DNA of 64,000 nt from Wenyingzhuangia marina. Its GTDB lineage: Bacteria; Bacteroidota; Bacteroidia; Flavobacteriales; Flavobacteriaceae. How positions within the stretch are numbered: position 1 is the stretch's first letter; the number at the start of each line of letters is the position of its first letter. The stretch covers positions 62,001 to 126,000 of the forward strand of contig NZ_FQXQ01000003.1 in the NCBI RefSeq assembly GCF_900130035.1. The letters run 5' to 3'. Of the stretch, positions 1 to 64,000 are shown in pieces. The notes under the pieces are model-generated. The model was given only the letters and a program-made list of their open reading frames with translations. It was not told where the DNA came from and did no database searches. Both the position numbers and the translations under genes were made by a program.

Positions 1-1293
1 ACCATGATAATCTACCAGCATTTTATATTCTGCAGCTTTTTTTGCCATACGTTCATAGAAGTTAACCACATATTGATCGGCTCTTTGTATAAAGTCAATT
101 TTTACACCTTTTACTCCCCAATTTTTAAAAATAGTTAAAATGGTATCCATTTCTTCGTCTAACGGACGCCATAAACTCCAAAGTATAATGTCTACACCTT
201 TATCTTTCCCATATGCCACCAATTCTGGTATATCAATATTAGGATTTGATTCTTTTACGTTTAGGGTAGTTTTAGACCATCCTTCATCAAGAATAATATA
301 TTCCAAACCATATTTAGAAGCAAAATCAATATAATATTTATAAGTTTCTGTGTTAATTCCCGATTCAAAATCAACCCCATCAATATTGTTAGCATTCCAC
401 CAATCCCATGCTACTTTTCCTGGCTTAATCCATGAAACATTTTTAATTTTTAAAGGATTGGCTAATTGATATACTAAGTTGTTAGATATGATATCACTAT
501 CTTTTGGTGAAATCATGAAGACACGCCAAGGAAACGCTCTATTACCTGATGTTTTTGCTATATAATTTGCTTCGGTTCCTATGATCTCTGCACGATCTCG
601 TTTTCCTTTTATGGTGGATAAAACAACTTTTGGAAATATACTTTTAAATCCAGACTCTTTTTTTTGTAAAAATAAATGAGGATAATCGTAAATGTTTGAT
701 TCAGTAAAACTGATGCTTGGTGTATTAGTTTTTGTAAATAGTAATGGTAAATTGGCTATAGTACCTTTAGAAATATTATTAGGATTAAGTGCTTTAAAGT
801 AATTTTCAAAATGGGAAATCAACGTTTTTTCCTCGGGTAGATAGCACGTAAATTCAGGAGTCATATTAAAATCTAAGATTTCGTTAGAAATATTAATATC
901 TTTCCTTCCTAACTTTGTTACATATCTATAAGCTATACCATTATTGTAGACTCTAACTTCAAAATTAAAATGATTGTAATTAAGTGTTAGTAGATTGTAA
1001 GAATCTTGAATCATTTTGTTTTTAGTAGGAATAATTGCTTCAATTACTTTGTTCTCAGAAGAAATTTTAGCCTTTTTAAATTTAGAAGCAGAAACTAATG
1101 ATCCTTTTTTTTCTATTATTAAATCTGAGTTAACATCCTTAACAAGAGTTACTCCTAAATAATCAATGGTAAGGTGTAGAGTGTTTTTCTCTTTTACGGA
1201 AACAACAATAGCTCCGTTAGGGGATTGAACTGTTTGTTGTCCAAAAACAAAAACAGAACAAAAAAAGAATAATGTAATGAGTTTATGTATCAT
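1..1293 (-). CDS. Glycoside hydrolase family 97 (3' end beyond window)
   Basis: Secreted or periplasmic retaining alpha-glycosidase, probably acting on alpha-galactosides or alpha-glucosides delivered by the adjacent Sus system. The start at 1293 gives a clear signal peptide (residues 1-18, hydrophobic FFFCSVFVFG followed by QQ). 431 codons are visible; the C-terminus lies before base 1. GH97 hallmarks are VAWDWWNANNIDG, YIILDEGW and the final VDYHG. In GH97 the retaining enzymes have an Asp nucleophile where inverting SusB has Gly; here GVKIDFI places Asp at residue 400, so a retaining enzyme is inferred. The acid/base Glu is past the edge. Divergent from the SusC/SusD genes, which suggests one polysaccharide utilisation locus. 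The family assignment is firm; the substrate is not known. Confidence 0.88.
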   Translation of the reverse strand, partial: MIHKLITLFFFCSVFVFGQQTVQSPNGAIVVSVKEKNTLHLTIDYLGVTLVKDVNSDLIIEKKGSLVSASKFKKAKISSENKVIEAIIPTKNKMIQDSYNLLTLNYNHFNFEVRVYNNGIAYRYVTKLGRKDINISNEILDFNMTPEFTCYLPEEKTLISHFENYFKALNPNNISKGTIANLPLLFTKTNTPSISFTESNIYDYPHLFLQKKESGFKSIFPKVVLSTIKGKRDRAEIIGTEANYIAKTSGNRAFPWRVFMISPKDSDIISNNLVYQLANPLKIKNVSWIKPGKVAWDWWNANNIDGVDFESGINTETYKYYIDFASKYGLEYIILDEGWSKTTLNVKESNPNIDIPELVAYGKDKGVDIILWSLWRPLDEEMDTILTIFKNWGVKGVKIDFIQRADQYVVNFYERMAKKAAEYKMLVDYHG

Positions 1294-1774
1294 ATAATGT
1301 TTAATTAATAGTTTTTAAACCCATAAAGTTAATTTATATGCATGTACTTATTTAGTTGTTTATTGTCATATAGTTTGTAAATGTTAACCACTTTTAATTA
1401 ATAAACAGATAATTATTTTTTGATTTTGTGGACATAATATGAGCTTTCCGAAATTAATTATTAAAGGAAATAAACTCATAAATATATTAAGATACTCCCT
1501 TGTTTTTATTGTTAATTTTTTGTCCGTGTAGCCTTTTTATACAGCTTGTTTTTTCATGTTTTTTTTCTAGAGAAAGTAGTTAAACTGCTTTAAGTCAGTT
1601 TTTTTTATGTGGGTTGATTGTCTCGTGTTATTTTGACAAGTGTATTTGTTAATATAATACAATTATGAGATAATATAGGGTTAACAAAAAATAAACATGT
1701 TGATGTAATATTGTTATAAAATGTTTGTTTATCAAAAATTAACTAATTATAAAAACTTTAAAAAACAATGATTT
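1294..1774. promoter_or_regulatory. Divergent intergenic region GH97 / susC
   Basis: A 481-bp A/T-rich gap holding the two divergent promoters. I found no ORF with coding character, no RNA gene and no clear hairpin. No exact TAnnTTTG element is present on either strand; the best + strand candidate is listed separately. No regulator gene (HTCS or anti-sigma factor) is next to the locus inside this window. Confidence 0.5.
1700..1727 (+). promoter_or_regulatory. Candidate susC promoter
   Basis: TTG at 1700-1702, 17 nt, then AATGTTTG at 1720-1727, which matches the Bacteroidota -7 consensus TAnnTTTG in all but its first base. It would give a leader of about 40 nt before the start at 1775. Weak because the region is A/T rich. 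Confidence 0.3.
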
Positions 1775-4700
1775 ATGAAAAAAAACAACTTTAGTCCTTG
1801 TAGGAAAGGAGTGCTGCATAAAAGCAGATTTATGCATAAAGGAGTACTCTTTATTTTTCTGTTTTTTTTAAGTATTGCAATGTTTGCTCAACAGAAAAAA
1901 AATATTACGGGGGTGGTAACAGATTACAATGGTGAGCCGTTAATTGGGGTTACGGTTTTACAAAAAGGAACTAGTAATGGTGTTTACACGGGATTTGATG
2001 GTGAGTTTTCTATATCGGTACCTTTAAATGAAATTATAGTTTTTACTTATGTAGGTTTTAAAACCAGAGAAGTCGTAGTTAGAAAGGAAACCCCGCTTAA
2101 AATAAAAATGGCTGAATCTTCAGAATCTTTAGATGAGGTTGTAATTGTAGCTTTTGGTAAGCCACAAAAGAAAGAATCTATTGTAGGGGCTGTTTCTAAA
2201 ATAAGTGGAGATAAACTTATGTCTGTAAGAATGGGTAGTAGTGTAGAGAATAGCTTACAAGGTAGATTACCTGGTTTAACAGTTATTATGACTGACCCTA
2301 CACCAGGAGAAGAAGCTCTAGGTAACTATTATGGTGCGAACCCAATACAAATGTCTATTCGTGGTAATTCATCAATGGGAAGCAATTCTCCTTTAATTAT
2401 TGTTGATGGTGTTGAGAGACCTTTCTCAAATTTAGATCCTAATGATATTGAGTCTATTTCAATTCTTAAAGATGCGTCAGCAACTGCTGTTTATGGTGTA
2501 AAGGGAGCAAATGGAGTAATAATTGTTACAACAAAAAGAGGTAAAAAGGGAGTGGTTGAATTAGATTTTTCTGCTACTGTAAGTATGAAAACTCCTGCTA
2601 TTTTACCCGAGTATATGAATGCCTATGAAACAATGAAATTAAGAAATGAAGCATGGGCTAATGATGGTCTTTGGGACTTAATGGTTTCTGATGAAGTTCT
2701 TAATCATTATAGAGATCAAGATTTACCTTATTTATATCCAGATTTTGATTGGATGGATTATTATTTTAAGCCTGCTTTTGATCAAACTTATAATTTAAAT
2801 GCAAGAGGAGGTAACAATTTTGTTCAATATTATGCTTCTATAGGTTATTTAAAAGAAGGTGATATTTGGTCAGTTGGTAATAGTGAAGCTTTTCCATATA
2901 GCTATGATAAACAAAACGCACATTATGGTAGTAAAAGATATAATTTCAAGAACAATCTTGATTTTAATTTGTCTAAATCATCAAAACTGACTATTAACTT
3001 AGGGGGGAATATTAAAGAATGGGGAAAGCCAGAAGATACTTTTACTCAACCTATATGGTATGAGCCAGTAACTTCGTTGCCTTATTATCCTGAAGAAGCC
3101 CTTCAACAATATCCAGATAATTCAATACCCTATAATCAAACAGGTGTAAGACCTTTTCTTAAACCAGGACAAGGGGAAGTTGAGATGAATTGGATTGGTG
3201 CTCAAGGATTTAAAAGATATAAGTCAAATGAGATTAATGCTGATATCAAATTTAATCAAAAGCTTGACTTTATTACAAAAGGGTTATCTATTGATGGATT
3301 GTATTCTTATAATTCAAATGTTGTTTATGAAAGAGTTTTTAATTTAAATCAATATTTCGGATATTATTTAGATCCTGTAACCCAGCAATGGGGAAGATAT
3401 GATAATGGAGGTGGTGTAAATTTAGATACGCCACAACCAAAATTACAAGTAAATAATACAGAAAGTGTTTTTAAGGGATGGAGAAGTCATTATATTCAAG
3501 GTACTTTAGCTTATAATCGTTCATTTGGTAAGCATTCCGTTTCTGGTTTAGGACTTTTTAGTCGTAGAGAATCACTTGTTGAAAATTTAGCTCAATTTCC
3601 TCATTATGAAGAAAACTGGGTAGGTAGTGGATCATATAGTTATGATGATCGTTATTTTTTAGAAGCGAGTGTAGCTCATACTGGTTCTGAGAAATTTGCA
3701 CCAGGACTTCGTTTTGGAACATTCCCAGCAGGTGGACTTGGATGGGTAATTTCTAATGAAGAATTTTTTGACAATCTTAGTGAAACGGTCAACATGTTAA
3801 AACTAAAATACTCTTACGGTGTTGTAGGAAGTGATGTTGGAATTGCAAGATGGTTATATCAATCTGAGTATAATCAAAGTGGAGTTACTAACTTTGGTTT
3901 TCCTCGTCAAAATTATGGATATATAAATGAAGGTAGTTTACCAATAAAAAATGCTACATGGGAAAAAGCATATAAGCAAAATGTAGGACTTGAACTTGGT
4001 TTGTTTAGAGATTTAGTTACATTAAATGTTGATTTATTTGATGAGCGCAGAGAAGATATACTTCAACCTAGACAAAGAGTTCCTGCATGGGCAGGTGTTC
4101 CAACTATAAGTTCTAATATTGGAACCTCTAAAAGTCATGGTTTTGAGGTTGAGTTAGGATTTAACAAAGCTTTTAATGACGGTTCATTTATCACATTTAA
4201 GGGGAATCTTACTGCTCAAGAAAATAGAATGGTTTATTATGATGAATCTAAAAATGTACCATTTAACCTTAAAGCAGAAGGGAAGCCGGTAGATATTGCT
4301 AGAAGGTTAGGGTCATATACTCCAGGTACAGGTATTGTAGATAAAGGTTTTTATCAAAACTTTGATGAATTGTTTTTATGGCCAAGAGCAGGAGGACCTA
4401 GTCCAATTGTTGGAGATTTAAAGTTTCTTGATTTTAATGGAGATGGTACTGTTGATGGGCAAGATAGAGTTGTTGCAGAAAGTCTTACTATACCAGCTGT
4501 AACTTGGAACGGTATCATTGGAGGTGGTTATAAAAATTTATCACTTGAATTAAATTTTTATGGAATTAGTAGTGTACAAACACCAATGAGGCAAGGGGGG
4601 ATGTTTTATTTATACCCTTTTACCGAAAATAAGAACAATGCTTATACAGCTCATGCAGATCATTGGAGTGCAACAAACACTAATGCTCAATTCCCTTCAG

Positions 4701-4990
4701 TTCATGCTGAAGCAACAAAGCAGTACAATTATCAAATCAGTAGTTTTTCAATGATAGAAGGTCAGTATTTTCGTTTAAGAAGTGCTAATCTTAGATATAC
4801 GATTCAATCAGACGCTATGAAAAAAACTACAGGTATTTCAAGTTTAGATATAGGACTAATAGGAACAAATTTATTCACTTGGAGAAAACGTAAATGGGGA
4901 GGTGATCCTGAGGGAGGAAATTATGGGGTTGATTTCGGTGCATACCCACAAATGAAGAGATACACTTTAGAACTTCGTGCAAAATTCTAA
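1775..4990 (+). CDS. SusC/RagA-family TonB-dependent outer membrane transporter
   Basis: Outer membrane barrel that imports oligosaccharides bound by its SusD partner. 1071 aa. Signal peptide in residues 20-38 (FIFLFFLSIAMFA); the long basic leader before it is common in SusC proteins, so the start at 1775 is kept, with 1832 (Met20) as alternative. A carboxypeptidase-regulatory-like domain follows (about 43-115), then a TonB-box-like EVVIVAFG (121-128), the plug (about 135-260) with the SusC signatures LQGRLPGL, PLIIVDGVER and GANGVIIVTTKRG, and a long barrel ending in the aromatic KF terminus. A calcium-loop-like DFNGDGTVDGQD lies late in the barrel. First gene of a five-gene + strand operon; 15 nt before susD. 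Substrate unknown. Confidence 0.93.
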   Translation: MKKNNFSPCRKGVLHKSRFMHKGVLFIFLFFLSIAMFAQQKKNITGVVTDYNGEPLIGVTVLQKGTSNGVYTGFDGEFSISVPLNEIIVFTYVGFKTREVVVRKETPLKIKMAESSESLDEVVIVAFGKPQKKESIVGAVSKISGDKLMSVRMGSSVENSLQGRLPGLTVIMTDPTPGEEALGNYYGANPIQMSIRGNSSMGSNSPLIIVDGVERPFSNLDPNDIESISILKDASATAVYGVKGANGVIIVTTKRGKKGVVELDFSATVSMKTPAILPEYMNAYETMKLRNEAWANDGLWDLMVSDEVLNHYRDQDLPYLYPDFDWMDYYFKPAFDQTYNLNARGGNNFVQYYASIGYLKEGDIWSVGNSEAFPYSYDKQNAHYGSKRYNFKNNLDFNLSKSSKLTINLGGNIKEWGKPEDTFTQPIWYEPVTSLPYYPEEALQQYPDNSIPYNQTGVRPFLKPGQGEVEMNWIGAQGFKRYKSNEINADIKFNQKLDFITKGLSIDGLYSYNSNVVYERVFNLNQYFGYYLDPVTQQWGRYDNGGGVNLDTPQPKLQVNNTESVFKGWRSHYIQGTLAYNRSFGKHSVSGLGLFSRRESLVENLAQFPHYEENWVGSGSYSYDDRYFLEASVAHTGSEKFAPGLRFGTFPAGGLGWVISNEEFFDNLSETVNMLKLKYSYGVVGSDVGIARWLYQSEYNQSGVTNFGFPRQNYGYINEGSLPIKNATWEKAYKQNVGLELGLFRDLVTLNVDLFDERREDILQPRQRVPAWAGVPTISSNIGTSKSHGFEVELGFNKAFNDGSFITFKGNLTAQENRMVYYDESKNVPFNLKAEGKPVDIARRLGSYTPGTGIVDKGFYQNFDELFLWPRAGGPSPIVGDLKFLDFNGDGTVDGQDRVVAESLTIPAVTWNGIIGGGYKNLSLELNFYGISSVQTPMRQGGMFYLYPFTENKNNAYTAHADHWSATNTNAQFPSVHAEATKQYNYQISSFSMIEGQYFRLRSANLRYTIQSDAMKKTTGISSLDIGLIGTNLFTWRKRKWGGDPEGGNYGVDFGAYPQMKRYTLELRAKF

Positions 4991-5005
4991 CAAAAAATCA
5001 AAAAC

Positions 5006-6793
5006 ATGAAAAAAACACAAAAATATATATTAACTATTATTGGTTTTTTTGCAATTATCAATCTTAATAGTTGTGAAGATTATCTTGATAAAGTACAAGA
5101 ATCTGATGGAATACAAGAAGAGGCTATTCTAAAAGATTACGTAATGTTTAGACAGTATGAAGATGGAATGTACCAGGACTTATTAAACTATCTTTCATCT
5201 TCAGATTATAGTTTTATTTCAGCACTTTCTGATGAAGGTTATGTTAATTCTATAAATTGGGAAACTATGCCGATAGCACAGAGTGGAGACTGGCTTAGAT
5301 CTTACAGTACAGGGCAAGCCCTTCAATTTTTTAGAGTATGGGGATCTTGGAGAAGCATACGTATTGCGAATAGAGTTATTGAATTACTCCCTAAGTTAGA
5401 GGGGGCTACTGATGCTCAAAAAGACGAATTAAAAGGGCAAGCACATTTTATGAGAGCATGGTATTATTACGAAATGCTTAAGCGACAAGGAGGAATGCCT
5501 TATATTACAACTGCCTTTAGTGCTGATGATTCTACAGAAGAATTTGCATTGCCACGTCTTTCATATCATGAAACAGCTTTAAAAATTGCAGCAGATTGTG
5601 ACTCTGCAGCTGTATTGTTGCCAGAAAGATGGAATCAACAAAATTTAGGTAGACCTGAAAAAGGAGCTGCTATGGCAGTTAAAGCTGCAGCTTTATTGTT
5701 TAGTGCAAGTCCAAGTAATAATCCAAGTGATGACCAGTCAAAGTGGGAGTTAGCCGCTAAAGCTTCATGGGATTTATTATCGGACTTAGGTAATTATGGA
5801 AATAATAGATATAGCCTTGTTGAATCTAATGGTACTGATAAAGTAACTTATAAAATTCCTTCTATAGCAGGTGAAAAATCAATAGAGTACAGTAGTGGGT
5901 TTGATAGTATCTTTATGTATCAACCATTTCATGATGAAATTATTTGGGAAAATTATGCTGTTTCTAGTGGAGCTGATAATACGCATGTTGTCTTTACAAC
6001 AAGAGGGCTTCAATACACCAATGTTATTCAAGGGTACAGTGTTAATGCAAGTTTTGTTGATTTGTTTGAAACAAAGAATGGATTAGCTATTGGAGATGAT
6101 CCGGATTTCGATAGTCAAGATCCTTATATCAATAGAGATCCTAGGTTTTATCACTCTATTCTATTTAATGGAGAAAGATGGACAAGTGAATCTGATAGAT
6201 ATTTAGAGTTATTTGATGGTGGTGAAGAAAGAAAATCTGAACCTGGTTATAATCAATCTGGTTATATGGCAAGAAAATTCTGGGCAAGAAATGTAGATGG
6301 ATTTCCTGGAGGAATTAGTTCACCAATTACACATGTCATTTATTTTAGGTTAGCAGATATCTTATTACAATATGCTGAAGCAGCAAATGAAATAGGAGGT
6401 CCAAATTATACACTACCTGGGGCGGCTATTAGTGCAGTAGAAGCTGTTAATATTGTAAGGGCACGTGTGCAAATGCCTCCAGTAAATGCAATGTATTTAA
6501 GTGATAAAAATTCTTTTAGAGAAAGAATTAAGAATGAGAGAGCGGTAGAGTTTTATTTAGAAGGGAAACGCTTTTTTGATTTATCTAGATGGGGTGATGC
6601 ACATAAAATAGAGCATAAAGCTTATTATGCTGATCAATTTTTAGAAAATCCAGCAGCTCCTACTGGGTATGATATTAATAGAGCATCAACACCATTTTAT
6701 ATACGCACATTTGAGCAAAAGCAATATAAATGGCCTATTCCGTTGAGTGATGCGTTTATGTTTGAAGAATTTAAACAAAACCCAGGATGGTAG
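5006..6793 (+). CDS. SusD/RagB-family nutrient-binding lipoprotein
   Basis: Cell-surface glycan-binding lipoprotein that caps the SusC transporter encoded just upstream. 595 aa. Lipoprotein signal with lipobox ending at Cys23 (LNSC), so exported and lipid-anchored. SusD features are the TPR-like helical N-terminus, HFMRAWYYYEMLKRQGGMPY (about 149-168), and the C-terminal ERAVEFYLEGKRFFDLSRWG followed by the closing WPIPLSDAFM...NPGW. The family, not the ligand, can be read from sequence. Stop codon at 6791-6793, followed closely by the second transporter gene. Confidence 0.93.
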   Translation: MKKTQKYILTIIGFFAIINLNSCEDYLDKVQESDGIQEEAILKDYVMFRQYEDGMYQDLLNYLSSSDYSFISALSDEGYVNSINWETMPIAQSGDWLRSYSTGQALQFFRVWGSWRSIRIANRVIELLPKLEGATDAQKDELKGQAHFMRAWYYYEMLKRQGGMPYITTAFSADDSTEEFALPRLSYHETALKIAADCDSAAVLLPERWNQQNLGRPEKGAAMAVKAAALLFSASPSNNPSDDQSKWELAAKASWDLLSDLGNYGNNRYSLVESNGTDKVTYKIPSIAGEKSIEYSSGFDSIFMYQPFHDEIIWENYAVSSGADNTHVVFTTRGLQYTNVIQGYSVNASFVDLFETKNGLAIGDDPDFDSQDPYINRDPRFYHSILFNGERWTSESDRYLELFDGGEERKSEPGYNQSGYMARKFWARNVDGFPGGISSPITHVIYFRLADILLQYAEAANEIGGPNYTLPGAAISAVEAVNIVRARVQMPPVNAMYLSDKNSFRERIKNERAVEFYLEGKRFFDLSRWGDAHKIEHKAYYADQFLENPAAPTGYDINRASTPFYIRTFEQKQYKWPIPLSDAFMFEEFKQNPGW

Positions 6794-6825
6794 AATTATT
6801 AATAAAACGACAAAATATAACAATT

Positions 6826-9800
6826 ATGTATAGAAAAATTGTAAACATGTTGATGTTTTTTGCAATCATTGGCATATTTGGTTCTACATCTTTACTTGCA
6901 CAGAATCAGGATGATAAATCATCTACATCTGTTTTTACTGGAAAGGTTGTGAATAGTGACGGTGAACCTATTTCAAATGTTTTTGTAAAATCATTTGAAG
7001 CAAATGGTAAAAGTGTTACAAATAAAGAAGGTGAATTTACAATAGAAGTATCTAATGAAAATGATCAAATTACAATAGACGAATTCGGATATTTATTTAG
7101 TACAACCGAAATTACAGATGGTAAACTCGAAGACAATAATATTAATATTGTGTTATCAAAAGTTGGAACACTTCAAAATAGTACAGTAAAATTGCCATAT
7201 CAATCGTTTTCTAATAATAGAAGTGTATCTGCTACCTATACTATTTCGGGAGAAGAGCTTCAATCTTATCCAGCAAGTACATTTTTAGAAACACTTTCAG
7301 GTAGGATACCTGGTTTGACAGTAAATACTTATAGTAACGGATCAGGTTCTATTAGGTTTGATTTAAATACAGGAGGTATCAATACAGGAGAAGACGTTTA
7401 TGCTAGTATAAGAGGAGATAATGTATCTTTTTATATAGATGGTATAAGAAGAGATCCATCAGATCTTAATGTTTTTGAAGTAGAATCAGTACAGGTTATA
7501 AAAGATATGTCAGGAAGAGCTGTTCTTGGATTGGCTGGTTTAAATCCTGTAATTTGGATTACTACTAAAACAGGAAAAAAATTCAAAAAAGAAATATCAG
7601 TAACTACTGAAACAGGTATAAGCTCTCCAACTTCACAACCTGAATATTTAGATTCCTATAATTATGCATCATTGTTTAATGAAGCTCTAACAAATGATGG
7701 TTTAAGTGCATTATATTCTTCTGACGATTTAGCTGCTTATAAAAATGGTACAGATCCTCTATACTATCCTAATGTTGATTATTTTGACGATTATGTTAAA
7801 ACATCAAGTAAATTTACTAGAGCTAATATTAATTTTAGTGGTGGAGATGAAAAAGTAAATTATTTTTCATTATTAGATTATGTACAAACCAATGGTTTAG
7901 AAAAGATAGGAGAAAGTTCTATAAACAACAGATTTAAAGCAAGAGGAGGTGTAAATATTAAATTGACTGATAAAATTGAGTTTAGAGTTAATATAGCAGG
8001 AACGTACCAAGCACAAAAATTTCCAAATGAAGGAAATGGTCCTAATCCATTTAACTTATTTAATTTTATTGCAACCAATCCAGCAAATGCACACGCTATT
8101 TCATATGATGGTAAATATATTATTAATGATAATTACCCTTTAAATATTGAAAATGAACTTTTGTATGGTGGATATGCTGAATCTGCAAATCTTAATTCAC
8201 AAAACAGTACTTCTTTATTAATAGATCTTAATGAACTAACTAAAGGCCTTACCTTTACAGGAACTGCTGGTTTTGATACTTATAGCACAGTTGTTACTAA
8301 TAAAGGAGGAACAGCAGACCTTTATAGATTACAGAACAATAATGAATTAGTTCGTGTACAACAAGCTACTGTTGTTCCAAATCTTAACTTAGGTAATGAT
8401 TTCTTTTCAAGAAATACTACTGCTTTTTTACATTTTGATTATGATAGAACTTTTGATAAACATGCTTTAACTATGAATGCATCATATTATGCGGGTCTTG
8501 TAGAGTATCGTGGTTGGGGAAATTATCAACCTATTAAAAAACAAGATTTTGGTTATAGAGCAAATTATGTTTATGATGAAAAGTATGTTGTGCAGTTAGA
8601 TTTATCTTATACAGGGAGTATGAAGTTGCCTGAAGGGGATAGATATAATTTATATCCTACTATTGGAGCTGCTTGGGTAGCTAGTAATGAATCTTTCCTA
8701 AGCTCTAGTAAGGTTGTAAATTACTTAAAAGCTTTTGCTTCATATGGAATTATGGGTAATGATGATTTTAGAACAGGTTTTAGTTCTACTTATAATCCTT
8801 ATTATTTAAGTACTACTTTATGGCAACAAGTCGGAACCTGGCAATCTGGTATTAATGATAATAGAGGTAACAGCGTAAGCGTATTTAATATTCAACAGGA
8901 AGGAAGTACAAATTATCAATTGCCTGAAATGAGCTATTTAAATATTGGTACACAAGGAGAATTTTTTGATAAATCATTGTCATTCGAAGTAAATTATTTT
9001 AGTCAAGTATATTCTAATCAAATATCTCAAAGAAGTTCTTTAATTCCTTCTTTATTTGGTTCGGGTAGTTTTTTACCATTAACTAACTATGGTAAAACAA
9101 AATATTGGGGGCTTGATGGATATTTACAATATTCTAATAAAGTAGGTGATTTAGAATATAGCTTAGGAGGTAATGCACAATACAAAAGAGGTAAATATGT
9201 AGATGTAGATGAGCCAGCAGCTTTAGAAGATTATAGAAAATTAGCTGGAAAGGAAGTTGATATGTTTAGAGGATATCAAGCAGAAGGTTTATATCAATCT
9301 GAAGAAGAAATTACCTCTAGAGGTGTTACTCAAAGTTGGGGTGATGTACAGCCAGGAGATATTCGTTATAGAGATTATAATGAAGATGGCGTAGTTGATG
9401 AAAAGGATGTTTTTACTACTGATGAACACGCTGCTAGAGTGTTTTATGGTGCAAACTTAAGATTAAAGTACAAAGGTTTTGGTCTTTTCGTAGTAGGTCA
9501 AGGTCGAGCTGATGGTACAATTTCAGTAAATAGCGATTATTTTACAGGAAGAAATCCAAGAGCAAACTATTCTACAGTTATGTTAGATAGGTATCCGGAA
9601 ACAAATAATTTACCACGATTAACAACACAATCGCAAAACAATTATCAAAACTCTACTTTTTGGAGAAAAAGTGCAGCATACTTTACTATTAAAAATATAG
9701 AGTTTAGTTATACCATGCCTAAATCTATAGCAAATAATATTTTGCTTCCTAATTTAAAATTCTTTGTAAGAGGTAAAAACGTAGCTTCTTTTTCAGAATT

Positions 9801-9897
9801 TTCTGATTATAATATAGATCCAGAAAGTTTAAATTCAGGTGTTACTGTATTCCCTATACTAAGAACATTTACTTTAGGAGTATCATGCAAATTTTAA
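6826..9897 (+). CDS. Second SusC-like TonB-dependent transporter (divergent plug)
   Basis: Outer membrane transporter paralogue, 1023 aa from the chosen start. An upstream in-frame ATG at 6787 overlaps susD by 7 nt, but Met at 6826 begins a clean signal peptide (MYRKIVNMLMFFAIIGIF, cleavage near LLAQ), so it is preferred. Carboxypeptidase-regulatory-like domain at about 35-115, plug with LSGRIPGLTVNTY and VSFYIDGIRRDP. The usual VYGxxGANGVIIVTTKRG is changed to VLGLAGLNPVIWITTKTG, so it is a diverged SusC type. A DYNEDGVVDEKDV loop is present near the end. Pairs with the SusD-like gene downstream; two tandem pairs suggest two ligands or two forms of one ligand. Confidence 0.88.
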   Translation: MYRKIVNMLMFFAIIGIFGSTSLLAQNQDDKSSTSVFTGKVVNSDGEPISNVFVKSFEANGKSVTNKEGEFTIEVSNENDQITIDEFGYLFSTTEITDGKLEDNNINIVLSKVGTLQNSTVKLPYQSFSNNRSVSATYTISGEELQSYPASTFLETLSGRIPGLTVNTYSNGSGSIRFDLNTGGINTGEDVYASIRGDNVSFYIDGIRRDPSDLNVFEVESVQVIKDMSGRAVLGLAGLNPVIWITTKTGKKFKKEISVTTETGISSPTSQPEYLDSYNYASLFNEALTNDGLSALYSSDDLAAYKNGTDPLYYPNVDYFDDYVKTSSKFTRANINFSGGDEKVNYFSLLDYVQTNGLEKIGESSINNRFKARGGVNIKLTDKIEFRVNIAGTYQAQKFPNEGNGPNPFNLFNFIATNPANAHAISYDGKYIINDNYPLNIENELLYGGYAESANLNSQNSTSLLIDLNELTKGLTFTGTAGFDTYSTVVTNKGGTADLYRLQNNNELVRVQQATVVPNLNLGNDFFSRNTTAFLHFDYDRTFDKHALTMNASYYAGLVEYRGWGNYQPIKKQDFGYRANYVYDEKYVVQLDLSYTGSMKLPEGDRYNLYPTIGAAWVASNESFLSSSKVVNYLKAFASYGIMGNDDFRTGFSSTYNPYYLSTTLWQQVGTWQSGINDNRGNSVSVFNIQQEGSTNYQLPEMSYLNIGTQGEFFDKSLSFEVNYFSQVYSNQISQRSSLIPSLFGSGSFLPLTNYGKTKYWGLDGYLQYSNKVGDLEYSLGGNAQYKRGKYVDVDEPAALEDYRKLAGKEVDMFRGYQAEGLYQSEEEITSRGVTQSWGDVQPGDIRYRDYNEDGVVDEKDVFTTDEHAARVFYGANLRLKYKGFGLFVVGQGRADGTISVNSDYFTGRNPRANYSTVMLDRYPETNNLPRLTTQSQNNYQNSTFWRKSAAYFTIKNIEFSYTMPKSIANNILLPNLKFFVRGKNVASFSEFSDYNIDPESLNSGVTVFPILRTFTLGVSCKF

Positions 9898-9914
9898 CTA
9901 ATAACTACAAGATT

Positions 9915-11597
9915 ATGAAACATAAAATATTATATTATTTAATTTTAGGCTTCTTTTTTACAGCTTGTGATATTGATCCTTTGCCAATACAAGATCAAAC
10001 AACAGAAGAACTTTGGAGTCATTCGACAACAGGAGAAGGTATTCTAACAAATGCTTATACCAATTTAAATACTGGTTATCCTATTTTTATGGATTACTAT
10101 ACAGATAATGCAGTACCATCTACACCAGGTGATAATCAACTTGCCTTAGGTTCTTGGACCGTAGAAAGTAGCCCTATTGGAAATTGGAATAATAATTATA
10201 CGACAATTAAATACCTTAATTTGTTTATAGAGAATGGAACAGATTTAGTATATGGTGTTTCTGACAAACAAAGAGACTCTATTCTTAAATCAAATAGAGT
10301 AGGAGAAGCTTATTTTTTAAGAGCTTGGTATCAATCAGAATTGTTAAAAAACTATGCTGGTAAAGCAGAAGGTACTTCAGAAGTTCTTGGTTTTCCAATT
10401 GTAACAACTGTTTTGAAACAAGATGATAATTTAGACCTTCCTAGAAATACTTATGAAGAGTGTGTTGCACAAATAGCAAATGACTGTGATAAAGCAATAG
10501 AATTACTTCCTATTAAATATGATGGAGGAACTGATGTTTATACTGGAATCATTAATAGAGGTAGAGCTTCTGGTTTAGCTGCTATGGCTTTAAAGGCTAG
10601 GGTGTATTTAAGTGCTGCTAGTCCTGCATATGGAGATGCTACAAAGGCTTTATGGGAAAGAGCTGCTACAGCAGCTTATGAAGCTATTGAAGCTTCCGGA
10701 GGATTGGTTGATTTAGATAATTATAATAATTTTAATGATATTCAAAGTTTTGACAATATTTGGGTAGAACCAGAATATTCAGCAAATGGATTTGAAAGAA
10801 CTTACTATCCTCCATCTCTTTTTGGAGCAGGTGTTTGTAATCCTTCTCAAAACCTTGTCAATGAATTTCCAACACTTGATGGATATCCAATAGATAATAC
10901 AACTTCTATGTATGATTCAGATCAACCATATTCAAATAGAGATAATAGGTTTTATCGTTTTATTTTCTTTAATGATGATAATTACAATGGAACTACTATT
11001 GAAACTTTTGTTGGTGGTAACGATGCATCTGGAGGATTAAACCAGCAGGGGACTCGTACAGGATACTTTATGAAAAAGCTGACAAGTAAAAATGTTAACC
11101 TTGAAATAGGACAAAATACTACAGATTCTAAATTCTATGTTTATTTAGGAAAAACGGAGTTGTATCTTAATTTTGCTGAAGCTGCTAATGAAGCTTATGG
11201 TCCCAATGGTACTGAATTTTCATTTTCAGCAGCTGATGTGATGGCTAAAATAAGAATGAGAGCTGGAATAGATTCAGACCCTATAACAGCAGAAATGCAA
11301 GATCAATACATGGATGATCAAGTTTTAGCAGGTAAAGATGCTTTTAGAGATTTTATTAAAAGTAATAGAAGAATTGAATTGTGTTTTGAAGGATTTAGAT
11401 TCTGGGATATTCGTAGATGGAATGAATCTTTAAACCACACCATTAGAGGGGTAGAGATAACTAGAGGTACAAATGGAGATGAATATGACTATTTTGATGT
11501 AGAGAATCATACTTTTTCAGATTATATGAGGTATGCACCAGTACCTTTTTCTCAAACTTTAATTATGAATAATCTTAAACAAAATGCGGGTTGGTAA
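9915..11597 (+). CDS. Second SusD/RagB-family lipoprotein
   Basis: Surface binding lipoprotein partner of the second SusC. 560 aa from Met at 9915, chosen because it gives a proper lipoprotein signal with Cys18 (FTAC); the longer ORF start at 9885 would overlap the transporter gene and bury the signal. SusD signatures are AYFLRAWYQSELLKNYAG, the RNTYEECVAQIANDCDKAIELLP helix, and the C-terminal RRIELCFEGFRFWDIRRWN with closing YAPVPFSQTLIMNN...NAGW. 17 nt after the second susC and 25 nt before the DUF1735 lipoprotein, so co-transcribed. Confidence 0.9.
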   Translation: MKHKILYYLILGFFFTACDIDPLPIQDQTTEELWSHSTTGEGILTNAYTNLNTGYPIFMDYYTDNAVPSTPGDNQLALGSWTVESSPIGNWNNNYTTIKYLNLFIENGTDLVYGVSDKQRDSILKSNRVGEAYFLRAWYQSELLKNYAGKAEGTSEVLGFPIVTTVLKQDDNLDLPRNTYEECVAQIANDCDKAIELLPIKYDGGTDVYTGIINRGRASGLAAMALKARVYLSAASPAYGDATKALWERAATAAYEAIEASGGLVDLDNYNNFNDIQSFDNIWVEPEYSANGFERTYYPPSLFGAGVCNPSQNLVNEFPTLDGYPIDNTTSMYDSDQPYSNRDNRFYRFIFFNDDNYNGTTIETFVGGNDASGGLNQQGTRTGYFMKKLTSKNVNLEIGQNTTDSKFYVYLGKTELYLNFAEAANEAYGPNGTEFSFSAADVMAKIRMRAGIDSDPITAEMQDQYMDDQVLAGKDAFRDFIKSNRRIELCFEGFRFWDIRRWNESLNHTIRGVEITRGTNGDEYDYFDVENHTFSDYMRYAPVPFSQTLIMNNLKQNAGW

Positions 11598-11622
11598 CCC
11601 TTAATTTAAAACGTAACATACT

Positions 11623-13059
11623 ATGAAAAAAATATTAATTTTTTCAATAATCATTAGTGTTCTAACAAGTTGCTATGATGAATTTAGATTGGATAATGAG
11701 TTTTCTGCAGTTGCATTCTCAAATGTAACAGGAGGTTCAAATGAGCAAGGTGTTCTTTGGAGAACAGTTGTAAAAGATGAAGGGTTAAAGTTGAATGCAG
11801 GAGTTTATCTAGCGGGTATTTTAGATAATGAAAAAGAAAGATGGGTTGATTTTGAATTAGATCCAGCGCTTTTATCAGGTACAGATTACACGTTGTTACC
11901 TAGTGATTATTATACTTTAAGTAATAATAGTAGATTTATAATACCTTCAGGTAAATCTATTGGTACCGTTGAGGTTCTATTAGATTCTATAAAGTTTTTG
12001 AATGATCCGTTAGCAATAAAAGCAAATTATGCAATTCCTTTTAAATTAACAGAAACTTCTGAAGATAGTATTTTAAGTACTCAAAATACACAAATTCTTG
12101 TTTTAAAATATATCAACCGTCAAGAGGGTTATTATAACCAGAAAGCAAACTATGCAACTATTAATAATGCTGGAGATACTTTAAATACTGGTTCTGTTGA
12201 AAATTTGTTAATGGCAAGTACTTTAGCTTACAACAGTGTTCAGACTAATGGAACAATCAATATTGGTGATTATTATAATATGAAGTATGTTGTTAATGAT
12301 AATAATGAAGTATCAGTAGAGTATGTTCCTAATTTAGATCCAATAGAGATAAGAAATGTAGCTTTAGAGTCAAAAGTAATCGCTGCTAAAGTGTCTGATT
12401 GGGAAGTTGCAGATGCTATTAAAGACGATTATCAACCGACAAGTTCTGAAGATAAAAATGGTGCTGCTTTTGGTAACTGGCCTAACCCTAATGCTTGGGA
12501 TTTTGTTGAATATGAGTTTCCAAGTACATATTCAATTACTAATTCAAATGTATATTGGTGGACTGATTTAGGTGGAATACAAATCCCATATAACACGTAT
12601 TTAGAATATTGGGATCTTGATTCTGAAGAATGGAAATTAATAAGTGGTAGTATTGTTGTTAATGGAGTTTCTATACCAGACGATCAATATGGACTAACAA
12701 CATATGATGAAAACAATAAAGCACCAGGAACTGATGCAGATATGTATAATGAAACTTTCTTTGACCCTATTACTACAAATAAAGTTAGAATTCATTTTAT
12801 TTCAATTGAATCTCAAGGTATTTTAGAATGGCAAGTATGGGGACTGCCAGCTTCATCTAGTCTTGAAACGGCTAGTTATAAAACTATTATTTCAAATGGT
12901 GTTAGTAATTATGATCCGGCTAAGAGTTCTTTTGATTTGAAATATAGAATTTATTACAAAGATCAGAATGATGTGGTTTTAGATTATTATACAGATGTTT
13001 ATTCTAATATTAAGTGGAGAAATAGAATAAGAGATGGTGTTAACGAATGGAGACGTTAG
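11623..13059 (+). CDS. DUF1735-type surface lipoprotein with discoidin-like insert
   Basis: Probable additional glycan-binding lipoprotein of the locus, 478 aa. Lipobox Cys17 (LTSC). Residues about 25-165 look like the BT_3987/DUF1735 beta-sandwich (WVDFELDPALL, YTLLPSDYYTLSNNSRFIIPSGKSIGTVEV split over two strands, YAIPFKLTETS). Residues about 245-420 resemble an F5/8 type C (discoidin) fold (WDFVEYEFP, VYWWTDLGGIQIPYNTYLEY, KVRIHF, EWQVWG). The C-terminus FDLKYRIYYKD...WRNRIRDGVNEWRR is typical of Bacteroidota SGBP-like proteins. Last gene of the operon, followed by a strong terminator. Carbohydrate binding is inferred from family and context. Confidence 0.75.
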   Translation: MKKILIFSIIISVLTSCYDEFRLDNEFSAVAFSNVTGGSNEQGVLWRTVVKDEGLKLNAGVYLAGILDNEKERWVDFELDPALLSGTDYTLLPSDYYTLSNNSRFIIPSGKSIGTVEVLLDSIKFLNDPLAIKANYAIPFKLTETSEDSILSTQNTQILVLKYINRQEGYYNQKANYATINNAGDTLNTGSVENLLMASTLAYNSVQTNGTINIGDYYNMKYVVNDNNEVSVEYVPNLDPIEIRNVALESKVIAAKVSDWEVADAIKDDYQPTSSEDKNGAAFGNWPNPNAWDFVEYEFPSTYSITNSNVYWWTDLGGIQIPYNTYLEYWDLDSEEWKLISGSIVVNGVSIPDDQYGLTTYDENNKAPGTDADMYNETFFDPITTNKVRIHFISIESQGILEWQVWGLPASSSLETASYKTIISNGVSNYDPAKSSFDLKYRIYYKDQNDVVLDYYTDVYSNIKWRNRIRDGVNEWRR

Positions 13060-13107
13060 TTTAGATATACGATAAAGTATAAAATTTGTTTTAGTTTTAT
13101 TTAAAAA

Positions 13108-13156
13108 AATAACCTAAACTATTTCGTGTGTTGAAATAGCTTAGGTTATTTTTTTT
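13108..13156 (+). terminator. Terminator of the sus operon
   Basis: 18-nt arms at 13108-13125 and 13133-13150 pair at 17 of 18 positions around a 7-nt loop, followed by a run of eight T. It closes the susC-to-DUF1735 operon. Confidence 0.9.
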
Positions 13157-13484
13157 GAAGTTTATTTTAAAGTTGATAGTTTCAGTTGCTATATAATTAT
13201 ATCAGCATTTTATTTTTAATATAACTTGTTGAGTGGGCTATTTTGTTTTTTATGAGTGAAAGAAAATTAAGTAGATTACTGACAATAGAGTACAACGTTG
13301 AATATAGTCTTTTAGGTAGTGTGAAAACAATTAATTTCTATATTACATGTTTTAATTCTATGCTATAATACAGCTTAAAACGTATTAATTCATAAAGAAT
13401 AAATCTCAAATTAAAATACTATTTATAAAAAAAACAGGATCTGATGAGGATGTCATATAATTTTACATTATATATGGGGTATAT
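13157..13484. other. Intergenic, nothing recognised
   Basis: About 330 bp of A/T-rich sequence between two convergent genes. I see no ORF, RNA gene or strong hairpin in it; it presumably holds the 3' untranslated end of the haloperoxidase gene. Confidence 0.5.
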
Positions 13485-16400
13485 TTATTCTTTAACTATT
13501 ATCTTTCTTATATTTTTTTGACCATTTGAGACTTCCAATATATATATTCCACTAGAAAGAAATTGTAGATTAATTTTATAGTCAGTACGATCTGTAATTT
13601 TAGTGAGGACTTTTTCTCCTAACATATTATAAAAAGATATTTTTTTAGTACTCTTAATTCGTCCAAATTTCTCTCTAATATTTATAACTAATTCATCAGA
13701 AACAGGGTTTGGATATGCATTAAGAATCATGGAATCATCCTCAGGAAATTCTTGTTGATTGTTAAAATATTGGGTAGCAAAATTAAAAGTATTAACGCCA
13801 ATTTTCTCCCCGATAATTCTACCAGGAATATCATCTATTGGTGGGTGTATACCACCCCAAATTCTAGACAGACTACATTGATCAGATGCATCTCTATAAG
13901 TAGCCCATTGCAGTTTAATATCTTGAGAAGGGCCTTCTTCAAAAACTAAAAAGTCATTCTTACGAGCTAAAAATTCACCATAACCTCCAGGAAAATAAGC
14001 ATTTCCTGTTAGTAAAGTTAAGACTTCAGCAGCAGCTCTAGAATAAGTGGAATGCCCTGATACATAACCAGCAAATGGAGGGGTGACAAATGTAGGACGT
14101 TGATATGGCCACCAATTTTCAGCTAAAATCCATCCTACCCCTGCTTCATCAACCTCAGGATTATTAATATAGTCATGACCTTTCCAACTATATAATTTTA
14201 TTTTTCCTAAGTTTTCATTATTAGCTCCTACCAAAGGATCATTTTCTGTAATAATTTCAATATATCTTTCATCTAAAGGAATCCCAGCAACATTATAATT
14301 TTCTAAAGAAGGATCCGAACTTTGTCCTTTTTTTGCCATGTAACGAATAGCAGAGATAGGTCTAATATAATCATACCATCCTTTAATTCCCCATGCAGAT
14401 ATAGCTGAATCATGCATTGCTCCACCTAAAATAAAATATGATTTGACATCCCATTCTAAATTAGACAAAACATCTCCTTTACCTTTAAATTTTTTTTCTA
14501 GTAAAGGATTATCATTTATATAATTTAAGATGGTAAACCAATGCCCAGGTGGTGTTTCTGAGTCTGGACCATCAGCCCAAAATTCTGCTAAAACTCTAGC
14601 GTAATCAGCTCTATGAACTAATTGCGTTTTGTAAGGTTGATTAGTGTATGGGTTTAGAGCATGACCTTTACCAATGTCACCTCCATCAATTTCTTTATAA
14701 AAATTTGGATATTCAGAATAAGTAGATGGAAAGTCTTTAAGATCAATATTTCCTATTGATTTTGGTGAAATATCCCATATAACACCATCTTTAGGATCTA
14801 ATTGTGCTCCCCATTTAGAAACTAAAGCAAATGCCCATTTATAAGAATCACTTTCAGAGGTTGATTCAGTTGTGTTTAAATAAGGAGGAGGTCCTGGATC
14901 ATCATAAACGCTATATGTATTTCCAGAACGTTGATAATTTTTCTGATCATCTTCTTTAAGAGCAAAGGGTAGTACTTTACCCCATTCTGGTCCTAAAAAA
15001 CTTGGTGTAGTACCAGTTATTATATTTCCACTTTGATCTATAAAAGAGTTAAATTTTAAAGGTTGCCAACGATTAGGATTAATATTACTGATATCATCAG
15101 GAGCCAAAAGATTCAATGGCTCATTTACAGGTTCATAATAAGAGTTTTTGTATTGATTAATTTCATTAGAACCATCTGTAAAACCATAATTAATAATAAT
15201 TTGTGCAATGAAATTACCTAATGCCGCACCATCTCCATCTGAATAATCAACAGATGTGATTGTTTTGTCATAACCAAGCTCATCCATTGTTGAATTGAAG
15301 ACTTCTTGTGTTTTTAATTTATTTGGCGAGTTTTTAAAACGATGTGTTAGTAATCTATAGGCAGCATAACTAATGGCTTTGTGTCTTGAAATTTCTATAT
15401 CTTCTGACGGAGTAAACCCATTAAATACATTGTTGAAATTGTGTACCTGTTTTCCTAAAAGATAAGTTTCTGCATTATCATCAAACACCGCCCAAGCATC
15501 ATACATAGCAATACTTGTATGAAATAAATTACGTGCATGAACAGTTGGTCTTGCATAGTCTTTTCTAATACCTTCTAACAGGGCTTCATTCCAAACTCTC
15601 GCTACTGAAGGCTTATTTTTATCGATATCAGCACCATCTTCAGATAAGGAAATATTTAATTCTATTTTTTCACTATGGCATTGTCCATTATTTTCAATTA
15701 AAGATATGGTACCTTGATTTTGTGCTCCCCATTTTATTTTAATACTATTGTTTATTTCCTCAATAATTTGTCCTCCTGAAACATCCCAGTTAAGATCAGA
15801 ATTGATTCCTGAAGGATAGGTGTAAATTTCTATACTATTATTTTTAGGGTTTGTGTTTCCTGATATTTCATCAGGTTCCAAATAATTACAACTTCCTGAA
15901 CTAATGGTTGCATTTGGGTTGTAGTTACAAGAATAAGGGTCTGTACATCCATATATTTTTACACTAGGTTCTGATTCAAGTACTGAAAAACCGTTGTTTT
16001 CAATAGCAAGTATGGTTTTGTCTACAGGTAAATTTTTATAGATTTCTACTAGACCGGATGGCCATGATATTTTTAATTCTAATACTTTTGTTTGTTTACC
16101 TAAACCAAAATGAACAGGTTGTAAACTTTGAGAAATAAAACCTATACCGGTATAGTATCTATGTAAAATTCCATCTGAACCTTCATGCGTTTTTATGGAT
16201 ATGGTTGTTCCAATAGCATCTCTATTAGATACAGTACCTTGTAACTTAATTTTTAACCAATGGAGGTTGTTTTTTTCTTGTGTAAAATCTCTAATTTTGT
16301 TTTCATAAAAATATGATGGACTGTCATTGTTCGTGACAAAAAGATCTAAATCTCCATCATTATCATAATCAAAAACAGCAGCACCAACACTAATTGTTAA

Positions 16401-17564
16401 GGCATCTAATTTTGTCTTTTCAGAACTGTCAATAAAACCTTCTACGCCATTGTTGTCAATATATAAATTTTCAAAATAGACATTTTTTTGATTGCTAATA
16501 TTTCCATATTTATAACCATTAACTACAAATAAATCTTCATCTCTGTCTAAGTCAAAATCTGAAAAATTAACATCCCAAGCCCAGCCAGTATTTTTTACAC
16601 CTAAACTTTCTGCTATATCTGTATATTTAGCCTTTGCTGTTTTTTTATAAAAGGTGTTGTTAAATATTGCTGTTATATAAAAATCGAAGTTCCCATCATT
16701 ATTATAGTCTCCAATAGCAACTCCCATATCATTTTTGGAGTTATCTAAGTTGTAGGCTTCAGCTTGTTCTGTAAATCCTGTTCCTTGATTATTAATAAAT
16801 AATTCATTTGTTTCTGCTTGAGAATCATTGGCAACTAATAAATCTAACCATCCATCATTATTAAAATCAAATGGAAAAGCAAGAAAAGCAAACTTGTCAT
16901 CTAAAATACCTTTAAATATGTTGCTAACATTTGTGAATGTACCATCACCATTATTTTTATACAAGCTATTTCCATCACAGTCTTTACTCCAATCACAGAT
17001 GTATAAGTCTAGAAAACCATCTTTATTATAGTCAAACCAGGTAGCTCCTGTGCTATCACATGAATCGTATTTTTTAATTCCAGCATTCTCTGTTACATCT
17101 ATAAAAGTACCATTACCTTTATTATGAAAAAGTAGGTTTTTATTAGAGTTTGTAAAAAAGATATCTGGATATCCATCATTGTCATAATCTCCCCAAAAAG
17201 CACCATGTTTATCACCTTTTATACTACTCTCAAATGATTTAGTATTTTCGCTTTTAAGTAATAAATTAATAATACCAGATGATTCTGTTACATCGGTAAA
17301 GGTACCATCGTTATTGTTTCTAAATAATTTACTATGGCTAATTTCTACTCCGTCCTTATCTTTTGCCTTGGCAACAACAAAAATATCCAAATCATTATCC
17401 TTATCATAATCTGCAACAGAAACACCATTATTTTCTTCTAATGTACTTAAGCCAGATTCTATTTCTATTCTTTCAAAAGTTTGTGCTTTTAAGGAAAATC
17501 TAGAGATTAAAATGCCATATATTAAAATTATAAAGTAACATTTTAGAAATTTTTTGTTAAGCAT
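13485..17564 (-). CDS. FG-GAP/ASPIC-UnbV - vanadium haloperoxidase fusion with T9SS tail
   Basis: Large secreted protein of 1359 aa. Signal peptide 1-27. Residues 45-420 hold repeated FG-GAP/VCBS blades with calcium loops (DYDKDNDLD, DYDNDGYPD, DFNNDGWLD, DYDNDGDLD). 445-512 is an ASPIC/UnbV module (NRDAIGTTI, VHFGLG, WPSGLVE). 539-559 is a Cys-containing GCTDPYSCNYNPNA motif, then a PKD-like stretch. 650-1265 is a vanadium-dependent haloperoxidase/PAP2 domain carrying the whole vanadate-site signature KX6RP (Lys1061, Arg1068), SGH (1169-1171) and SRX5HX3D (Arg1234, His1240, Asp1244). 1282-1359 is a type IX secretion sorting domain (NAYPNPVSD to the basic end). Family knowledge: such enzymes oxidise halides with H2O2, or act as acid phosphatases; halide preference cannot be read here. 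Confidence 0.88.
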   Translation of the reverse strand: MLNKKFLKCYFIILIYGILISRFSLKAQTFERIEIESGLSTLEENNGVSVADYDKDNDLDIFVVAKAKDKDGVEISHSKLFRNNNDGTFTDVTESSGIINLLLKSENTKSFESSIKGDKHGAFWGDYDNDGYPDIFFTNSNKNLLFHNKGNGTFIDVTENAGIKKYDSCDSTGATWFDYNKDGFLDLYICDWSKDCDGNSLYKNNGDGTFTNVSNIFKGILDDKFAFLAFPFDFNNDGWLDLLVANDSQAETNELFINNQGTGFTEQAEAYNLDNSKNDMGVAIGDYNNDGNFDFYITAIFNNTFYKKTAKAKYTDIAESLGVKNTGWAWDVNFSDFDLDRDEDLFVVNGYKYGNISNQKNVYFENLYIDNNGVEGFIDSSEKTKLDALTISVGAAVFDYDNDGDLDLFVTNNDSPSYFYENKIRDFTQEKNNLHWLKIKLQGTVSNRDAIGTTISIKTHEGSDGILHRYYTGIGFISQSLQPVHFGLGKQTKVLELKISWPSGLVEIYKNLPVDKTILAIENNGFSVLESEPSVKIYGCTDPYSCNYNPNATISSGSCNYLEPDEISGNTNPKNNSIEIYTYPSGINSDLNWDVSGGQIIEEINNSIKIKWGAQNQGTISLIENNGQCHSEKIELNISLSEDGADIDKNKPSVARVWNEALLEGIRKDYARPTVHARNLFHTSIAMYDAWAVFDDNAETYLLGKQVHNFNNVFNGFTPSEDIEISRHKAISYAAYRLLTHRFKNSPNKLKTQEVFNSTMDELGYDKTITSVDYSDGDGAALGNFIAQIIINYGFTDGSNEINQYKNSYYEPVNEPLNLLAPDDISNINPNRWQPLKFNSFIDQSGNIITGTTPSFLGPEWGKVLPFALKEDDQKNYQRSGNTYSVYDDPGPPPYLNTTESTSESDSYKWAFALVSKWGAQLDPKDGVIWDISPKSIGNIDLKDFPSTYSEYPNFYKEIDGGDIGKGHALNPYTNQPYKTQLVHRADYARVLAEFWADGPDSETPPGHWFTILNYINDNPLLEKKFKGKGDVLSNLEWDVKSYFILGGAMHDSAISAWGIKGWYDYIRPISAIRYMAKKGQSSDPSLENYNVAGIPLDERYIEIITENDPLVGANNENLGKIKLYSWKGHDYINNPEVDEAGVGWILAENWWPYQRPTFVTPPFAGYVSGHSTYSRAAAEVLTLLTGNAYFPGGYGEFLARKNDFLVFEEGPSQDIKLQWATYRDASDQCSLSRIWGGIHPPIDDIPGRIIGEKIGVNTFNFATQYFNNQQEFPEDDSMILNAYPNPVSDELVINIREKFGRIKSTKKISFYNMLGEKVLTKITDRTDYKINLQFLSSGIYILEVSNGQKNIRKIIVKE

Positions 17565-17645
17565 TTATTTAGTATATCTTTTGATAATATTAATTTATTT
17601 TAAACCCATAACATAATGTATGAAAAAACTAAAAGTATTGTATAG

Positions 17646-17653
17646 CAAAAATA
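17646..17653 (-). promoter_or_regulatory. Candidate -7 element of the haloperoxidase gene
   Basis: TATTTTTG on the minus strand matches TAnnTTTG exactly and would give a leader of roughly 75 nt. No convincing -33 TTTG lies at the expected distance, so this is tentative. Confidence 0.35.
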
Positions 17654-17896
17654 CTATAATGGTCTGGTTTTGAATAAGTGTGATTATGTTAAAAGTAATA
17701 CTATATTATCTTTTTTGCTTATATTTTAAATATAAGCATTATAGTACTAATAATTATTTCTAATTATTATAGAAGTAAATTTTATATCTAAATTAAAATG
17801 ATTAATACTACCAATTCAGATAAGTTTGGTACTTAGGTTTCAATTGTTTTTCTTGTGCTAAGAAAGCGACTAGATAAATTCTTGGAAAAATTATAA
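17654..17896. other. Intergenic with two A/T hairpins
   Basis: Remainder of the 332-bp gap between the haloperoxidase and exchanger genes. It holds two perfect but A/T-only inverted repeats: 17717-17737 (10-bp arms, 1-nt centre) and 17748-17769 (9-bp arms, 4-nt loop). They lie downstream of the exchanger gene on the minus strand but lack a T run, so a terminator role is only possible. No ORF seen. Confidence 0.4.
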
Positions 17897-18841
17897 TTAC
17901 ACAAAAACAGTAAAGTAAATAAAGGCAGTATATACAGATAGTAAAACAATTCCTTCTTTAAGCCCAAATTTTAATTTGGTGGGAATAAAACACAATGGAA
18001 AAACCAATAAAGCTACTGCAAGCATCCAGTATATATCGTTGGTTACAATATTCAAATCCCCCACTTTTATAGGGGTAATCATAGAAGTAATTCCTAATAC
18101 AGCCAAAATATTAAAAATATTAGATCCTATTAAGTTTCCTAAAGAAATGGCTTTTTCTTTTTTAATGATGGCAATAATAGAAGCGGCAAGTTCTGGAATA
18201 CTGGTTCCTATAGACACAATGGTTACGCCAATAATACGTTCACTAATTCCTATGGCTTCAGCAAAACCAACAGCTCCTTTTATTAATAATTCCGAACCAC
18301 CCCATAATCCAAGACCACCAATGAATAATAAAAACAAGGTTTTTGTTAATGGAGTTTCATCGCTTTGTATGTTTAACTCCTCATCGGTAATGGTTTTTTT
18401 GCTTTGTAAGCGAAGTAAGTAATATAGAAATGCAACAAGCAACACAAATAAGATAACTCCTTCAGTTCTATCTAAAACCAAATCATAACTAATAAATAAG
18501 TAAAGTAGCACAGAAGAAACCATCATCATAGGCCAGTCAATGGTGTAAAAAGATTTTCCTACATCAATGGTTCCTAAACATACTGTAACTCCTAAAACCA
18601 ATGCTAAATTAGCTATGTTAGATCCGATTACATTCCCTAGTGCTAAATCAGGAAACCCATCTAAAGCCGATTTAATACTTACAATAAGTTCAGGTGCAGA
18701 GGTTGCAAATGAAACCACTGTCATTCCTATAACTATCTTAGAAATATTTAATTTTAAGGAGATGTTTACAGAAGCTTTTAAAAGCCAGTCACCACCAAAA
18801 ATTAATAGCACCAAACCGATAACAATGTAAAGTATGTTCAT
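17897..18841 (-). CDS. Calcium/sodium antiporter (YrbG-type CaCA family)
   Basis: Inner membrane cation exchanger, 314 aa, about ten transmembrane segments. The two inverted alpha repeats are visible: SFATSAPELIVSI with GNVIGSNIANLALVLG (residues about 45-85) and SIGTSIPELAASI with GNLIGSNIFNILAVLG (about 205-250), which supply the acidic ion-binding residues in this family. Family members swap Na+ (sometimes with K+) for Ca2+. Monocistronic on the minus strand, divergent from a small conserved ORF 42 bp away. Confidence 0.92.
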   Translation of the reverse strand: MNILYIVIGLVLLIFGGDWLLKASVNISLKLNISKIVIGMTVVSFATSAPELIVSIKSALDGFPDLALGNVIGSNIANLALVLGVTVCLGTIDVGKSFYTIDWPMMMVSSVLLYLFISYDLVLDRTEGVILFVLLVAFLYYLLRLQSKKTITDEELNIQSDETPLTKTLFLLFIGGLGLWGGSELLIKGAVGFAEAIGISERIIGVTIVSIGTSIPELAASIIAIIKKEKAISLGNLIGSNIFNILAVLGITSMITPIKVGDLNIVTNDIYWMLAVALLVFPLCFIPTKLKFGLKEGIVLLSVYTAFIYFTVFV

Positions 18842-18883
18842 TTTTTATTAATTTAGTGCGAATATACTTTTAATTTGTATGCT

Positions 18884-19033
18884 ATGAAAAAAACAATCTT
18901 TAGATCTTTAGCTAAATGCAACAAGTTATTATTGCCTTCATATGGACGTAAACAATTGGATATTAGCAGGGCATCTAAATTGCAATTAATGTTAATAGGA
19001 TGGAGGTGCTATGTTACTAAAAATTCTCTATAA
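18884..19033 (+). CDS. Small conserved basic protein (49 aa)
   Basis: Short ORF encoding 49 residues, MKKTIFRSLAKCNKLLLPSY at the start and LIGWRCYVTKNSL at the end. Strongly basic, with a hydrophobic central helix (KLQLMLIGW), no signal peptide. From memory, similar proteins of about 50 aa beginning MKK and ending in GWR.YVTKN are widespread in Flavobacteriaceae, sometimes mislabelled as SsrA-binding protein; function unknown. It lies 57 nt before the tRNA-Arg gene and divergent to the exchanger. Codon bias and conserved ending support a real gene. Confidence 0.7.
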   Translation: MKKTIFRSLAKCNKLLLPSYGRKQLDISRASKLQLMLIGWRCYVTKNSL

Positions 19034-19048
19034 AAAGTTTATATTTAT

Positions 19049-19079
19049 TTTGCGACATTGTAATAAAGCTCTATATTTG
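19049..19079 (+). promoter_or_regulatory. tRNA-Arg promoter
   Basis: TTTG at 19049-19052, exactly 19 nt, then TATATTTG at 19072-19079: a full match to the Bacteroidota housekeeping promoter (TTTG / TAnnTTTG). The tRNA 5' end is 12 nt downstream, giving a very short leader. Confidence 0.85.
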
Positions 19080-19090
19080 CATCCGCAATC

Positions 19091-19164
19091 GGCTCCGTAG
19101 CATAACTGAATAGTGCACTTGATTACGGCTCAAGAGGTTGGAGGTTTGAATCCTCCCGGAGTCA
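19091..19164 (+). tRNA. tRNA-Arg (anticodon ACG)
   Basis: 74-nt cloverleaf: acceptor GGCTCCG / CGGAGTC (one G-U), D stem GCAT / GTGC, anticodon stem CTTGA / TCAAG around loop TTACGGC with anticodon ACG, variable AGGTT, T stem GGAGG / CCTCC, discriminator A. CCA is not encoded. The T loop is TTTGAAT (U56 in place of C56) and the D loop has GA in place of G18 G19, so the 19-56 tertiary pair appears to be A-U. It would read CGN codons after A34-to-I editing by TadA. Confidence 0.95.
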
Positions 19165-19168
19165 CAAC

Positions 19169-19204
19169 AAAAACTCATTATATTAATTTATGATGAGTTT
19201 TTTT
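19169..19204 (+). terminator. Terminator after tRNA-Arg
   Basis: Ten-bp arms at 19169-19178 and 19193-19202 (AAAAACTCAT / ATGAGTTTTT), 14-nt loop, then further T residues, starting 5 nt after the tRNA. Confidence 0.85.
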
Positions 19205-19249
19205 ATGTGCTATATAGTTAGAGATGTTTAAGAGTATATTTTCTAAAAT

Positions 19250-19281
19250 AAAAAAGGAAGCTATTTATAGCTTCCTTTTTT
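19250..19281. terminator. Bidirectional terminator, end of prmA-clpS operon
   Basis: Perfect 14-bp arms at 19250-19263 and 19268-19281 (core GGAAGCTA / TAGCTTCC flanked by A6 and T6) with a 4-nt loop. It sits directly after the stop of the minus strand gene at 19283 and can also stop leftover + strand transcription from the tRNA side. Confidence 0.9.
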
Positions 19282-19282
19282 A

Positions 19283-19555
19283 TTAATTATAATCTAAATA
19301 TTGTTGTACCACTTTTCGATGATCGTTGTCATCTAGTTTAAAATCTTCAATCAAGGTATTTAATCCGTTAGGTTTTTGTTTTCCAATATTTTCTTTGGCA
19401 TCGTAGCTTGTAAAATGAATATTATAAACATTCTCTTTTTTTTCTAACACAAGATATAAATCGTCTTTAATCCATGAATAGGCTATGGTATCAAAAAATG
19501 AAGAAAGGTCTTTGCTAAATTCTGAAAAATTGTAGTAATCTAAAAATTGTTCCAT
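19283..19555 (-). CDS. Hypothetical protein, clpS operon
   Basis: 90 aa, acidic, no signal peptide or membrane segment. I do not recognise a family. Visible features are the N-terminal aromatic stretch FLDYYNFSEFSKDLSSFF, a beta-like middle (LYLVLEKKENVYNIHFTSYD) and an acidic C-terminal helix ending in QQYLDYN. It begins one nucleotide after the clpS stop, so it is translated with clpS and probably shares its control. A role linked to protein turnover is possible but only by position. Confidence 0.65.
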   Translation of the reverse strand: MEQFLDYYNFSEFSKDLSSFFDTIAYSWIKDDLYLVLEKKENVYNIHFTSYDAKENIGKQKPNGLNTLIEDFKLDDNDHRKVVQQYLDYN

Positions 19556-19556
19556 A

Positions 19557-19832
19557 TTAATGTATTTCAGCAGATAAGCCTAATTCTAACAATTTAGAAC
19601 ATTTAGGTTTTAATTCTTCGTAACTTCCTGTTTTAACAGCACATTTTCCTTTGTAATGAACCAACATAGTGCATTGTTCAGCCTGAATTGGATCGTGTTC
19701 ACAAACATCTATCAAGGCATCAATCACAAAATCAAATGAGTTTACATCATCGTTATACAAAACAATTTCATATTCCTTGATTAATTGTTCAAGGACATCT
19801 ATACTTTCTAAGGTTTTTTCTATTGTGTTCAT
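19557..19832 (-). CDS. clpS: ClpS, N-end rule adaptor of the Clp protease
   Basis: Cytosolic adaptor that binds proteins with a destabilising N-terminal residue and hands them to ClpA/ClpC-ClpP. 91 aa, the usual family length. The ClpS core is clear: YEIVLYNDDVNSFDFVIDAL (residues about 21-40; the NDD segment forms part of the N-degron pocket), followed by AEQCTMLVHYKGKCAVKTGSY containing the conserved H..G.....G. Lies 20 nt downstream of prmA and 1 nt before a small unknown gene, forming a three-gene minus strand operon. Confidence 0.93.
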   Translation of the reverse strand: MNTIEKTLESIDVLEQLIKEYEIVLYNDDVNSFDFVIDALIDVCEHDPIQAEQCTMLVHYKGKCAVKTGSYEELKPKCSKLLELGLSAEIH

Positions 19833-19852
19833 AATCAGTGCAAAATTAAGAA

Positions 19853-20680
19853 TTATTTATCTAATTGTAAACCAACCCAGTTGTTTTTAGTATAAGTTTT
19901 TTGAATAGTTAATCCTAAGTCTTTGGTTCTTTCTTCAAGAAAAGGAATGTCTTGTGTGTAAAACCCACTTAGCAGCAATTTACCTCCGTTGTTTAAACAC
20001 TTATTATAAGTTTCCATATCATTCAACAAAATGTTTCTGTTGATGTTGGCAATAATCACATCGTATTTTTGATCCACCAACATAGAGGCATCTCCTTGGT
20101 AGGCACTAATATGTTTACAGTTGTTTTTCTCAACATTTTCTTCAGTATTGATAAAACACCATTCATCAATATCAATAGCATCAATAGGATGCGCTCCTTT
20201 CATTTCAGCAAAAATGGCTAAAATTCCAGTTCCAGTTCCCATGTCTAAAACACTCTTATTTGTTAGATCTAATTCTAACAAATGTTTAATCATTAAATGA
20301 GTAGTTTCATGATGACCGGTACCAAAACTCATTTTAGGTTCTATCACAATTTCATACTCCATTCCTGTTTTTTCGTGAAAAGGAGCAATTACACTTACTT
20401 TGTTATCAACATGAATAGGTTCAAAATTCTTTTCCCATTCCAAATTCCAGTTTACTTGTTCAATTTCTTGATAAGTATAGGAAATGTCAAACTCTTCAGA
20501 TTGTAATGCAAAAACATCATCTAAAATATCTTCATTCCAATCTTGTGTTTGTATATAAGCTTCTAACCCTGTGTTTGTTTCTTCAAAACTTTCAAAACCT
20601 AATTCACCCAATTCTGCAATTAAAATTTCAGTAGCGGGTTGTAGTGGTGTAATAGTAAAAGTGTAACCTGTGTAATTCAT
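19853..20680 (-). CDS. prmA: Ribosomal protein L11 methyltransferase
   Basis: SAM-dependent enzyme that trimethylates ribosomal protein L11 on lysines and the N-terminus. 275 aa. N-terminal substrate-recognition domain (about 1-105), then a class I methyltransferase fold: PKMSFGTGHHETT (conserved PrmA loop), DMGTGTGILAIFAEMKGA (motif I, SAM binding), IDAIDIDEW (motif II region) and DVIIANINRNILL (catalytic N-I-N-R motif). First gene of the prmA-clpS operon. In related genomes the tpiA gene normally lies close upstream; here the Gabija island separates them. Confidence 0.93.
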   Translation of the reverse strand: MNYTGYTFTITPLQPATEILIAELGELGFESFEETNTGLEAYIQTQDWNEDILDDVFALQSEEFDISYTYQEIEQVNWNLEWEKNFEPIHVDNKVSVIAPFHEKTGMEYEIVIEPKMSFGTGHHETTHLMIKHLLELDLTNKSVLDMGTGTGILAIFAEMKGAHPIDAIDIDEWCFINTEENVEKNNCKHISAYQGDASMLVDQKYDVIIANINRNILLNDMETYNKCLNNGGKLLLSGFYTQDIPFLEERTKDLGLTIQKTYTKNNWVGLQLDK

Positions 20681-20702
20681 TTTTATGTGATATTTCTGGG
20701 TA

Positions 20703-20710
20703 CAAAAATA
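20703..20710 (-). promoter_or_regulatory. Candidate prmA -7 element
   Basis: TATTTTTG on the minus strand matches TAnnTTTG exactly, 23 nt before the prmA start. It overlaps the outer arm and T run of the relic tpiA hairpin (20707-20736), so in the ancestral arrangement terminator and promoter would have been interleaved. No clear -33. Confidence 0.4.
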
Positions 20711-20736
20711 GCTAAAAGCAAAAGCTTTTAGCTATT
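20707..20736 (-). terminator. Relic terminator of the ancestral tpiA tail
   Basis: Perfect 13-bp hairpin (arms 20707-20719 and 20724-20736, loop AAAA) followed on the minus strand by a short T run. It lies 23 nt after the relic tpiA stop codon, the same arrangement as the terminator after the intact tpiA gene. Confidence 0.75.
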
Positions 20737-20794
20737 AAAGAATATATTTTGTTGTTTTCTTAGATGGCTTTCACCACAGCAGCAAAATAAACAG
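20711..20794. repeat. Left direct repeat (tpiA tail plus terminator), diverged
   Basis: 84 nt that align in the same orientation with 24976-25059. Matching blocks: 19 of 22 nt over the GCTAAAAGCAAA hairpin part, an 8-nt TTGTTTTC, and 29 of 35 nt over the tpiA C-terminal codons including an identical 14-nt CACAGCAGCAAAAT. The middle has small length differences. Homology stops at 20794. Confidence 0.85.
20760..20786 (-). pseudogene. tpiA: Relic 3' end of tpiA
   Basis: On the minus strand this reads FAAVVKAI and a stop, against FAAVIKAI and a stop for the intact tpiA at 25025. The differences are mostly third-position or conservative, so it is a diverged homologous tail rather than chance. Upstream of it the frame no longer resembles triose-phosphate isomerase. 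Interpreted as the original gene end displaced by insertion of the Gabija island. Confidence 0.8.
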
Positions 20795-20868
20795 TAAATA
20801 AATTAATAAAGAACTATATTGTATAACAAAAAAGTATCTGATAGTTTATTCTATTAGACTTAAATAAG

Positions 20869-22944
20869 ATGTCTATGAAAATTAATAAAATCAAAATTGA
20901 AAACTTTAGACTTTTAAAACAGTTTTCAATTGATTTAGAGGATAAGCTTTCTTTAGTAATTGGTAAAAATAATACAGGTAAAACATCTTTGTTATCTGTT
21001 ATTGAAAAATTTTTAACTGAAAAAAGTAAATTTTCTATAAACGACTTTAATCTAGATGAACAGAAGAGGTTAAAGGATTTAGAGCAAAATAATTCTATTG
21101 AGATCCCCGAAGATTTTATCTTTAGAATTAAACTTCAATTTGAAATCCTGTATGATGATTTAGATAGTTTAAAAAATTTATCAGCACTAATTCTTAATCT
21201 AGAATCAGAAAATGTTGTGGTATTAGGGTTTGAGTATATTTTAAATCCTTTACAGTTTAAATACCTAAAAGCAGATTTTGAAATTTATAAAAAAGAAAAT
21301 TCTAAAAAGAATATTATAGCTTTTCTTAATCTACCAAAAAGCATCAAATATTTTAAAATAGAAGTTAGAGCTCATGAATACTTAAATGAAAATGAATTAG
21401 GTAAGTCTAAAATAATAACGGATAAAAAACTAATATCCAGAATACTTAATATTCAAAGTATTAAAGCGAAAAGAGAAGTTAATAATTCTGATTCAAATAA
21501 GACAGATAAAACGCTTTCTAAGTTATCATCAGATTATTATGAAAGTCTAGAAAATACATTTGAAGAGGAAGATGTTATAAAAGAATTAAATAAAAAGTTA
21601 GAGCATACAGATGAAGAGCTTGATAAAGTATATCCAACGGTTTTTAAGGAAGTTATAGATAAAGTTCAGCTTTTTGGCGGAATGAATGAAGGAGAATCTT
21701 TAATAAAGGTTGTTTCGAGCTTACAAGGAAAAAATATATTAAAAGAGAATACATCTGTTGTGTATGAATATGCTAAAACGTTTCTTCCAGAAGATTATAA
21801 TGGTTTGGGCTATTTAAATCTTTTTTCTATAATTTTTGATTTGGAAATTCGATTTAGAGAGTTTCGTAAAGAACGAGAACTTAAAGATGACCAAATACCT
21901 GCTGATATAAATATTCTATTTATAGAAGAACCAGAAGCACATACGCACCCACAAATGCAGCATGTATTTATAAAAAAAATAACAGAGATTTTAGATAAAG
22001 AAAAACGGGGATTAGATATTAATGGTAATCTGGATGGTAAAAAGACTAAATTCAATTTACAGAGTATTGTAACTACGCATTCTTCACATATCGTAGCTGA
22101 AAGTGATTTTGATGATATAAAGTATTTCCACAAGAAAAGTAATAAAGTTGATTCTAAAAACCTAAAAGATTTACAGGCTAATTATGATATTAATACAAGT
22201 CAATATCAATTTTTAAAACAATATTTAACTTTAAATAGGGCTGAATTGTTTTTTGCAGATAAAGCTATCTTGATAGAAGGTGATACGGAGCGGATTTTAC
22301 TACCAGCAATGATGAGTAAGTTAGATATAGAGAATCAATTTGATTTACCATTATTGTCTCAGAATATTTCAATTATAGAAGTCGGAGCTTATGCTCATAT
22401 ATTTGAAGAATTTATTGCTTTTATAGGTGTTAAGTTTCTTTTAATTACTGATATTGATACATTTAAGTTGGTACTTACTGGTGAGAAAAACAAAGATGGT
22501 AAAGATAAAACTAAAGAGGAACCTTGTTCTCCTGTTGATGTAGATGTTGCAGGAATAAGTAATGCCTCATTAAACCATTTTACAAAAAAAGATTTTAAAG
22601 AATTAATTAGTTCTACCAAAAATATTATAATAAAAGAGAATAATTTATGTGTTGCTTTTCAGCATAAAGAAGAAGACTATCATGCAAGGAGTTTTGAGGA
22701 TTCTTTTATTCATGTTAATGAGAAATTTCTCAAAAAGAATAAAGATAATTGCAAAGGATTAAAAAATAAAAAAGATTTTGATTTAGTAGGAGAAGATAAA
22801 AAAATAGCATATGAACTTGCTGAAAAATGTATTATTAAGAAAACTCATTTTGCTTTGGATATTGTTTATCACAGTGATAATAAATATAGTAATTGGAATA
22901 TTCCATCATATATAAAAGAAGGATTACTATGGCTTCAGAAGTAG
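20869..22944 (+). CDS. gajA: GajA-like OLD-family ATPase/TOPRIM endonuclease
   Basis: Nuclease subunit of a Gabija-type antiphage system. 691 aa, longer than the roughly 580 aa described for the Bacillus protein. ATPase: Walker A GKNNTGKTS (32-40), ABC-like signature region NGLGYLNLFS (311-320), Walker B ILFIEEPEAHTHP (349-361), His switch TTHSSH (402-407). TOPRIM: ADKAILIEGDTER with Glu470, and LITDIDT with Asp528 and Asp530, the metal ligands of this nuclease fold. Class 2 OLD proteins are defined by a neighbouring UvrD-like helicase, present here with a 16-nt overlap. An inserted variable part lies between residues 205 and 260. Family function (DNA cleavage released when nucleotide pools fall) is known; phage specificity is not. 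Confidence 0.82.
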   Translation: MSMKINKIKIENFRLLKQFSIDLEDKLSLVIGKNNTGKTSLLSVIEKFLTEKSKFSINDFNLDEQKRLKDLEQNNSIEIPEDFIFRIKLQFEILYDDLDSLKNLSALILNLESENVVVLGFEYILNPLQFKYLKADFEIYKKENSKKNIIAFLNLPKSIKYFKIEVRAHEYLNENELGKSKIITDKKLISRILNIQSIKAKREVNNSDSNKTDKTLSKLSSDYYESLENTFEEEDVIKELNKKLEHTDEELDKVYPTVFKEVIDKVQLFGGMNEGESLIKVVSSLQGKNILKENTSVVYEYAKTFLPEDYNGLGYLNLFSIIFDLEIRFREFRKERELKDDQIPADINILFIEEPEAHTHPQMQHVFIKKITEILDKEKRGLDINGNLDGKKTKFNLQSIVTTHSSHIVAESDFDDIKYFHKKSNKVDSKNLKDLQANYDINTSQYQFLKQYLTLNRAELFFADKAILIEGDTERILLPAMMSKLDIENQFDLPLLSQNISIIEVGAYAHIFEEFIAFIGVKFLLITDIDTFKLVLTGEKNKDGKDKTKEEPCSPVDVDVAGISNASLNHFTKKDFKELISSTKNIIIKENNLCVAFQHKEEDYHARSFEDSFIHVNEKFLKKNKDNCKGLKNKKDFDLVGEDKKIAYELAEKCIIKKTHFALDIVYHSDNKYSNWNIPSYIKEGLLWLQK

Positions 22945-24944
22945 ACAAGATTATAGAAACGATGGAAGAAGGAAACCACTTTTTACTATGTGGTGGTGCT
23001 GGTAGTGGAAAAACGCATACTTTAATAGAGCTTATTCAACGAATAAATGAGGAGAATCCAAAAGCAAAAATAGCATGTATAACATACACAAATGTTGCTG
23101 CCGATGAAATTTCTGAAAGAGCAAATTCATTTTCTTTAAAAGCAAGTACAATTCATGATTTTCTTTGGGATAATATAAAAGCTTTTCAAGCAAATTTAAG
23201 AAAAGGAATTATTGAGTTAAATACTAACATAGCAGAAGAGGACTTATTAGACGATGTTGAAATTCAATATAGAGAATATGTTAGCTTAAAAAAAGGTGTT
23301 ATTTCACATAGTGATGTTATAAAGTTAACAAAATACATTTTTGAGAAACACCCATTATTATCAAAAATAATAAGTGATAAATTTGATTATATTTTTGTAG
23401 ATGAATATCAGGATACTTCTCAAGAAGTGATAGATATTTTATTTAAGCATCTTAATTCAAAATTTTTTGATTTAAGAATAGGCCTTTTTGGAGATAGTAT
23501 GCAGTCAATTTATGATGGAGTTGGAGAAATAGAAACCGATACTATAACTAATGAAGATTCTAAAAGAAATCTTATAGAAATTACAAAGGTATTAAATAGA
23601 AGAAATCCTCAGTCTATAATTGATTTAGCTAATAAATTAAGAAATGATGAGTTAAAACAAAAACCTTCAATATATAAAAGAGCTCCTAATGTTAATGAGG
23701 ATGGAACAATAAAAAAAGGGGAGCTTACTTTTCTTTATTCATCATCAACACTTAAAAATATTGATGATGTTAAAAAAAGTAAATATTGTTCTAACTGGGA
23801 TTATAAAAATTATGATGATAAAGGAAAACCTTTTTCTAAAATTCTTTTAATAAAAAATGGATTAATAGCTGAAAAAGCAGGGTTTAATTCTCTCTTTGAA
23901 GTTTATACAAAAGATAAAATAGTAGGAGCAGGTTATATAAAACGTATTAAAGACTTTTTAAAAGAATCTAAAAAAGATTACGATATAGAATCTATTACAT
24001 TTTTAAAACTTTTAGATAAGCTAACTAAAGAATTCAATAAAGAGTTAAACTTTAATAAAGCTATCGATTTAATTAAAGACGAGGAACTAAATTATTGTAC
24101 AATTCAAAAAGCTATTAATTCGGTAAAAAAGTTATATCCAGGAATTGAAAAAATTCTTCCAACAGGTTCTATGTACACTTACATTATTGCTAATAAAGAT
24201 TTATTTAATATTGCTCTTTCAATGCAGTTTAGTGATTTACTAAATATACATTTAAATAAAGATAAACTTGTAGGGAAAAAGAAAAGTAAAAATTCAGACT
24301 CTAATATTAGAAATGATGAGAAAGATATTTTGATTAAATATCTATTCAAAATTCAAGAAATTATAACTTTCTATGAGAATAGAAACATTAATGAATTATT
24401 AAAAAAAGTTGATTATAAAATTGAATTAGGAAAGCATAAGTCTACTTTAAAAGATAAAATGGAGATGTTATGCTCTATGACTAATCTAAAAATCAAAGAT
24501 GTTATAAATTTTGCTGATTCATCGGGACTTTTAAAAATAGATTCAAAAGTTTCTGAATTTATGAGTTCAAAAGCTTACTTGATAGAAAGAATTAATAATG
24601 TCAATTTTTCTGAGATTACTAATCTTTATAATTATATTGAAGGATTGACTCCTTATTCTACTCAACATGGGGTTAAAGGAGATGAATTTGATAATGTATT
24701 AGTAGTTGTAAATAAAGATAAAACTCCGCAGATATCTGTTTGTTATGAATCTCTTTTTGAAAATAAAATAGTTGAAGATAAATATTTTAATAGAACTTTA
24801 AATTTGTTTTATGTTGCTTGTACTAGAGCTAAAGAAAGCTTAGTAGTATTTTATGAAGGAGAATGTTCAACTAAAGTTTTAAGTAAAGCTAAGGAATGGT
24901 TTGGTGATGAAAATGTTATTGATTTAGATAATGGATTAATTTAA
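22929..24944 (+). CDS. gajB: GajB-like UvrD/Rep superfamily helicase
   Basis: Helicase partner of GajA. 671 aa from Met at 22929, which follows an AAGGA ribosome-binding site inside the gajA 3' end; an upstream in-frame ATG at 22893 is less likely. Superfamily 1 motifs are complete: I GGAGSGKTHT (22-31), Ia ITYTNVAADE, II FVDEYQDT (156-163), III GLFGDSMQSIYDG, IV LNRRNPQSI, V TQHGVKGDEFDNV, VI YVACTRAKESL near the C-terminus. Longer than the roughly 500-aa Bacillus GajB owing to a Lys/Asn-rich stretch of about 300 residues between motifs IV and V. Known role: senses DNA ends or gaps and activates GajA. Confidence 0.82.
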   Translation: MASEVDKIIETMEEGNHFLLCGGAGSGKTHTLIELIQRINEENPKAKIACITYTNVAADEISERANSFSLKASTIHDFLWDNIKAFQANLRKGIIELNTNIAEEDLLDDVEIQYREYVSLKKGVISHSDVIKLTKYIFEKHPLLSKIISDKFDYIFVDEYQDTSQEVIDILFKHLNSKFFDLRIGLFGDSMQSIYDGVGEIETDTITNEDSKRNLIEITKVLNRRNPQSIIDLANKLRNDELKQKPSIYKRAPNVNEDGTIKKGELTFLYSSSTLKNIDDVKKSKYCSNWDYKNYDDKGKPFSKILLIKNGLIAEKAGFNSLFEVYTKDKIVGAGYIKRIKDFLKESKKDYDIESITFLKLLDKLTKEFNKELNFNKAIDLIKDEELNYCTIQKAINSVKKLYPGIEKILPTGSMYTYIIANKDLFNIALSMQFSDLLNIHLNKDKLVGKKKSKNSDSNIRNDEKDILIKYLFKIQEIITFYENRNINELLKKVDYKIELGKHKSTLKDKMEMLCSMTNLKIKDVINFADSSGLLKIDSKVSEFMSSKAYLIERINNVNFSEITNLYNYIEGLTPYSTQHGVKGDEFDNVLVVVNKDKTPQISVCYESLFENKIVEDKYFNRTLNLFYVACTRAKESLVVFYEGECSTKVLSKAKEWFGDENVIDLDNGLI

Positions 24945-24967
24945 TAATGAGCTAGCTATTAAAAAAC

Positions 24968-25005
24968 AAAACCCCGCTAAAAGCAAATGCTCTCAGCGGG
25001 GTTTT
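24968..25005. terminator. Bidirectional terminator, gajB / tpiA
   Basis: Arms 24968-24978 and 24995-25005 (AAAACCCCGCT / AGCGGGGTTTT, 11 bp), with a small inner stem in the loop. On the minus strand the stem is followed by a T-rich run and serves tpiA; on the + strand it serves gajB. Confidence 0.9.
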
Positions 25006-25059
25006 ATATATTATTGTTTTCTTCTTAGATTGCCTTGATCACAGCAGCAAAATCAGCAG
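24976..25059. repeat. Right direct repeat (intact tpiA tail plus terminator)
   Basis: Partner of 20711-20794. Contains the last codons of the intact tpiA (25025-25059) and the inner part of its terminator. Compared with the left copy it has an extra TTC before the stop codon and an added GC-rich outer stem in the hairpin. Confidence 0.85.
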
Positions 25060-25783
25060 CTACCAAGGAAGCTCCACCAATTAAACCACCATCAACATCT
25101 GGCTTAGAGAAAATTTCTTCAGCGTTAGATGGTTTACAAGAACCTCCATATAGAATAGATACGTTTTCAGCAACTTCAGCTCCATATTTATCAGCAACAA
25201 ATCCACGGATAAAAGCATGCATTTCTTGTGCTTGCTCTGCAGAAGCAGTTAATCCTGTTCCAATTGCCCAAACTGGTTCGTAAGCCAATACAATGTTGGA
25301 CCATGCAGCAGCATCTAAATGAAATAAAGCTCCAGAAATTTGTTCTGCAACTACTTTTTCTTGAATGTTAGCTTCTCTTTCTTCTTTAACTTCACCAAAA
25401 CAGTAAATTACTTCTAAACCGTTTGCCAAAGCAGCATCAGTCTTTTTAGCTAATAATGCTTCGTCTTCACCAAAGTATTCTCTTCTTTCAGAGTGTCCTA
25501 AGATTACAGATTTAATTCCAACGCTAGTTAACATATCTGCAGAAATTTCTCCTGTATATGCTCCGCTAGCCTCTTGGTGCATGTTTTGAGCAGCAACTTC
25601 TACAGCAGAACCTTCAGTAGCTGCTAATACAGTAGTTAAGTTTACAAATGTAGGTGAAACAATAACTCTTGTGTTGTCTAAAGAAACACCATTTAATTCG
25701 CTTACTAATCCTTCTGCTAAAGCTTTAGACTCGGCAACGTTTTTGTTCATTTTCCAGTTACCTGCTACAATTTTACTTCTCAT
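25025..25783 (-). CDS. tpiA: Triose-phosphate isomerase
   Basis: Cytosolic glycolytic enzyme interconverting dihydroxyacetone phosphate and glyceraldehyde 3-phosphate. 252 aa, normal length. Catalytic elements: NWKMNK with Lys12, ILGHSERREYF with the electrophilic His96, AYEPVWAIGTG with the catalytic Glu, and the phosphate-binding YGGS and GGLIGGAS loops. 11 nt downstream of the TlpA-like gene, so likely co-transcribed with it and the permease. Its last codons form one of the repeats flanking the Gabija island and may be foreign in origin. Confidence 0.97.
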   Translation of the reverse strand: MRSKIVAGNWKMNKNVAESKALAEGLVSELNGVSLDNTRVIVSPTFVNLTTVLAATEGSAVEVAAQNMHQEASGAYTGEISADMLTSVGIKSVILGHSERREYFGEDEALLAKKTDAALANGLEVIYCFGEVKEEREANIQEKVVAEQISGALFHLDAAAWSNIVLAYEPVWAIGTGLTASAEQAQEMHAFIRGFVADKYGAEVAENVSILYGGSCKPSNAEEIFSKPDVDGGLIGGASLVAADFAAVIKAI

Positions 25784-25794
25784 TTTATATAAAT

Positions 25795-26283
25795 TTAGTT
25801 TTCTAATACGTTTGTTATTCTAGAATCATCTGCCTCAATAGCTCTGTAAATAAGGACTTTTCCAGTTTCATCAATTACAATGTATCTTGGAATCCAATCA
25901 AGGTCTATGTTTTTAGCAAAAATACTCTTCCATCCGCCTTCTACATAGTAATGATCTCCTTTTATACTAAAACGATTGATACCCTTTTTCCAATCGGTTT
26001 GATTCTTGTCCAAAGATATAAATACATAGTTAGCATTTGGGTGTTTTTCTTGAAGTTTTTTAAGTTTTGGAAGTCCTTTGATACAGTCGCTACACCAAGA
26101 TGCCCAAACTTCTATAACCGTAATTTTTCCTTGTTGGTTATCTATTAATTGTTGAAAAGTAAGATCATCACCAGACAATGAAACCATTGGAGCAGCTAAT
26201 ACTTCTTTACTAAATGCTGTTTTTTCTTGTGCTTTACAGGCAAAGAATAAAAAGCTAACTAAAATTAAGGTAATTTTTTTCAT
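25795..26283 (-). CDS. TlpA-like thioredoxin-fold lipoprotein
   Basis: Periplasmic thiol-disulfide protein, 162 aa. Lipoprotein signal with Cys16 (LFFAC) right after the hydrophobic stretch. Thioredoxin fold with redox motif WASWCSDCIKGLPKLK (CSDC, residues about 70-73) and the cis-Pro region DWIPRYIVID. Related proteins reduce disulfides during cytochrome maturation or envelope repair; the partner is unknown. Lies 7 nt after the permease gene and 11 nt before tpiA. Confidence 0.88.
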   Translation of the reverse strand: MKKITLILVSFLFFACKAQEKTAFSKEVLAAPMVSLSGDDLTFQQLIDNQQGKITVIEVWASWCSDCIKGLPKLKKLQEKHPNANYVFISLDKNQTDWKKGINRFSIKGDHYYVEGGWKSIFAKNIDLDWIPRYIVIDETGKVLIYRAIEADDSRITNVLEN

Positions 26284-26290
26284 GATATTT

Positions 26291-27361
26291 TTATTTTAAT
26301 TCAACACTTGGGTCTAAAATGCTGTAAGAAATATCTACCAAAATATTTAGGAGGATAAAAAATGCAGCAATGGTTAATATACTTCCTGAGATTACAGGTA
26401 AGTCGGAAGAATTTAGAGCGTTTACAATTTCTTTTCCTAAACCGTTCCAGTTAAAAATATATTCTACAAAAACCGCACCAGCTAATAAAGAAGCAAACCA
26501 ACCTGATAGAGTTGTAATAACAGGATTTAAAGCGTTTTTTAAAGCGTGCTTTTTGATAATAACATACGTAGACAATCCTTTTGATTTTGCAGTTCTAATA
26601 TAATCTTTACTTAAAATATCCAATAAACTATTTCTAGTCAACTGAACAATGACTGCTAAGGGTCTTATTCCTAAAACAATACTTGGTAAAATGGCATTTT
26701 TCCAAACAATTTTGGTTCCTTCACCAAAGTCATCAACTTCCACAATATTACCTGTCATCCCTAAACCAGTGTATTTGTGTAATACAAATCCGAACAACCA
26801 AGCAAATAAAATGGCAGAGAAAAAAGAAGGTAAACTCATTCCCAAAGTACTAATGACCATAATACATTTGTCTAAAAAAGTATTGACTTGCAATGCAGAT
26901 ACAATACCTAATAACAAACCAATTATAAAAGCAATACTAATGGCTGTTACCGCTAATAATAAAGTGTTTGGTAATGTTTCCACTAAAATGCTACTCACTT
27001 CTTTATCATTTTTTTGAAAAGAATTTCTAAGATTTGGAAACTTTAAAACTCCCACAAAATCATTGGTACTTAAGAAGGTAATTCTAGATTTATTCTTAGG
27101 TAAAAAAGAATAATCATTTTGATGAGTACTGTGGAAAGATATAGGAGACAAATCATTTAAATAATTAAAGTACTGTGTGTGTAAAGGTAAATTTAAACCG
27201 TACTTAATTTTAATGTTTTCTAATTGTTCCTGATCTTCTCTTTGATCTAATAACATTCTAGAAGGATCTCCCAATAAATTGAACAAAAAGAAAAGTAGCG
27301 TGGCCACTCCAAATAAGCTGATGAATCCTTTAAAGATGTTTTTAATTAAAAATGAAATCAA
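26291..27361 (-). CDS. Peptide/nickel-type ABC transporter permease (DppB/OppB-like)
   Basis: Inner membrane permease, 356 aa, about six transmembrane helices. N-terminal LFNLLGDPSRMLLDQ and IKIKYGLNLPLHTQY are typical of DppB/OppB; the binding-protein-dependent EAA-like loop is RTAKSKGLSTYVIIKKHALKNALNPVI. A soluble insert of about 70 residues follows the first helix (NYLNDLSPISF to FPNLRNSFQ). No ATPase, second permease or binding-protein gene is nearby, so its partners must be elsewhere. First gene of a permease-tlpA-tpiA run. Confidence 0.9.
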   Translation of the reverse strand: MISFLIKNIFKGFISLFGVATLLFFLFNLLGDPSRMLLDQREDQEQLENIKIKYGLNLPLHTQYFNYLNDLSPISFHSTHQNDYSFLPKNKSRITFLSTNDFVGVLKFPNLRNSFQKNDKEVSSILVETLPNTLLLAVTAISIAFIIGLLLGIVSALQVNTFLDKCIMVISTLGMSLPSFFSAILFAWLFGFVLHKYTGLGMTGNIVEVDDFGEGTKIVWKNAILPSIVLGIRPLAVIVQLTRNSLLDILSKDYIRTAKSKGLSTYVIIKKHALKNALNPVITTLSGWFASLLAGAVFVEYIFNWNGLGKEIVNALNSSDLPVISGSILTIAAFFILLNILVDISYSILDPSVELK

Positions 27362-27380
27362 TGTAATATTGTTTTAATTT

Positions 27381-27388
27381 CAAAGATA
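27381..27388 (-). promoter_or_regulatory. Candidate -7 element of the permease-tlpA-tpiA operon
   Basis: TATCTTTG on the minus strand, an exact TAnnTTTG, 19 nt before the permease start. The -33 region has TTG triplets but none at the ideal distance. Confidence 0.45.
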
Positions 27389-27474
27389 TCATTTACAACA
27401 ATTATATGCATGTGATGTGTTTAAAAGATTTTAAATATTTAAATTGCTGTCAATAATTAAAAAAGAACTTATCA

Positions 27475-28491
27475 ATGTCAAAAATCATCAAAACAGGATT
27501 GTTATCTTTTGGACTTTCAGGAAAAGTTTTTCATGCACCTTTTGTAAATGAGCATATAGGATTTGAACTAACAGCTGTGGTAGAAAGAAGTAAAAAAACA
27601 ATCAAAGAGGTCTATCCTGATGTAATTAGTTACGATAGTGTTGATGAGATTTTAGCAGATAATAATCTAGATTTAATTATTGTAAATACGCCCAACAATA
27701 CTCATTACGATTTTGCTGTAAAAGCTTTACAAGCAAAAAAACATGTGTTGATGGAAAAGCCATTTGCCATCACTTCAAAAGAAGCAAAAGAATTATATAA
27801 AGTAGCTGCTGAAAATGATTGTAAAATATTAGCATATCATAACAGGAGATACGACAGTGATTACCTTTCTGTAAAAAAAGTATTGGAATCTGGTGATTTA
27901 GGAAATGTGGTAGAAGCACATATTAGATTTGATAGATACAAAACAGAAATAGGACCAAAAGCTGTTAAAGAAACTGCAGAAGTTCCTGGAAGTGGAATTA
28001 CTTATGATTTAGGTTCTCACATTGTTGATGCTGCGATTTCCTTATTTGGACTTCCTGTGAGTTGGCATAAAAAGAAAGGATATTATAGAGAAAATACTCA
28101 AGTAGATGATTTTATGTGTGCTTATATTGAGTTTCCTAACAATATTCATGTTCATGTAACAACAAGCCTGTTAGTACCTAATCCACAATCGTCTTTTGTA
28201 ATACATGGAACCAAAGGAACATATGTAAAACAAAGAATTAATTTACAAGAAGAGCAATTGATGACTGGTATGCAAATTACTGATGCTAATTATGGAGTAG
28301 AGCCTAAAGGAATAGAAGGGGAATTAACCATTGCTTTAAATGCAACAGAAAGAAAAACCATTAAAATTCCTGCTGAACCTGCTACTTATATGCATATTTT
28401 TGAAGCCGTTTATCAAACCATTATCAATGGAAAAGAATATCCAATTACCGAAGCACAGATTGTTAAACAACTAGAAATTTTAGAAGCATAA
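27475..28491 (+). CDS. Gfo/Idh/MocA-family oxidoreductase
   Basis: NAD(P)-dependent dehydrogenase acting on a sugar or cyclitol-like substrate, 338 aa, cytosolic. Rossmann N-terminus with TGLLSFGLSGKVFHAPF (residues about 7-23), TPNNTHYDFA and the conserved KHVLMEKPFAIT (EKP motif with catalytic Lys, about 88-99). C-terminal alpha/beta domain with GSGITYDLGSHIVDAA carrying the family His. Converges on the transglutaminase gene with no intervening bases. Substrate not predictable. Confidence 0.93.
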   Translation: MSKIIKTGLLSFGLSGKVFHAPFVNEHIGFELTAVVERSKKTIKEVYPDVISYDSVDEILADNNLDLIIVNTPNNTHYDFAVKALQAKKHVLMEKPFAITSKEAKELYKVAAENDCKILAYHNRRYDSDYLSVKKVLESGDLGNVVEAHIRFDRYKTEIGPKAVKETAEVPGSGITYDLGSHIVDAAISLFGLPVSWHKKKGYYRENTQVDDFMCAYIEFPNNIHVHVTTSLLVPNPQSSFVIHGTKGTYVKQRINLQEEQLMTGMQITDANYGVEPKGIEGELTIALNATERKTIKIPAEPATYMHIFEAVYQTIINGKEYPITEAQIVKQLEILEA

Positions 28492-29445
28492 TTATTGCTG
28501 TTGTTGTTGCTGTTGAGAGCTTGATCCCGGAATTTTTATTTGAGTTTGTTGATAACCACCATCAGGTCTAATATCAACAGATACTCGTAAAGTACTTTTT
28601 CCACTGCTGTATAACACTCCTTTTAATGGGGCAACATCATAATAATCTCTTCCCCAAGCGACCACAATGTGTTGGTTTTTTGGAATTTGATTATTGGTAG
28701 GATCAAAATCTAACCAACCAAAAGTGGGTATGTAAACCGAAAACCATGCATGGGAAGCATCGGTTCCAATTAATTTTTCTTTCCCCGGAGGAGGTAAAGT
28801 TTCTATGTAGCCACTTACATATTTGGCGGGAAGTTTTACAGAACGCAAACAAGCAATGGCAATTTGTGCAAAATCCTGACAAACCCCTTTTTTCTCTTTC
28901 ATTACTTCGCTAATGGGGGTAGCTACGTTAGAAAAAGTAGTGTTGAATTCAAAATCTTTAAAAATACGTTGCATCAGTTCGTAACTCGCTTCATATACAG
29001 ATCTGTCGGGTTTAAAAGAAACTTCAGCATAGGCTTTTATTTTCTCATCAATATTTTTAATCAATACAGATTCTAATTGAAATTGTCTGGCTTCTAAAAT
29101 TTCATCACTTACTCCTTTTAAAAGTTCTAAAGATTCAGATAAAGTAATGTTTTTAGCCGCTTCAAAATCATCAATAGAAGGACAAAGAAGGATATTTCTA
29201 TCAACTTTGCTAATGGCAGAAACTTTTAATTGCTTGTGATGTTCTTGAATAGAAAAACGAGTAATGGTATTGCCAAAAAAATCAACTCTTTCAGAAAATT
29301 CTACAGGTTTTGGACTGATTTGTAAATCATAAGAAATTAATCTTTGTCCTAAAATATTCTTAGGTTTTAAAATAGCCATGTTATGACAAAAGGTAACTCC
29401 TTCTTCATAATCATATTGAGTTGTATGGATGACTTTATAAACCAT
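28492..29445 (-). CDS. Transglutaminase-like protein with poly-Gln tail
   Basis: Cytosolic transglutaminase/peptidase-fold protein, 317 aa. N-terminal bacterial transglutaminase-associated domain (1-85), then the papain-like core with a full triad: Cys189 (KGVCQDFA), His232 (DASHAWFSV) and Asp248 (WLDFDPT). The C-terminus ends in seven glutamines coded by a short CAG/CAA-type tract. Stop overlaps nothing but abuts the convergent oxidoreductase stop. Shares one base with the ATP-grasp gene upstream. In this conserved gene set the enzyme is thought to act on a peptide made by the partner ligases. Confidence 0.9.
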   Translation of the reverse strand: MVYKVIHTTQYDYEEGVTFCHNMAILKPKNILGQRLISYDLQISPKPVEFSERVDFFGNTITRFSIQEHHKQLKVSAISKVDRNILLCPSIDDFEAAKNITLSESLELLKGVSDEILEARQFQLESVLIKNIDEKIKAYAEVSFKPDRSVYEASYELMQRIFKDFEFNTTFSNVATPISEVMKEKKGVCQDFAQIAIACLRSVKLPAKYVSGYIETLPPPGKEKLIGTDASHAWFSVYIPTFGWLDFDPTNNQIPKNQHIVVAWGRDYYDVAPLKGVLYSSGKSTLRVSVDIRPDGGYQQTQIKIPGSSSQQQQQQQ

Positions 29446-32000
29446 TATATCACAATTTTTTGTTTAACCATTTGTGTTTGTTGATAGGTATGATCAAAGT
29501 ATGTATTGGAAATAGATAAAGAAGTTTCGTGTAGCAAATCACTTAATTCAGATAATAAATCTTCTAAGTTATTTCTTAATGTTTTGTCTTCGTTTAAATT
29601 CAATAAAGTGATTGAATCAACATTTTTAATAAGTTTATTGGCCACTCTAATAGTTTCTAAAGATTTAGAAAAACCTAAAGTTCCTTTTGGAATAGGTAAT
29701 CTTTCTATGTCTTTTTCTATTCTTTTTAACTGATATGACAGCGATTTTGGATATTCTTTGTCTAATAATACCAAGTTTACCACATTGTCTATACTTAAAT
29801 AAGAACGATAACTATATCTGTAAATATTTAAACTTTCGTGGCTAGATAACAACGATTCTAATATTTCGTAGTTTAATTGTTCTTCATAATTAAACACAAT
29901 TAAAGATCTACATTTGGCAATATTCATAGTGGCTTGCTCCATTTGTAGACCAATAAAATAAAGTAGTAAACCTTGGTTTACCAAAATACTTTCTTCTATT
30001 AATCCCATAAAAGCAATTAATCTTGTTACGGTTCTATCTAATAATTTTGTTAAAGAAGCAATAGAAGGTTGTTCATCAGCATTGTAGTTTCTCCATAATT
30101 TTTTAATACTATCAAAAACTCGCCACATGTCTTTAGACCAAAGATTTCTTAAACTATAATAAGAATTGTTAAAACTATTTAAAGTTTGAGCCAAACTACC
30201 TATTCTATTTTCATCTAAAATTAAAGATTGAATTTCTTTTAAAGGATTCTCTAATGTTTTTTCTGAACCTTCCCCAACAAAACCGGGAAAAGTAGAGGTG
30301 ATGTTTGTAATGGCTTTGTACAAATAATTTAATATTTCCGACTCTGATTTTCTAGAGTTGTACTGCTCATTATTCATGTTATTCAATACCATTCTAATAA
30401 ATCTAGAAGTTACCAAAGCTCTTCCTAAATACCTACCAGACCAAAATAAGTTTTCGGCTGTATTACTAGGTAAATCATTAATATCTGACACAGAAATGTT
30501 TTGAGAACTATTCCATGTGTATTGTTGAATATTGGTTTGTAGTTCATTACTAATAACCCAAAAATCTTTACTAACACCACCACGTTGGTTAGAAACGCGT
30601 AATTCTTTTCTTTCTGAAGCCACACGCACCAAACCACCTGGCATTACTGTATAACCGTTTCCTTTGGCAATGCTAAACGTTCTACAAACTATTTTTCTAG
30701 GTTCTAATTTTCCGTTGATGTAGGTAGGGGCTGAAGAAAATGATATTTTTTCTTGAGCCACAAATCGGCAAGGATTTTTTAGAATTTCTTTTTTTAGTAC
30801 TTCAATTTCTACTTCTGATAAAAACTCGCAAAAGAATAAACTTTCTCTGTTAGATCTATCAATTCTTTTAACAACAAAATTTTTGATGTTTTTAAGTACA
30901 AAATTTAATTCCTTTTCTTGTCCACACCACCATGAGGCAATTTGCGGAAGGATTAAATCTTCTTTAAAAAAGTAGTTACAAATAGCGTTCATAAAAGGAA
31001 CCAAACCAGAGTTCTCTATCACACCACTTCCTACAGGGTTTACAACAGTAATGTTTTGATTTCTTACAACTTCTAACAATCCTGCAATTCCTAAATAAGA
31101 ATCTTCTCTTAATTCTAGCGGATCTACAAAAACATCATCCACACGTCTTAAAATAACATCAACTTTTTTTAGTCCGTCCAAAGATTTCATCCAAACAAAA
31201 CCATTACGAACAATCAAATCATTCCCTTTTACCAAAGGATAACCTAACAAAGATGATAAATAAGCGTGCTCAAAATAAGTTTCGTTATGCGGTCCAGGAG
31301 TTAAAATAACAATGTTCGGATTTTCAACATCTTTAGGAGCCGCATCAATCAACATTTGATTGAAGTCGTTAAAAAAAGCAGAAGGCTGTTTTACATTGAT
31401 ATTGTTGTATAATTCCGAGGCAATTCTACTGGTGGTAAAACGATTTTCCAAAGCATAACCCATTCCAGATGGGGCTTGAGTTCTATCATTCACTACCCAC
31501 ATTCTACCATCGGGACCCCTAGAAATTTCTGCAGAATAAATCATTAAAGATTTTGCAGTGGTATATTTTATTTGATCACAATGTCTTAAAAAACCTCTGT
31601 GCTCATAAATAACTTCTGGAGGGAGAATTTTGTTTTTAATTAACTTTCTTTCTCCGTAAATATCTTTTAAAATTAAATCTAAAAGTTCAGCTCTTTGTTT
31701 AATTCCTCTTTCTACTTCTTTCCACTCATCTTCATTAATCACAAAAGGAATAATGTTTAAGTTCCAAGGTCTGTTTAAACCATTAGGATCGTTGTAAACA
31801 TTATAAGTTACCCCGTTCTCAGCCATTAACCAATCAATTTCACTTTGAAGGCTTTTTAGTTTTTCATCACCAATAGTGCTGATGTTTTCCAATAATGTGT
31901 TCCAATTTTGATTGATTTCTTTATTGGGTTTTAAAACTTCATCATAATTCTTAATATCAGATAAGTAATCTTTAAAAAGTTTATTTGAATCAATAGTCAT
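29445..32000 (-). CDS. Circularly permuted ATP-grasp ligase fused to alpha-E domain
   Basis: Predicted peptide-forming ligase, 851 aa, soluble. Residues about 60-480 carry the circularly permuted ATP-grasp (RDDVDD-like ILRRVDDVFVDPLELR, NPVGSGVIEN, RFVAQEKISFSSAPTYINGKLEPRK divided over strands, PGGLVRVA). Residues about 510-840 form the all-helical alpha-E domain (NLFWSGRYLGRALVTSRFIR at its start). Such fusions occur in operons with transglutaminases and DUF2126 proteins and were proposed by comparative genomics to build a small peptide or peptide tag. 10 nt downstream of the DUF2126 gene. Confidence 0.88.
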   Translation of the reverse strand: MTIDSNKLFKDYLSDIKNYDEVLKPNKEINQNWNTLLENISTIGDEKLKSLQSEIDWLMAENGVTYNVYNDPNGLNRPWNLNIIPFVINEDEWKEVERGIKQRAELLDLILKDIYGERKLIKNKILPPEVIYEHRGFLRHCDQIKYTTAKSLMIYSAEISRGPDGRMWVVNDRTQAPSGMGYALENRFTTSRIASELYNNINVKQPSAFFNDFNQMLIDAAPKDVENPNIVILTPGPHNETYFEHAYLSSLLGYPLVKGNDLIVRNGFVWMKSLDGLKKVDVILRRVDDVFVDPLELREDSYLGIAGLLEVVRNQNITVVNPVGSGVIENSGLVPFMNAICNYFFKEDLILPQIASWWCGQEKELNFVLKNIKNFVVKRIDRSNRESLFFCEFLSEVEIEVLKKEILKNPCRFVAQEKISFSSAPTYINGKLEPRKIVCRTFSIAKGNGYTVMPGGLVRVASERKELRVSNQRGGVSKDFWVISNELQTNIQQYTWNSSQNISVSDINDLPSNTAENLFWSGRYLGRALVTSRFIRMVLNNMNNEQYNSRKSESEILNYLYKAITNITSTFPGFVGEGSEKTLENPLKEIQSLILDENRIGSLAQTLNSFNNSYYSLRNLWSKDMWRVFDSIKKLWRNYNADEQPSIASLTKLLDRTVTRLIAFMGLIEESILVNQGLLLYFIGLQMEQATMNIAKCRSLIVFNYEEQLNYEILESLLSSHESLNIYRYSYRSYLSIDNVVNLVLLDKEYPKSLSYQLKRIEKDIERLPIPKGTLGFSKSLETIRVANKLIKNVDSITLLNLNEDKTLRNNLEDLLSELSDLLHETSLSISNTYFDHTYQQTQMVKQKIVI

Positions 32001-32010
32001 TTAGGGTACT

Positions 32011-35000
32011 CTATTTTTTACGCAAATCTAAGGTATTTGGGAATTCTTTATCGACTGGAATGGTTTTATATCTGAATTTTTTTGAACTACCTAACTCTTC
32101 CACAGTTCTTTTAGGAGCTTCTGTCTCACTTTGGGTAATCTCTTCAATATTATCAACATATGTTTGTGTTTCTCCAATATCCCAAAAACGGTTAATTCTT
32201 CTAGATTCTGCTTCAAAACTATTCACAGGGAAGGTTTCGTATGATCTACCACCTGGATGAGCAACAAAATATTTGCACCCTCCAATAGATTTTCTACTCC
32301 AAGTATCTACAATATCAAATGCTAGGGGAGTGTCTACTCCAATAGTTGGATGTAAAGCAGAATATGGATCCCATGCTTTGTATCTAATTCCAGCTACAAA
32401 TTCACCTTTTACAGCTGTAGGTTGCATTTGTACTTTTACGCCATTACAAGTCAATACATATCTTTCATTAACAAAGTTTGATACTTTTACTTGCAAACGC
32501 TCTAAAGAAGAATCTACATAACGGGCTGTTCCGCCACCAGTCATTTCTTCCCCTAATACATTCCAAGGTTCAATACCTGCTCTAAGTTCTAAATGAATAT
32601 TGTTGATGTCTACCATTCCATGTAAAGGAAATCTGAATTCAAAGAAAGGATCAAACCAATCTAACTCAAATTTGTATCCAGCTTTGTTTAATTGGGTAAC
32701 AATATCTTTAATGTCTTCTCTAACAAAATGTTCTATTAGGAATTTATCGTGTAATTCTGTTCCCCATCTAACCAAATCGTGTTCGTATGGTTTTTTCCAG
32801 AACCAAGCTACTAAGGTTCTAACCAATAGCATTTGTAACAAACTCATTTGAGGATGAGGAGGCATGTCAAAACCACGAAGTTCTAATATTCCTAATCGAC
32901 CAGAAGAGGAGTCTGGAGAATATAATTTATCAATACAAAACTCTGCTCTGTGTGTGTTACCTGTTAAATCGGTTAATAAATGTCTAAATAACCTATCGGT
33001 TAACCAAAAAGGAACTTCTCCATCTTTGGGAATTTGACTAAAGGCAATTTCTAACTCGTATAAGTTTTCCATTCTGGCCTCATCAATTCTTGGTGCTTGA
33101 CTGGTAGCTCCCACAAAGGCTCCAGAAAATAAATAAGACAATCCTGGGTGATGTTGCCAAAAAGTAAGCAAGCTTCTTAATAAACTAGGTTTTCTTAATA
33201 AAGGACTGTCCGCAGGAGTGGTTCCTCCTAAAGTTACATGATTTCCTCCACCAGTTCCTGTATGTTTTCCATCAAGCATAAACTTCTCTGTTCCCAAACG
33301 AGCTTTTTTTGCTTCCCCATACAAAGTCATGGTATTGTTAACCAATTCTTCCCAATTTTTCATTGGGTGCACGTTGACTTCTATTACTCCCGGATCTGGA
33401 GTGATTTTCATAGATTCTACTCTATTGTCATGTGGTGGATTATATCCTTCTAAAATAACAGGAATGTTAAGTTCTTTAGCAGTGGCTTCTATAGAAGCAA
33501 TTAAATCAAGAAAAGCATCAGCACTATCTAAAGGTGGTAAGAATAAGTACAATTTACCATATCTAACTTCGGAACAAATTGCAGTTCTAACAAAATATTT
33601 AGGTTTGTTAGTGTCTATTCCGTTGATACAAAAATCTTTATATCTGGTGTTTACCAATCTTTTAAAACTAGGTAAAGGTTTACGTTCTTTAAATAAATCT
33701 GGTTCGTAAACAGGAAAAATTTCGTATTCAGGTTTGGTGATTAAAGAGCTTAAAGGTAATCTTAACCCAATAGGAGAAGTTCCAGGGGTTAAGTGTAAAT
33801 TTTTACGTCTAAAAACCCATTCGCTTGTAAACCATTGGTCTTTATGTTTGTTTAATGGCAATACATAACCAACTGCTTTATTGGTTCCTTGTGCTAAAAT
33901 TTCTGCAAGTCTTTTTCTGATTAAATCTTCGCTGTTTGGTTTGCTAATATCAATATCAACAGGAATGTTTCCTTCTTCCCAGAGCATGTAAAAAGCATCT
34001 TCATAAGTAGGAATAATGTGTTGATGAGAAACGTTTAAATATTTGGTTAAGGTTTTTAAAAACTTAAGATCACTTCCTTCTGGAACTATAGGATTTGGTG
34101 AAAAACAAGAAAGTAATTCTGGAGTATGCCAAATGGGTTTTCCATCTTTTCTCCAATACAACTGAATTTCCCATCTAGGTAAAGGTTCTCCAGGATACCA
34201 TTTTCCTTGCGCATGATGTAGCATTCCGCCTACACCAATTTTATCCATTAACCTTTTGGTTAAATCGTTGGCTAATTTTCTTTTGTGGGATCCATCAGCA
34301 TCGGTATTCCATTCGGGAGATTCCATATCATCAATAGAAACAAAGGTAGGTTCTCCACCCATGGTTAATCTAACATCTCCTTTTTGTAAATCTTTTTCAA
34401 CTTTATATCCAAGTTTTTCAATGGCTTTCCATTGTTCTTCGGTATAAGGTTTGGTAACTCTTGGCGATTCTAAAATTCTAGTGACTGAATTTTCAAATTC
34501 AAATTCGGTATTAATTTCTTTATCACTTAAAATTCCTCCACTAACTGCAGCAGCACTTTCATAATGTGGTGTACAAGATAAAGGAATATGTCCCTCACCG
34601 GCTAACAAACCAGAAGTGGAGTCAAAACCAATCCAACCTGCACCAGGAATATAAACTTCTGTCCATGCATGTAAATCTGTAAAATCTTCTTCAGGTCCGG
34701 AAGGTCCATCTAATGATTTTTCATCAGATTTTAATTGCACAATATATCCAGAGACAAATCTGGCTCCAAATCCTAAATGTCTCATAACTTGTACAAATAA
34801 CCAAGAGTAGTCTCTACAAGATCCAGTTCCACATTTTAAGGTTTCCTCAGCGGTCTGCACTCCAGGTTCTAATCGTATGTTATATTTTAAAAACTCATAT
34901 ATTTTTCGGTTGATATCAATTAAAAAATAAATGGTTTTTCTAGGCGTGTAATCAATGGTTTTTAAAAACTCTTGTAGTAAATCACTATCCTCATTTATTT

Positions 35001-35355
35001 CTAAGTAAGGAGTCAATTCTTTTTTGGTAATCTCATTATATTCAAAAGGATATTCTTCGGCACTATCATCTACAAAAAAATCAAAGGGATTGATGGTTTT
35101 TAAATCGGCCACAATTTCTACTGAAATAGATAATTCTTTGGTTTTTTCAGGAAAAACAACACGTGCTTGGTAATTTCCAAATGGATCTTGTTGCCAGTTA
35201 AAAAAGTGCTCTTCGGGCTCAATTTTTAAAGAATAAGACTCAATAGGAGTTCTACTATGTGGTGCAGGTCTTAGTCTAAAAATATGTGGCGATAAGCTTA
35301 CCGAACGATCGTATTTGTATTTTGTCTTATGGGAGATTACTACTTTTAGAGCCAT
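32011..35355 (-). CDS. Transglutaminase - DUF2126 fusion protein
   Basis: 1114 aa, soluble. N-terminal transglutaminase half (1-300) with Cys180 (GTGSCRDYSW), His229 (DLHAWTEVY) and Asp245 (GFDST). The remainder is DUF2126, with LTMGGEPTFVSIDD (about 330), TGTGGGNHVTLGG, LFSGAFVGATSQAPR and LGILELRGFDMPPHPQMS; the GNH..LGG and E.R pattern recalls glutamine-synthetase/GCS2-type COOH-NH2 ligases, which I treat as an inference. First gene of a three-gene operon (this gene, ATP-grasp/alpha-E, transglutaminase). No Anbu-type peptidase gene is beside it. Confidence 0.87.
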   Translation of the reverse strand: MALKVVISHKTKYKYDRSVSLSPHIFRLRPAPHSRTPIESYSLKIEPEEHFFNWQQDPFGNYQARVVFPEKTKELSISVEIVADLKTINPFDFFVDDSAEEYPFEYNEITKKELTPYLEINEDSDLLQEFLKTIDYTPRKTIYFLIDINRKIYEFLKYNIRLEPGVQTAEETLKCGTGSCRDYSWLFVQVMRHLGFGARFVSGYIVQLKSDEKSLDGPSGPEEDFTDLHAWTEVYIPGAGWIGFDSTSGLLAGEGHIPLSCTPHYESAAAVSGGILSDKEINTEFEFENSVTRILESPRVTKPYTEEQWKAIEKLGYKVEKDLQKGDVRLTMGGEPTFVSIDDMESPEWNTDADGSHKRKLANDLTKRLMDKIGVGGMLHHAQGKWYPGEPLPRWEIQLYWRKDGKPIWHTPELLSCFSPNPIVPEGSDLKFLKTLTKYLNVSHQHIIPTYEDAFYMLWEEGNIPVDIDISKPNSEDLIRKRLAEILAQGTNKAVGYVLPLNKHKDQWFTSEWVFRRKNLHLTPGTSPIGLRLPLSSLITKPEYEIFPVYEPDLFKERKPLPSFKRLVNTRYKDFCINGIDTNKPKYFVRTAICSEVRYGKLYLFLPPLDSADAFLDLIASIEATAKELNIPVILEGYNPPHDNRVESMKITPDPGVIEVNVHPMKNWEELVNNTMTLYGEAKKARLGTEKFMLDGKHTGTGGGNHVTLGGTTPADSPLLRKPSLLRSLLTFWQHHPGLSYLFSGAFVGATSQAPRIDEARMENLYELEIAFSQIPKDGEVPFWLTDRLFRHLLTDLTGNTHRAEFCIDKLYSPDSSSGRLGILELRGFDMPPHPQMSLLQMLLVRTLVAWFWKKPYEHDLVRWGTELHDKFLIEHFVREDIKDIVTQLNKAGYKFELDWFDPFFEFRFPLHGMVDINNIHLELRAGIEPWNVLGEEMTGGGTARYVDSSLERLQVKVSNFVNERYVLTCNGVKVQMQPTAVKGEFVAGIRYKAWDPYSALHPTIGVDTPLAFDIVDTWSRKSIGGCKYFVAHPGGRSYETFPVNSFEAESRRINRFWDIGETQTYVDNIEEITQSETEAPKRTVEELGSSKKFRYKTIPVDKEFPNTLDLRKK

Positions 35356-35518
35356 ATGTTGTTGATAGTTTGTTTGGACTGATTGTCCTTTTTCTAAAAC
35401 AAACTAAGTTAAATGAATTCTATTTTAGAATATCTGTGTTTCCTCAGTTTTAACAAAGATTTATTAATTAGCTATTATAGTGTGTGAAATTTATGTTTCT
35501 GTTAATTTATGATGATTT

Positions 35519-36418
35519 TTAATCTACAATTTTTGCATAATGATTTGGATGAAGTCCTTTTCCGTATTTTGATGCATATACTTTTGTAAATTCCGCTCCT
35601 AAAAAAAGAATTAAACAAGAATAAGATACCCATAATAGAATTAAAATTACTGATCCAGCAGCCCCAAAAGTAGAACCAGGATTTGTAGTACCAAAATAAA
35701 TCCCCAACGCAAATTTACCAATACTAAAAAGTAAGCTAGTAACAAAAGCACCTAGCCAAACATCTTTCCAAGAAATAATTACGTCTGGTAGAATTTTAAA
35801 AATTAAAGCAAATAAAACGGTAATCAACCCTAAGGGAATGATAAAGTTTATGATTTGAAAAAGGTAAAGAATTAGATTTGAAAAATGACTTTGAATCCAA
35901 TCTGTAAGTATACTAATTATGGTTGTTAGAATTAAAGAGATCAGTAGCAGAAACCCTATAATTAAGACCAGACCTAATGAAAACAATCTATCTTTTACAA
36001 TTTTAAAAAAACTATTATCAGGTAAAGGTTCTACACTCCATATGTTGTTAAGTGCTTTTTGTAAGGCAATAAACATTCCTGTAGCACCATAAATTAAAGA
36101 GGCAATACCAATAATTAAGGCAATGGTAGATTGTTCTTTATCAAAAGTATTTTGAAGCATGGTTTCAATCAAATTGGCAGAATCACTTCCTAAAACACTA
36201 GAGACTTCATTAATAATTTTAGTTTTTACTTCAATTTTATCATAGATAAGTCCCACGGAATGAATAGAAATAATGATTAAGGCGGGAAAAGAAAATAAAG
36301 CATAATAACTAACGGCAGCACTCATTTGAAAAGGACTGTTTTTGTTCCAGTTTTTATAGGTTTCTACACTTAAATTTTTAAATACTACAAAATAATTCAG
36401 GAGTTTTTTCATTGCCAA
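35519..36418 (-). CDS. YihY/BrkB-family membrane protein
   Basis: Inner membrane protein, 299 aa, six predicted helices. Family marks are the N-terminal AAVSYYALFSFPALIIISIH, YGATGMFIALQKALNNIW and the late GSVILILLWVSYSCLILFLGAEFTKVYA. Long mislabelled as RNase BN; the true role is unknown. Two Met codons (1 and 3) are both possible starts. Divergent from the zincin gene, with a proposed AraC-type operator between them. Confidence 0.92.
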   Translation of the reverse strand: MAMKKLLNYFVVFKNLSVETYKNWNKNSPFQMSAAVSYYALFSFPALIIISIHSVGLIYDKIEVKTKIINEVSSVLGSDSANLIETMLQNTFDKEQSTIALIIGIASLIYGATGMFIALQKALNNIWSVEPLPDNSFFKIVKDRLFSLGLVLIIGFLLLISLILTTIISILTDWIQSHFSNLILYLFQIINFIIPLGLITVLFALIFKILPDVIISWKDVWLGAFVTSLLFSIGKFALGIYFGTTNPGSTFGAAGSVILILLWVSYSCLILFLGAEFTKVYASKYGKGLHPNHYAKIVD

Positions 36419-36493
36419 TGCCTTTAATGGGTTGATAACATTAACGAACTTAACTTTAATTTTATTAATAATAAAGCATTCAAATTAATAACG

Positions 36494-36524
36494 TTCATAT
36501 TTAATTTATATGGGTTCATATAAG
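36494..36524. promoter_or_regulatory. Proposed AraC-type operator, yihY / zincin promoter
   Basis: TTCATAT at 36494 and again at 36515, exactly 21 bp apart, with ATATGGG between them. In the minus orientation it fits the element found before dps, mscS and araC (half-site AnATGAR repeated at 21 bp). Unlike dps and mscS, no exact TAnnTTTG lies 24 bp away on either side, so the promoter it serves is uncertain. Confidence 0.45.
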
Positions 36525-36554
36525 GTGTGATTCGTGTTTAACTTGCAAATAGTT

Positions 36555-37199
36555 ATGAAAACAAAGAAAAGAATCATATTAATCTTACTTTTTCCTATCA
36601 CATTAGGATTTATTTATAGCATGAATTCAAAAAAAATGACACATAAAATTATTCCTAAAATAATTAAAGAAGAAGCGTTAATTGCTTTGTCTCATTATCC
36701 TGATTTAAAAGATACAGCAATTGAGTTTGTCATCAAACCAAGTTTAAAAACTTCTTTTATGAAAGCTCAGCCTGTTTTCAAAACGATTTTAAATCCATCA
36801 AAAAACAGGTGTTATAAAATTTTTATCAGTGAGCATTTTGTGGTTGAAAATAAAAAAGTAAGTCTAGATGAAATTCCTAAAAATGTATTAATTGGTTGGT
36901 TAGGACATGAATTAGGACATATCATGGATTATAAAAATAGAAGTGGATTTGATTTAATTGCTTTTGGAATTAGGTATTTGTTTTCGCAAAAACATATTAG
37001 AGAAGCAGAAAGAGTAGCAGATTCTTATGCAGTTTCTAATGGCATGGGAGATTATATTTTGGCAACCAAGAATTACATCTTAAATCATGCAGATTTTTCG
37101 GATGCTTATAAAAACAGAATTAAAAGATTATATGTGTCTCCTGATGAAATTTTAGAATTGATTGAAGAAACAGATAGTATTAACAATTTAAAAGAATAG
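36555..37199 (+). CDS. Putative membrane-anchored zincin metalloprotease
   Basis: 214 aa from Met at 36555, preferred over the ATG at 36534 because it starts a signal-anchor (RIILILLFPITLGFIYS). Zinc motif HELGH at residues 118-122 (GWLGHELGHIMD), with a later EAERVADSYAV whose Glu152 could be the third ligand as in M48-type gluzincins. Acts at the periplasmic face if the anchor is N-in. 2 nt before the GH3 gene, so co-transcribed. Family not firmly recognised. Confidence 0.7.
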   Translation: MKTKKRIILILLFPITLGFIYSMNSKKMTHKIIPKIIKEEALIALSHYPDLKDTAIEFVIKPSLKTSFMKAQPVFKTILNPSKNRCYKIFISEHFVVENKKVSLDEIPKNVLIGWLGHELGHIMDYKNRSGFDLIAFGIRYLFSQKHIREAERVADSYAVSNGMGDYILATKNYILNHADFSDAYKNRIKRLYVSPDEILELIEETDSINNLKE

Positions 37200-37201
37200 A
37201 G

Positions 37202-38737
37202 ATGGCAATTATAGGAAGCATTATAAAAACAGCAATAGAGTTAAAAGAAAAATTAACTCCAGAAGTAGCCCCTAAAGAGGCTCAGTTAGAAGTTTTAAAA
37301 TATTTAATAGAAAGAGGAAGAGATACTGAGTTTGGTAAAGCCTACGGTTTTAAAGAAATATTAGCATCGGACGATATTCAAAAAGCTTTTCAAGAGAAAG
37401 TACCTTATTTTGATTATCATCAAATGGAAGAGGAGTGGTGGTACAAAACTATTGAAGGAAGGCCTAATGTAAGTTGGCCAGGAAGTCCTGATTATTTTGC
37501 ATTGAGTTCTGGAACTACGGGTAAAAAAAGCAAAAGAATTCCTGTAACCGAAGAAATGATTACAGCTATTAGAGATGCAGGAATTAAACAAGTAGAAGCC
37601 TTGGCTAATTTTGATTTACCTGCAGAATTCTTTGAAAAAGAAATGATGATGTTAGGAAGTTCTACGGATTTAGAGGAAAATAACAATAGGTTAGAAGGAG
37701 AAATTAGTGGTATTTCTGCCGCGAATATTCCGTCTTGGTTTAGAGGGTATTACAAACCAGGAGAAGACATTGCTAAAATTGATGATTGGGATGAGCGTGT
37801 GGAAGAAATTGCAGAAAGAGCTAAAGATTGGGATATTGCTGGGTTAAGTGGAATTCCATCGTGGATGGAAATGATGATGCAAAAAGTAATTGAATATCAT
37901 GGAGTAAATGATATTCATGATGTTTGGCCAAGCTTACAAGTTTATACTTCTGGTGGAGTGGCATTTTCTGCTTATGAAAAAAGCTTTAATAAATTATTAA
38001 AACATCCTATTAAGGTGATTGATACTTATTTGGCTTCGGAAGGTTTTATTGCATTTCAAGAAAGACCAGAAACAGATGCGATGAAATTGGTATTAGACAA
38101 CGGAATTTATTTTGAGTTTGTGCCTTTTGAACCAGATTATATTTTAGAAGATGGTTCTTTAGATCAGAATGCTCCAGTTTTAAGTATTGATGAGGTAGAA
38201 AAAGATAAAGATTATGTGTTGTTAATTTCTACTGTTTCAGGAGCTTGGCGATATTTAATTGGAGATACTATTGCGTTTACAGATGTAGAACGTGCCGAAA
38301 TTAAAATTACGGGGAGAACTAAATTCTTTTTAAATGTAGTAGGTTCTCAATTATCCGTTAGTAAAATGGATGCAGCGCTAAGAGAATTAGAAACAAAGTA
38401 TGATGTAGAAATCCCTGAATTTACTTTAGCAGCTACTAGAATTAATGAGGAATTTCATCATCATTGGTATTTAGGTATTGATGACTCTTCATTAAACGAA
38501 GAGGAAATAGCAAATACTTTAGATGTTTTATTATCAGAAGCTAATAACAATTATAAAGTAGCAAGAACCAAAGCCTTAAAAGGTGTAAAAGTTACCATTG
38601 TTCCTACCAATGTTTTTACGGAATGGAATGGTCATCAAAAGAAAAAAGGAGGACAGGTAAAAATGGCTAGGGTAATGAGTGAAGAAAAATTTAAAGAATG
38701 GGAAGATTTTGTGTTTTCTATAAACAAAGCTTCTTAG
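37202..38737 (+). CDS. GH3-family acyl-acid amido synthetase
   Basis: ANL-superfamily adenylating enzyme, 511 aa. Motif LSSGTTGKKSKRIPVT (about 100-115) is the P-loop-like ATP/AMP motif, with TSGGVAFSAYEKSF, YLASEGFIAFQ and YLIGDTIAFTD further on, all diagnostic of GH3. Plant GH3 enzymes join acids such as auxin to amino acids; the bacterial substrate is unknown. Follows the zincin gene by 2 nt and ends at a strong convergent terminator. Confidence 0.9.
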   Translation: MAIIGSIIKTAIELKEKLTPEVAPKEAQLEVLKYLIERGRDTEFGKAYGFKEILASDDIQKAFQEKVPYFDYHQMEEEWWYKTIEGRPNVSWPGSPDYFALSSGTTGKKSKRIPVTEEMITAIRDAGIKQVEALANFDLPAEFFEKEMMMLGSSTDLEENNNRLEGEISGISAANIPSWFRGYYKPGEDIAKIDDWDERVEEIAERAKDWDIAGLSGIPSWMEMMMQKVIEYHGVNDIHDVWPSLQVYTSGGVAFSAYEKSFNKLLKHPIKVIDTYLASEGFIAFQERPETDAMKLVLDNGIYFEFVPFEPDYILEDGSLDQNAPVLSIDEVEKDKDYVLLISTVSGAWRYLIGDTIAFTDVERAEIKITGRTKFFLNVVGSQLSVSKMDAALRELETKYDVEIPEFTLAATRINEEFHHHWYLGIDDSSLNEEEIANTLDVLLSEANNNYKVARTKALKGVKVTIVPTNVFTEWNGHQKKKGGQVKMARVMSEEKFKEWEDFVFSINKAS

Positions 38738-38751
38738 AAAAATATTTTTGT

Positions 38752-38791
38752 AAAAAAGGTCAAATCATTAATTAATGATTTGACCTTTTTT
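38752..38791. terminator. Convergent terminator GH3 / pfkB
   Basis: Nearly perfect palindrome: 19-nt arms at 38752-38770 and 38773-38791, A6 and T6 outside, giving a 17-bp stem when a small loop is allowed. It works in both directions and overlaps the last two bases of the pfkB-type gene. Confidence 0.92.
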
Positions 38792-39695
38792 AGTTTAAAG
38801 TATCTAGATATTGATTGATTTCTTCTTCCCTAATTATAGGATTAGCTCCCTCGTTACTAGCTACAATTGATCCTACAGCACAAGCAAAATCAATGGCGTG
38901 TTGAGGTTTTCCGTTACTTAATAATTGACTAATTAATGAAGCTAGAAAAGAATCTCCCGCACCAACTGTATCTGCCACAGTTATAGGAAAGCCAGTATTG
39001 TTATATAACTTTCCATTCCACAGCAACACGGCTCCGTCTTTTCCTTTGGTTACACACAAAGAATGGGTGTTGGTGTGTTTTGAAATAAATTTAATATTAT
39101 CTTCAATAGTAGTAAAGTTAGATTCTAGTTCTGCAGAAATTTCTAACAATTCTTCATCGTTGAATTTTATAAAATCAGCATGATTCATCAATGTTTCTAA
39201 AGTTTCCATTTGATAATGAGGAGCTCTTAAATTTACATCAAATACTTTATACGGTTGTTTGTTTTTTAATAAATGATACAAAGTGTTTCTAGAAACTTCA
39301 TCACGACAAGCCAAACTTCCGAATAAAAAAACATCTGATGTTTTTACAATGTTATTTAATGTTTCATCATACTCCATTTTATCCCATGCGGATGGATGTT
39401 TAATAATATAAGTTGCAGATTTGTGTTCGTCTAGTTTAACATTTACCAATCCTGTTGGATAATTATTAGTTATAACACCATTTGTATTGATGCCATTTTT
39501 GTGTAAATAATTAAGCAATATTTGTCCATCTTCATCATTTCCTACTGCACTAATCATGGATACAGTAAAACCAAAAGAACTTATTCTAGAAGCTAAATTT
39601 AATGGAGCTCCACCTATTTTTTTAGTGTTTTTAAAAACATCAAATAAAATTTCTCCGTAACTAACAAATTTTAAGTTTTTATTGTTAAACATCAT
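38790..39695 (-). CDS. PfkB-family carbohydrate kinase (fructokinase-like)
   Basis: Cytosolic sugar kinase, 301 aa. N-terminal GGAPLNLASRISSFG substrate-binding signature (about 32-46) and the C-terminal DTVGAGDSFLASLISQLL with the anion hole and catalytic Asp (about 241-258). The spacing and KIGGAPLN start are like fructokinases (ATP plus fructose giving fructose 6-phosphate); this is an inference. Single gene between two terminators. Confidence 0.88.
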   Translation of the reverse strand: MMFNNKNLKFVSYGEILFDVFKNTKKIGGAPLNLASRISSFGFTVSMISAVGNDEDGQILLNYLHKNGINTNGVITNNYPTGLVNVKLDEHKSATYIIKHPSAWDKMEYDETLNNIVKTSDVFLFGSLACRDEVSRNTLYHLLKNKQPYKVFDVNLRAPHYQMETLETLMNHADFIKFNDEELLEISAELESNFTTIEDNIKFISKHTNTHSLCVTKGKDGAVLLWNGKLYNNTGFPITVADTVGAGDSFLASLISQLLSNGKPQHAIDFACAVGSIVASNEGANPIIREEEINQYLDTLN

Positions 39696-39723
39696 ATTGT
39701 AATGGGTTTATAGTTGTTGCAAC

Positions 39724-39755
39724 AAAAAACCAGAGAAGAAATTCTCTGGTTTTTT
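39724..39755 (-). terminator. Terminator of the small lipoprotein operon
   Basis: Perfect 14-bp arms at 39724-39737 and 39742-39755 (core CCAGAGAA / TTCTCTGG) with loop GAAA and flanking A6/T6. Downstream of the minus strand gene at 39811. Confidence 0.9.
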
Positions 39756-39810
39756 AGTATAATAAAATTAAAATTTTATTCTTAATCTTTAATAAGTTAT
39801 CTATTATTTA

Positions 39811-40017
39811 TTATTCGGCAGCATCTTCAGCTTCGTCAGCTACTTCATCAGCAGCATCTTTTACTGCATCTCCTGCATCGTGAGCAGCATCATCGATGTC
39901 ATCACCTACTTGTTCTATTTTGTCTTCTACTTTTTCTGATTTTGATTTTTCTTTACAAGAGAAAGAAATTATAGATATAAATAATACGATTGCAATTGGT
40001 AAAATTGATTTTTTCAT
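39811..40017 (-). CDS. Small acidic lipoprotein, copy 1
   Basis: 68 aa. Signal with lipobox Cys21 (SFSC), then KEKSKSEKVEDKIEQ and a long amphipathic acidic helix built of DA/EA repeats (DDAAHDAGDAVKDAADEV). No enzyme features. 52 of 68 residues equal those of the neighbouring copy, so a tandem duplication. Helical repeats of this kind recall LEA or apolipoprotein-like stress proteins, by appearance only. Operon: DUF1328, copy 2, copy 1. Confidence 0.75.
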   Translation of the reverse strand: MKKSILPIAIVLFISIISFSCKEKSKSEKVEDKIEQVGDDIDDAAHDAGDAVKDAADEVADEAEDAAE

Positions 40018-40067
40018 GATTTTTTTGGTTTTATAATTAATATTTAAGTTGTAATTTTTGAGAGATG

Positions 40068-40274
40068 CTATTCTACAGCATCTTCAACTTCATCAGCTAC
40101 TTCTTCTGCAGCATCTTTAATTTCATCTCCTGCATCGTGTGCAGCATCTCCTATGTCATCACTAATTTCTTCTATTTTGTCTTCAACTTTTTCAGAAGTT
40201 GATTTTTCTTTACAAGAAAAAGTTAGCGTTGAGGCAAATAATATAATAGCGATTGGGATGATTGATTTTTTCAT
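40068..40274 (-). CDS. Small acidic lipoprotein, copy 2
   Basis: 68 aa, same length as copy 1 and 76% identical to it. Lipobox Cys21 (TFSC), then CKEKSTSEKVEDKIEE and the acidic helix DDIGDAAHDAGDEIKDAAEEV. Lies 33 nt after DUF1328 and 50 nt before copy 1, probably one transcript from the promoter divergent to araC. Function unknown; envelope location is inferred from the lipobox. Confidence 0.75.
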   Translation of the reverse strand: MKKSIIPIAIILFASTLTFSCKEKSTSEKVEDKIEEISDDIGDAAHDAGDEIKDAAEEVADEVEDAVE

Positions 40275-40307
40275 AACGTGTTTTTTTTAGGGGTTGATAA
40301 ATAAGTT

Positions 40308-40469
40308 TTAAATCATTCTTTTCCCAAACAATAGGGATAATACAAATAGAACGATAAAAATAAAGAATAGTATTTTTGCGATACTAGCAGCTCCAGCTGC
40401 AATTCCTGTAAATCCGAATAAACCTGCAATGATTGCAAGAATAATAAATGATATTGTCCATCTTAACAT
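40308..40469 (-). CDS. DUF1328 small membrane protein
   Basis: 53 aa, two hydrophobic helices. Starts [20 protein letters not shown], followed by [20 protein letters not shown] and ending in LLFGKRMI, the classic DUF1328 (YtjA-like) pattern: MLRW start, GFTGIA and A..AKILF. Induced by stress in other bacteria; molecular role unknown. First gene of the lipoprotein operon, divergent from araC. Confidence 0.88.
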
Positions 40470-40524
40470 AACGTAGTTTTTTTTGATTAATTGTAATGTA
40501 AAAGTATACTTAAAGCTTCTATTG

Positions 40525-40532
40525 TAAAGATA
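40525..40532 (-). promoter_or_regulatory. Candidate -7 element of DUF1328 operon
   Basis: TATCTTTA on the minus strand, one mismatch to TAnnTTTG, 55 nt before the DUF1328 start and 14 nt from the nearest edge of the direct-repeat operator. Confidence 0.3.
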
Positions 40533-40546
40533 ATGAGATAAAGAGT

Positions 40547-40577
40547 CTAAGATGAACGCTATCGGATTTAAGATGAA
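40547..40577. promoter_or_regulatory. Proposed AraC-type operator, DUF1328 / araC
   Basis: TAAGATGAACGCTAT occurs at 40548-40562 and again at 40569-40583, identical over 15 nt and exactly 21 bp apart, i.e. two turns on one face of the helix. The 31-bp unit at 40547-40577 aligns with the elements before dps, mscS and yihY. Suggests autoregulation of the AraC gene and control of the divergent small-protein operon. Confidence 0.6.
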
Positions 40578-40676
40578 CGCTATTCCTATTCATTGTAATA
40601 AAATAACAGGAAATTAATTTTTATAGAATATAAATAAGAAGATAAGCTTATCTTTACGTTCAAAAAAATCTCTGCT

Positions 40677-41720
40677 ATGATAGAAATTAACATTACCGCT
40701 ACCAATTTAAAGGAATCTGTAAAGCAAATACAAGTTGTTTTAGGAGGTGTTATTAAAGAAAGATGGGGAGAACATAACCTAACCATTAACAATGAAAAGG
40801 TATTTGGAACCATCCGTTATATTGAGTTTGATAGGGGAGTGAGTATGTTTGAAATCGATATGCTTTTTCATGAGGAGGTTTTGTTGCTTAGAGATACTTC
40901 TCTATACAATCCTATCCGTTTTTCTTATTGTTTAGAAGGTTTTTACGAGCATCATTTCGATAATACTACTGTTAGAAAAAAGATAGATCAGTTTCAGTCT
41001 GTTATTATTTCTGGTAAAGATGGTGGTCATACGCATAGTTATTTGCCTAAAGGTATTAAGGTAAGAACTAATGAAATTCAGGTGTTACGAAATAAATTTA
41101 TGGGAAGGGCTTTAACGCCTATGGATACTTTAAATGACCAGTTGCATGAAGTGTTTTTAGATGCCGATCATGAAAATAAATTCTCTTACTTTGGAGCTCA
41201 TAATTTAAAATTGGCAGATCACATTAATTTTTTATCAAACATTAAAAAGAAAGGTTTGATTAAAATGTTGTTGATAGAAAGTAAGGTTTATGAAATTTTA
41301 TCGCAACATATTTTTCAGCACAATCAAGCTATGAGTGGTCAAACTATAGAAACTTCTTTGTTAAAAAGTGAGTTAAAATTGGTTAGAAAATATGCTAAAA
41401 AAATAATAAAAACGCCAGCCGTTAACTATTCTTTAGAATCTATTTCTGAAGAAACAGGATTGACACAAGCCAAATTACAAGAAGGTTTTAAATTATTATA
41501 TAATAGAACAGTTACAGAATATATTAGACATGTTAGATTAAAAGAAGCCAGAGACTTAATGAATACGACTGATATGAACGTATCAGAAATTGTATATACT
41601 GTTGGGTTTAGTAGTAGAAGTTATTTTTCTAAAATTTTTAAAGCCAAGTTTAATGTTAGTCCTAGTGAATATTTAAAAATGAGGAATGAAAAAACGCTTC
41701 TTCAGAATGAAGAAGCGTAA
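40677..41720 (+). CDS. AraC-family transcriptional regulator
   Basis: 347 aa, cytosolic. The last 100 residues are an AraC double helix-turn-helix: SLESISEETGLTQAKLQEGF (first HTH) and MNVSEIVYTVGFSSRSYFSKIFKAKFNVSPSEY (second HTH). The N-terminal 230 residues (start MIEINITATNLKESVKQIQ) have no cupin pattern that I recognise. Centre of a stress/envelope cluster; likely binds the 21-bp-spaced direct repeats in its own and neighbouring promoters, which is inferred. Its 3' end contains the terminator of the convergent gene. Confidence 0.9.
   Translation: MIEINITATNLKESVKQIQVVLGGVIKERWGEHNLTINNEKVFGTIRYIEFDRGVSMFEIDMLFHEEVLLLRDTSLYNPIRFSYCLEGFYEHHFDNTTVRKKIDQFQSVIISGKDGGHTHSYLPKGIKVRTNEIQVLRNKFMGRALTPMDTLNDQLHEVFLDADHENKFSYFGAHNLKLADHINFLSNIKKKGLIKMLLIESKVYEILSQHIFQHNQAMSGQTIETSLLKSELKLVRKYAKKIIKTPAVNYSLESISEETGLTQAKLQEGFKLLYNRTVTEYIRHVRLKEARDLMNTTDMNVSEIVYTVGFSSRSYFSKIFKAKFNVSPSEYLKMRNEKTLLQNEEA
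41694..41718 (-). terminator. Terminator of the dps operon inside the araC 3' end
   Basis: Ten-bp arms 41694-41703 and 41709-41718 (ACGCTTCTTC / GAAGAAGCGT), 5-nt loop. On the minus strand a T6 run follows, so it ends the operon finishing at 41726, yet the hairpin codes for the last residues of AraC. Confidence 0.8.
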
Positions 41721-41725
41721 TGTTT

Positions 41726-41932
41726 TTAGGCTTTGTTTTTTGTTCTGAACAAAAATTCTATTCCTAATTTGGTCGCTTTTTTAATGAGATAAGCTTGTAG
41801 CCAATGGTAGGGTTGAAAGTTTTCTACTGTACTCTTTTTTACATATTTTAACTCTTCAATAGCAATTTTTCTCTTTAGCTGCAATACTTTTAAATCTCTT
41901 TTGATTTCCGCTAAGTTTTTATAATCTTTCAT
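41726..41932 (-). CDS. Small hypothetical protein, end of dps operon
   Basis: 68 aa, basic, no signal peptide. N-terminal helix NLAEIKRDLKVLQLKRKIAIEEL, then aromatic YHWLQAYLIKKATKLGIEFLF. It may belong to a small Bacteroidota family of unknown function (possibly DUF6327), which I cannot confirm. Always-last position behind holin-like and YtxH genes suggests a role with them at the membrane. Confidence 0.65.
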   Translation of the reverse strand: MKDYKNLAEIKRDLKVLQLKRKIAIEELKYVKKSTVENFQPYHWLQAYLIKKATKLGIEFLFRTKNKA

Positions 41933-41942
41933 GTTGATGATA

Positions 41943-42299
41943 TTATTCTGTTGAGAAAAAAGTTTTAGAAACCATTCTTATTACACGACCTTCTATAAGT
42001 GGTTTTCTAAAGATATAAATAAGCGCTGTTATTAAAAATAAAACTCCAGCAGAAAGCAACAAAGCGTAGTGTATACTTCCTAAAATTTCTTCTAGTAAAA
42101 AAACACTTTCTATAATTAATAGAATAAGACCAAAAAGTAGCAAAGAACCAATAATAAAGCTTTTAAATAATAGAATAAAAACTTTGCTTATTTGTTGAAA
42201 CGTTTTTAACTCAACATATTCTTTAGTAGCGTTTAAATAGTCCTCACTACTTTTTGCTATTTGTCTTGAAGTTTTATTGATGTTTTTTAATAAACTCAT
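41943..42299 (-). CDS. Holin-superfamily-III-like membrane protein (DUF1469 type)
   Basis: 118 aa with two strongly hydrophobic helices (about 37-65 and 78-100) between charged ends, N-terminal amphipathic stretch SSEDYLNATKEYVELKTFQQ. The layout fits the Phage_holin_3_6 family, which in bacterial chromosomes is a stress-linked membrane protein and not a lysis gene. Shares one base with the YtxH gene upstream, so translationally coupled. Confidence 0.75.
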   Translation of the reverse strand: MSLLKNINKTSRQIAKSSEDYLNATKEYVELKTFQQISKVFILLFKSFIIGSLLLFGLILLIIESVFLLEEILGSIHYALLLSAGVLFLITALIYIFRKPLIEGRVIRMVSKTFFSTE

Positions 42300-42628
42300 T
42301 ATGATTTCTGTAATTTCTTATTTTTCGCTTTTAAGACTTCTAATTGTTTTTCTAAAGAAGTAATCACATCTTCTGCTTTGTGACTTCCAGTAGAAACTAA
42401 ATCTTCAATTTGCTCTTCTAAAGTTTCTTTTTTAGCACTAATGCTGTCTGCAACACTATTTCTAAGAGATTCGGCTTCATTTACCAGTGTTTCTCCAGTT
42501 TCGGTTACTTTGTCTTTAATTATTTTTCTTGTTTTACTTCCTTTAGCAGGGGCAAATAATACTCCTAAAAGTGCTCCAGTAGTTAATCCTGCTAATATTC
42601 CTAATGCTGTGTTTGTGTTCTGACTCAT
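42299..42628 (-). CDS. YtxH-domain protein
   Basis: 109 aa. Single N-terminal glycine-rich membrane helix with the YtxH signature GILAGLTTGALLGVLFAPAKGSKTR (given here as a family motif, residues 10-33), then a coiled coil to the end (KKETLEEQIEDL, SLEKQLEVLKAKNKK). General-stress envelope protein in other bacteria. Overlaps the holin-like gene by one base and follows the SRAP-like gene by 40 nt. Confidence 0.88.
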   Translation of the reverse strand: MSQNTNTALGILAGLTTGALLGVLFAPAKGSKTRKIIKDKVTETGETLVNEAESLRNSVADSISAKKETLEEQIEDLVSTGSHKAEDVITSLEKQLEVLKAKNKKLQKS

Positions 42629-42668
42629 GTTTTTTTTATTTTAAAGTTAATACTATTTTTTTGATGAT

Positions 42669-43313
42669 TTATGAATATTCTAAAGTGTTGTTCACTTGGG
42701 TAATATTCAGTGGCATATATGAAGTTTTTTGTATAAAATCTTCTATATGATTTAAAGTTATATCATCGGATAACCATAAATTTTTGTAGTCACTATTGAT
42801 AATAGTGGGCATATATTTGGTTAGATTTTGATACTTTTTTATAGCTTCGTTTTGTGGACTAAGTAATAATGTAAAAGTTAAAAATCCATCATTTAGTTTA
42901 TTGTAATATCCTGCTAAGTAAAAAGGGGTATTGTTTTTAGCAGAAACATAATATTGATGTGTTTTACCCTCTTTTAAATAGGTGGTAAAAAAACCTGTGA
43001 CTAAAATTAAACAACGGTTGATGTTTTCTAATTGATCAATAACTTCGTTGTTTTTTAGTTCATCAATTTTAACGGTTAAAGTGTCTACTAAATCTTGAAA
43101 CTCTAACCAATCTTCATCATAGTTTTCTGGTAACAATCCCCAAATAGCAAAAGATATTTCATGTTGATTTTCTTGCGTAATCACGGGGACTATAGTTTCT
43201 TCTTTTCCTGTAATTATATAAGATTTTTTATATAGCTCTGGGTGCTTTAGTGGAATTCCTGCGAACTCTACTAAGGCATTTTTTGAGGCCATATTTGAAA
43301 TTTTTAATTTCAT
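42669..43313 (-). CDS. Degenerate SRAP (HMCES/YedK-like) protein
   Basis: 214 aa. Fold landmarks of SRAP are kept: AIWGLLPENY (for WGLIPxW), NRCLILVTGFF (for RCLIPADGFYEW), TPFYLAGYY (for PFAFAGLW) and LLLSPQNEAIKKYQNLTKYMPTI (for the T..A......HxRMPVI element). But the catalytic Cys2 is missing from both possible starts (Met1, or Met8 giving MASKNA), the Glu of GFYEW is Thr, and the His of HxRMP is lost (TKYMP). It therefore should not form the thiazolidine crosslink to abasic sites. Between Dps and YtxH genes. Confidence 0.72.
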   Translation of the reverse strand: MKLKISNMASKNALVEFAGIPLKHPELYKKSYIITGKEETIVPVITQENQHEISFAIWGLLPENYDEDWLEFQDLVDTLTVKIDELKNNEVIDQLENINRCLILVTGFFTTYLKEGKTHQYYVSAKNNTPFYLAGYYNKLNDGFLTFTLLLSPQNEAIKKYQNLTKYMPTIINSDYKNLWLSDDITLNHIEDFIQKTSYMPLNITQVNNTLEYS

Positions 43314-43351
43314 TTTAAAATCTTTTTTAATTCTTTAATCCTTTTTTAAAA

Positions 43352-43843
43352 TTAGGCAGTTACTTTTTCTTTTTTGGTGCTTTTAGACCAGGCATTTAAC
43401 ATCCAACTTGTTTTTTCTAATTCTCTAATGTAAGCACCAACTAAATCAATGGTTCCTTCATCTTCTGCATTTTCACAAACTTTAATGATGTGAGACATTT
43501 TAGAAATTAAAATACCGTGATCTGATAATAGTGTTTCTACCATTTCTATATCTTCTAATAAAGTATCAGATTCTTCAATTTTAGAAATTTCTAAATAATC
43601 ACTATATCTACTTACTGGGTGATGTCTTAATGTTAAAATACGTTCTGCAATTTCATCAATCTTGGTTCTTGCATCGTTGTACATTTCTTCAAACTTTTCG
43701 TGTAAGTCAAAAAAGTTTCTACCTTCTACATTCCAGTGGAAATTTCTTAGTTTTTGATAGTAAATATGATAATCAGCCAACAAGCCATTTAGCTCACTTA
43801 CTACTGGTATTAATTTTTCGTTATTTTGATTTAGGTAATTCAT
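43352..43843 (-). CDS. dps: Dps ferritin-like DNA-protection protein
   Basis: Twelve-subunit iron-storage protein that uses H2O2 to oxidise Fe(II) and shields DNA. 163 aa. Signature YHIYYQKLRNFHWNVEGRNF with the ferroxidase His, and FFDLHEKFEEMYNDARTKIDEIAERI with Asp and Glu ligands from the neighbouring subunit. First gene of a minus strand operon with the SRAP-like, YtxH, holin-like and 68-aa genes (gaps 38, 40, -1 and 10 nt). Promoter and operator lie 60-125 bp upstream. Confidence 0.95.
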   Translation of the reverse strand: MNYLNQNNEKLIPVVSELNGLLADYHIYYQKLRNFHWNVEGRNFFDLHEKFEEMYNDARTKIDEIAERILTLRHHPVSRYSDYLEISKIEESDTLLEDIEMVETLLSDHGILISKMSHIIKVCENAEDEGTIDLVGAYIRELEKTSWMLNAWSKSTKKEKVTA

Positions 43844-43904
43844 TTATATATGTTTTAAAGGTTCATAAATATGTTGTTAAAAAGTGTCTAACAACGTTCT
43901 ATTA

Positions 43905-43912
43905 CAAAGATA
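43905..43912 (-). promoter_or_regulatory. dps: dps promoter -7 element
   Basis: TATCTTTG on the minus strand, an exact TAnnTTTG. No TTTG at -33; instead the direct-repeat operator starts 24 bp upstream, as expected for an activator that replaces the -33 contact. Confidence 0.65.
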
Positions 43913-43936
43913 GGGCAGGTATATGTTGTTGCTTAG

Positions 43937-43967
43937 CTCATATAAATTACATATGAACTCTTATGAA
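43937..43967. promoter_or_regulatory. Proposed AraC-type operator of dps
   Basis: On the + strand CTCATAT at 43937 and CTCTTAT at 43958, 21 bp apart, with ATATGAA between. 22 of 25 bases (43936-43960) equal the element before mscS (44950-44974). Its dps-proximal edge is 24 bp from the -7 element. It touches the 3' end of mscS. Confidence 0.65.
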
Positions 43968-43968
43968 A

Positions 43969-44892
43969 TTAAGAGCTAGAATCTTCGTTATTATCAGAAG
44001 TGTTTAGGGTAAAGTTTTTAGGCATATCCAAAGTTCTAATAGGAAATGGAATATTAATATCATTTGCTTTATAAGCTTCTTTAATTAACATAATACATTC
44101 ACTTTTGGCTTTGGCAACTTCAAGGGCAGAGGTAGAGTTAATCCAAAATCGTAACTCATAATCAATAGAGCTGTCTCCAAATTCTCTCCATAAAAACAAA
44201 ACTTCTTTTTGATTGGTTACTACATCAAAGTTTTTTACAATGGTATCAATGGTTAAATCTTTTACCATTCTTAAATCAGAATCATAACTAACCCCACATT
44301 CCAATATTACCCTAGATTGTGCTGTGGAAGAAAAGTTTTTAATAGGATGTTCTACTACTAATTTGTTGGGTATGTAAACCAAGTTATTATCAATTTGTTT
44401 AAGAGTAATTGCTCTTAAATCAATATCAATTACTTCTCCTTCATAGTCATTAGTTTGAATCCAATCTCCAAATTTTACCTGTTTAATGTATGATAACACA
44501 ATTCCAGAATATGTATTGGATAGTACTCCTTGTAAAGCCAAACCAACAGCCAAACCGGCAACCCCAACCCCAGCTAAAATGGTGTTTAAAACTTTATTAA
44601 GATTAAGGATTCCTAATATTAGGAAAAGACCAAATAGAATAACAACAATAGCAATGAACTTAGAAATTAAGCCTTTCATTGAGTGTTGTAGCTTGGTTTT
44701 ATTCAATAGCTTTAAACTAAATCTACTAATATATTTAGAAGCAATGATGACAATAAAAAAAACAACAATGGCAATTACAATATTGGGTAAGTTTACTACA
44801 ATAACATCTAACCATGAGATGATTTTTTCAGTCATTTTATCCCAAGCATCATAAGCTCTATTGGTAATTAATTCTGTAATATTTGGAGTCAT
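43969..44892 (-). CDS. MscS-type mechanosensitive channel
   Basis: Inner membrane small-conductance channel that opens on hypo-osmotic shock. 307 aa. Three N-terminal membrane helices (about 33-50, 75-100, 105-130); the pore-lining helix and following turn read GVGVAGLAVGLALQGVLSNTYSGIVL, then the beta domain FGDWIQTNDYEGEVIDIDLRAITL. Own promoter upstream with the same operator as dps, so the two are likely co-regulated. Confidence 0.93.
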   Translation of the reverse strand: MTPNITELITNRAYDAWDKMTEKIISWLDVIVVNLPNIVIAIVVFFIVIIASKYISRFSLKLLNKTKLQHSMKGLISKFIAIVVILFGLFLILGILNLNKVLNTILAGVGVAGLAVGLALQGVLSNTYSGIVLSYIKQVKFGDWIQTNDYEGEVIDIDLRAITLKQIDNNLVYIPNKLVVEHPIKNFSSTAQSRVILECGVSYDSDLRMVKDLTIDTIVKNFDVVTNQKEVLFLWREFGDSSIDYELRFWINSTSALEVAKAKSECIMLIKEAYKANDINIPFPIRTLDMPKNFTLNTSDNNEDSSS

Positions 44893-44918
44893 TTTGTAGT
44901 TTTTAAGTTTGCTTTTTA

Positions 44919-44926
44919 CAAAACTA
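44919..44926 (-). promoter_or_regulatory. mscS promoter -7 element
   Basis: TAGTTTTG on the minus strand, an exact TAnnTTTG, 26 nt before the start codon. The operator begins 24 bp upstream, the same gap as at dps. Confidence 0.65.
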
Positions 44927-44950
44927 CAGGATCATTACAGTTTATATTGG

Positions 44951-44981
44951 CTCATATAAATTTGATATGGACTCATTTACA
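44951..44981. promoter_or_regulatory. Proposed AraC-type operator of mscS
   Basis: CTCATAT at 44951 and CTCATTT at 44972 on the + strand, 21 bp apart, with ATATGGA between; nearly the same as the dps element and in the same orientation to its gene. Confidence 0.65.
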
Positions 44982-45001
44982 AGTCAATTATAATTTTATG
45001 T

Positions 45002-45766
45002 TTAGAAGCCTTCAAAAACACCTAAACCAAATAAGGCAAAATCGTATTTAATAGGGTCTTTAGCATCTAGTTTTCTAAGGTTATTATCTAACTCTAACAA
45101 AGCTTTAGCATCATTTTGTTTGCGAGTAATCAATCCTAATTTTCTTCCCACGTTTCCTGTATGGACATCTAGAGGGCAAGATAAATAGGCTGGAGAAATG
45201 CTTTTCCAAATTCCTAAATCTACTCCTAATTTGTCTTGTCGTACCATCCACCGTAAAAACATATTGATGCGTTTGGCAGCAGAACCTTTTAAAGGATCTG
45301 AAACGTGTTTGGTAGTTCTGGTAGGATGTGGAATTTTAAAAAAAACTTTTTTAAACTCGTGTATGGCGGGTTGTAAAGAGTTGTTAGAAATATTTTTAGC
45401 AAAAACCTGTTCTAAACCTCCATAATTTGTATAGATGTTTTTTAAAGAGGTGATAAAAAACTGTAAATCGATGCCATTAAACGTTCGATGTTTAAAATTG
45501 GCTAATTTTTCTAAATCTTCTTGGGTATGATGCATCACAAAATCATGAGGAGTGTTTCCAAGTAAATCCATCATTTGTAAGCAGTTTTTAATAATCATAG
45601 GACGCTTTCCCCAAGAAATAGTAGCAGCCAAAAAACCAGCAATTTCTATGTCTTCTTTTTTCGTAAACAAATGTGGAATTTGTACAGGATCACTCTCAAT
45701 AAAATTTCTGTTGTTATATTGTATTACTTTATTATCTAAAAATTCTTTTAGTTCGGTTTGGGTCAT
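45002..45766 (-). CDS. TIGR02757-family protein
   Basis: 254 aa, soluble, no signal. Matches a widespread Bacteroidota family of unknown function: DPVQIPHLFTKKEDIEIAGFLAATISWGKR near the start, NRTFNGIDLQFF-like middle (FKHRTFNGIDLQFF) and the late SPAYLSCPLDVHTGNVGRKLGLI, which resembles the helix-hairpin and Asp region of HhH-GPD type DNA glycosylases; that link is only suggestive. Single gene on the minus strand. Confidence 0.85.
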   Translation of the reverse strand: MTQTELKEFLDNKVIQYNNRNFIESDPVQIPHLFTKKEDIEIAGFLAATISWGKRPMIIKNCLQMMDLLGNTPHDFVMHHTQEDLEKLANFKHRTFNGIDLQFFITSLKNIYTNYGGLEQVFAKNISNNSLQPAIHEFKKVFFKIPHPTRTTKHVSDPLKGSAAKRINMFLRWMVRQDKLGVDLGIWKSISPAYLSCPLDVHTGNVGRKLGLITRKQNDAKALLELDNNLRKLDAKDPIKYDFALFGLGVFEGF

Positions 45767-46102
45767 GCTTTAATATAAAAATAAGGATAAAAGTACAAAA
45801 TTGCTTTAAGTCCAACCTTTTAAATTCAATATTCATAAATTTTTCTGAACTATTTACTTTTTGTTTTTTGAATTTGTAAACCTTTAGAACAAATATAAAT
45901 AAGAATCTAAAGTTGTGTTAACAGCACAAATCACTTAAGAACAGTGGTTCATGAAAAACAAGGTTGGTTAGGATAAACTTTTCTTAACAAACTTTACATA
46001 GAACTAACAAAAACAGTAGCTTTTCTTAAAGCTTAGCTTACATACTTTATTAAGATCCACCGTTATGTTTGTCATATCAAAAAACAAAACAAATTATTTA
46101 AA
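45767..46102. promoter_or_regulatory. Intergenic before the PhoX-like gene
   Basis: 336 bp between divergent genes. No ORF or RNA gene seen. CTTTTCTTAA occurs twice, at 45978-45987 and 46020-46029, 42 bp apart (four helix turns), and a reverse TTAAGAA lies at 45935-45941; a regulator site is possible but the region is A/T rich. No exact TAnnTTTG found on the + strand. Confidence 0.35.
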
Positions 46103-47647
46103 ATGAAAAATTTAAAAACATTACTATTTACATTGGCTTGTGGATCTGCTGTATTATTTTCCGCTTGTGGAGAAGATGGTTTGAATGGTACTGATGGTAC
46201 AAACGGACAAGATGGTAAGGATGGAAAAGATTATACACCTCCCGTAGAAGAGTTGATTCCTTTAACAGCTTCTAAAACACCAACTTTATTAAAATTAACT
46301 TCAGATTTTTCATCTGTGGTAGTAACTCCTATCATGTCTTCAGAAGATCAATTAGAAAGTACTCCAGATTTTGTATATGGGTCTTTAGCTGATGGAGCAG
46401 GTTTGTTACCAGAAGAGGATGGTACTTTTACTTTAATTAATAATATAGAGGGAGATTATTCTATTGCTAGAATTAAATTAAATGCAAGTTTACAACCTAT
46501 GTATGGAGAATATATTGTAAATGCATTTTCAACAGCATTTACAGCTCAATGTTCAGGAACTTTAGTTACACAAGAAGAGCATGGTTTTGGACCGTTGTAT
46601 CTTTCAGGAGGAGAATGGGGAGGAGCTTCTAAAGGGGTTTTTGCTACAAATCCTTATAAATCAGCTGACGATGCAGATACCGCTATTATGTTACCTAAAT
46701 TAGGACAATGGTCAACAGAAAATGCAGTGCCAATTGGTAAAGATGCTTTTCCTAATAACACTGTCGTTTTTATTGGTGATGATGACTCAAACAATTCTGT
46801 TCCTTCAGGACAATTAGGAATGTACATTGGAGCTCGTGGAGATCTTAAAAATGGAAGCTTATATGGTTTAAAAGTAACAACTACAGGTATAGATTTTGAA
46901 ATGGATATGTCTGAAGGTACTGAATATGAAGCTGAATTTGTTAAGTTAGAAGAGACTCAAATTGACTTATTAGATACTGAAGCTAAAGCTAAAGGTGTAA
47001 TGGGATTTGCTAGATTAGAGGATATAGATTGGAGAAGAGGTTCTGCAGCTAACCAAAGAGAAATTTATTTTTGTGTTACTGGTAGAATCAAGCCAGACTT
47101 AATTGGTAAAGGAACTTCTTTTGGTCGTGTTTATAAAGTAGTTTTAAATGAAGATATGACAAATAGTAATGCAGATGGTTACTTAAAAGCAACAATCACT
47201 TGTGTATTAGATGGAGATAAAGTTGGAGGAAAAGCTGATGGTTTCCATTCTCCTGATAATATTGTTGTAACAGAAAACTATGCATACATTCAAGAAGATC
47301 CAAACGGTTATGCTTCTCAAAACGCAGCTATTACAGGTTTTGCTAAATTATACCAATACAATTTGGCTACAGGAACGGTGAAAACTGTTTTGGAATGTGA
47401 TCAAACAAATGCAGAGGCATTAGGGTATGGTTCTGCTTCATCTGCTTGGGAAATTACAGGAATGATTGATGTGACTGATGTGGTTAATAATGGAGAAAAT
47501 ACATTTATGTTAATTACACAAAACCATGGTTGGGAAGCTCCTGCCGGAACTTATTTCACAGATCCTAAAGCAAACTCAGTATTAGAAGGTGCAAGTGCAA
47601 CAAACGAAGGTTCTGTATTATATAAAATTACAGGATTAGATAGATAA
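46103..47647 (+). CDS. PhoX-like (DUF839) lipoprotein with collagen-like spacer
   Basis: 514 aa, exported lipoprotein (Cys22, LFSAC). After the anchor comes a short Gly-X-X stretch (GLNGTDGTNGQDGKDGKD, 26-43), then a beta-propeller-like body. PhoX landmarks: GFARLEDIDWRRG (for the F.RPEDIEW motif), REIYFCVTGR, FGRVYKV and FHSPDNIVVTENYAYIQEDPN (for PDN...G.L.I..D). PhoX enzymes are Ca/Fe alkaline phosphatases; here the phosphatase call is by resemblance only and the metal ligands were not traced. Nine nt before the peroxidase gene, so one operon. Confidence 0.65.
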   Translation: MKNLKTLLFTLACGSAVLFSACGEDGLNGTDGTNGQDGKDGKDYTPPVEELIPLTASKTPTLLKLTSDFSSVVVTPIMSSEDQLESTPDFVYGSLADGAGLLPEEDGTFTLINNIEGDYSIARIKLNASLQPMYGEYIVNAFSTAFTAQCSGTLVTQEEHGFGPLYLSGGEWGGASKGVFATNPYKSADDADTAIMLPKLGQWSTENAVPIGKDAFPNNTVVFIGDDDSNNSVPSGQLGMYIGARGDLKNGSLYGLKVTTTGIDFEMDMSEGTEYEAEFVKLEETQIDLLDTEAKAKGVMGFARLEDIDWRRGSAANQREIYFCVTGRIKPDLIGKGTSFGRVYKVVLNEDMTNSNADGYLKATITCVLDGDKVGGKADGFHSPDNIVVTENYAYIQEDPNGYASQNAAITGFAKLYQYNLATGTVKTVLECDQTNAEALGYGSASSAWEITGMIDVTDVVNNGENTFMLITQNHGWEAPAGTYFTDPKANSVLEGASATNEGSVLYKITGLDR

Positions 47648-47656
47648 GAAATTTTT

Positions 47657-49459
47657 ATGAATAACATATTATTTATAAAAGCAAAGGCATATACATTAGG
47701 TATATGTCTTTTGCTTTTAACAGTGTTGGCCTGTAAAAAGGAGATGAAAACAAAAACTCTAAAAATTTCTAAGGATAAAGAAGTTGATGTTTTTTATCAA
47801 CAAGAATTAAAATTGTGTATTGAAGCTTTAGATTCAATAATTAAGTTAAGCAATCAAAACAATAAAATTGAAGTTTATAAAAGAGCACGAAAACATTTTA
47901 AAACCATCGAGCCTATTTTAGCTTTTGTAGATAGAAATAACTACAAATCTTTAAACGCTCCTAATATCTTGCAAGTTCAAGAAGAAGATGCAACGGATAT
48001 AAAAATTGGAAGTCCATTTGGGTTCCAAGTAATTGAAGAAATGCTTCATGAAGATGAGGTTGATCACGTTGAATTAAATAATATAGTATCAAAAACAAGT
48101 AGCAGACTTAAATTAATTAAAGAGAATAGTTCCATTCATTTTAAAGATTATCATGTTATTTGGGTGATAAGAAATCAAATTATTAGAATTGCTACAACCG
48201 GAATTACAGGTTTTGATTCTCCTGTTTTGTCTCAATCTCTATTAGAATCTAAATACACCTATAAGACGTTGATAAAACTTATTGAAGTATGTCAAGATTA
48301 TTTTACTTCTAATGGATTAAAGAAAGAAATTGTTGTTTCGTTTCAAGATGCCATCAAAACTTTAGATGGAGATTTTAATGATTTTGACAGATATACATTT
48401 ATTAAAAATTATACAGATCATCAATTAAAATTATTAGTTAAGATCCAAAAAGATTGGGCGGTTAATTTTCCTTTCGAAATGGCTGTCTCAAATAACATCA
48501 CCTCACTTTTTGGTAAGGAGGCTCTTAATGTTTATTTTTTTACAGATTTTAAAAGTGATACTACAAAAATTAAAGAAAAGGAACATTTTGGAAAGTTATT
48601 GTTCAATGATAAAATGTTATCAAAAGATAACAATTTAGCTTGTGCATCTTGCCATATCAAAGAGTTAGCCTTTACTGATGGTAGAAAAACATTTAGTAAT
48701 AAACAAACAAGAAATAGTCCAACACTTACTTATGCAGCTTACCAGCAATCATTTTTTATGGATGCACGCACGGGTAGTTTAGAAGGTCAAATTGTAGGGG
48801 TAGCAAACAATCATGATGAATTTAATTTACCTATGGATTCTATTGTAAATAGAGTGCTTAAAGCTCCTGTATACAAAAGACTGTTAGACTCTTTATATGG
48901 TTTAAAAAGAGTTGATTTTAATATAAGACATGCCATTGCTTCTTATATAAGAACCTTAAATAGTTTTGATTCAAAATTTGATAGAAATATCAATGGAGTA
49001 GAAAATACCTTAACTAATTCAGAAAAAAAAGGGTTCAATTTATTTATGGGAAAAGCAGTTTGTGCTACTTGTCATTTTCCTCCATTATTTAACGGAACGG
49101 TTCCTCCGGATTTTAAGGATACTGAATTAGAATTGATTGGTGTTCCAGAAGAGAATGATACAATCAATGCTATGGTTAGTTCTGATTTTGGTAGATATAA
49201 TATTTTTAAAACTAAGGAAAGAAAACATTTTTTTAAGACTCCAACCGTCAGAAATATTGAAAAAACAAGTCCATATATGCATAATGGTGTATACAATACT
49301 TTAGATGAAGTAGTAGATTTTTATAATCGAGGAGGGGGACAAGGAATTGGAATTCACGAAGAATATCAAACCTTACCTTTTGATGAGTTAAATTTATCGG
49401 ATCAAGAAATAAAAGATATTATTGCTTTTATGAAAACATTGACGGATGTACCGGAATAA
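47657..49459 (+). CDS. Di-haem cytochrome c peroxidase lipoprotein with long N-domain
   Basis: 600 aa. Lipobox Cys26 (VLAC). Residues 30-290 are a helical domain without haem motifs. Residues 305-600 are a MauG/CcpA-type peroxidase: haem sites CASCH (329-333) and CATCH (469-473), LAFTDGR, FFMDARTGSLEGQ, the TPTVRNIEKTSPYMHNGVYNTL distal-ligand segment (Met541) and the C-terminal helix. Reduces H2O2 with electrons from cytochromes, or oxidises another substrate, in the periplasm or on the surface. Co-transcribed with the PhoX-like gene. Confidence 0.88.
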   Translation: MNNILFIKAKAYTLGICLLLLTVLACKKEMKTKTLKISKDKEVDVFYQQELKLCIEALDSIIKLSNQNNKIEVYKRARKHFKTIEPILAFVDRNNYKSLNAPNILQVQEEDATDIKIGSPFGFQVIEEMLHEDEVDHVELNNIVSKTSSRLKLIKENSSIHFKDYHVIWVIRNQIIRIATTGITGFDSPVLSQSLLESKYTYKTLIKLIEVCQDYFTSNGLKKEIVVSFQDAIKTLDGDFNDFDRYTFIKNYTDHQLKLLVKIQKDWAVNFPFEMAVSNNITSLFGKEALNVYFFTDFKSDTTKIKEKEHFGKLLFNDKMLSKDNNLACASCHIKELAFTDGRKTFSNKQTRNSPTLTYAAYQQSFFMDARTGSLEGQIVGVANNHDEFNLPMDSIVNRVLKAPVYKRLLDSLYGLKRVDFNIRHAIASYIRTLNSFDSKFDRNINGVENTLTNSEKKGFNLFMGKAVCATCHFPPLFNGTVPPDFKDTELELIGVPEENDTINAMVSSDFGRYNIFKTKERKHFFKTPTVRNIEKTSPYMHNGVYNTLDEVVDFYNRGGGQGIGIHEEYQTLPFDELNLSDQEIKDIIAFMKTLTDVPE

Positions 49460-49474
49460 AATATATTAAGAATT

Positions 49475-49507
49475 AAAAAAGCCTTCTCTATTTAGAGGAG
49501 GTTTTTT
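49475..49507. terminator. Convergent terminator after the peroxidase gene
   Basis: Arms 49475-49489 and 49494-49507 (A6 GCCTTCTCT against AGAGGAGG T6) with one bulged G and one G-U pair, 4-nt loop. Overlaps the stop of the convergent small membrane gene. Confidence 0.75.
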
Positions 49508-49787
49508 TGTATAAATATGCTGCTAATAAAAATAATAGTATGCCTCCCAAGGTAGAAACCATCAAGTTGATAATAAATGGAAACATGTTTATCTGATGAT
49601 TCATCATAACGTCAGTTGGAGTAAAACCCAACCTACTAAAAGATTTGATGAATAAAATACTTCCAAAAACACCAATAATGGTATTTCCTGTAAAACCAAA
49701 TTGCTTTTTGTTTAAAAAATAAGCGTATAGGTTTACACTTATAATTCCTACAAGAATACTTAACAAAGAAATAGATGTTTCTGTCAT
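49488..49787 (-). CDS. Small three-helix membrane protein
   Basis: 99 aa with three hydrophobic segments (about 8-23, 32-48, 70-92). The glycine-containing second helix (FTGNTIIGVFGSILFIKSF) resembles GlsB/YeaQ/YmgE (transglycosylase-associated) stress proteins, but the sequence is diverged, so the family is uncertain. Single gene. Confidence 0.6.
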   Translation of the reverse strand: MTETSISLLSILVGIISVNLYAYFLNKKQFGFTGNTIIGVFGSILFIKSFSRLGFTPTDVMMNHQINMFPFIINLMVSTLGGILLFLLAAYLYKKTSSK

Positions 49788-49812
49788 TTTTAGTTTTGAT
49801 AGGTAGAAAACA

Positions 49813-49884
49813 TCTCGACTATGTTCATTGACGATTACTTATTTTTTTGAAAATATCATCGATGATCATCGAACGTAGTCGAGA
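49813..49884. repeat. Candidate REP-like palindromic element
   Basis: TCTCGACTATGTTC at 49813-49826 and its near-perfect inverse GAACGTAGTCGAGA at 49871-49884 (13 of 14). The interior holds smaller palindromes, ATCATCGATGAT at 49856-49867 and GATGATCATC at 49861-49870. From memory, TCTCGACT(A/G)CG-type inverted repeats are scattered between genes in many flavobacterial genomes. Lies between cydB and a small membrane gene. Confidence 0.5.
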
Positions 49885-49901
49885 ATTAAATTTTTAAATT
49901 A

Positions 49902-50975
49902 TTAGTGTCCGTAATCCATATTATCTATTTTACCTCCTAATAATTTTTTTTGGATGATGAAGTAAATAATTAACAAAATAATTCCAATAATCATCCAAGG
50001 TATGGCAACTGACATTCCGTATTCGCTTGTAGCAGTATTGTATATGGTTAAGTCAGGGTTTAGATTATTAGTAGAAGGCAATAAAGTAGGAAACATAGTT
50101 GCCAAGGTAGAAGTTACTCCACCACTAATCATTAGACAAGAACAGGTAAATGCATACACTTCTTTTTTAAATTTTTTAACAAAGAACAAACCTATTAAGC
50201 CTGTAAAGTAAATCGTAGGGAAAATTAAAAAGATGGGGTATTCCAAATAATTAGCCAAAGGATGGGGTTCTACAATATGCCAAATACTTACAGAAAAAAT
50301 AGTTAACACAGCTAGGGTAATATTTAAATTAAACACAACATTTTTTAGTTGTGTGTTAATACTAGCATTGGTTTTTAAAACAATCCAGTTGGCACCGTGA
50401 ATAGTTAAGGTTACCACAGCAATAATTCCTATAACTATAGTAAACCAATCAATCACACCAGGATGGGTAGTAGAAGGGCTAAAACTAGCATCCCACAAAG
50501 GCAAAAAGAAATAGTGAGGTTCATAGGCGGATAGATTATTTTCTACACCTCCTAAATTTACCCCTCTGGCAATATTTCCTAATGCAATTCCAAAAAACAA
50601 AGCCAATAACAAACTAGATACACCAAAAGATTTATCCCAAATGGTTTTCCATATAGGATGATTTATATGTCCTCTTAATTCTAAGCCTATAGCTCTAAAA
50701 ATAATTAACCATAATATAATAATTAGTGGAAGATAAAATCCACTAAATGCCGAAGCGTAAAGAGTAGGAAAGGCCATAAACAATAAACCACCTGCTGCAA
50801 CCAACCAAACTTCATTAGAGTCCCAAAAGAGACCAGCCGCTTTAGCAATTACTTCTTTGTCCTTTTCTTTTTTAGCAAAAAATAAATGAATAATTCCTGT
50901 TCCAAAATCGTACCCATCTAAAATAAAAAAGATGGTTAAAATCAATGCGATAATAACAAACCAAAAGATTTCCAT
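49902..50975 (-). CDS. cydB: Cytochrome bd oxidase subunit II
   Basis: Inner membrane subunit of the bd quinol oxidase, 357 aa, about eight helices. Starts MEIFWFVIIALILTIFFILDGYDFGTGI (a CydB hallmark, the DGYDFG motif), with AAGLFWDSNEVWLVAAGGLLFMAFP following. Stabilises the haem site in CydA; together they reduce O2 to water at high affinity. 3 nt downstream of cydA. Confidence 0.95.
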   Translation of the reverse strand: MEIFWFVIIALILTIFFILDGYDFGTGIIHLFFAKKEKDKEVIAKAAGLFWDSNEVWLVAAGGLLFMAFPTLYASAFSGFYLPLIIILWLIIFRAIGLELRGHINHPIWKTIWDKSFGVSSLLLALFFGIALGNIARGVNLGGVENNLSAYEPHYFFLPLWDASFSPSTTHPGVIDWFTIVIGIIAVVTLTIHGANWIVLKTNASINTQLKNVVFNLNITLAVLTIFSVSIWHIVEPHPLANYLEYPIFLIFPTIYFTGLIGLFFVKKFKKEVYAFTCSCLMISGGVTSTLATMFPTLLPSTNNLNPDLTIYNTATSEYGMSVAIPWMIIGIILLIIYFIIQKKLLGGKIDNMDYGH

Positions 50976-50978
50976 AGT

Positions 50979-52310
50979 TTAATGTTTTTGATGTTGAGGT
51001 CCGTGATAAATTGTTTTTCCTACTAAGACTAAAAATAACAAGCCTAAGAGCATGTATAGAGCTACAAATCCTAATAAGGTAAATAAAGTGTTTCCTGAAG
51101 ATACAGTTAGCGAAACTCCATCAACTGTTTTTAATAATCCATAAACCAAATAAGGTTGTCTACCTAATTCTGCCACATACCAACCTGTAATATTAGCAAT
51201 AAATGGAAATGGAACCAAGAATAGAATGGTCCACAATAAAGGTTTAAAGTTGTACAGTTTTTTACGATATAGAAATAAGATTGAAATCCCCATAATTCCA
51301 ATAAAAATAGTTCCCAAACCAACCATAATATGATAAGAGTAGTATAAAGCAGGAATGTTGTCTGGTAATTCACTTTCATCAAAATGATCCATTCCAATAA
51401 TTTGTTTGTCCCATTCTTGATAGGTTAAAAAGCTAAGAATATTTGGAACGGCTATTTTGTTGTCTAATTTCTTTTCTACCATGTTTGGCTGACCAATCAA
51501 AACAATTTCTGCTCCAGCATCTTCTGTTTCAAAAATTCCTTCCATAGCAGCAAAGGCAGCAGGTTGATATTTTGCTACATTTTTAGCATTTAAATCTCCT
51601 GTTGGAAAGGCAACCAATAAACTTGAAATCAATCCGATGATAACTCCTGTTTTTAAGAATAATTTTCCGTGTGCTTCGTGTTTTTTTATCAATAAATAAA
51701 AAGCCCCAATACTTGCTACTACAAAAGAAGAAGTAACCAAAGAAGCCATTTGATTGTGCAAAAAAGCAGGTAATAACCAAGGGTTGCTAAAAAGTTTTGA
51801 AAAATGAGTCAATACAAATTTTCCGTTTTCTAAAATTTCATATCCTACAGGATGTTGCATCCAAGCGTTGGTGGCTAAAATTAAATAACCACTTGCCCAA
51901 GAGCCTAAAAAAACAAAAAATCCGGTTAAAAAATGGAGTTTTTGTCCCATCAATTTTTCACCAAAAATAAACAAGGCTAAAAAAGAAGATTCTAAGAAAA
52001 AAGAAAAAGTTCCTTCCATGGCCAAAGTTTGTCCAATAATTCCCCCTGTTAATTCAGAAAATTTAGCCCAGTTGGTTCCAAACTGAAACTCCATAGGAAT
52101 TCCGGTAATGACTCCCATGGTAAAGTTGATGGCAAAAATCTTCATAAAAAACTTAGCTGCATCGTTATAAATTTCTTTGTTAGATTTTAAATAATATCCT
52201 TTAAAAAGAATAATAATTAAAGAGAGTCCCATGGTGAGTTGTGGGAAAATGTAGTGGAATGTGATCGTAAAAGCAAACTGCAGTCGATCGTAAAAAATCA
52301 TGTCTTCCAT
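50979..52310 (-). CDS. cydA: Cytochrome bd oxidase subunit I
   Basis: Haem-bearing subunit, 443 aa, of the short Q-loop type. Haem ligands are His19 (TITFHYIFP), His185 (AFLHNQMAS) and Met329 (YHIMVGLG). Quinol-site KYQPAAFAAMEG (247-258) and GRQPYLVYGLLKT (383-395) are present. Oxidises quinol and reduces O2, giving respiration at low oxygen and some peroxide tolerance. First gene of the cydAB operon. A hairpin (arms 52354-52360 and 52372-52378) lies in the leader. Confidence 0.96.
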   Translation of the reverse strand: MEDMIFYDRLQFAFTITFHYIFPQLTMGLSLIIILFKGYYLKSNKEIYNDAAKFFMKIFAINFTMGVITGIPMEFQFGTNWAKFSELTGGIIGQTLAMEGTFSFFLESSFLALFIFGEKLMGQKLHFLTGFFVFLGSWASGYLILATNAWMQHPVGYEILENGKFVLTHFSKLFSNPWLLPAFLHNQMASLVTSSFVVASIGAFYLLIKKHEAHGKLFLKTGVIIGLISSLLVAFPTGDLNAKNVAKYQPAAFAAMEGIFETEDAGAEIVLIGQPNMVEKKLDNKIAVPNILSFLTYQEWDKQIIGMDHFDESELPDNIPALYYSYHIMVGLGTIFIGIMGISILFLYRKKLYNFKPLLWTILFLVPFPFIANITGWYVAELGRQPYLVYGLLKTVDGVSLTVSSGNTLFTLLGFVALYMLLGLLFLVLVGKTIYHGPQHQKH

Positions 52311-52500
52311 GCTTTGTCTTGTTGTGACTAAAAAGTCGGTGTAATTGTATAATAAAAGCCAGTGTTTTTAAGGCTTTTTAAATTTAGAATGAACACTTAA
52401 ATTTAAGGTATTTTGATGATTTAGCTGTTTATTTATAGAAGAAAAGTAAGTGTGTTTTCGCATGAATTTGTACATTTATAAAAATCAAAAACAACAGTGT

Positions 52501-53178
52501 ATGTCTATCCAAATTCAACCGTCTATTTTTAACTTTTTAAATGCTTTAAAAGAAAATAATACTCGTGAGTGGTTTGCAGAAAACAAAGCTTGGTTTACGG
52601 AAGAAGAAATTCAATTAAAGTTCTTTTTTACCAAGGTGATGGAAGGTTTGAGAGAAGAAGATGATATTGAAGGAATGAAAGCTTACAGAATTTATAGAGA
52701 TGTAAGATTTTCTAAAGACAAGTCGCCCTATAAAATTTATAGAAGTTGTAGTTATAAAAGAGCTACAGAAGCTTTAAGAGGTGGTTATCATGTAGAAATT
52801 ACCCCAGGAGGTTCTTTTCTTGCATGTGGTTTTTGGCAGCCTAATAAAGAAGATTTGTTAAGAATTAGAAAAGAATTTGAAATGGACAGTGATGAAATTA
52901 ATGAAATCATTAATTCTGTGTCAATTCAGAAAATTTTTGGAGGTTTTCATGATGGAGAGACCTTAAAAACTGCTCCCAAAGGTTTTGATAAAGAACACAA
53001 AGATATTGAGTTAATACGCAAAAAAGATTTTATCCTATTAAGAAAATTTACGGATGAAGAAGTTCTTGATCCTAATTTTTATAAAGAAGTGATAAAATCT
53101 TTTAAAGCAGCAAGACCTTATTTAGATTATATGAGTGATGTGTTAACTACAAATCTAAACGGAGAGTCTCTTATTTAG
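52501..53178 (+). CDS. DUF2461-family protein
   Basis: 225 aa from Met at 52501; the ORF runs back to 52450 but the family starts at SIQIQPSIFNFLNALKENN. Soluble. Signature elements are NTREWFAENKAWF, YRIYRDVRFSKDKSPYKIY and GGYHVEITPGGSFLACGFWQP, matching the DUF2461/TIGR02453 family of unknown function. Stop overlaps the stop of the convergent gene by 8 nt. Confidence 0.88.
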   Translation: MSIQIQPSIFNFLNALKENNTREWFAENKAWFTEEEIQLKFFFTKVMEGLREEDDIEGMKAYRIYRDVRFSKDKSPYKIYRSCSYKRATEALRGGYHVEITPGGSFLACGFWQPNKEDLLRIRKEFEMDSDEINEIINSVSIQKIFGGFHDGETLKTAPKGFDKEHKDIELIRKKDFILLRKFTDEEVLDPNFYKEVIKSFKAARPYLDYMSDVLTTNLNGESLI

Positions 53179-53977
53179 TTTTTTCTGATTTTGAAGTATG
53201 GCCGTTTTTAACCGCTTTATGGTTGTCATAACATTCTAACACAGCCTCAATTAATTGTAAATCGGTAGCCTTGTTAATAAAATATGGAGAGTAATCACAA
53301 TCAGATAAAACTTCGGTTAGTTTGTTAATATCCATTTGTAAATAATCTAAAATAATTTCTCTGTCAAAACGATCTGCTAAAATTTTACGAGTAGCATCTT
53401 TGTTTTTTAATTCTTTTAAATCTCTTAGTTTTTTAGGCTTAGATCCAAAAAGGTTATAAACAAAATCAGCAGGGTTGCTAATGGTAATTCCTCCAGCCCC
53501 TAAACTAGTTCCCACTCTACTATTTTGTGTTTCATAGGTTTGTTTTAAACCGTTGATATGAATCCTATTATATCTGTCTTTAGGTACATTTTTAACATCA
53601 ATTTCTAGAACACCAATAATTTTATAAGCATGCACATTTACTTCTGGTAATTCTTCTACTCTAGGAAACAAATCAACATTTAATTCTGTTCCTTTAGATA
53701 AATCTCTTGTTACCTTTAATTTAATAGATTCAAACCCTAAACTAGAAATTAAAAGAGTATCACTTTCGGTTACATCAATTTCAAAAAGACCTTCTTTATT
53801 AGATACAACACCGTTAATATTACTAAGGTTTAATAAAGTAGCTCCTTGTATAGAGGTACTGTCTACAGCACTAGCAATTTTCCCTTTAATGGTAAATTTT
53901 AATAAATCTTGTGCAGAACCATATGTGTAGGTTAAAAGACAAATTGCAAAGAATATATATGTAATTTTTTTTCTCAT
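53171..53977 (-). CDS. Carboxypeptidase-regulatory-like domain protein
   Basis: 268 aa, signal peptide 1-22 (IFFAICLLTYTYGSAQ). Residues 27-100 form a single CarboxypepD_reg-like beta sandwich (FTIKGKIASAVDSTSIQGATLLN, GVVSNKEGLFEIDV, SSLGFESIKL). The rest (VPKDRYNRIHINGLKQTYETQ and following) is typical of a Bacteroidota envelope family without known function. Same domain as the SusC N-terminus but without a barrel. 8-nt convergent overlap with the DUF2461 gene. Confidence 0.8.
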   Translation of the reverse strand: MRKKITYIFFAICLLTYTYGSAQDLLKFTIKGKIASAVDSTSIQGATLLNLSNINGVVSNKEGLFEIDVTESDTLLISSLGFESIKLKVTRDLSKGTELNVDLFPRVEELPEVNVHAYKIIGVLEIDVKNVPKDRYNRIHINGLKQTYETQNSRVGTSLGAGGITISNPADFVYNLFGSKPKKLRDLKELKNKDATRKILADRFDREIILDYLQMDINKLTEVLSDCDYSPYFINKATDLQLIEAVLECYDNHKAVKNGHTSKSEKTK

Positions 53978-54003
53978 AATGTAATGTAGTATTTTGTAAA
54001 GTG

Positions 54004-54417
54004 TTATTTACTTTTCCTGTAAGTGTGTTTTTTATATTCAATATCTCCTTTTTGACATTTGTCAATGGCGGGTGTAATATTAATAAATTCAGAATCTAAT
54101 ACTTCTTTTGGTCCTTTATCTAAATACCAAAAAGTTAATCTAATTCTTTTCCCTTTTCTACATCTAAAAGTATACATTCCAGGATCAGTAACCCAACCAT
54201 TATATCTTAAATCAGAGGTATTGATATTTTCTCTTATAGGGATTCTAAAATCATTAAAAATAGAGTAGACTTCTATTTCTTTTTGTATGTCAATTTTTTC
54301 ATACGTTTTCTCAGTCTCTTTTACTTCATCTTCAAGAGGGACTTCCCTTTGTGAATAAACATCAATACTGATAAAGCAGAGTATAAAAAATAGTAGAAAA
54401 AAATGTTCTTTTATCAT
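54004..54417 (-). CDS. Hypothetical secreted protein
   Basis: 137 aa, signal peptide about 1-21 (FFLLFFILCFISIDVYS). After it an acidic stretch (EVPLEDEVKETEKTYEKIDIQKEIE) and a compact C-terminal part with GWVTDPGMYTFRCRKGKRIRLTFWYLD, two Cys residues. No family recognised. 26 nt after... it precedes the carboxypeptidase-regulatory gene by 26 nt, so both may share one transcript. Confidence 0.6.
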   Translation of the reverse strand: MIKEHFFLLFFILCFISIDVYSQREVPLEDEVKETEKTYEKIDIQKEIEVYSIFNDFRIPIRENINTSDLRYNGWVTDPGMYTFRCRKGKRIRLTFWYLDKGPKEVLDSEFINITPAIDKCQKGDIEYKKHTYRKSK

Positions 54418-54432
54418 TTCAAAATAAAGATA

Positions 54433-55440
54433 CTAATTATTTAAATTGATTCTTGCCATTATAGGATAGTGATCTGATAAATTTACATCATAAGTAGTAA
54501 ATTTGCCAACTTCCATAGTATTATCTGGTAATATAAAATCTATTCTAAATGGAAAGAAATAATGGTAAGATTTACCAAAGTTGATGCCAGCTTCTACAAA
54601 AGCATCTTTTCTGCCTTCCATAATTTCATGATAATTCCATGAAAAAGCAGTATTGTTAAAGTCTCCTGCAACAATAGTTCGGTACTTACAATTTTTAATA
54701 TGCTCTTTTAGTACTTTAATTTGATGAGATTGTTCTTTAAAAACAGACTTAAATCTTTTAACCAAAGCTTCATTGTCTTTATCTCCGTAATGTTCTTTTT
54801 GAGTATCTATTCTAAAAGATTGTAGATGTACATTGTAAACCCTCACAATTTCTTTGTTAATTTTTAAATCAGCATAAATAATATTGTTAGCTGTATTTTT
54901 AAAGTTGATAGCTCCTTTGTTTAATATTTTATATTTACTGTATATGGCAATACCACTAGCGCTAGTTTTGTAAACATATGTATTGGTTATATTAAGACGT
55001 ACATTTTTTTCGTTGGTATATTCTTGGAAAAAAACAATATCAGGATTTTCTTTATTTACAAAATCACAAATATCTTGCTTTATAGTTGGAGATTTTATCC
55101 AATTGTAAACGTTAAAACGTCTTACGTTAAAGGACAAAAGTTTAATGTCACTATCCTTAATAACTTCTTTATTATCTAATACATAAAAATCATGAATATG
55201 TGATAAGCCAATAAGAATTGAAATGGCCGATAATAAAAAATGAAGTTTTAGTTTTACAACCCAAAAAACAACAAAAGTAATATTGATGATTAGTAAAATA
55301 GGATAAGCCAAACTCAATATGGCAATACCAGGGTGTTTCTCGGGATCTATAAAAGGTAAAGCGTAGGTAAACAGTAATAAAATAGAAACAAGACTATTTA
55401 TAAAAAACAGAAACTTGTCAAAAAAGTTCAACTTTTTCAT
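54433..55440 (-). CDS. Membrane-anchored endonuclease/exonuclease/phosphatase family protein
   Basis: 335 aa. Three N-terminal membrane helices (about 9-27, 36-60, 66-82), then an EEP domain: LLSFNVRRFN (Asn), DIVFFQEYTNE (catalytic Glu), VYNVHLQSF, IVAGDFNNTAFS (GDFN) and the C-terminal NLSDHYPIMARI (SDH). The catalytic face is outside the cytoplasm or cytosolic depending on topology; substrates may be phospholipids or nucleotides. 4 nt after the rhomboid gene. Confidence 0.88.
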   Translation of the reverse strand: MKKLNFFDKFLFFINSLVSILLLFTYALPFIDPEKHPGIAILSLAYPILLIINITFVVFWVVKLKLHFLLSAISILIGLSHIHDFYVLDNKEVIKDSDIKLLSFNVRRFNVYNWIKSPTIKQDICDFVNKENPDIVFFQEYTNEKNVRLNITNTYVYKTSASGIAIYSKYKILNKGAINFKNTANNIIYADLKINKEIVRVYNVHLQSFRIDTQKEHYGDKDNEALVKRFKSVFKEQSHQIKVLKEHIKNCKYRTIVAGDFNNTAFSWNYHEIMEGRKDAFVEAGINFGKSYHYFFPFRIDFILPDNTMEVGKFTTYDVNLSDHYPIMARINLNN

Positions 55441-55443
55441 TCC

Positions 55444-56289
55444 TTATTTTTTACCTTGTTGAAATAAAAATTCTTTTTCTTCTTTATTTAAAGAATCGTA
55501 GCCAGATTTGCTTATTTTTTCCAGAATGATATTTATTTTTTGTTGAACCTCACTTGGTGTAGGTGTTGATTTTCTTTTGTTTGTTGATTTGTAACTTGTT
55601 TTTAACGGAGATTTTCTTTTAAAAGTATTTTTAAAAGGGTTAGAAAAAGAAATTTTATTTTGATAATAAATGGCTAAAAAACCATACAAAGCTCCTCCTA
55701 AATGAGCTAAGTGTCCGCCTGCATTTCCATCGGGTAGTTGTACCAAGTCTAAAGCCACAAAAATTAATGCAATCACCCAAAGTTTTACAAATCCAATAAA
55801 TCTTAGTTTTAATTCATAATTTGGCATATAGGTGGTCAATCCAATTAAAATAGCCATAATTCCAGAAGAAGCACCAACCAATGTTGCATTTTGACTTTGT
55901 AGAGCAGGAAAAAAATTATAACTAAAAATAAAAATAAGTCCTCCAAAAACAGTTCCCCACAAATAAAAAGAAAGTAGTTTTTTAGGAATAAAATAATCAA
56001 CAAATAAATTTCCTATGTAGTATAAAAAAATCAAGTTGAATAGCAGATGAATAAACCCACCATGCATAAAACCATAAGTAATTAATGTCCATGGTTTTAT
56101 TAAAAATTCATCAACCGAAGCAGGTAAAGATAGCCAAGTGTAAAAAACATTTCCATTGCTACCAAAAAGCCATCCTAAACTACCCAGTAAATAAGTAACA
56201 ATAAAAACAGCAATGTTTATAAATATGAGTTTTTCAACCACAGACCCATATTCATACTTATGTTTTATTTGTGCAAAAATATTGTTCAT
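55444..56289 (-). CDS. Rhomboid-family intramembrane serine protease (second copy)
   Basis: 281 aa, six-helix rhomboid core plus a basic C-terminal tail (KRKSPLKTSYKSTNKRKS). Elements: WTLITYGFMHGGFIHLLFNL, VGASSGIMAILIGL with the nucleophile Ser in GASS, and GGHLAHLGGALYGFL with the catalytic His. The usual GxSG has Ser in place of the last Gly. Cleaves membrane protein substrates within the lipid bilayer; targets unknown. Follows the other rhomboid gene by 4 nt. Confidence 0.9.
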   Translation of the reverse strand: MNNIFAQIKHKYEYGSVVEKLIFINIAVFIVTYLLGSLGWLFGSNGNVFYTWLSLPASVDEFLIKPWTLITYGFMHGGFIHLLFNLIFLYYIGNLFVDYFIPKKLLSFYLWGTVFGGLIFIFSYNFFPALQSQNATLVGASSGIMAILIGLTTYMPNYELKLRFIGFVKLWVIALIFVALDLVQLPDGNAGGHLAHLGGALYGFLAIYYQNKISFSNPFKNTFKRKSPLKTSYKSTNKRKSTPTPSEVQQKINIILEKISKSGYDSLNKEEKEFLFQQGKK

Positions 56290-56293
56290 AATA

Positions 56294-57037
56294 TTAATAC
56301 ATTCTATATTGATTTTTCTTCCAAATATAAGCCATAATTAGACCAATAACTGCACCACCTACGTGGGCAAAATAAGCGGTGTTTACAGGACTTAATAGAG
56401 GTTGACCAGTAAGTCCAGAAATTAAATCAGCAATTACAATTACAGGAATAAAATATTTTGCTTTTACTGGCAACACAAAGTATAAGTAGATTTCTGAGTT
56501 TGGAAAATACCAAGCATAACCAGCTAACAAACCAAAAATAGCACCAGAGGCTCCTAACATTTGCATGTTGTAAATTCCATATGATTTAGCAATTAGAACA
56601 CCTACATTATTATTAGGTAATTGACTGTATAGTTGTGATTTAGTAAGACTGAATAGTTCGTGAATTTCTTGTTTACTAGACCCCATATTAATTAAAGCAT
56701 CTACAGCACCTGTAAATTCAAAATGACGTTCTAATAAATAAATCAAACTCGCCCCAATCCCAGCAGAAAAGTAAAAGAATAAAAATTTATTCTTTCCAAA
56801 TACCTGTACCATAGGTGTTCCAAAAAAATACAAAGCCAACATGTTAAAAAAGATATGTCCTATGCTACCATGCATAAACATACTTGTGACTAATTGCCAA
56901 GGTTTAAAGTTAGGGTTGTCAAAATAATGCAAGTTAAACATCGCTCCCAAATCTATGTTTTGCATGCTTATAGTAGCAACAAAAAATAAAATATTGATGA
57001 TGATGATATCTTTGATAATATCGGGTACTCTGCTCAT
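56294..57037 (-). CDS. Rhomboid-family intramembrane serine protease (first copy)
   Basis: 247 aa. FKPWQLVTSMFMHGSIGHIFFNMLALY (oxyanion and L1 region), LGASGAIFGLLAGY with nucleophile Ser in an intact GASG, and AYFAHVGGAVIGLIMAYI with catalytic His. A soluble loop of about 60 residues (FTGAVDALINMGSSKQEIHELF) lies between helices. Tandem with the second rhomboid in a mutL-rhomboid-rhomboid-EEP operon. Confidence 0.92.
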   Translation of the reverse strand: MSRVPDIIKDIIIINILFFVATISMQNIDLGAMFNLHYFDNPNFKPWQLVTSMFMHGSIGHIFFNMLALYFFGTPMVQVFGKNKFLFFYFSAGIGASLIYLLERHFEFTGAVDALINMGSSKQEIHELFSLTKSQLYSQLPNNNVGVLIAKSYGIYNMQMLGASGAIFGLLAGYAWYFPNSEIYLYFVLPVKAKYFIPVIVIADLISGLTGQPLLSPVNTAYFAHVGGAVIGLIMAYIWKKNQYRMY

Positions 57038-57041
57038 AATC

Positions 57042-58916
57042 CTAGTCGGTATTAAAAATAATGTCTAGTTTTTTACTATTTACAGAAGTATAAATTTTCT
57101 TTCTAAATGGTGATATATTAGCCTCTTTACAGGCAAATAAATCTTGGATTAAAACTTCTTGTTCTACCTCTGTTAATTTTGTTCCAGTCTTTATGGCTAG
57201 TGTTTTTGCTAATGATTTTGCAATCATATCTAACTGACTAAAACTGTTTTCTTGAATGTCTTCTTGAAAATCTTCTATCAATTGTTCAAAAACCATGCTA
57301 ATCTGACTTTCACTAATAGTCGTTGGAATACCTGACACAATTACATGATCTTTAGACATATCTTCAAACATAAATCCCGTACTTTCTAACTCTTCTTTAA
57401 TGTTTTGTAGAATGTGTAATTCTTGTTTGCTATAACTAATACTAATTGGGAAAAGTAGTTGCTGGCTAGAAGCTTCTTTTACTGTAATGTTAGATAAAAA
57501 GTTTTCGTACAACACTCGTTGATGTGCCAAATGTTGATGCACCAAATAGGTTCCTGTATTTAAATTACATAAAATGTATTTATTTTGAATCTGAAAAGTG
57601 TCTTTTACCAATTTAGTTTCCTTGGTTTCAAATAATTGCGGATTCAATTCATTTTCAACAACAGGAGTATTGGCAATAGATTCTAAACCATTGTATAAAG
57701 TTTCCCAACTTCCTTCATTCTTTTTTGATGAAAAAGATTTACCACCACTAAAACTACTTGTGGTAGATTTTGTTTCTTTTTCTTGAAAAGGGTTAAAGTT
57801 AGATTCCGTTTTAAATGGATTAAAATTAGGGTCTACTTCAATTTTTGGAGTACTAATAGGTTTGTCTTTATAGCTATAAGGCGTTTCTAAATTTTTGTCT
57901 TTGGTAAAATCTAGTGCAGGCATAATGTTATATTGACCCAAACTGTGTTTTACTGCAGCTCGTAATATTTCGTACAATACTTTTTCGTTATCAAATTTCA
58001 CTTCTGTTTTGGTTGGGTGAATATTAATATCGATGGTATTGGTAGGTACTTTTAAATATAAAAAATAACCAGGATGCGTTCCTCTTTCTGTTAATCCTTC
58101 AAAGGCTGCATTGATGGCATGATGCAAATATGGACTTTTGATAAATCGATCATTTACAAAAAAGAATTGTTCTCCACGTTTCTTTTTAGCAAATTCAGGT
58201 TTCATAATAAATCCACTAAGTTTTAAAACATCAGTATCTTCATCAATAGGAATTAACCGTTCATTGGTTTTTCCTCCAAAAATATTGACTACTCGTTGTT
58301 TTAAATTTCCTGCTGGGAGATTAAAAATTTCTGAGTTATTATGATTTAGGATAAAATGAACATCTGCATGTACCAAAGCGACACGTTGAAATTCATCAAT
58401 AATATGTCTGGTTTCTACAGCATCGGATTTTAAAAAATTTCTACGAGCAGGAATGTTAAAAAATAAATTCTTAACAGCTGTGTTGGTTCCAACAGGAGTA
58501 GGGACAATTTCTTGATTGGTAATTTTACTTCCTTCTATTTGGATACAAGTTCCTAGTTCCTCATCAGCTTGTTTGGTTTTCATTTCTATTTGAGCAATAG
58601 CAGCAATAGAAGCCATTGCTTCTCCACGAAAACCTTTGGTCGATAGATTAAATAAATCTTCGGCTTCTCTAATTTTAGAAGTAGCGTGTCTTTCAAAACA
58701 AAGTCTCGCATCCGTTTCAGACATCCCCGTTCCATCATCAATTACTTGAATAAGAGTTTTTCCTGAATCTTTTAAAATTAGGTGTATGTTTTTTGCTCCA
58801 GCATCAATAGCATTTTCTAATAGTTCTTTAACTACGGATGCAGGTCTCTGAACCACCTCACCAGCTGCAATTTGATTGGCAACATGATCAGGTAATAGTT
58901 GAATAATGTCAGACAT
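57042..58916 (-). CDS. mutL: DNA mismatch repair protein MutL
   Basis: 624 aa. N-terminal GHKL ATPase: VVKELLENAIDAGA (motif I), IDDGTGMSE (motif II), TKGFRGEAMASI (lid) and GTNTAVKNLFFNIPARRNFLKS (motif III and following). A Ser/Lys/Phe-rich linker spans about 335-430. The C-terminal dimerisation/endonuclease domain has HQHLAHQRVLYE (460-471) where nicking MutL proteins have DQHA(X)2E(X)4E, so the metal-binding Asp and first Glu are replaced. Links MutS recognition to downstream repair. Confidence 0.95.
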   Translation of the reverse strand: MSDIIQLLPDHVANQIAAGEVVQRPASVVKELLENAIDAGAKNIHLILKDSGKTLIQVIDDGTGMSETDARLCFERHATSKIREAEDLFNLSTKGFRGEAMASIAAIAQIEMKTKQADEELGTCIQIEGSKITNQEIVPTPVGTNTAVKNLFFNIPARRNFLKSDAVETRHIIDEFQRVALVHADVHFILNHNNSEIFNLPAGNLKQRVVNIFGGKTNERLIPIDEDTDVLKLSGFIMKPEFAKKKRGEQFFFVNDRFIKSPYLHHAINAAFEGLTERGTHPGYFLYLKVPTNTIDINIHPTKTEVKFDNEKVLYEILRAAVKHSLGQYNIMPALDFTKDKNLETPYSYKDKPISTPKIEVDPNFNPFKTESNFNPFQEKETKSTTSSFSGGKSFSSKKNEGSWETLYNGLESIANTPVVENELNPQLFETKETKLVKDTFQIQNKYILCNLNTGTYLVHQHLAHQRVLYENFLSNITVKEASSQQLLFPISISYSKQELHILQNIKEELESTGFMFEDMSKDHVIVSGIPTTISESQISMVFEQLIEDFQEDIQENSFSQLDMIAKSLAKTLAIKTGTKLTEVEQEVLIQDLFACKEANISPFRKKIYTSVNSKKLDIIFNTD

Positions 58917-58933
58917 ATTTGTATTAACGAGTC

Positions 58934-59278
58934 TTATTTTTTACCAATAGATATCCATATTGCTTCAACAACTTTAGTGAAGCCTTCTTTGGCATTAATG
59001 ATTTTATCAAAATTGAATAATCCCCAAGTAAATAGTGAAAGAATTAGAACAATCAATAAAAGTCTATAGGTTGAACTTTTGTCGTCAAAAGCAGAAGCCT
59101 TTGATCTTGACCATTCATTTTTTAAGTTGTTTTTAGATAGCGTTACTGTGTGCTCTCCATCATTTTCTCTTTTATAACGTTCTTCTAAAGCCTGTATACG
59201 CTCCTTACGCTCGTCGTAATAACGAGGTTTGTAGTTAAATACATAGTGACCTATGGGTTTGAAAGGGGTTTTAAACAT
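58934..59278 (-). CDS. Conserved membrane-anchored protein beside ribH
   Basis: 114 aa. Basic N-terminus rich in Tyr/Arg (YVFNYKPRYYDERKERIQALEERYKRE), one hydrophobic helix (YRLLLIVLILSLFTWGLF, about 71-88) and a short C-terminus. From memory, homologues next to ribH in flavobacteria are often mislabelled as a riboflavin synthase beta subunit; nothing in the sequence supports that. 17 nt before mutL. Confidence 0.7.
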   Translation of the reverse strand: MFKTPFKPIGHYVFNYKPRYYDERKERIQALEERYKRENDGEHTVTLSKNNLKNEWSRSKASAFDDKSSTYRLLLIVLILSLFTWGLFNFDKIINAKEGFTKVVEAIWISIGKK

Positions 59279-59293
59279 GGCTTATAAAAAAAA

Positions 59294-59330
59294 CATTATT
59301 GTCAAATTTAAGAAAAATTCGACAATAATG
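59294..59330 (-). terminator. ribH terminator
   Basis: Arms 59294-59303 and 59321-59330 (CATTATTGTC / GACAATAATG) extended inward by AATTT / AAATT, followed on the minus strand by a T8 run. Located 20 nt after the ribH stop and 16 nt before the next start. Confidence 0.85.
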
Positions 59331-59349
59331 CTTTGTATTTGGTAGGGGA

Positions 59350-59829
59350 TTAGCGTTTGTTTAAAGCAGCCATTTTAATAGCAGCCACAGCACACTCAAT
59401 TCCTTTGTTTCCTAGTTTACCTCCAGATCTCTCTAGAGATTGTTGTTTTGTATTGTCTGTAAGTACACAGAAAATAGTTGGTGTATTGTATTGTATGTTC
59501 AAGTCTTTAATTCCTTGAGTAACTCCTTCACAAACAAAATCAAAATGTTTTGTTTCTCCTTGAATTACGTTTCCAATAGCAATAATAGCATCTACATTTC
59601 TGCTCTCTAACATTTTTTTACATCCGTAAATTAACTCAAAACTTCCTGGAACTTTCCAAGTAATGATATCTTCTTCGGCAACACCGTTGTCTAATAGAGT
59701 ATCAATTGCTCCTAAAGTTAAATTTTCAGTAATTTCAGGATTCCATTCAGAAGTAACAATTCCAAATCTAAATCCTTTAACGTTAGGTAAGTCTTCTTTA
59801 TCGTATGCTGATAAGTCTGTAGTAGCCAT
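59350..59829 (-). CDS. ribH: 6,7-dimethyl-8-ribityllumazine synthase
   Basis: Penultimate enzyme of riboflavin synthesis: condenses the pyrimidine-dione with dihydroxybutanone phosphate. 159 aa, normal length. Core: FGIVTSEWNPEITENL with the ring-stacking Trp, WKVPGSFELIYG, IAIGNVIQGETKHFDFVCEGVTQGI with the catalytic His in the GETKHF segment, and the terminal GNKGIECAVAAIKM. Forms 60-subunit shells in many bacteria. Alone in this stretch; the other rib genes are elsewhere. Confidence 0.96.
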   Translation of the reverse strand: MATTDLSAYDKEDLPNVKGFRFGIVTSEWNPEITENLTLGAIDTLLDNGVAEEDIITWKVPGSFELIYGCKKMLESRNVDAIIAIGNVIQGETKHFDFVCEGVTQGIKDLNIQYNTPTIFCVLTDNTKQQSLERSGGKLGNKGIECAVAAIKMAALNKR

Positions 59830-59894
59830 GTTTTTTAGTTTATGGTTGTTTGTTGTTAGTTATTAGCTATGAACTAAGAACTAGAAACCAACAA

Positions 59895-60674
59895 CTAATT
59901 ATTAGCGTATTTAGCTTGATTGATGTACAAATCGATGTTTTTTGCTTGAGATGAATTTGGGTAATTTTCCTTTACATTTTCAAATAAATCCTCTGCTTTA
60001 TCAAAGTTTTTTAAAGTCAAAGCAACTTTACCTGCTTTCATTAAGTAAACAGGAGCAATGGCATTATTAGTAGCATTTTCACCAGCCTTAGCAAAATATA
60101 ATAAAGCTTCGTTAAGGTCATTACTAGCCAAAGATGCATCACCAATGCTTCCAGCAACAGTCGCATTTAAAACAGGATCTTTAGTATCTACGTCTTTTAA
60201 ATAATCAATTGCTTTACTGTATTCTTTTAAGTTTAAGTAAGAAATTCCAGCGTAGTATTTAGCTAAATTACCAGCCTCTGTACCAGAGTAGTTTTCAGCG
60301 ATATCAACCAATCCATAATTTCCTTCAGCACCTTCTAAGGCAGTGGTAAATAATGTTTCATCTGTACCAGCAGTTGCTTTTGTAAATTCTTGTTTTGCAA
60401 AAAATAAAGCATCGGCAGCTTCTTTTTCTTTAGGAGCAGCAATAAATTGACTATATCCCATGTATCCAAAAATAATTAATACGGCAGCAATTAATCCAAT
60501 AAACAATGGTTTGCTATTTTTTTCAATCCATTTTTCTGAGATGTTTGCGGTTTCATCTAAAGTATTAAATACCTCGGCAGTAGTACTATGTTCAGTGTTC
60601 CCTGTATTGTCTACAATTACTTCCTCTTCAACTTCATTCGTCTTTTTGTAACCTCTTTTTTGATATGTAGCCAT
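59895..60674 (-). CDS. YfgM-like tetratricopeptide membrane protein
   Basis: 259 aa. Cytosolic N-terminus about 50 residues, one membrane helix (PLFIGLIAAVLIIFGYMGYSQ, about 56-75) and a periplasmic TPR region (EYSKAIDYLKDV, DLNEALLYFAKAGE, NFDKAEDLFENVKENYPNS). Similar to YfgM-type Sec-associated chaperones. Single gene, 65 nt after ribH and divergent from recF. An imperfect inverted repeat (59852-59866 / 59881-59895) follows its stop. Confidence 0.82.
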   Translation of the reverse strand: MATYQKRGYKKTNEVEEEVIVDNTGNTEHSTTAEVFNTLDETANISEKWIEKNSKPLFIGLIAAVLIIFGYMGYSQFIAAPKEKEAADALFFAKQEFTKATAGTDETLFTTALEGAEGNYGLVDIAENYSGTEAGNLAKYYAGISYLNLKEYSKAIDYLKDVDTKDPVLNATVAGSIGDASLASNDLNEALLYFAKAGENATNNAIAPVYLMKAGKVALTLKNFDKAEDLFENVKENYPNSSQAKNIDLYINQAKYANN

Positions 60675-60812
60675 TGAAATATGTTATGTTTTTAATAATT
60701 AATTTAAATCTGAGTTGGACAAAAATAGTTTTTTTAATCGAATATCAAAACACAGGATTCAGCAAAAAAAATGATAAATTGCACTTCCTTTTTTAATAGC
60801 GTAAAAACAAAC

Positions 60813-61895
60813 ATGCATCTTCAGAAATTATCTTTGGTAAATTATAAAAATATCACATCAGAAAACTTTGATTTTGATGCTAAGATTAACTGTTTTATTG
60901 GAAACAATGGAGTAGGGAAAACCAATGTGTTAGATGCAATCTATTATTTGTCTTACACTAAGAGCTATTTTAATGCGGTAGCTACCCAAAATATTAAGCA
61001 CGGCGAAGAGTTTTTTTTGATAGAGGGCGATTATTTGTTAGAAGATGAACGTTTGGAAAAGATTGTTTGTAGTCTTAAAAAAGGAACTAAAAAAATAGTG
61101 AAACGAAACGGAAAATCTTACGAAAAGTTTTCTGATCATATAGGGAATTTTCCTTTGGTGATTATTTCACCATCAGATAGAGATTTGATTATTGAAGGAA
61201 GTGAAACTCGAAGAAAATTTATGGATGGGGTTATTTCTCAACAAGATAATACCTATTTACAAAACTTAGTGAACTACAATAAAATACTAACACAGCGTAA
61301 TGCTTTGTTAAAGTATTTTGCAGCTAATAGAACTTTTGATGCCTTGAATTTAAGTGTTTATAATGAACAATTATTAGAATTGAGTGATTATATTTATGAA
61401 AAACGTGTTTGGTTTTTAAAAGAATTTGCTCCTATTTTTAATGAGTGTTATCAAGAAATAAGCAATTCTAAAGAAGAGGTGGGTTTGTTGTATAAAACAC
61501 AGTTAGATGAAGCTCCTTTGTTAGAGTTGTTTGAACAAAATTTGGGAAAGGATAGAATGCTACAGTATACTTCTGTAGGAATTCATAAAGATGATTTACA
61601 GTTTGAATTGAATGGATATCCTATTAAAAAATTTGGTTCTCAAGGACAGCAAAAATCCTATTTAATAGCTTTAAAATTGGCTCAGTTTGAGTTTATGAAA
61701 CAAGTAACCGGTAAAAAACCAATTCTTTTGTTTGATGATATTTTTGACAAACTTGATGAAAATAGGGTTACACAAGTCATCAACTTGGTAAATAAAGATC
61801 ATTTTGGTCAGATATTTATTACTGATACGCATGGAGATAGAACTGAAAATGTAGTTAAAAGAACAGATCAACCCTATAAAATATTTCACTTGTAA
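60813..61895 (+). CDS. recF: DNA repair/replication protein RecF
   Basis: SMC-like ATPase that with RecO and RecR loads RecA at gaps. 360 aa from Met at 60813 ([14 protein letters not shown], the normal family start); an upstream in-frame ATG at 60771 is less likely. Walker [16 protein letters not shown] (about 30-44), [20 protein letters not shown] (signature motif region), [16 protein letters not shown] (ABC signature) and [13 protein letters not shown] (Walker B and D loop). Overlaps the DUF721 gene by one base. Confidence 0.95.
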
Positions 61896-62215
61896 TGGCT
61901 AAAAAAAGAATAGATCAGCGAACTGTTAGAAATAATGAAGCCAATCCTTTAAGTGATTTGATGAAACATTTTATCAAAGCAAATAATTTAGAGCAAGGGT
62001 TTCAGAAAATTAATGTAGAAGAAGAGTGGGTAAAATTAATGGGACCTGGGGTTAAATCTTATACTGAAAAAATAAGTTTAAAAGGAGGAACGTTAATAGT
62101 TAAAATATCATCAGCAGCTTTAAGAACAGAGTTGAGTTATGGAAAGGAGAAAATCCTAACCATGATGAATGAAGCTCTTGGGGAAGAGTTGATAAAAAAA
62201 GTGATTTTAAATTAA
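61895..62215 (+). CDS. DUF721 (DciA-like) protein
   Basis: 106 aa, basic. The start ATG shares a base with the recF stop (TAATG), so translation is coupled. Sequence NPLSDLMKHFIKANNLEQGFQKINVEEEWVKLMGP then LIVKISSAALRTELSYGKEKIL fits DUF721. Members with this domain (DciA) help load the replicative helicase in bacteria that lack DnaC; a role here is inferred from recF linkage. Convergent with mutS2, with no gap. Confidence 0.88.
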   Translation: MAKKRIDQRTVRNNEANPLSDLMKHFIKANNLEQGFQKINVEEEWVKLMGPGVKSYTEKISLKGGTLIVKISSAALRTELSYGKEKILTMMNEALGEELIKKVILN

Positions 62216-64000
62216 TTACTTTTTTCTCTTTGCAGAAACTACCAATTCAATTTTATCTAAAGTCGTTGCAGTAGTAAACATTCCGTAGTTAATGGTTACT
62301 TTTTTCTTGTCAATTTTTTCTATGACTCCACAAGCTCTACCGTCAATTAATCTAACCTTATCATCAACTTTAAATACATAGCTAGCTTTTTTCTCGGCGG
62401 CTATTTTTTCTTCTTTTATTTTTTCTTTTCTTACTTCAACAACCTTTGTTAAAACTTCTTCTTCTGTTTTTTTCAAAGCAATTTCAGCTTTTTTCTTGGC
62501 AACTTTTTCTTTTACTTTTTGAGGTTTTGATTTTTTTACCTTCGGATGAGCAATATCATACTTAGATTTTTCAATCATCACCCATTTATCCAATTCCGTT
62601 TTAAACTCTTTTTTATTATTGGTTTGGAAGTATTTATTAATCAATTCATTTATTTTTCTACCAATACTCAATATCTTTTGATTGGTGTCATACAACGTCT
62701 GAAAACTTTCTAATTTGTCTTGAATTTTAGCTTCTTTTTCTGCCAAAACATCAGCATATTCTTTGGCTTTAGAACTTTGCTGCTCCATGTCCAGAGTGTT
62801 ACGTTGCAAATTGCTTCGTTCTTGCTGTAATTTAGAAATGGTTTTGTCAAAACGGACTTTAGATTTGTCTATTTTCTTTTTAGCTCGGTTGATTAAACTG
62901 TATGGAATTCCATTTTTTTGTGCTACTTCAAAAGTAAATGAACTTCCTGGTTGACCAATTAACAAAGTAAACATAGGTTCTAATGTTTTACTATCAAAAG
63001 CCATGTTGGCATTCACCACGTTTTCTAACTCATCGGCTAATACTTTTAAATTGGTATAGTGAGTGGTAATAACTCCATAAGCTCCTACATTATAAAATTC
63101 TTCTAAGAAAATTTCGGCCAATGCTCCACCTAATTCGGGATCGGAACCAGTTCCAAATTCATCAATTAAAAACAAAGTATTGTTGGTGCATTTTTTTAAA
63201 AAACCACGCATGTTTTTTAATCGATAACTATAAGTACTTAATTGGTTTTCTATAGATTGATTGTCTCCAATATCTGTTAAAATATGATCAAAAAAGTGAG
63301 TGGTACTGTTTTCATGTACAGGTATTAAAACGGCACTCTGAATCATAACTTGTAACAATCCAATGGTTTTTAAGGTAATACTTTTACCACCTGCATTGGG
63401 ACCAGAAATAACAATAATTTGCTGTTTTTCTCCTAATAATAATGACTGGGGAATAACAGGTAGATTTCTTGATTTGTTTTTTTCTAATAAAATAGGATGA
63501 TATGCATTGATGTAATTGATCTCATGATTTTTAGAGAACTCAGGTTTTACACCGTTTATTTCTTTGGCATAAAATGCCTTTGCTTTTAATACATCTAAGG
63601 CTACTAAAAGTTTTATATATTCTTCTATTAATGGAGCAAAAGGTCTGATTTCATTAGTAAGAATTCTTAAAATTCTATCAATCTCTTGTTTTTCTTCTAA
63701 TAAAAGTTCTTGTAATTGTCTGTATAAATTTAAAGTGTTTTGTGGGGCAATAAATACAATGCTTCCCGTTTTAGAAGTCCCTAAAATACTTCCTTTTACT
63801 TTTTTTCTGTGAATGGATTGTACAGCTAAAACAGGTTGGTTTTCTATGATAGACTCTCTAATATCATCTAAATATCCTGCTTTGTTATATTTTGCCAATT
63901 CACTATTAAAAGAAGTGCTGATTTGACTTCTAACATCGTTTAATCTTTTTCTAATTTGATTTAATAACTCTGATGCTTTGCTCTGAACTTCTCCATAATT
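62216..64000 (-). CDS. mutS2: MutS2-family protein without Smr domain (5' end beyond window)
   Basis: 595 codons visible; the frame is open to base 64000, so the apparent TTG start at 63898 is internal. ATPase: ISGPNAGGKSITLKTIG (Walker A), NTLFLIDEFGTGSDPELGGAL (Walker B; split motif), TTHYTNLKVLAD and GQPGSSFTFEVAQKNGIP. A long charged coiled coil follows. The protein ends after a KOW-like beta segment (VDDKVRLIDGRACGVIEKI) and a basic tail; the nuclease Smr domain that ends typical MutS2 proteins is absent. Likely role in ribosome rescue or recombination control. Confidence 0.9.
   Translation of the reverse strand, partial: NYGEVQSKASELLNQIRKRLNDVRSQISTSFNSELAKYNKAGYLDDIRESIIENQPVLAVQSIHRKKVKGSILGTSKTGSIVFIAPQNTLNLYRQLQELLLEEKQEIDRILRILTNEIRPFAPLIEEYIKLLVALDVLKAKAFYAKEINGVKPEFSKNHEINYINAYHPILLEKNKSRNLPVIPQSLLLGEKQQIIVISGPNAGGKSITLKTIGLLQVMIQSAVLIPVHENSTTHFFDHILTDIGDNQSIENQLSTYSYRLKNMRGFLKKCTNNTLFLIDEFGTGSDPELGGALAEIFLEEFYNVGAYGVITTHYTNLKVLADELENVVNANMAFDSKTLEPMFTLLIGQPGSSFTFEVAQKNGIPYSLINRAKKKIDKSKVRFDKTISKLQQERSNLQRNTLDMEQQSSKAKEYADVLAEKEAKIQDKLESFQTLYDTNQKILSIGRKINELINKYFQTNNKKEFKTELDKWVMIEKSKYDIAHPKVKKSKPQKVKEKVAKKKAEIALKKTEEEVLTKVVEVRKEKIKEEKIAAEKKASYVFKVDDKVRLIDGRACGVIEKIDKKKVTINYGMFTTATTLDKIELVVSAKRKK

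Follow-up and report, generated by a model that had tools for sequence, protein, structure and literature searches.

How does a pair of defence genes without an integrase of its own come to lie between two core genes, with the end of one of them repeated on either side? The question is raised by a locus in the 3.24-Mb genome of Wenyingzhuangia marina, within a stretch of 64,000 nt (positions 62,001 to 126,000 of contig NZ_FQXQ01000003.1) that we call the window and by which all coordinates are numbered. A Gabija pair occupies positions 20869-24944 there, between tpiA and prmA.

The Gabija pair and its flanking repeat

The first gene, gajA (20869..22944, plus strand), encodes an ATPase with an OLD-like TOPRIM nuclease and matched PADLOC GajA at 6.3e-232 as well as Pfam AAA_15 and OLD-like_TOPRIM, and it adjoins gajB (22932..24944, plus strand), a UvrD-like helicase gene that matched PADLOC GajB at 5.3e-174 and Pfam UvrD-helicase. 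These are near full-length profile matches in the usual order of the system, GajA then GajB, so that the preliminary description of a two-gene Gabija cassette holds. Nothing unusual was seen in the proteins, and a comparison with PDB sequences gave no more than distant matches to OLD and PcrA/UvrD. The nicking of DNA by GajA, with GajB assisting, is how Gabija works elsewhere and presumably here, and membership of this family suggests an anti-phage function. The GC content of gajA and gajB is 25-26%, compared with 30.5% for the window. On the left lies prmA, the gene for ribosomal protein L11 methyltransferase (19853..20680, minus strand; Pfam PrmA 1.4e-47), and on the right an intact working copy of tpiA (25025..25783, minus strand; Pfam TIM 6e-92, 95% amino acid identity to W. 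gilva).

The pair is bracketed by an imperfect 84-nt repeat (20711-20794 on the left, 24976-25059 on the right; 75% identity, E 3e-9) made up of the last tpiA codons and the tpiA terminator, as had been proposed. No third copy was found in the genome at E 0.001. Chance can be ruled out as the source of the repeat: its local score is 39, compared with a maximum of 20 among as many as 3000 same-size pieces drawn at random from the window (pieces near the two copies being skipped), and the core of the terminator occurs at only two sites in the genome with at most two mismatches, the reversed-pattern control giving none. The restriction of the core to these two places likewise rules out a common genomic terminator motif.

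The coding part of the left copy is a relic of the last tpiA codons (20760..20795, minus strand) that reads TVYFAAVVKAI-stop. It had been given as FAAVVKAI-stop with 29 of 35 nt matching, which is right, and over 36 nt it differs at 7 positions from the working tpiA end, at 7 from W. gilva and at 6 from another congener, G003. Its descent from tpiA, which had been left to wider comparison, is borne out by a coding-tail score of 23, with a null maximum of 13 in 60 shuffles. The working end itself differs from W. gilva at 1 of 36 nt.

Insertion into an empty site

Empty sites had been suggested as the place to look, and the closest relative, W. gilva, has a clean one. Its sequence aligns at 89-90% to window positions 17903-20802 and 24976-32897, the second alignment running to the end of the stretch compared, and 4173 nt of the window lie between the aligned parts. 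In W. gilva the two ranges overlap by 92 nt; there is therefore one tpiA end there and two in the window. A single tail followed by an AT-type terminator is found in W. gilva, W. aestuarii, sp. 2_MG-2023 and Ochrovirga, and the tpiA-prmA interval is 80-83 nt in the latter three; no tpiA was found in the incomplete genome G005. The insertion model had been offered with the caveat that relatives free of the island might carry the duplicated tail as well, and all four of these carry one tail. Close spacing of the two genes is general: of the 77 family loci picked by prmA, the two genes are in line in 73, with a gap below 180 nt in 69 of these.

The left terminator region (20681..20759, minus strand) is identical to W. 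gilva at 75 of the 79 nt next to prmA, and because only 4 of these differ, it is the old native terminator. The pair was thus inserted, and a relic of the original tpiA end was displaced to the far side, beside prmA, as the preliminary description had it. The stub is more diverged from W. gilva than the adjacent terminator (7/36 and 4/79, respectively; Fisher p 0.015). As four-fold sites in tlpA, tpiA and prmA are about 25% different between the window and W. gilva, the divergence of the stub is compatible with neutral drift since about the split from that species, and constraint on the terminator, as part of the prmA promoter, would be a simple reason for the difference between the two parts. 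The stub has a GTG codon, and among seven genomes only the tpiA genes of W. gilva and the window have the same codon.

The second half of the earlier model, in which an incoming element restores tpiA with its own copy and leaves a breakpoint of phylogenetic signal within the gene, fared less well. W. gilva is the closest overall in tpiA (93.9%), followed by G003 (92.9%), and in six of nine 90-nt blocks, including both ends, no congener has fewer differences. Another congener is closer in the other three blocks (5 vs 8, 3 vs 5 and 5 vs 6 differences); over nt 361-630 this advantage is slight, and a patch near 416-500 resembles W. heitensis. No clear breakpoint was seen in this block comparison. 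It is only after the tpiA stop codon that the sequence is unlike W. gilva, where the GC-rich terminator takes over.

Across about 123 kb of matches between the window genome and W. gilva, we counted five insertions on the W. marina side and eight on the W. gilva side, one replacement being entered in both lists. The Gabija pair is the only one of the five with a duplicated target of at least 25 nt, and none of the eight has one. As separate observations on this comparison, collinearity with the W. gilva stretch compared (plus strand, matches above 300 nt) starts only at about 17903, 1.2 kb to the left of a tRNA-Arg (ACG) gene at 19091-19165, no other tRNA having been found in the window, and about 2.7 kb at 46242-48932 has no W. 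gilva match above 300 nt, with a similar length of other sequence in its place.

Terminators, the probable prmA promoter and other cargo

The AT-rich hairpin of the left copy has a folding energy of -17.5 kcal/mol (z -4.4). Inside this native terminator region, upstream of prmA, lies a TATTTTTG box (20703-20710) that is likely to be part of the prmA promoter. The TAnnTTTG pattern is that of the -7 element TANNTTTG/TAHHTTTG described for Flavobacterium in the part of PMC6847099 consulted, and within Wenyingzhuangia it coincides with the T-run of the tpiA terminator. Among relatives, the box precedes prmA in 35 of 55 intervals that are at least 75 nt or of unknown length, a count that leaves out the mis-located row L096, and is absent from 20; the shuffle control for long intervals, run on 56 rows of which 36 have the box, gave 3.9 on average and 9 at most. 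Among short intervals it occurs once in 63, with a shuffle mean of 3.1. These rows come from related genomes and are not independent. No -33 element was found by eye upstream of prmA. The left terminator has probably been kept because the prmA promoter is in it.

The right copy carries a different terminator, a GC-rich hairpin (24960..25024) that forms on either strand (z -8.7 and -6.0) and so suits its position between the convergent gajB and tpiA. It is 89% identical over 65 nt to that of W. heitensis and 79% over 62 nt to that of G003, with scores of 45 and 28, respectively, although in tpiA, prmA and tlpA it is G003 that lies nearer to the window. Both of these congeners have cargo of another kind at the same spot, a gene for a DsbA-like protein of 213-214 amino acids that is convergent to tpiA (Pfam DSBA 4.9e-30 in G003), with an AT-type terminator beside prmA and a GC-type one on the tpiA side. 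At E 0.001 neither the genome of the window nor W. gilva has a match to the DsbA-like gene, and a relative with 67% identity lies elsewhere in G004. The spot therefore has three states, with Gabija in the window, the DsbA-like gene in W. heitensis and G003, and nothing in G002, G004 and G006. The expectation that other cargo would be found between a relic tail and tpiA was borne out as to the cargo but not as to the tail: only the terminator is recognizable in the left copies (score 24 against a null of 14 in W. heitensis, and a marginal 16 against 15 in G003), and no coding tail is detectable in either.

Different cargo at one spot in relatives is what is found at hotspots bounded by core genes, and Oliveira et al. 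2017 (PMC5635113) describe hotspots where no mobile elements are recognizable and recombination occurs at the flanking core genes. The likeness is that cargo turns over between conserved genes, with no mobility genes to be recognized. The present locus differs in that the join is marked by a terminator and by the decaying end of the flanking gene to which it belongs, and whereas recombination there involves the flanking genes, tpiA here shows no clear breakpoint but only the patch near nt 416-500.

Routes of insertion

Homology-assisted exchange of cargo at a small spot between core genes is favoured by the empty site, the single tails with AT-type terminators, the GC-type terminator in common with congeners that have DsbA-like cargo, the W. 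gilva-like end of a tpiA without a clear breakpoint, the extent of divergence of the relic, the box upstream of prmA, the lack of GajA matches in the other genomes of the genus and the lower GC content of the pair than of the window, and this is the reading that we regard as best, with a little better than even confidence. The Gabija pair would have been acquired horizontally and placed between the tpiA stop codon and the native tpiA terminator. DNA from a relative may have brought in the cargo together with the GC-rich terminator of the tpiA side, joining through homology at the tpiA end and, on the prmA side, through short stretches of homology or illegitimately. The old last codons would then have been left to drift as a non-functional stub, and the old terminator kept since prmA would need it. 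On this account the locus looks like the outcome of ordinary gene exchange at a variable spot and not like a new kind of mobile element. Several points speak against it: a crossover confined to the last tpiA codons has a narrow target, the greater divergence of the stub than of the terminator could also mean that the stub came with the element, the middle of tpiA is slightly nearer to another congener than to W. gilva, the right terminator scores higher with W. heitensis than with G003, against the order seen in tpiA, prmA and tlpA, and the joining events are inferred, no donor with Gabija at tpiA having been found. The empty site, the decaying relic and the alternative cargo in sister species make the locus a well-resolved example of entry into a core locus by a defence system of just two genes that brings no integrase of its own, and it suggests how small defence cassettes may settle between core genes while the terminator and promoter of the neighbours are spared.

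Of the alternatives, the one that survives best, although we think it unlikely, is that the terminator duplication was ancestral in the genus, that Gabija replaced a DsbA-like gene, and that W. gilva and W. aestuarii collapsed to one copy. In its favour, the DsbA-like gene of W. heitensis and G003 lies between these two types of terminator, but two clean collapses are needed, and the GTG codon of the stub suggests a younger copy, a single codon being weak evidence. This history can overlap with the favoured exchange, and the degrees of confidence given here are not shares of one whole.

We are more doubtful that the pair is a cis-mobilizable remnant, inserted at the 3′ end of tpiA by a tyrosine recombinase that acted in trans or has since been lost, with the two tails as attL and attR. 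The flanking repeats of the target end are candidate att sites, and integration at a gene end would leave a doubled tail and a displaced native end of the kind seen here. The locus resembles the cis-mobilizable elements, or CIMEs, of PMC5704250, as described in the portion consulted, in having copies of a gene end on either side of an insert without integration genes; it differs in that no ancestor element, recombinase or excision is known for the tpiA site. The insert holds no integrase, as had been noted, and nine matches to the phage-integrase family lie elsewhere in the genome, outside the window. Some of these nine may be housekeeping Xer recombinases. Against this alternative, the repeat has no third match in the genome, and the coding end of the working tpiA looks native. 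Integrase-only defence islands are described for E. coli in the section consulted of PMC10121019.

Related Gabija loci bear on this possibility in both directions. GajA relatives at E 1e-60 were found in 7 of 397 family genomes besides that of the window, one of the loci being cut by a contig end, whereas the other six genomes of the genus have none at E 1e-20. In one locus (L130, positions 5872-11419), related gajB and gajA genes adjoin a tyrosine recombinase gene with an arm-binding domain (52% GajA identity; Pfam Phage_integrase 1.4e-17), so Gabija of such a type can sit beside a tyrosine recombinase. However, no convincing repeat surrounds that integrase-Gabija segment, the best matches being 11-12 nt at E of at least 0.14. 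A gene-end repeat was not recognised around any of the seven loci; four weak matches near them span 26-109 nt at E 0.001-0.04, two of them inverted, compared with 1.8e-11 for the window pair. Among plasmids, 51 records have GajA relatives, all below 60% identity, and a scan of viral contigs with a single protein gave no confirmed relative.

A wider use of tpiA as an integration site was looked for by searching the 397 family genomes for each gene. Among the matches listed, 16 tpiA-prmA intervals above 400 nt were picked by eye and tested for a tail duplicate together with those of five other relatives. One of the 21 has a duplicated coding tail, that of G249, which holds no cargo; there the tpiA end and the sequence after it are freshly duplicated in tandem (L158, about 1515-1987; about 237 nt, 97%). 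Neither a coding-tail nor a downstream duplicate scores above shuffles in the eight intervals of 3-9 kb, none of which matches the one integrase that served as a query, and six ORFs of the G023 interval, compared with Pfam, include no integrase. In this partial survey, a family-wide integration hotspot at tpiA is thus unsupported, and an integrase-driven tpiA element, while possible, finds no support in the relatives examined. A partial literature search found no account of tpiA as such an insertion site; one paper that pairs tpiA with island terms uses it, in the portion seen, as an MLST gene.

The duplication in G249 shows that the tpiA end can be doubled without cargo, but a duplication that came first, with Gabija inserted between the copies later, is improbable here, as it does not account for the GC-rich terminator, which W. 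heitensis also has, and none of the five congeners with the locus has a duplication without cargo. A broader idea, which we rank above that one and below the other two alternatives, is that in Wenyingzhuangia the tpiA terminator may itself be the unit of exchange, cargo being swapped between the two-way terminator on the tpiA side and the native terminator with the prmA promoter. If so, duplicated terminators would be recurrent homology sites for small cassettes that lack an integrase.

As a last observation from the survey, six genomes (L144-L149), among the eight with intervals of 3-9 kb, have a similar small ORF in a tpiA-prmA interval of 5-9 kb. By inspection it appears to encode a response regulator, an assignment that Pfam confirms in G023, the one case compared with it.
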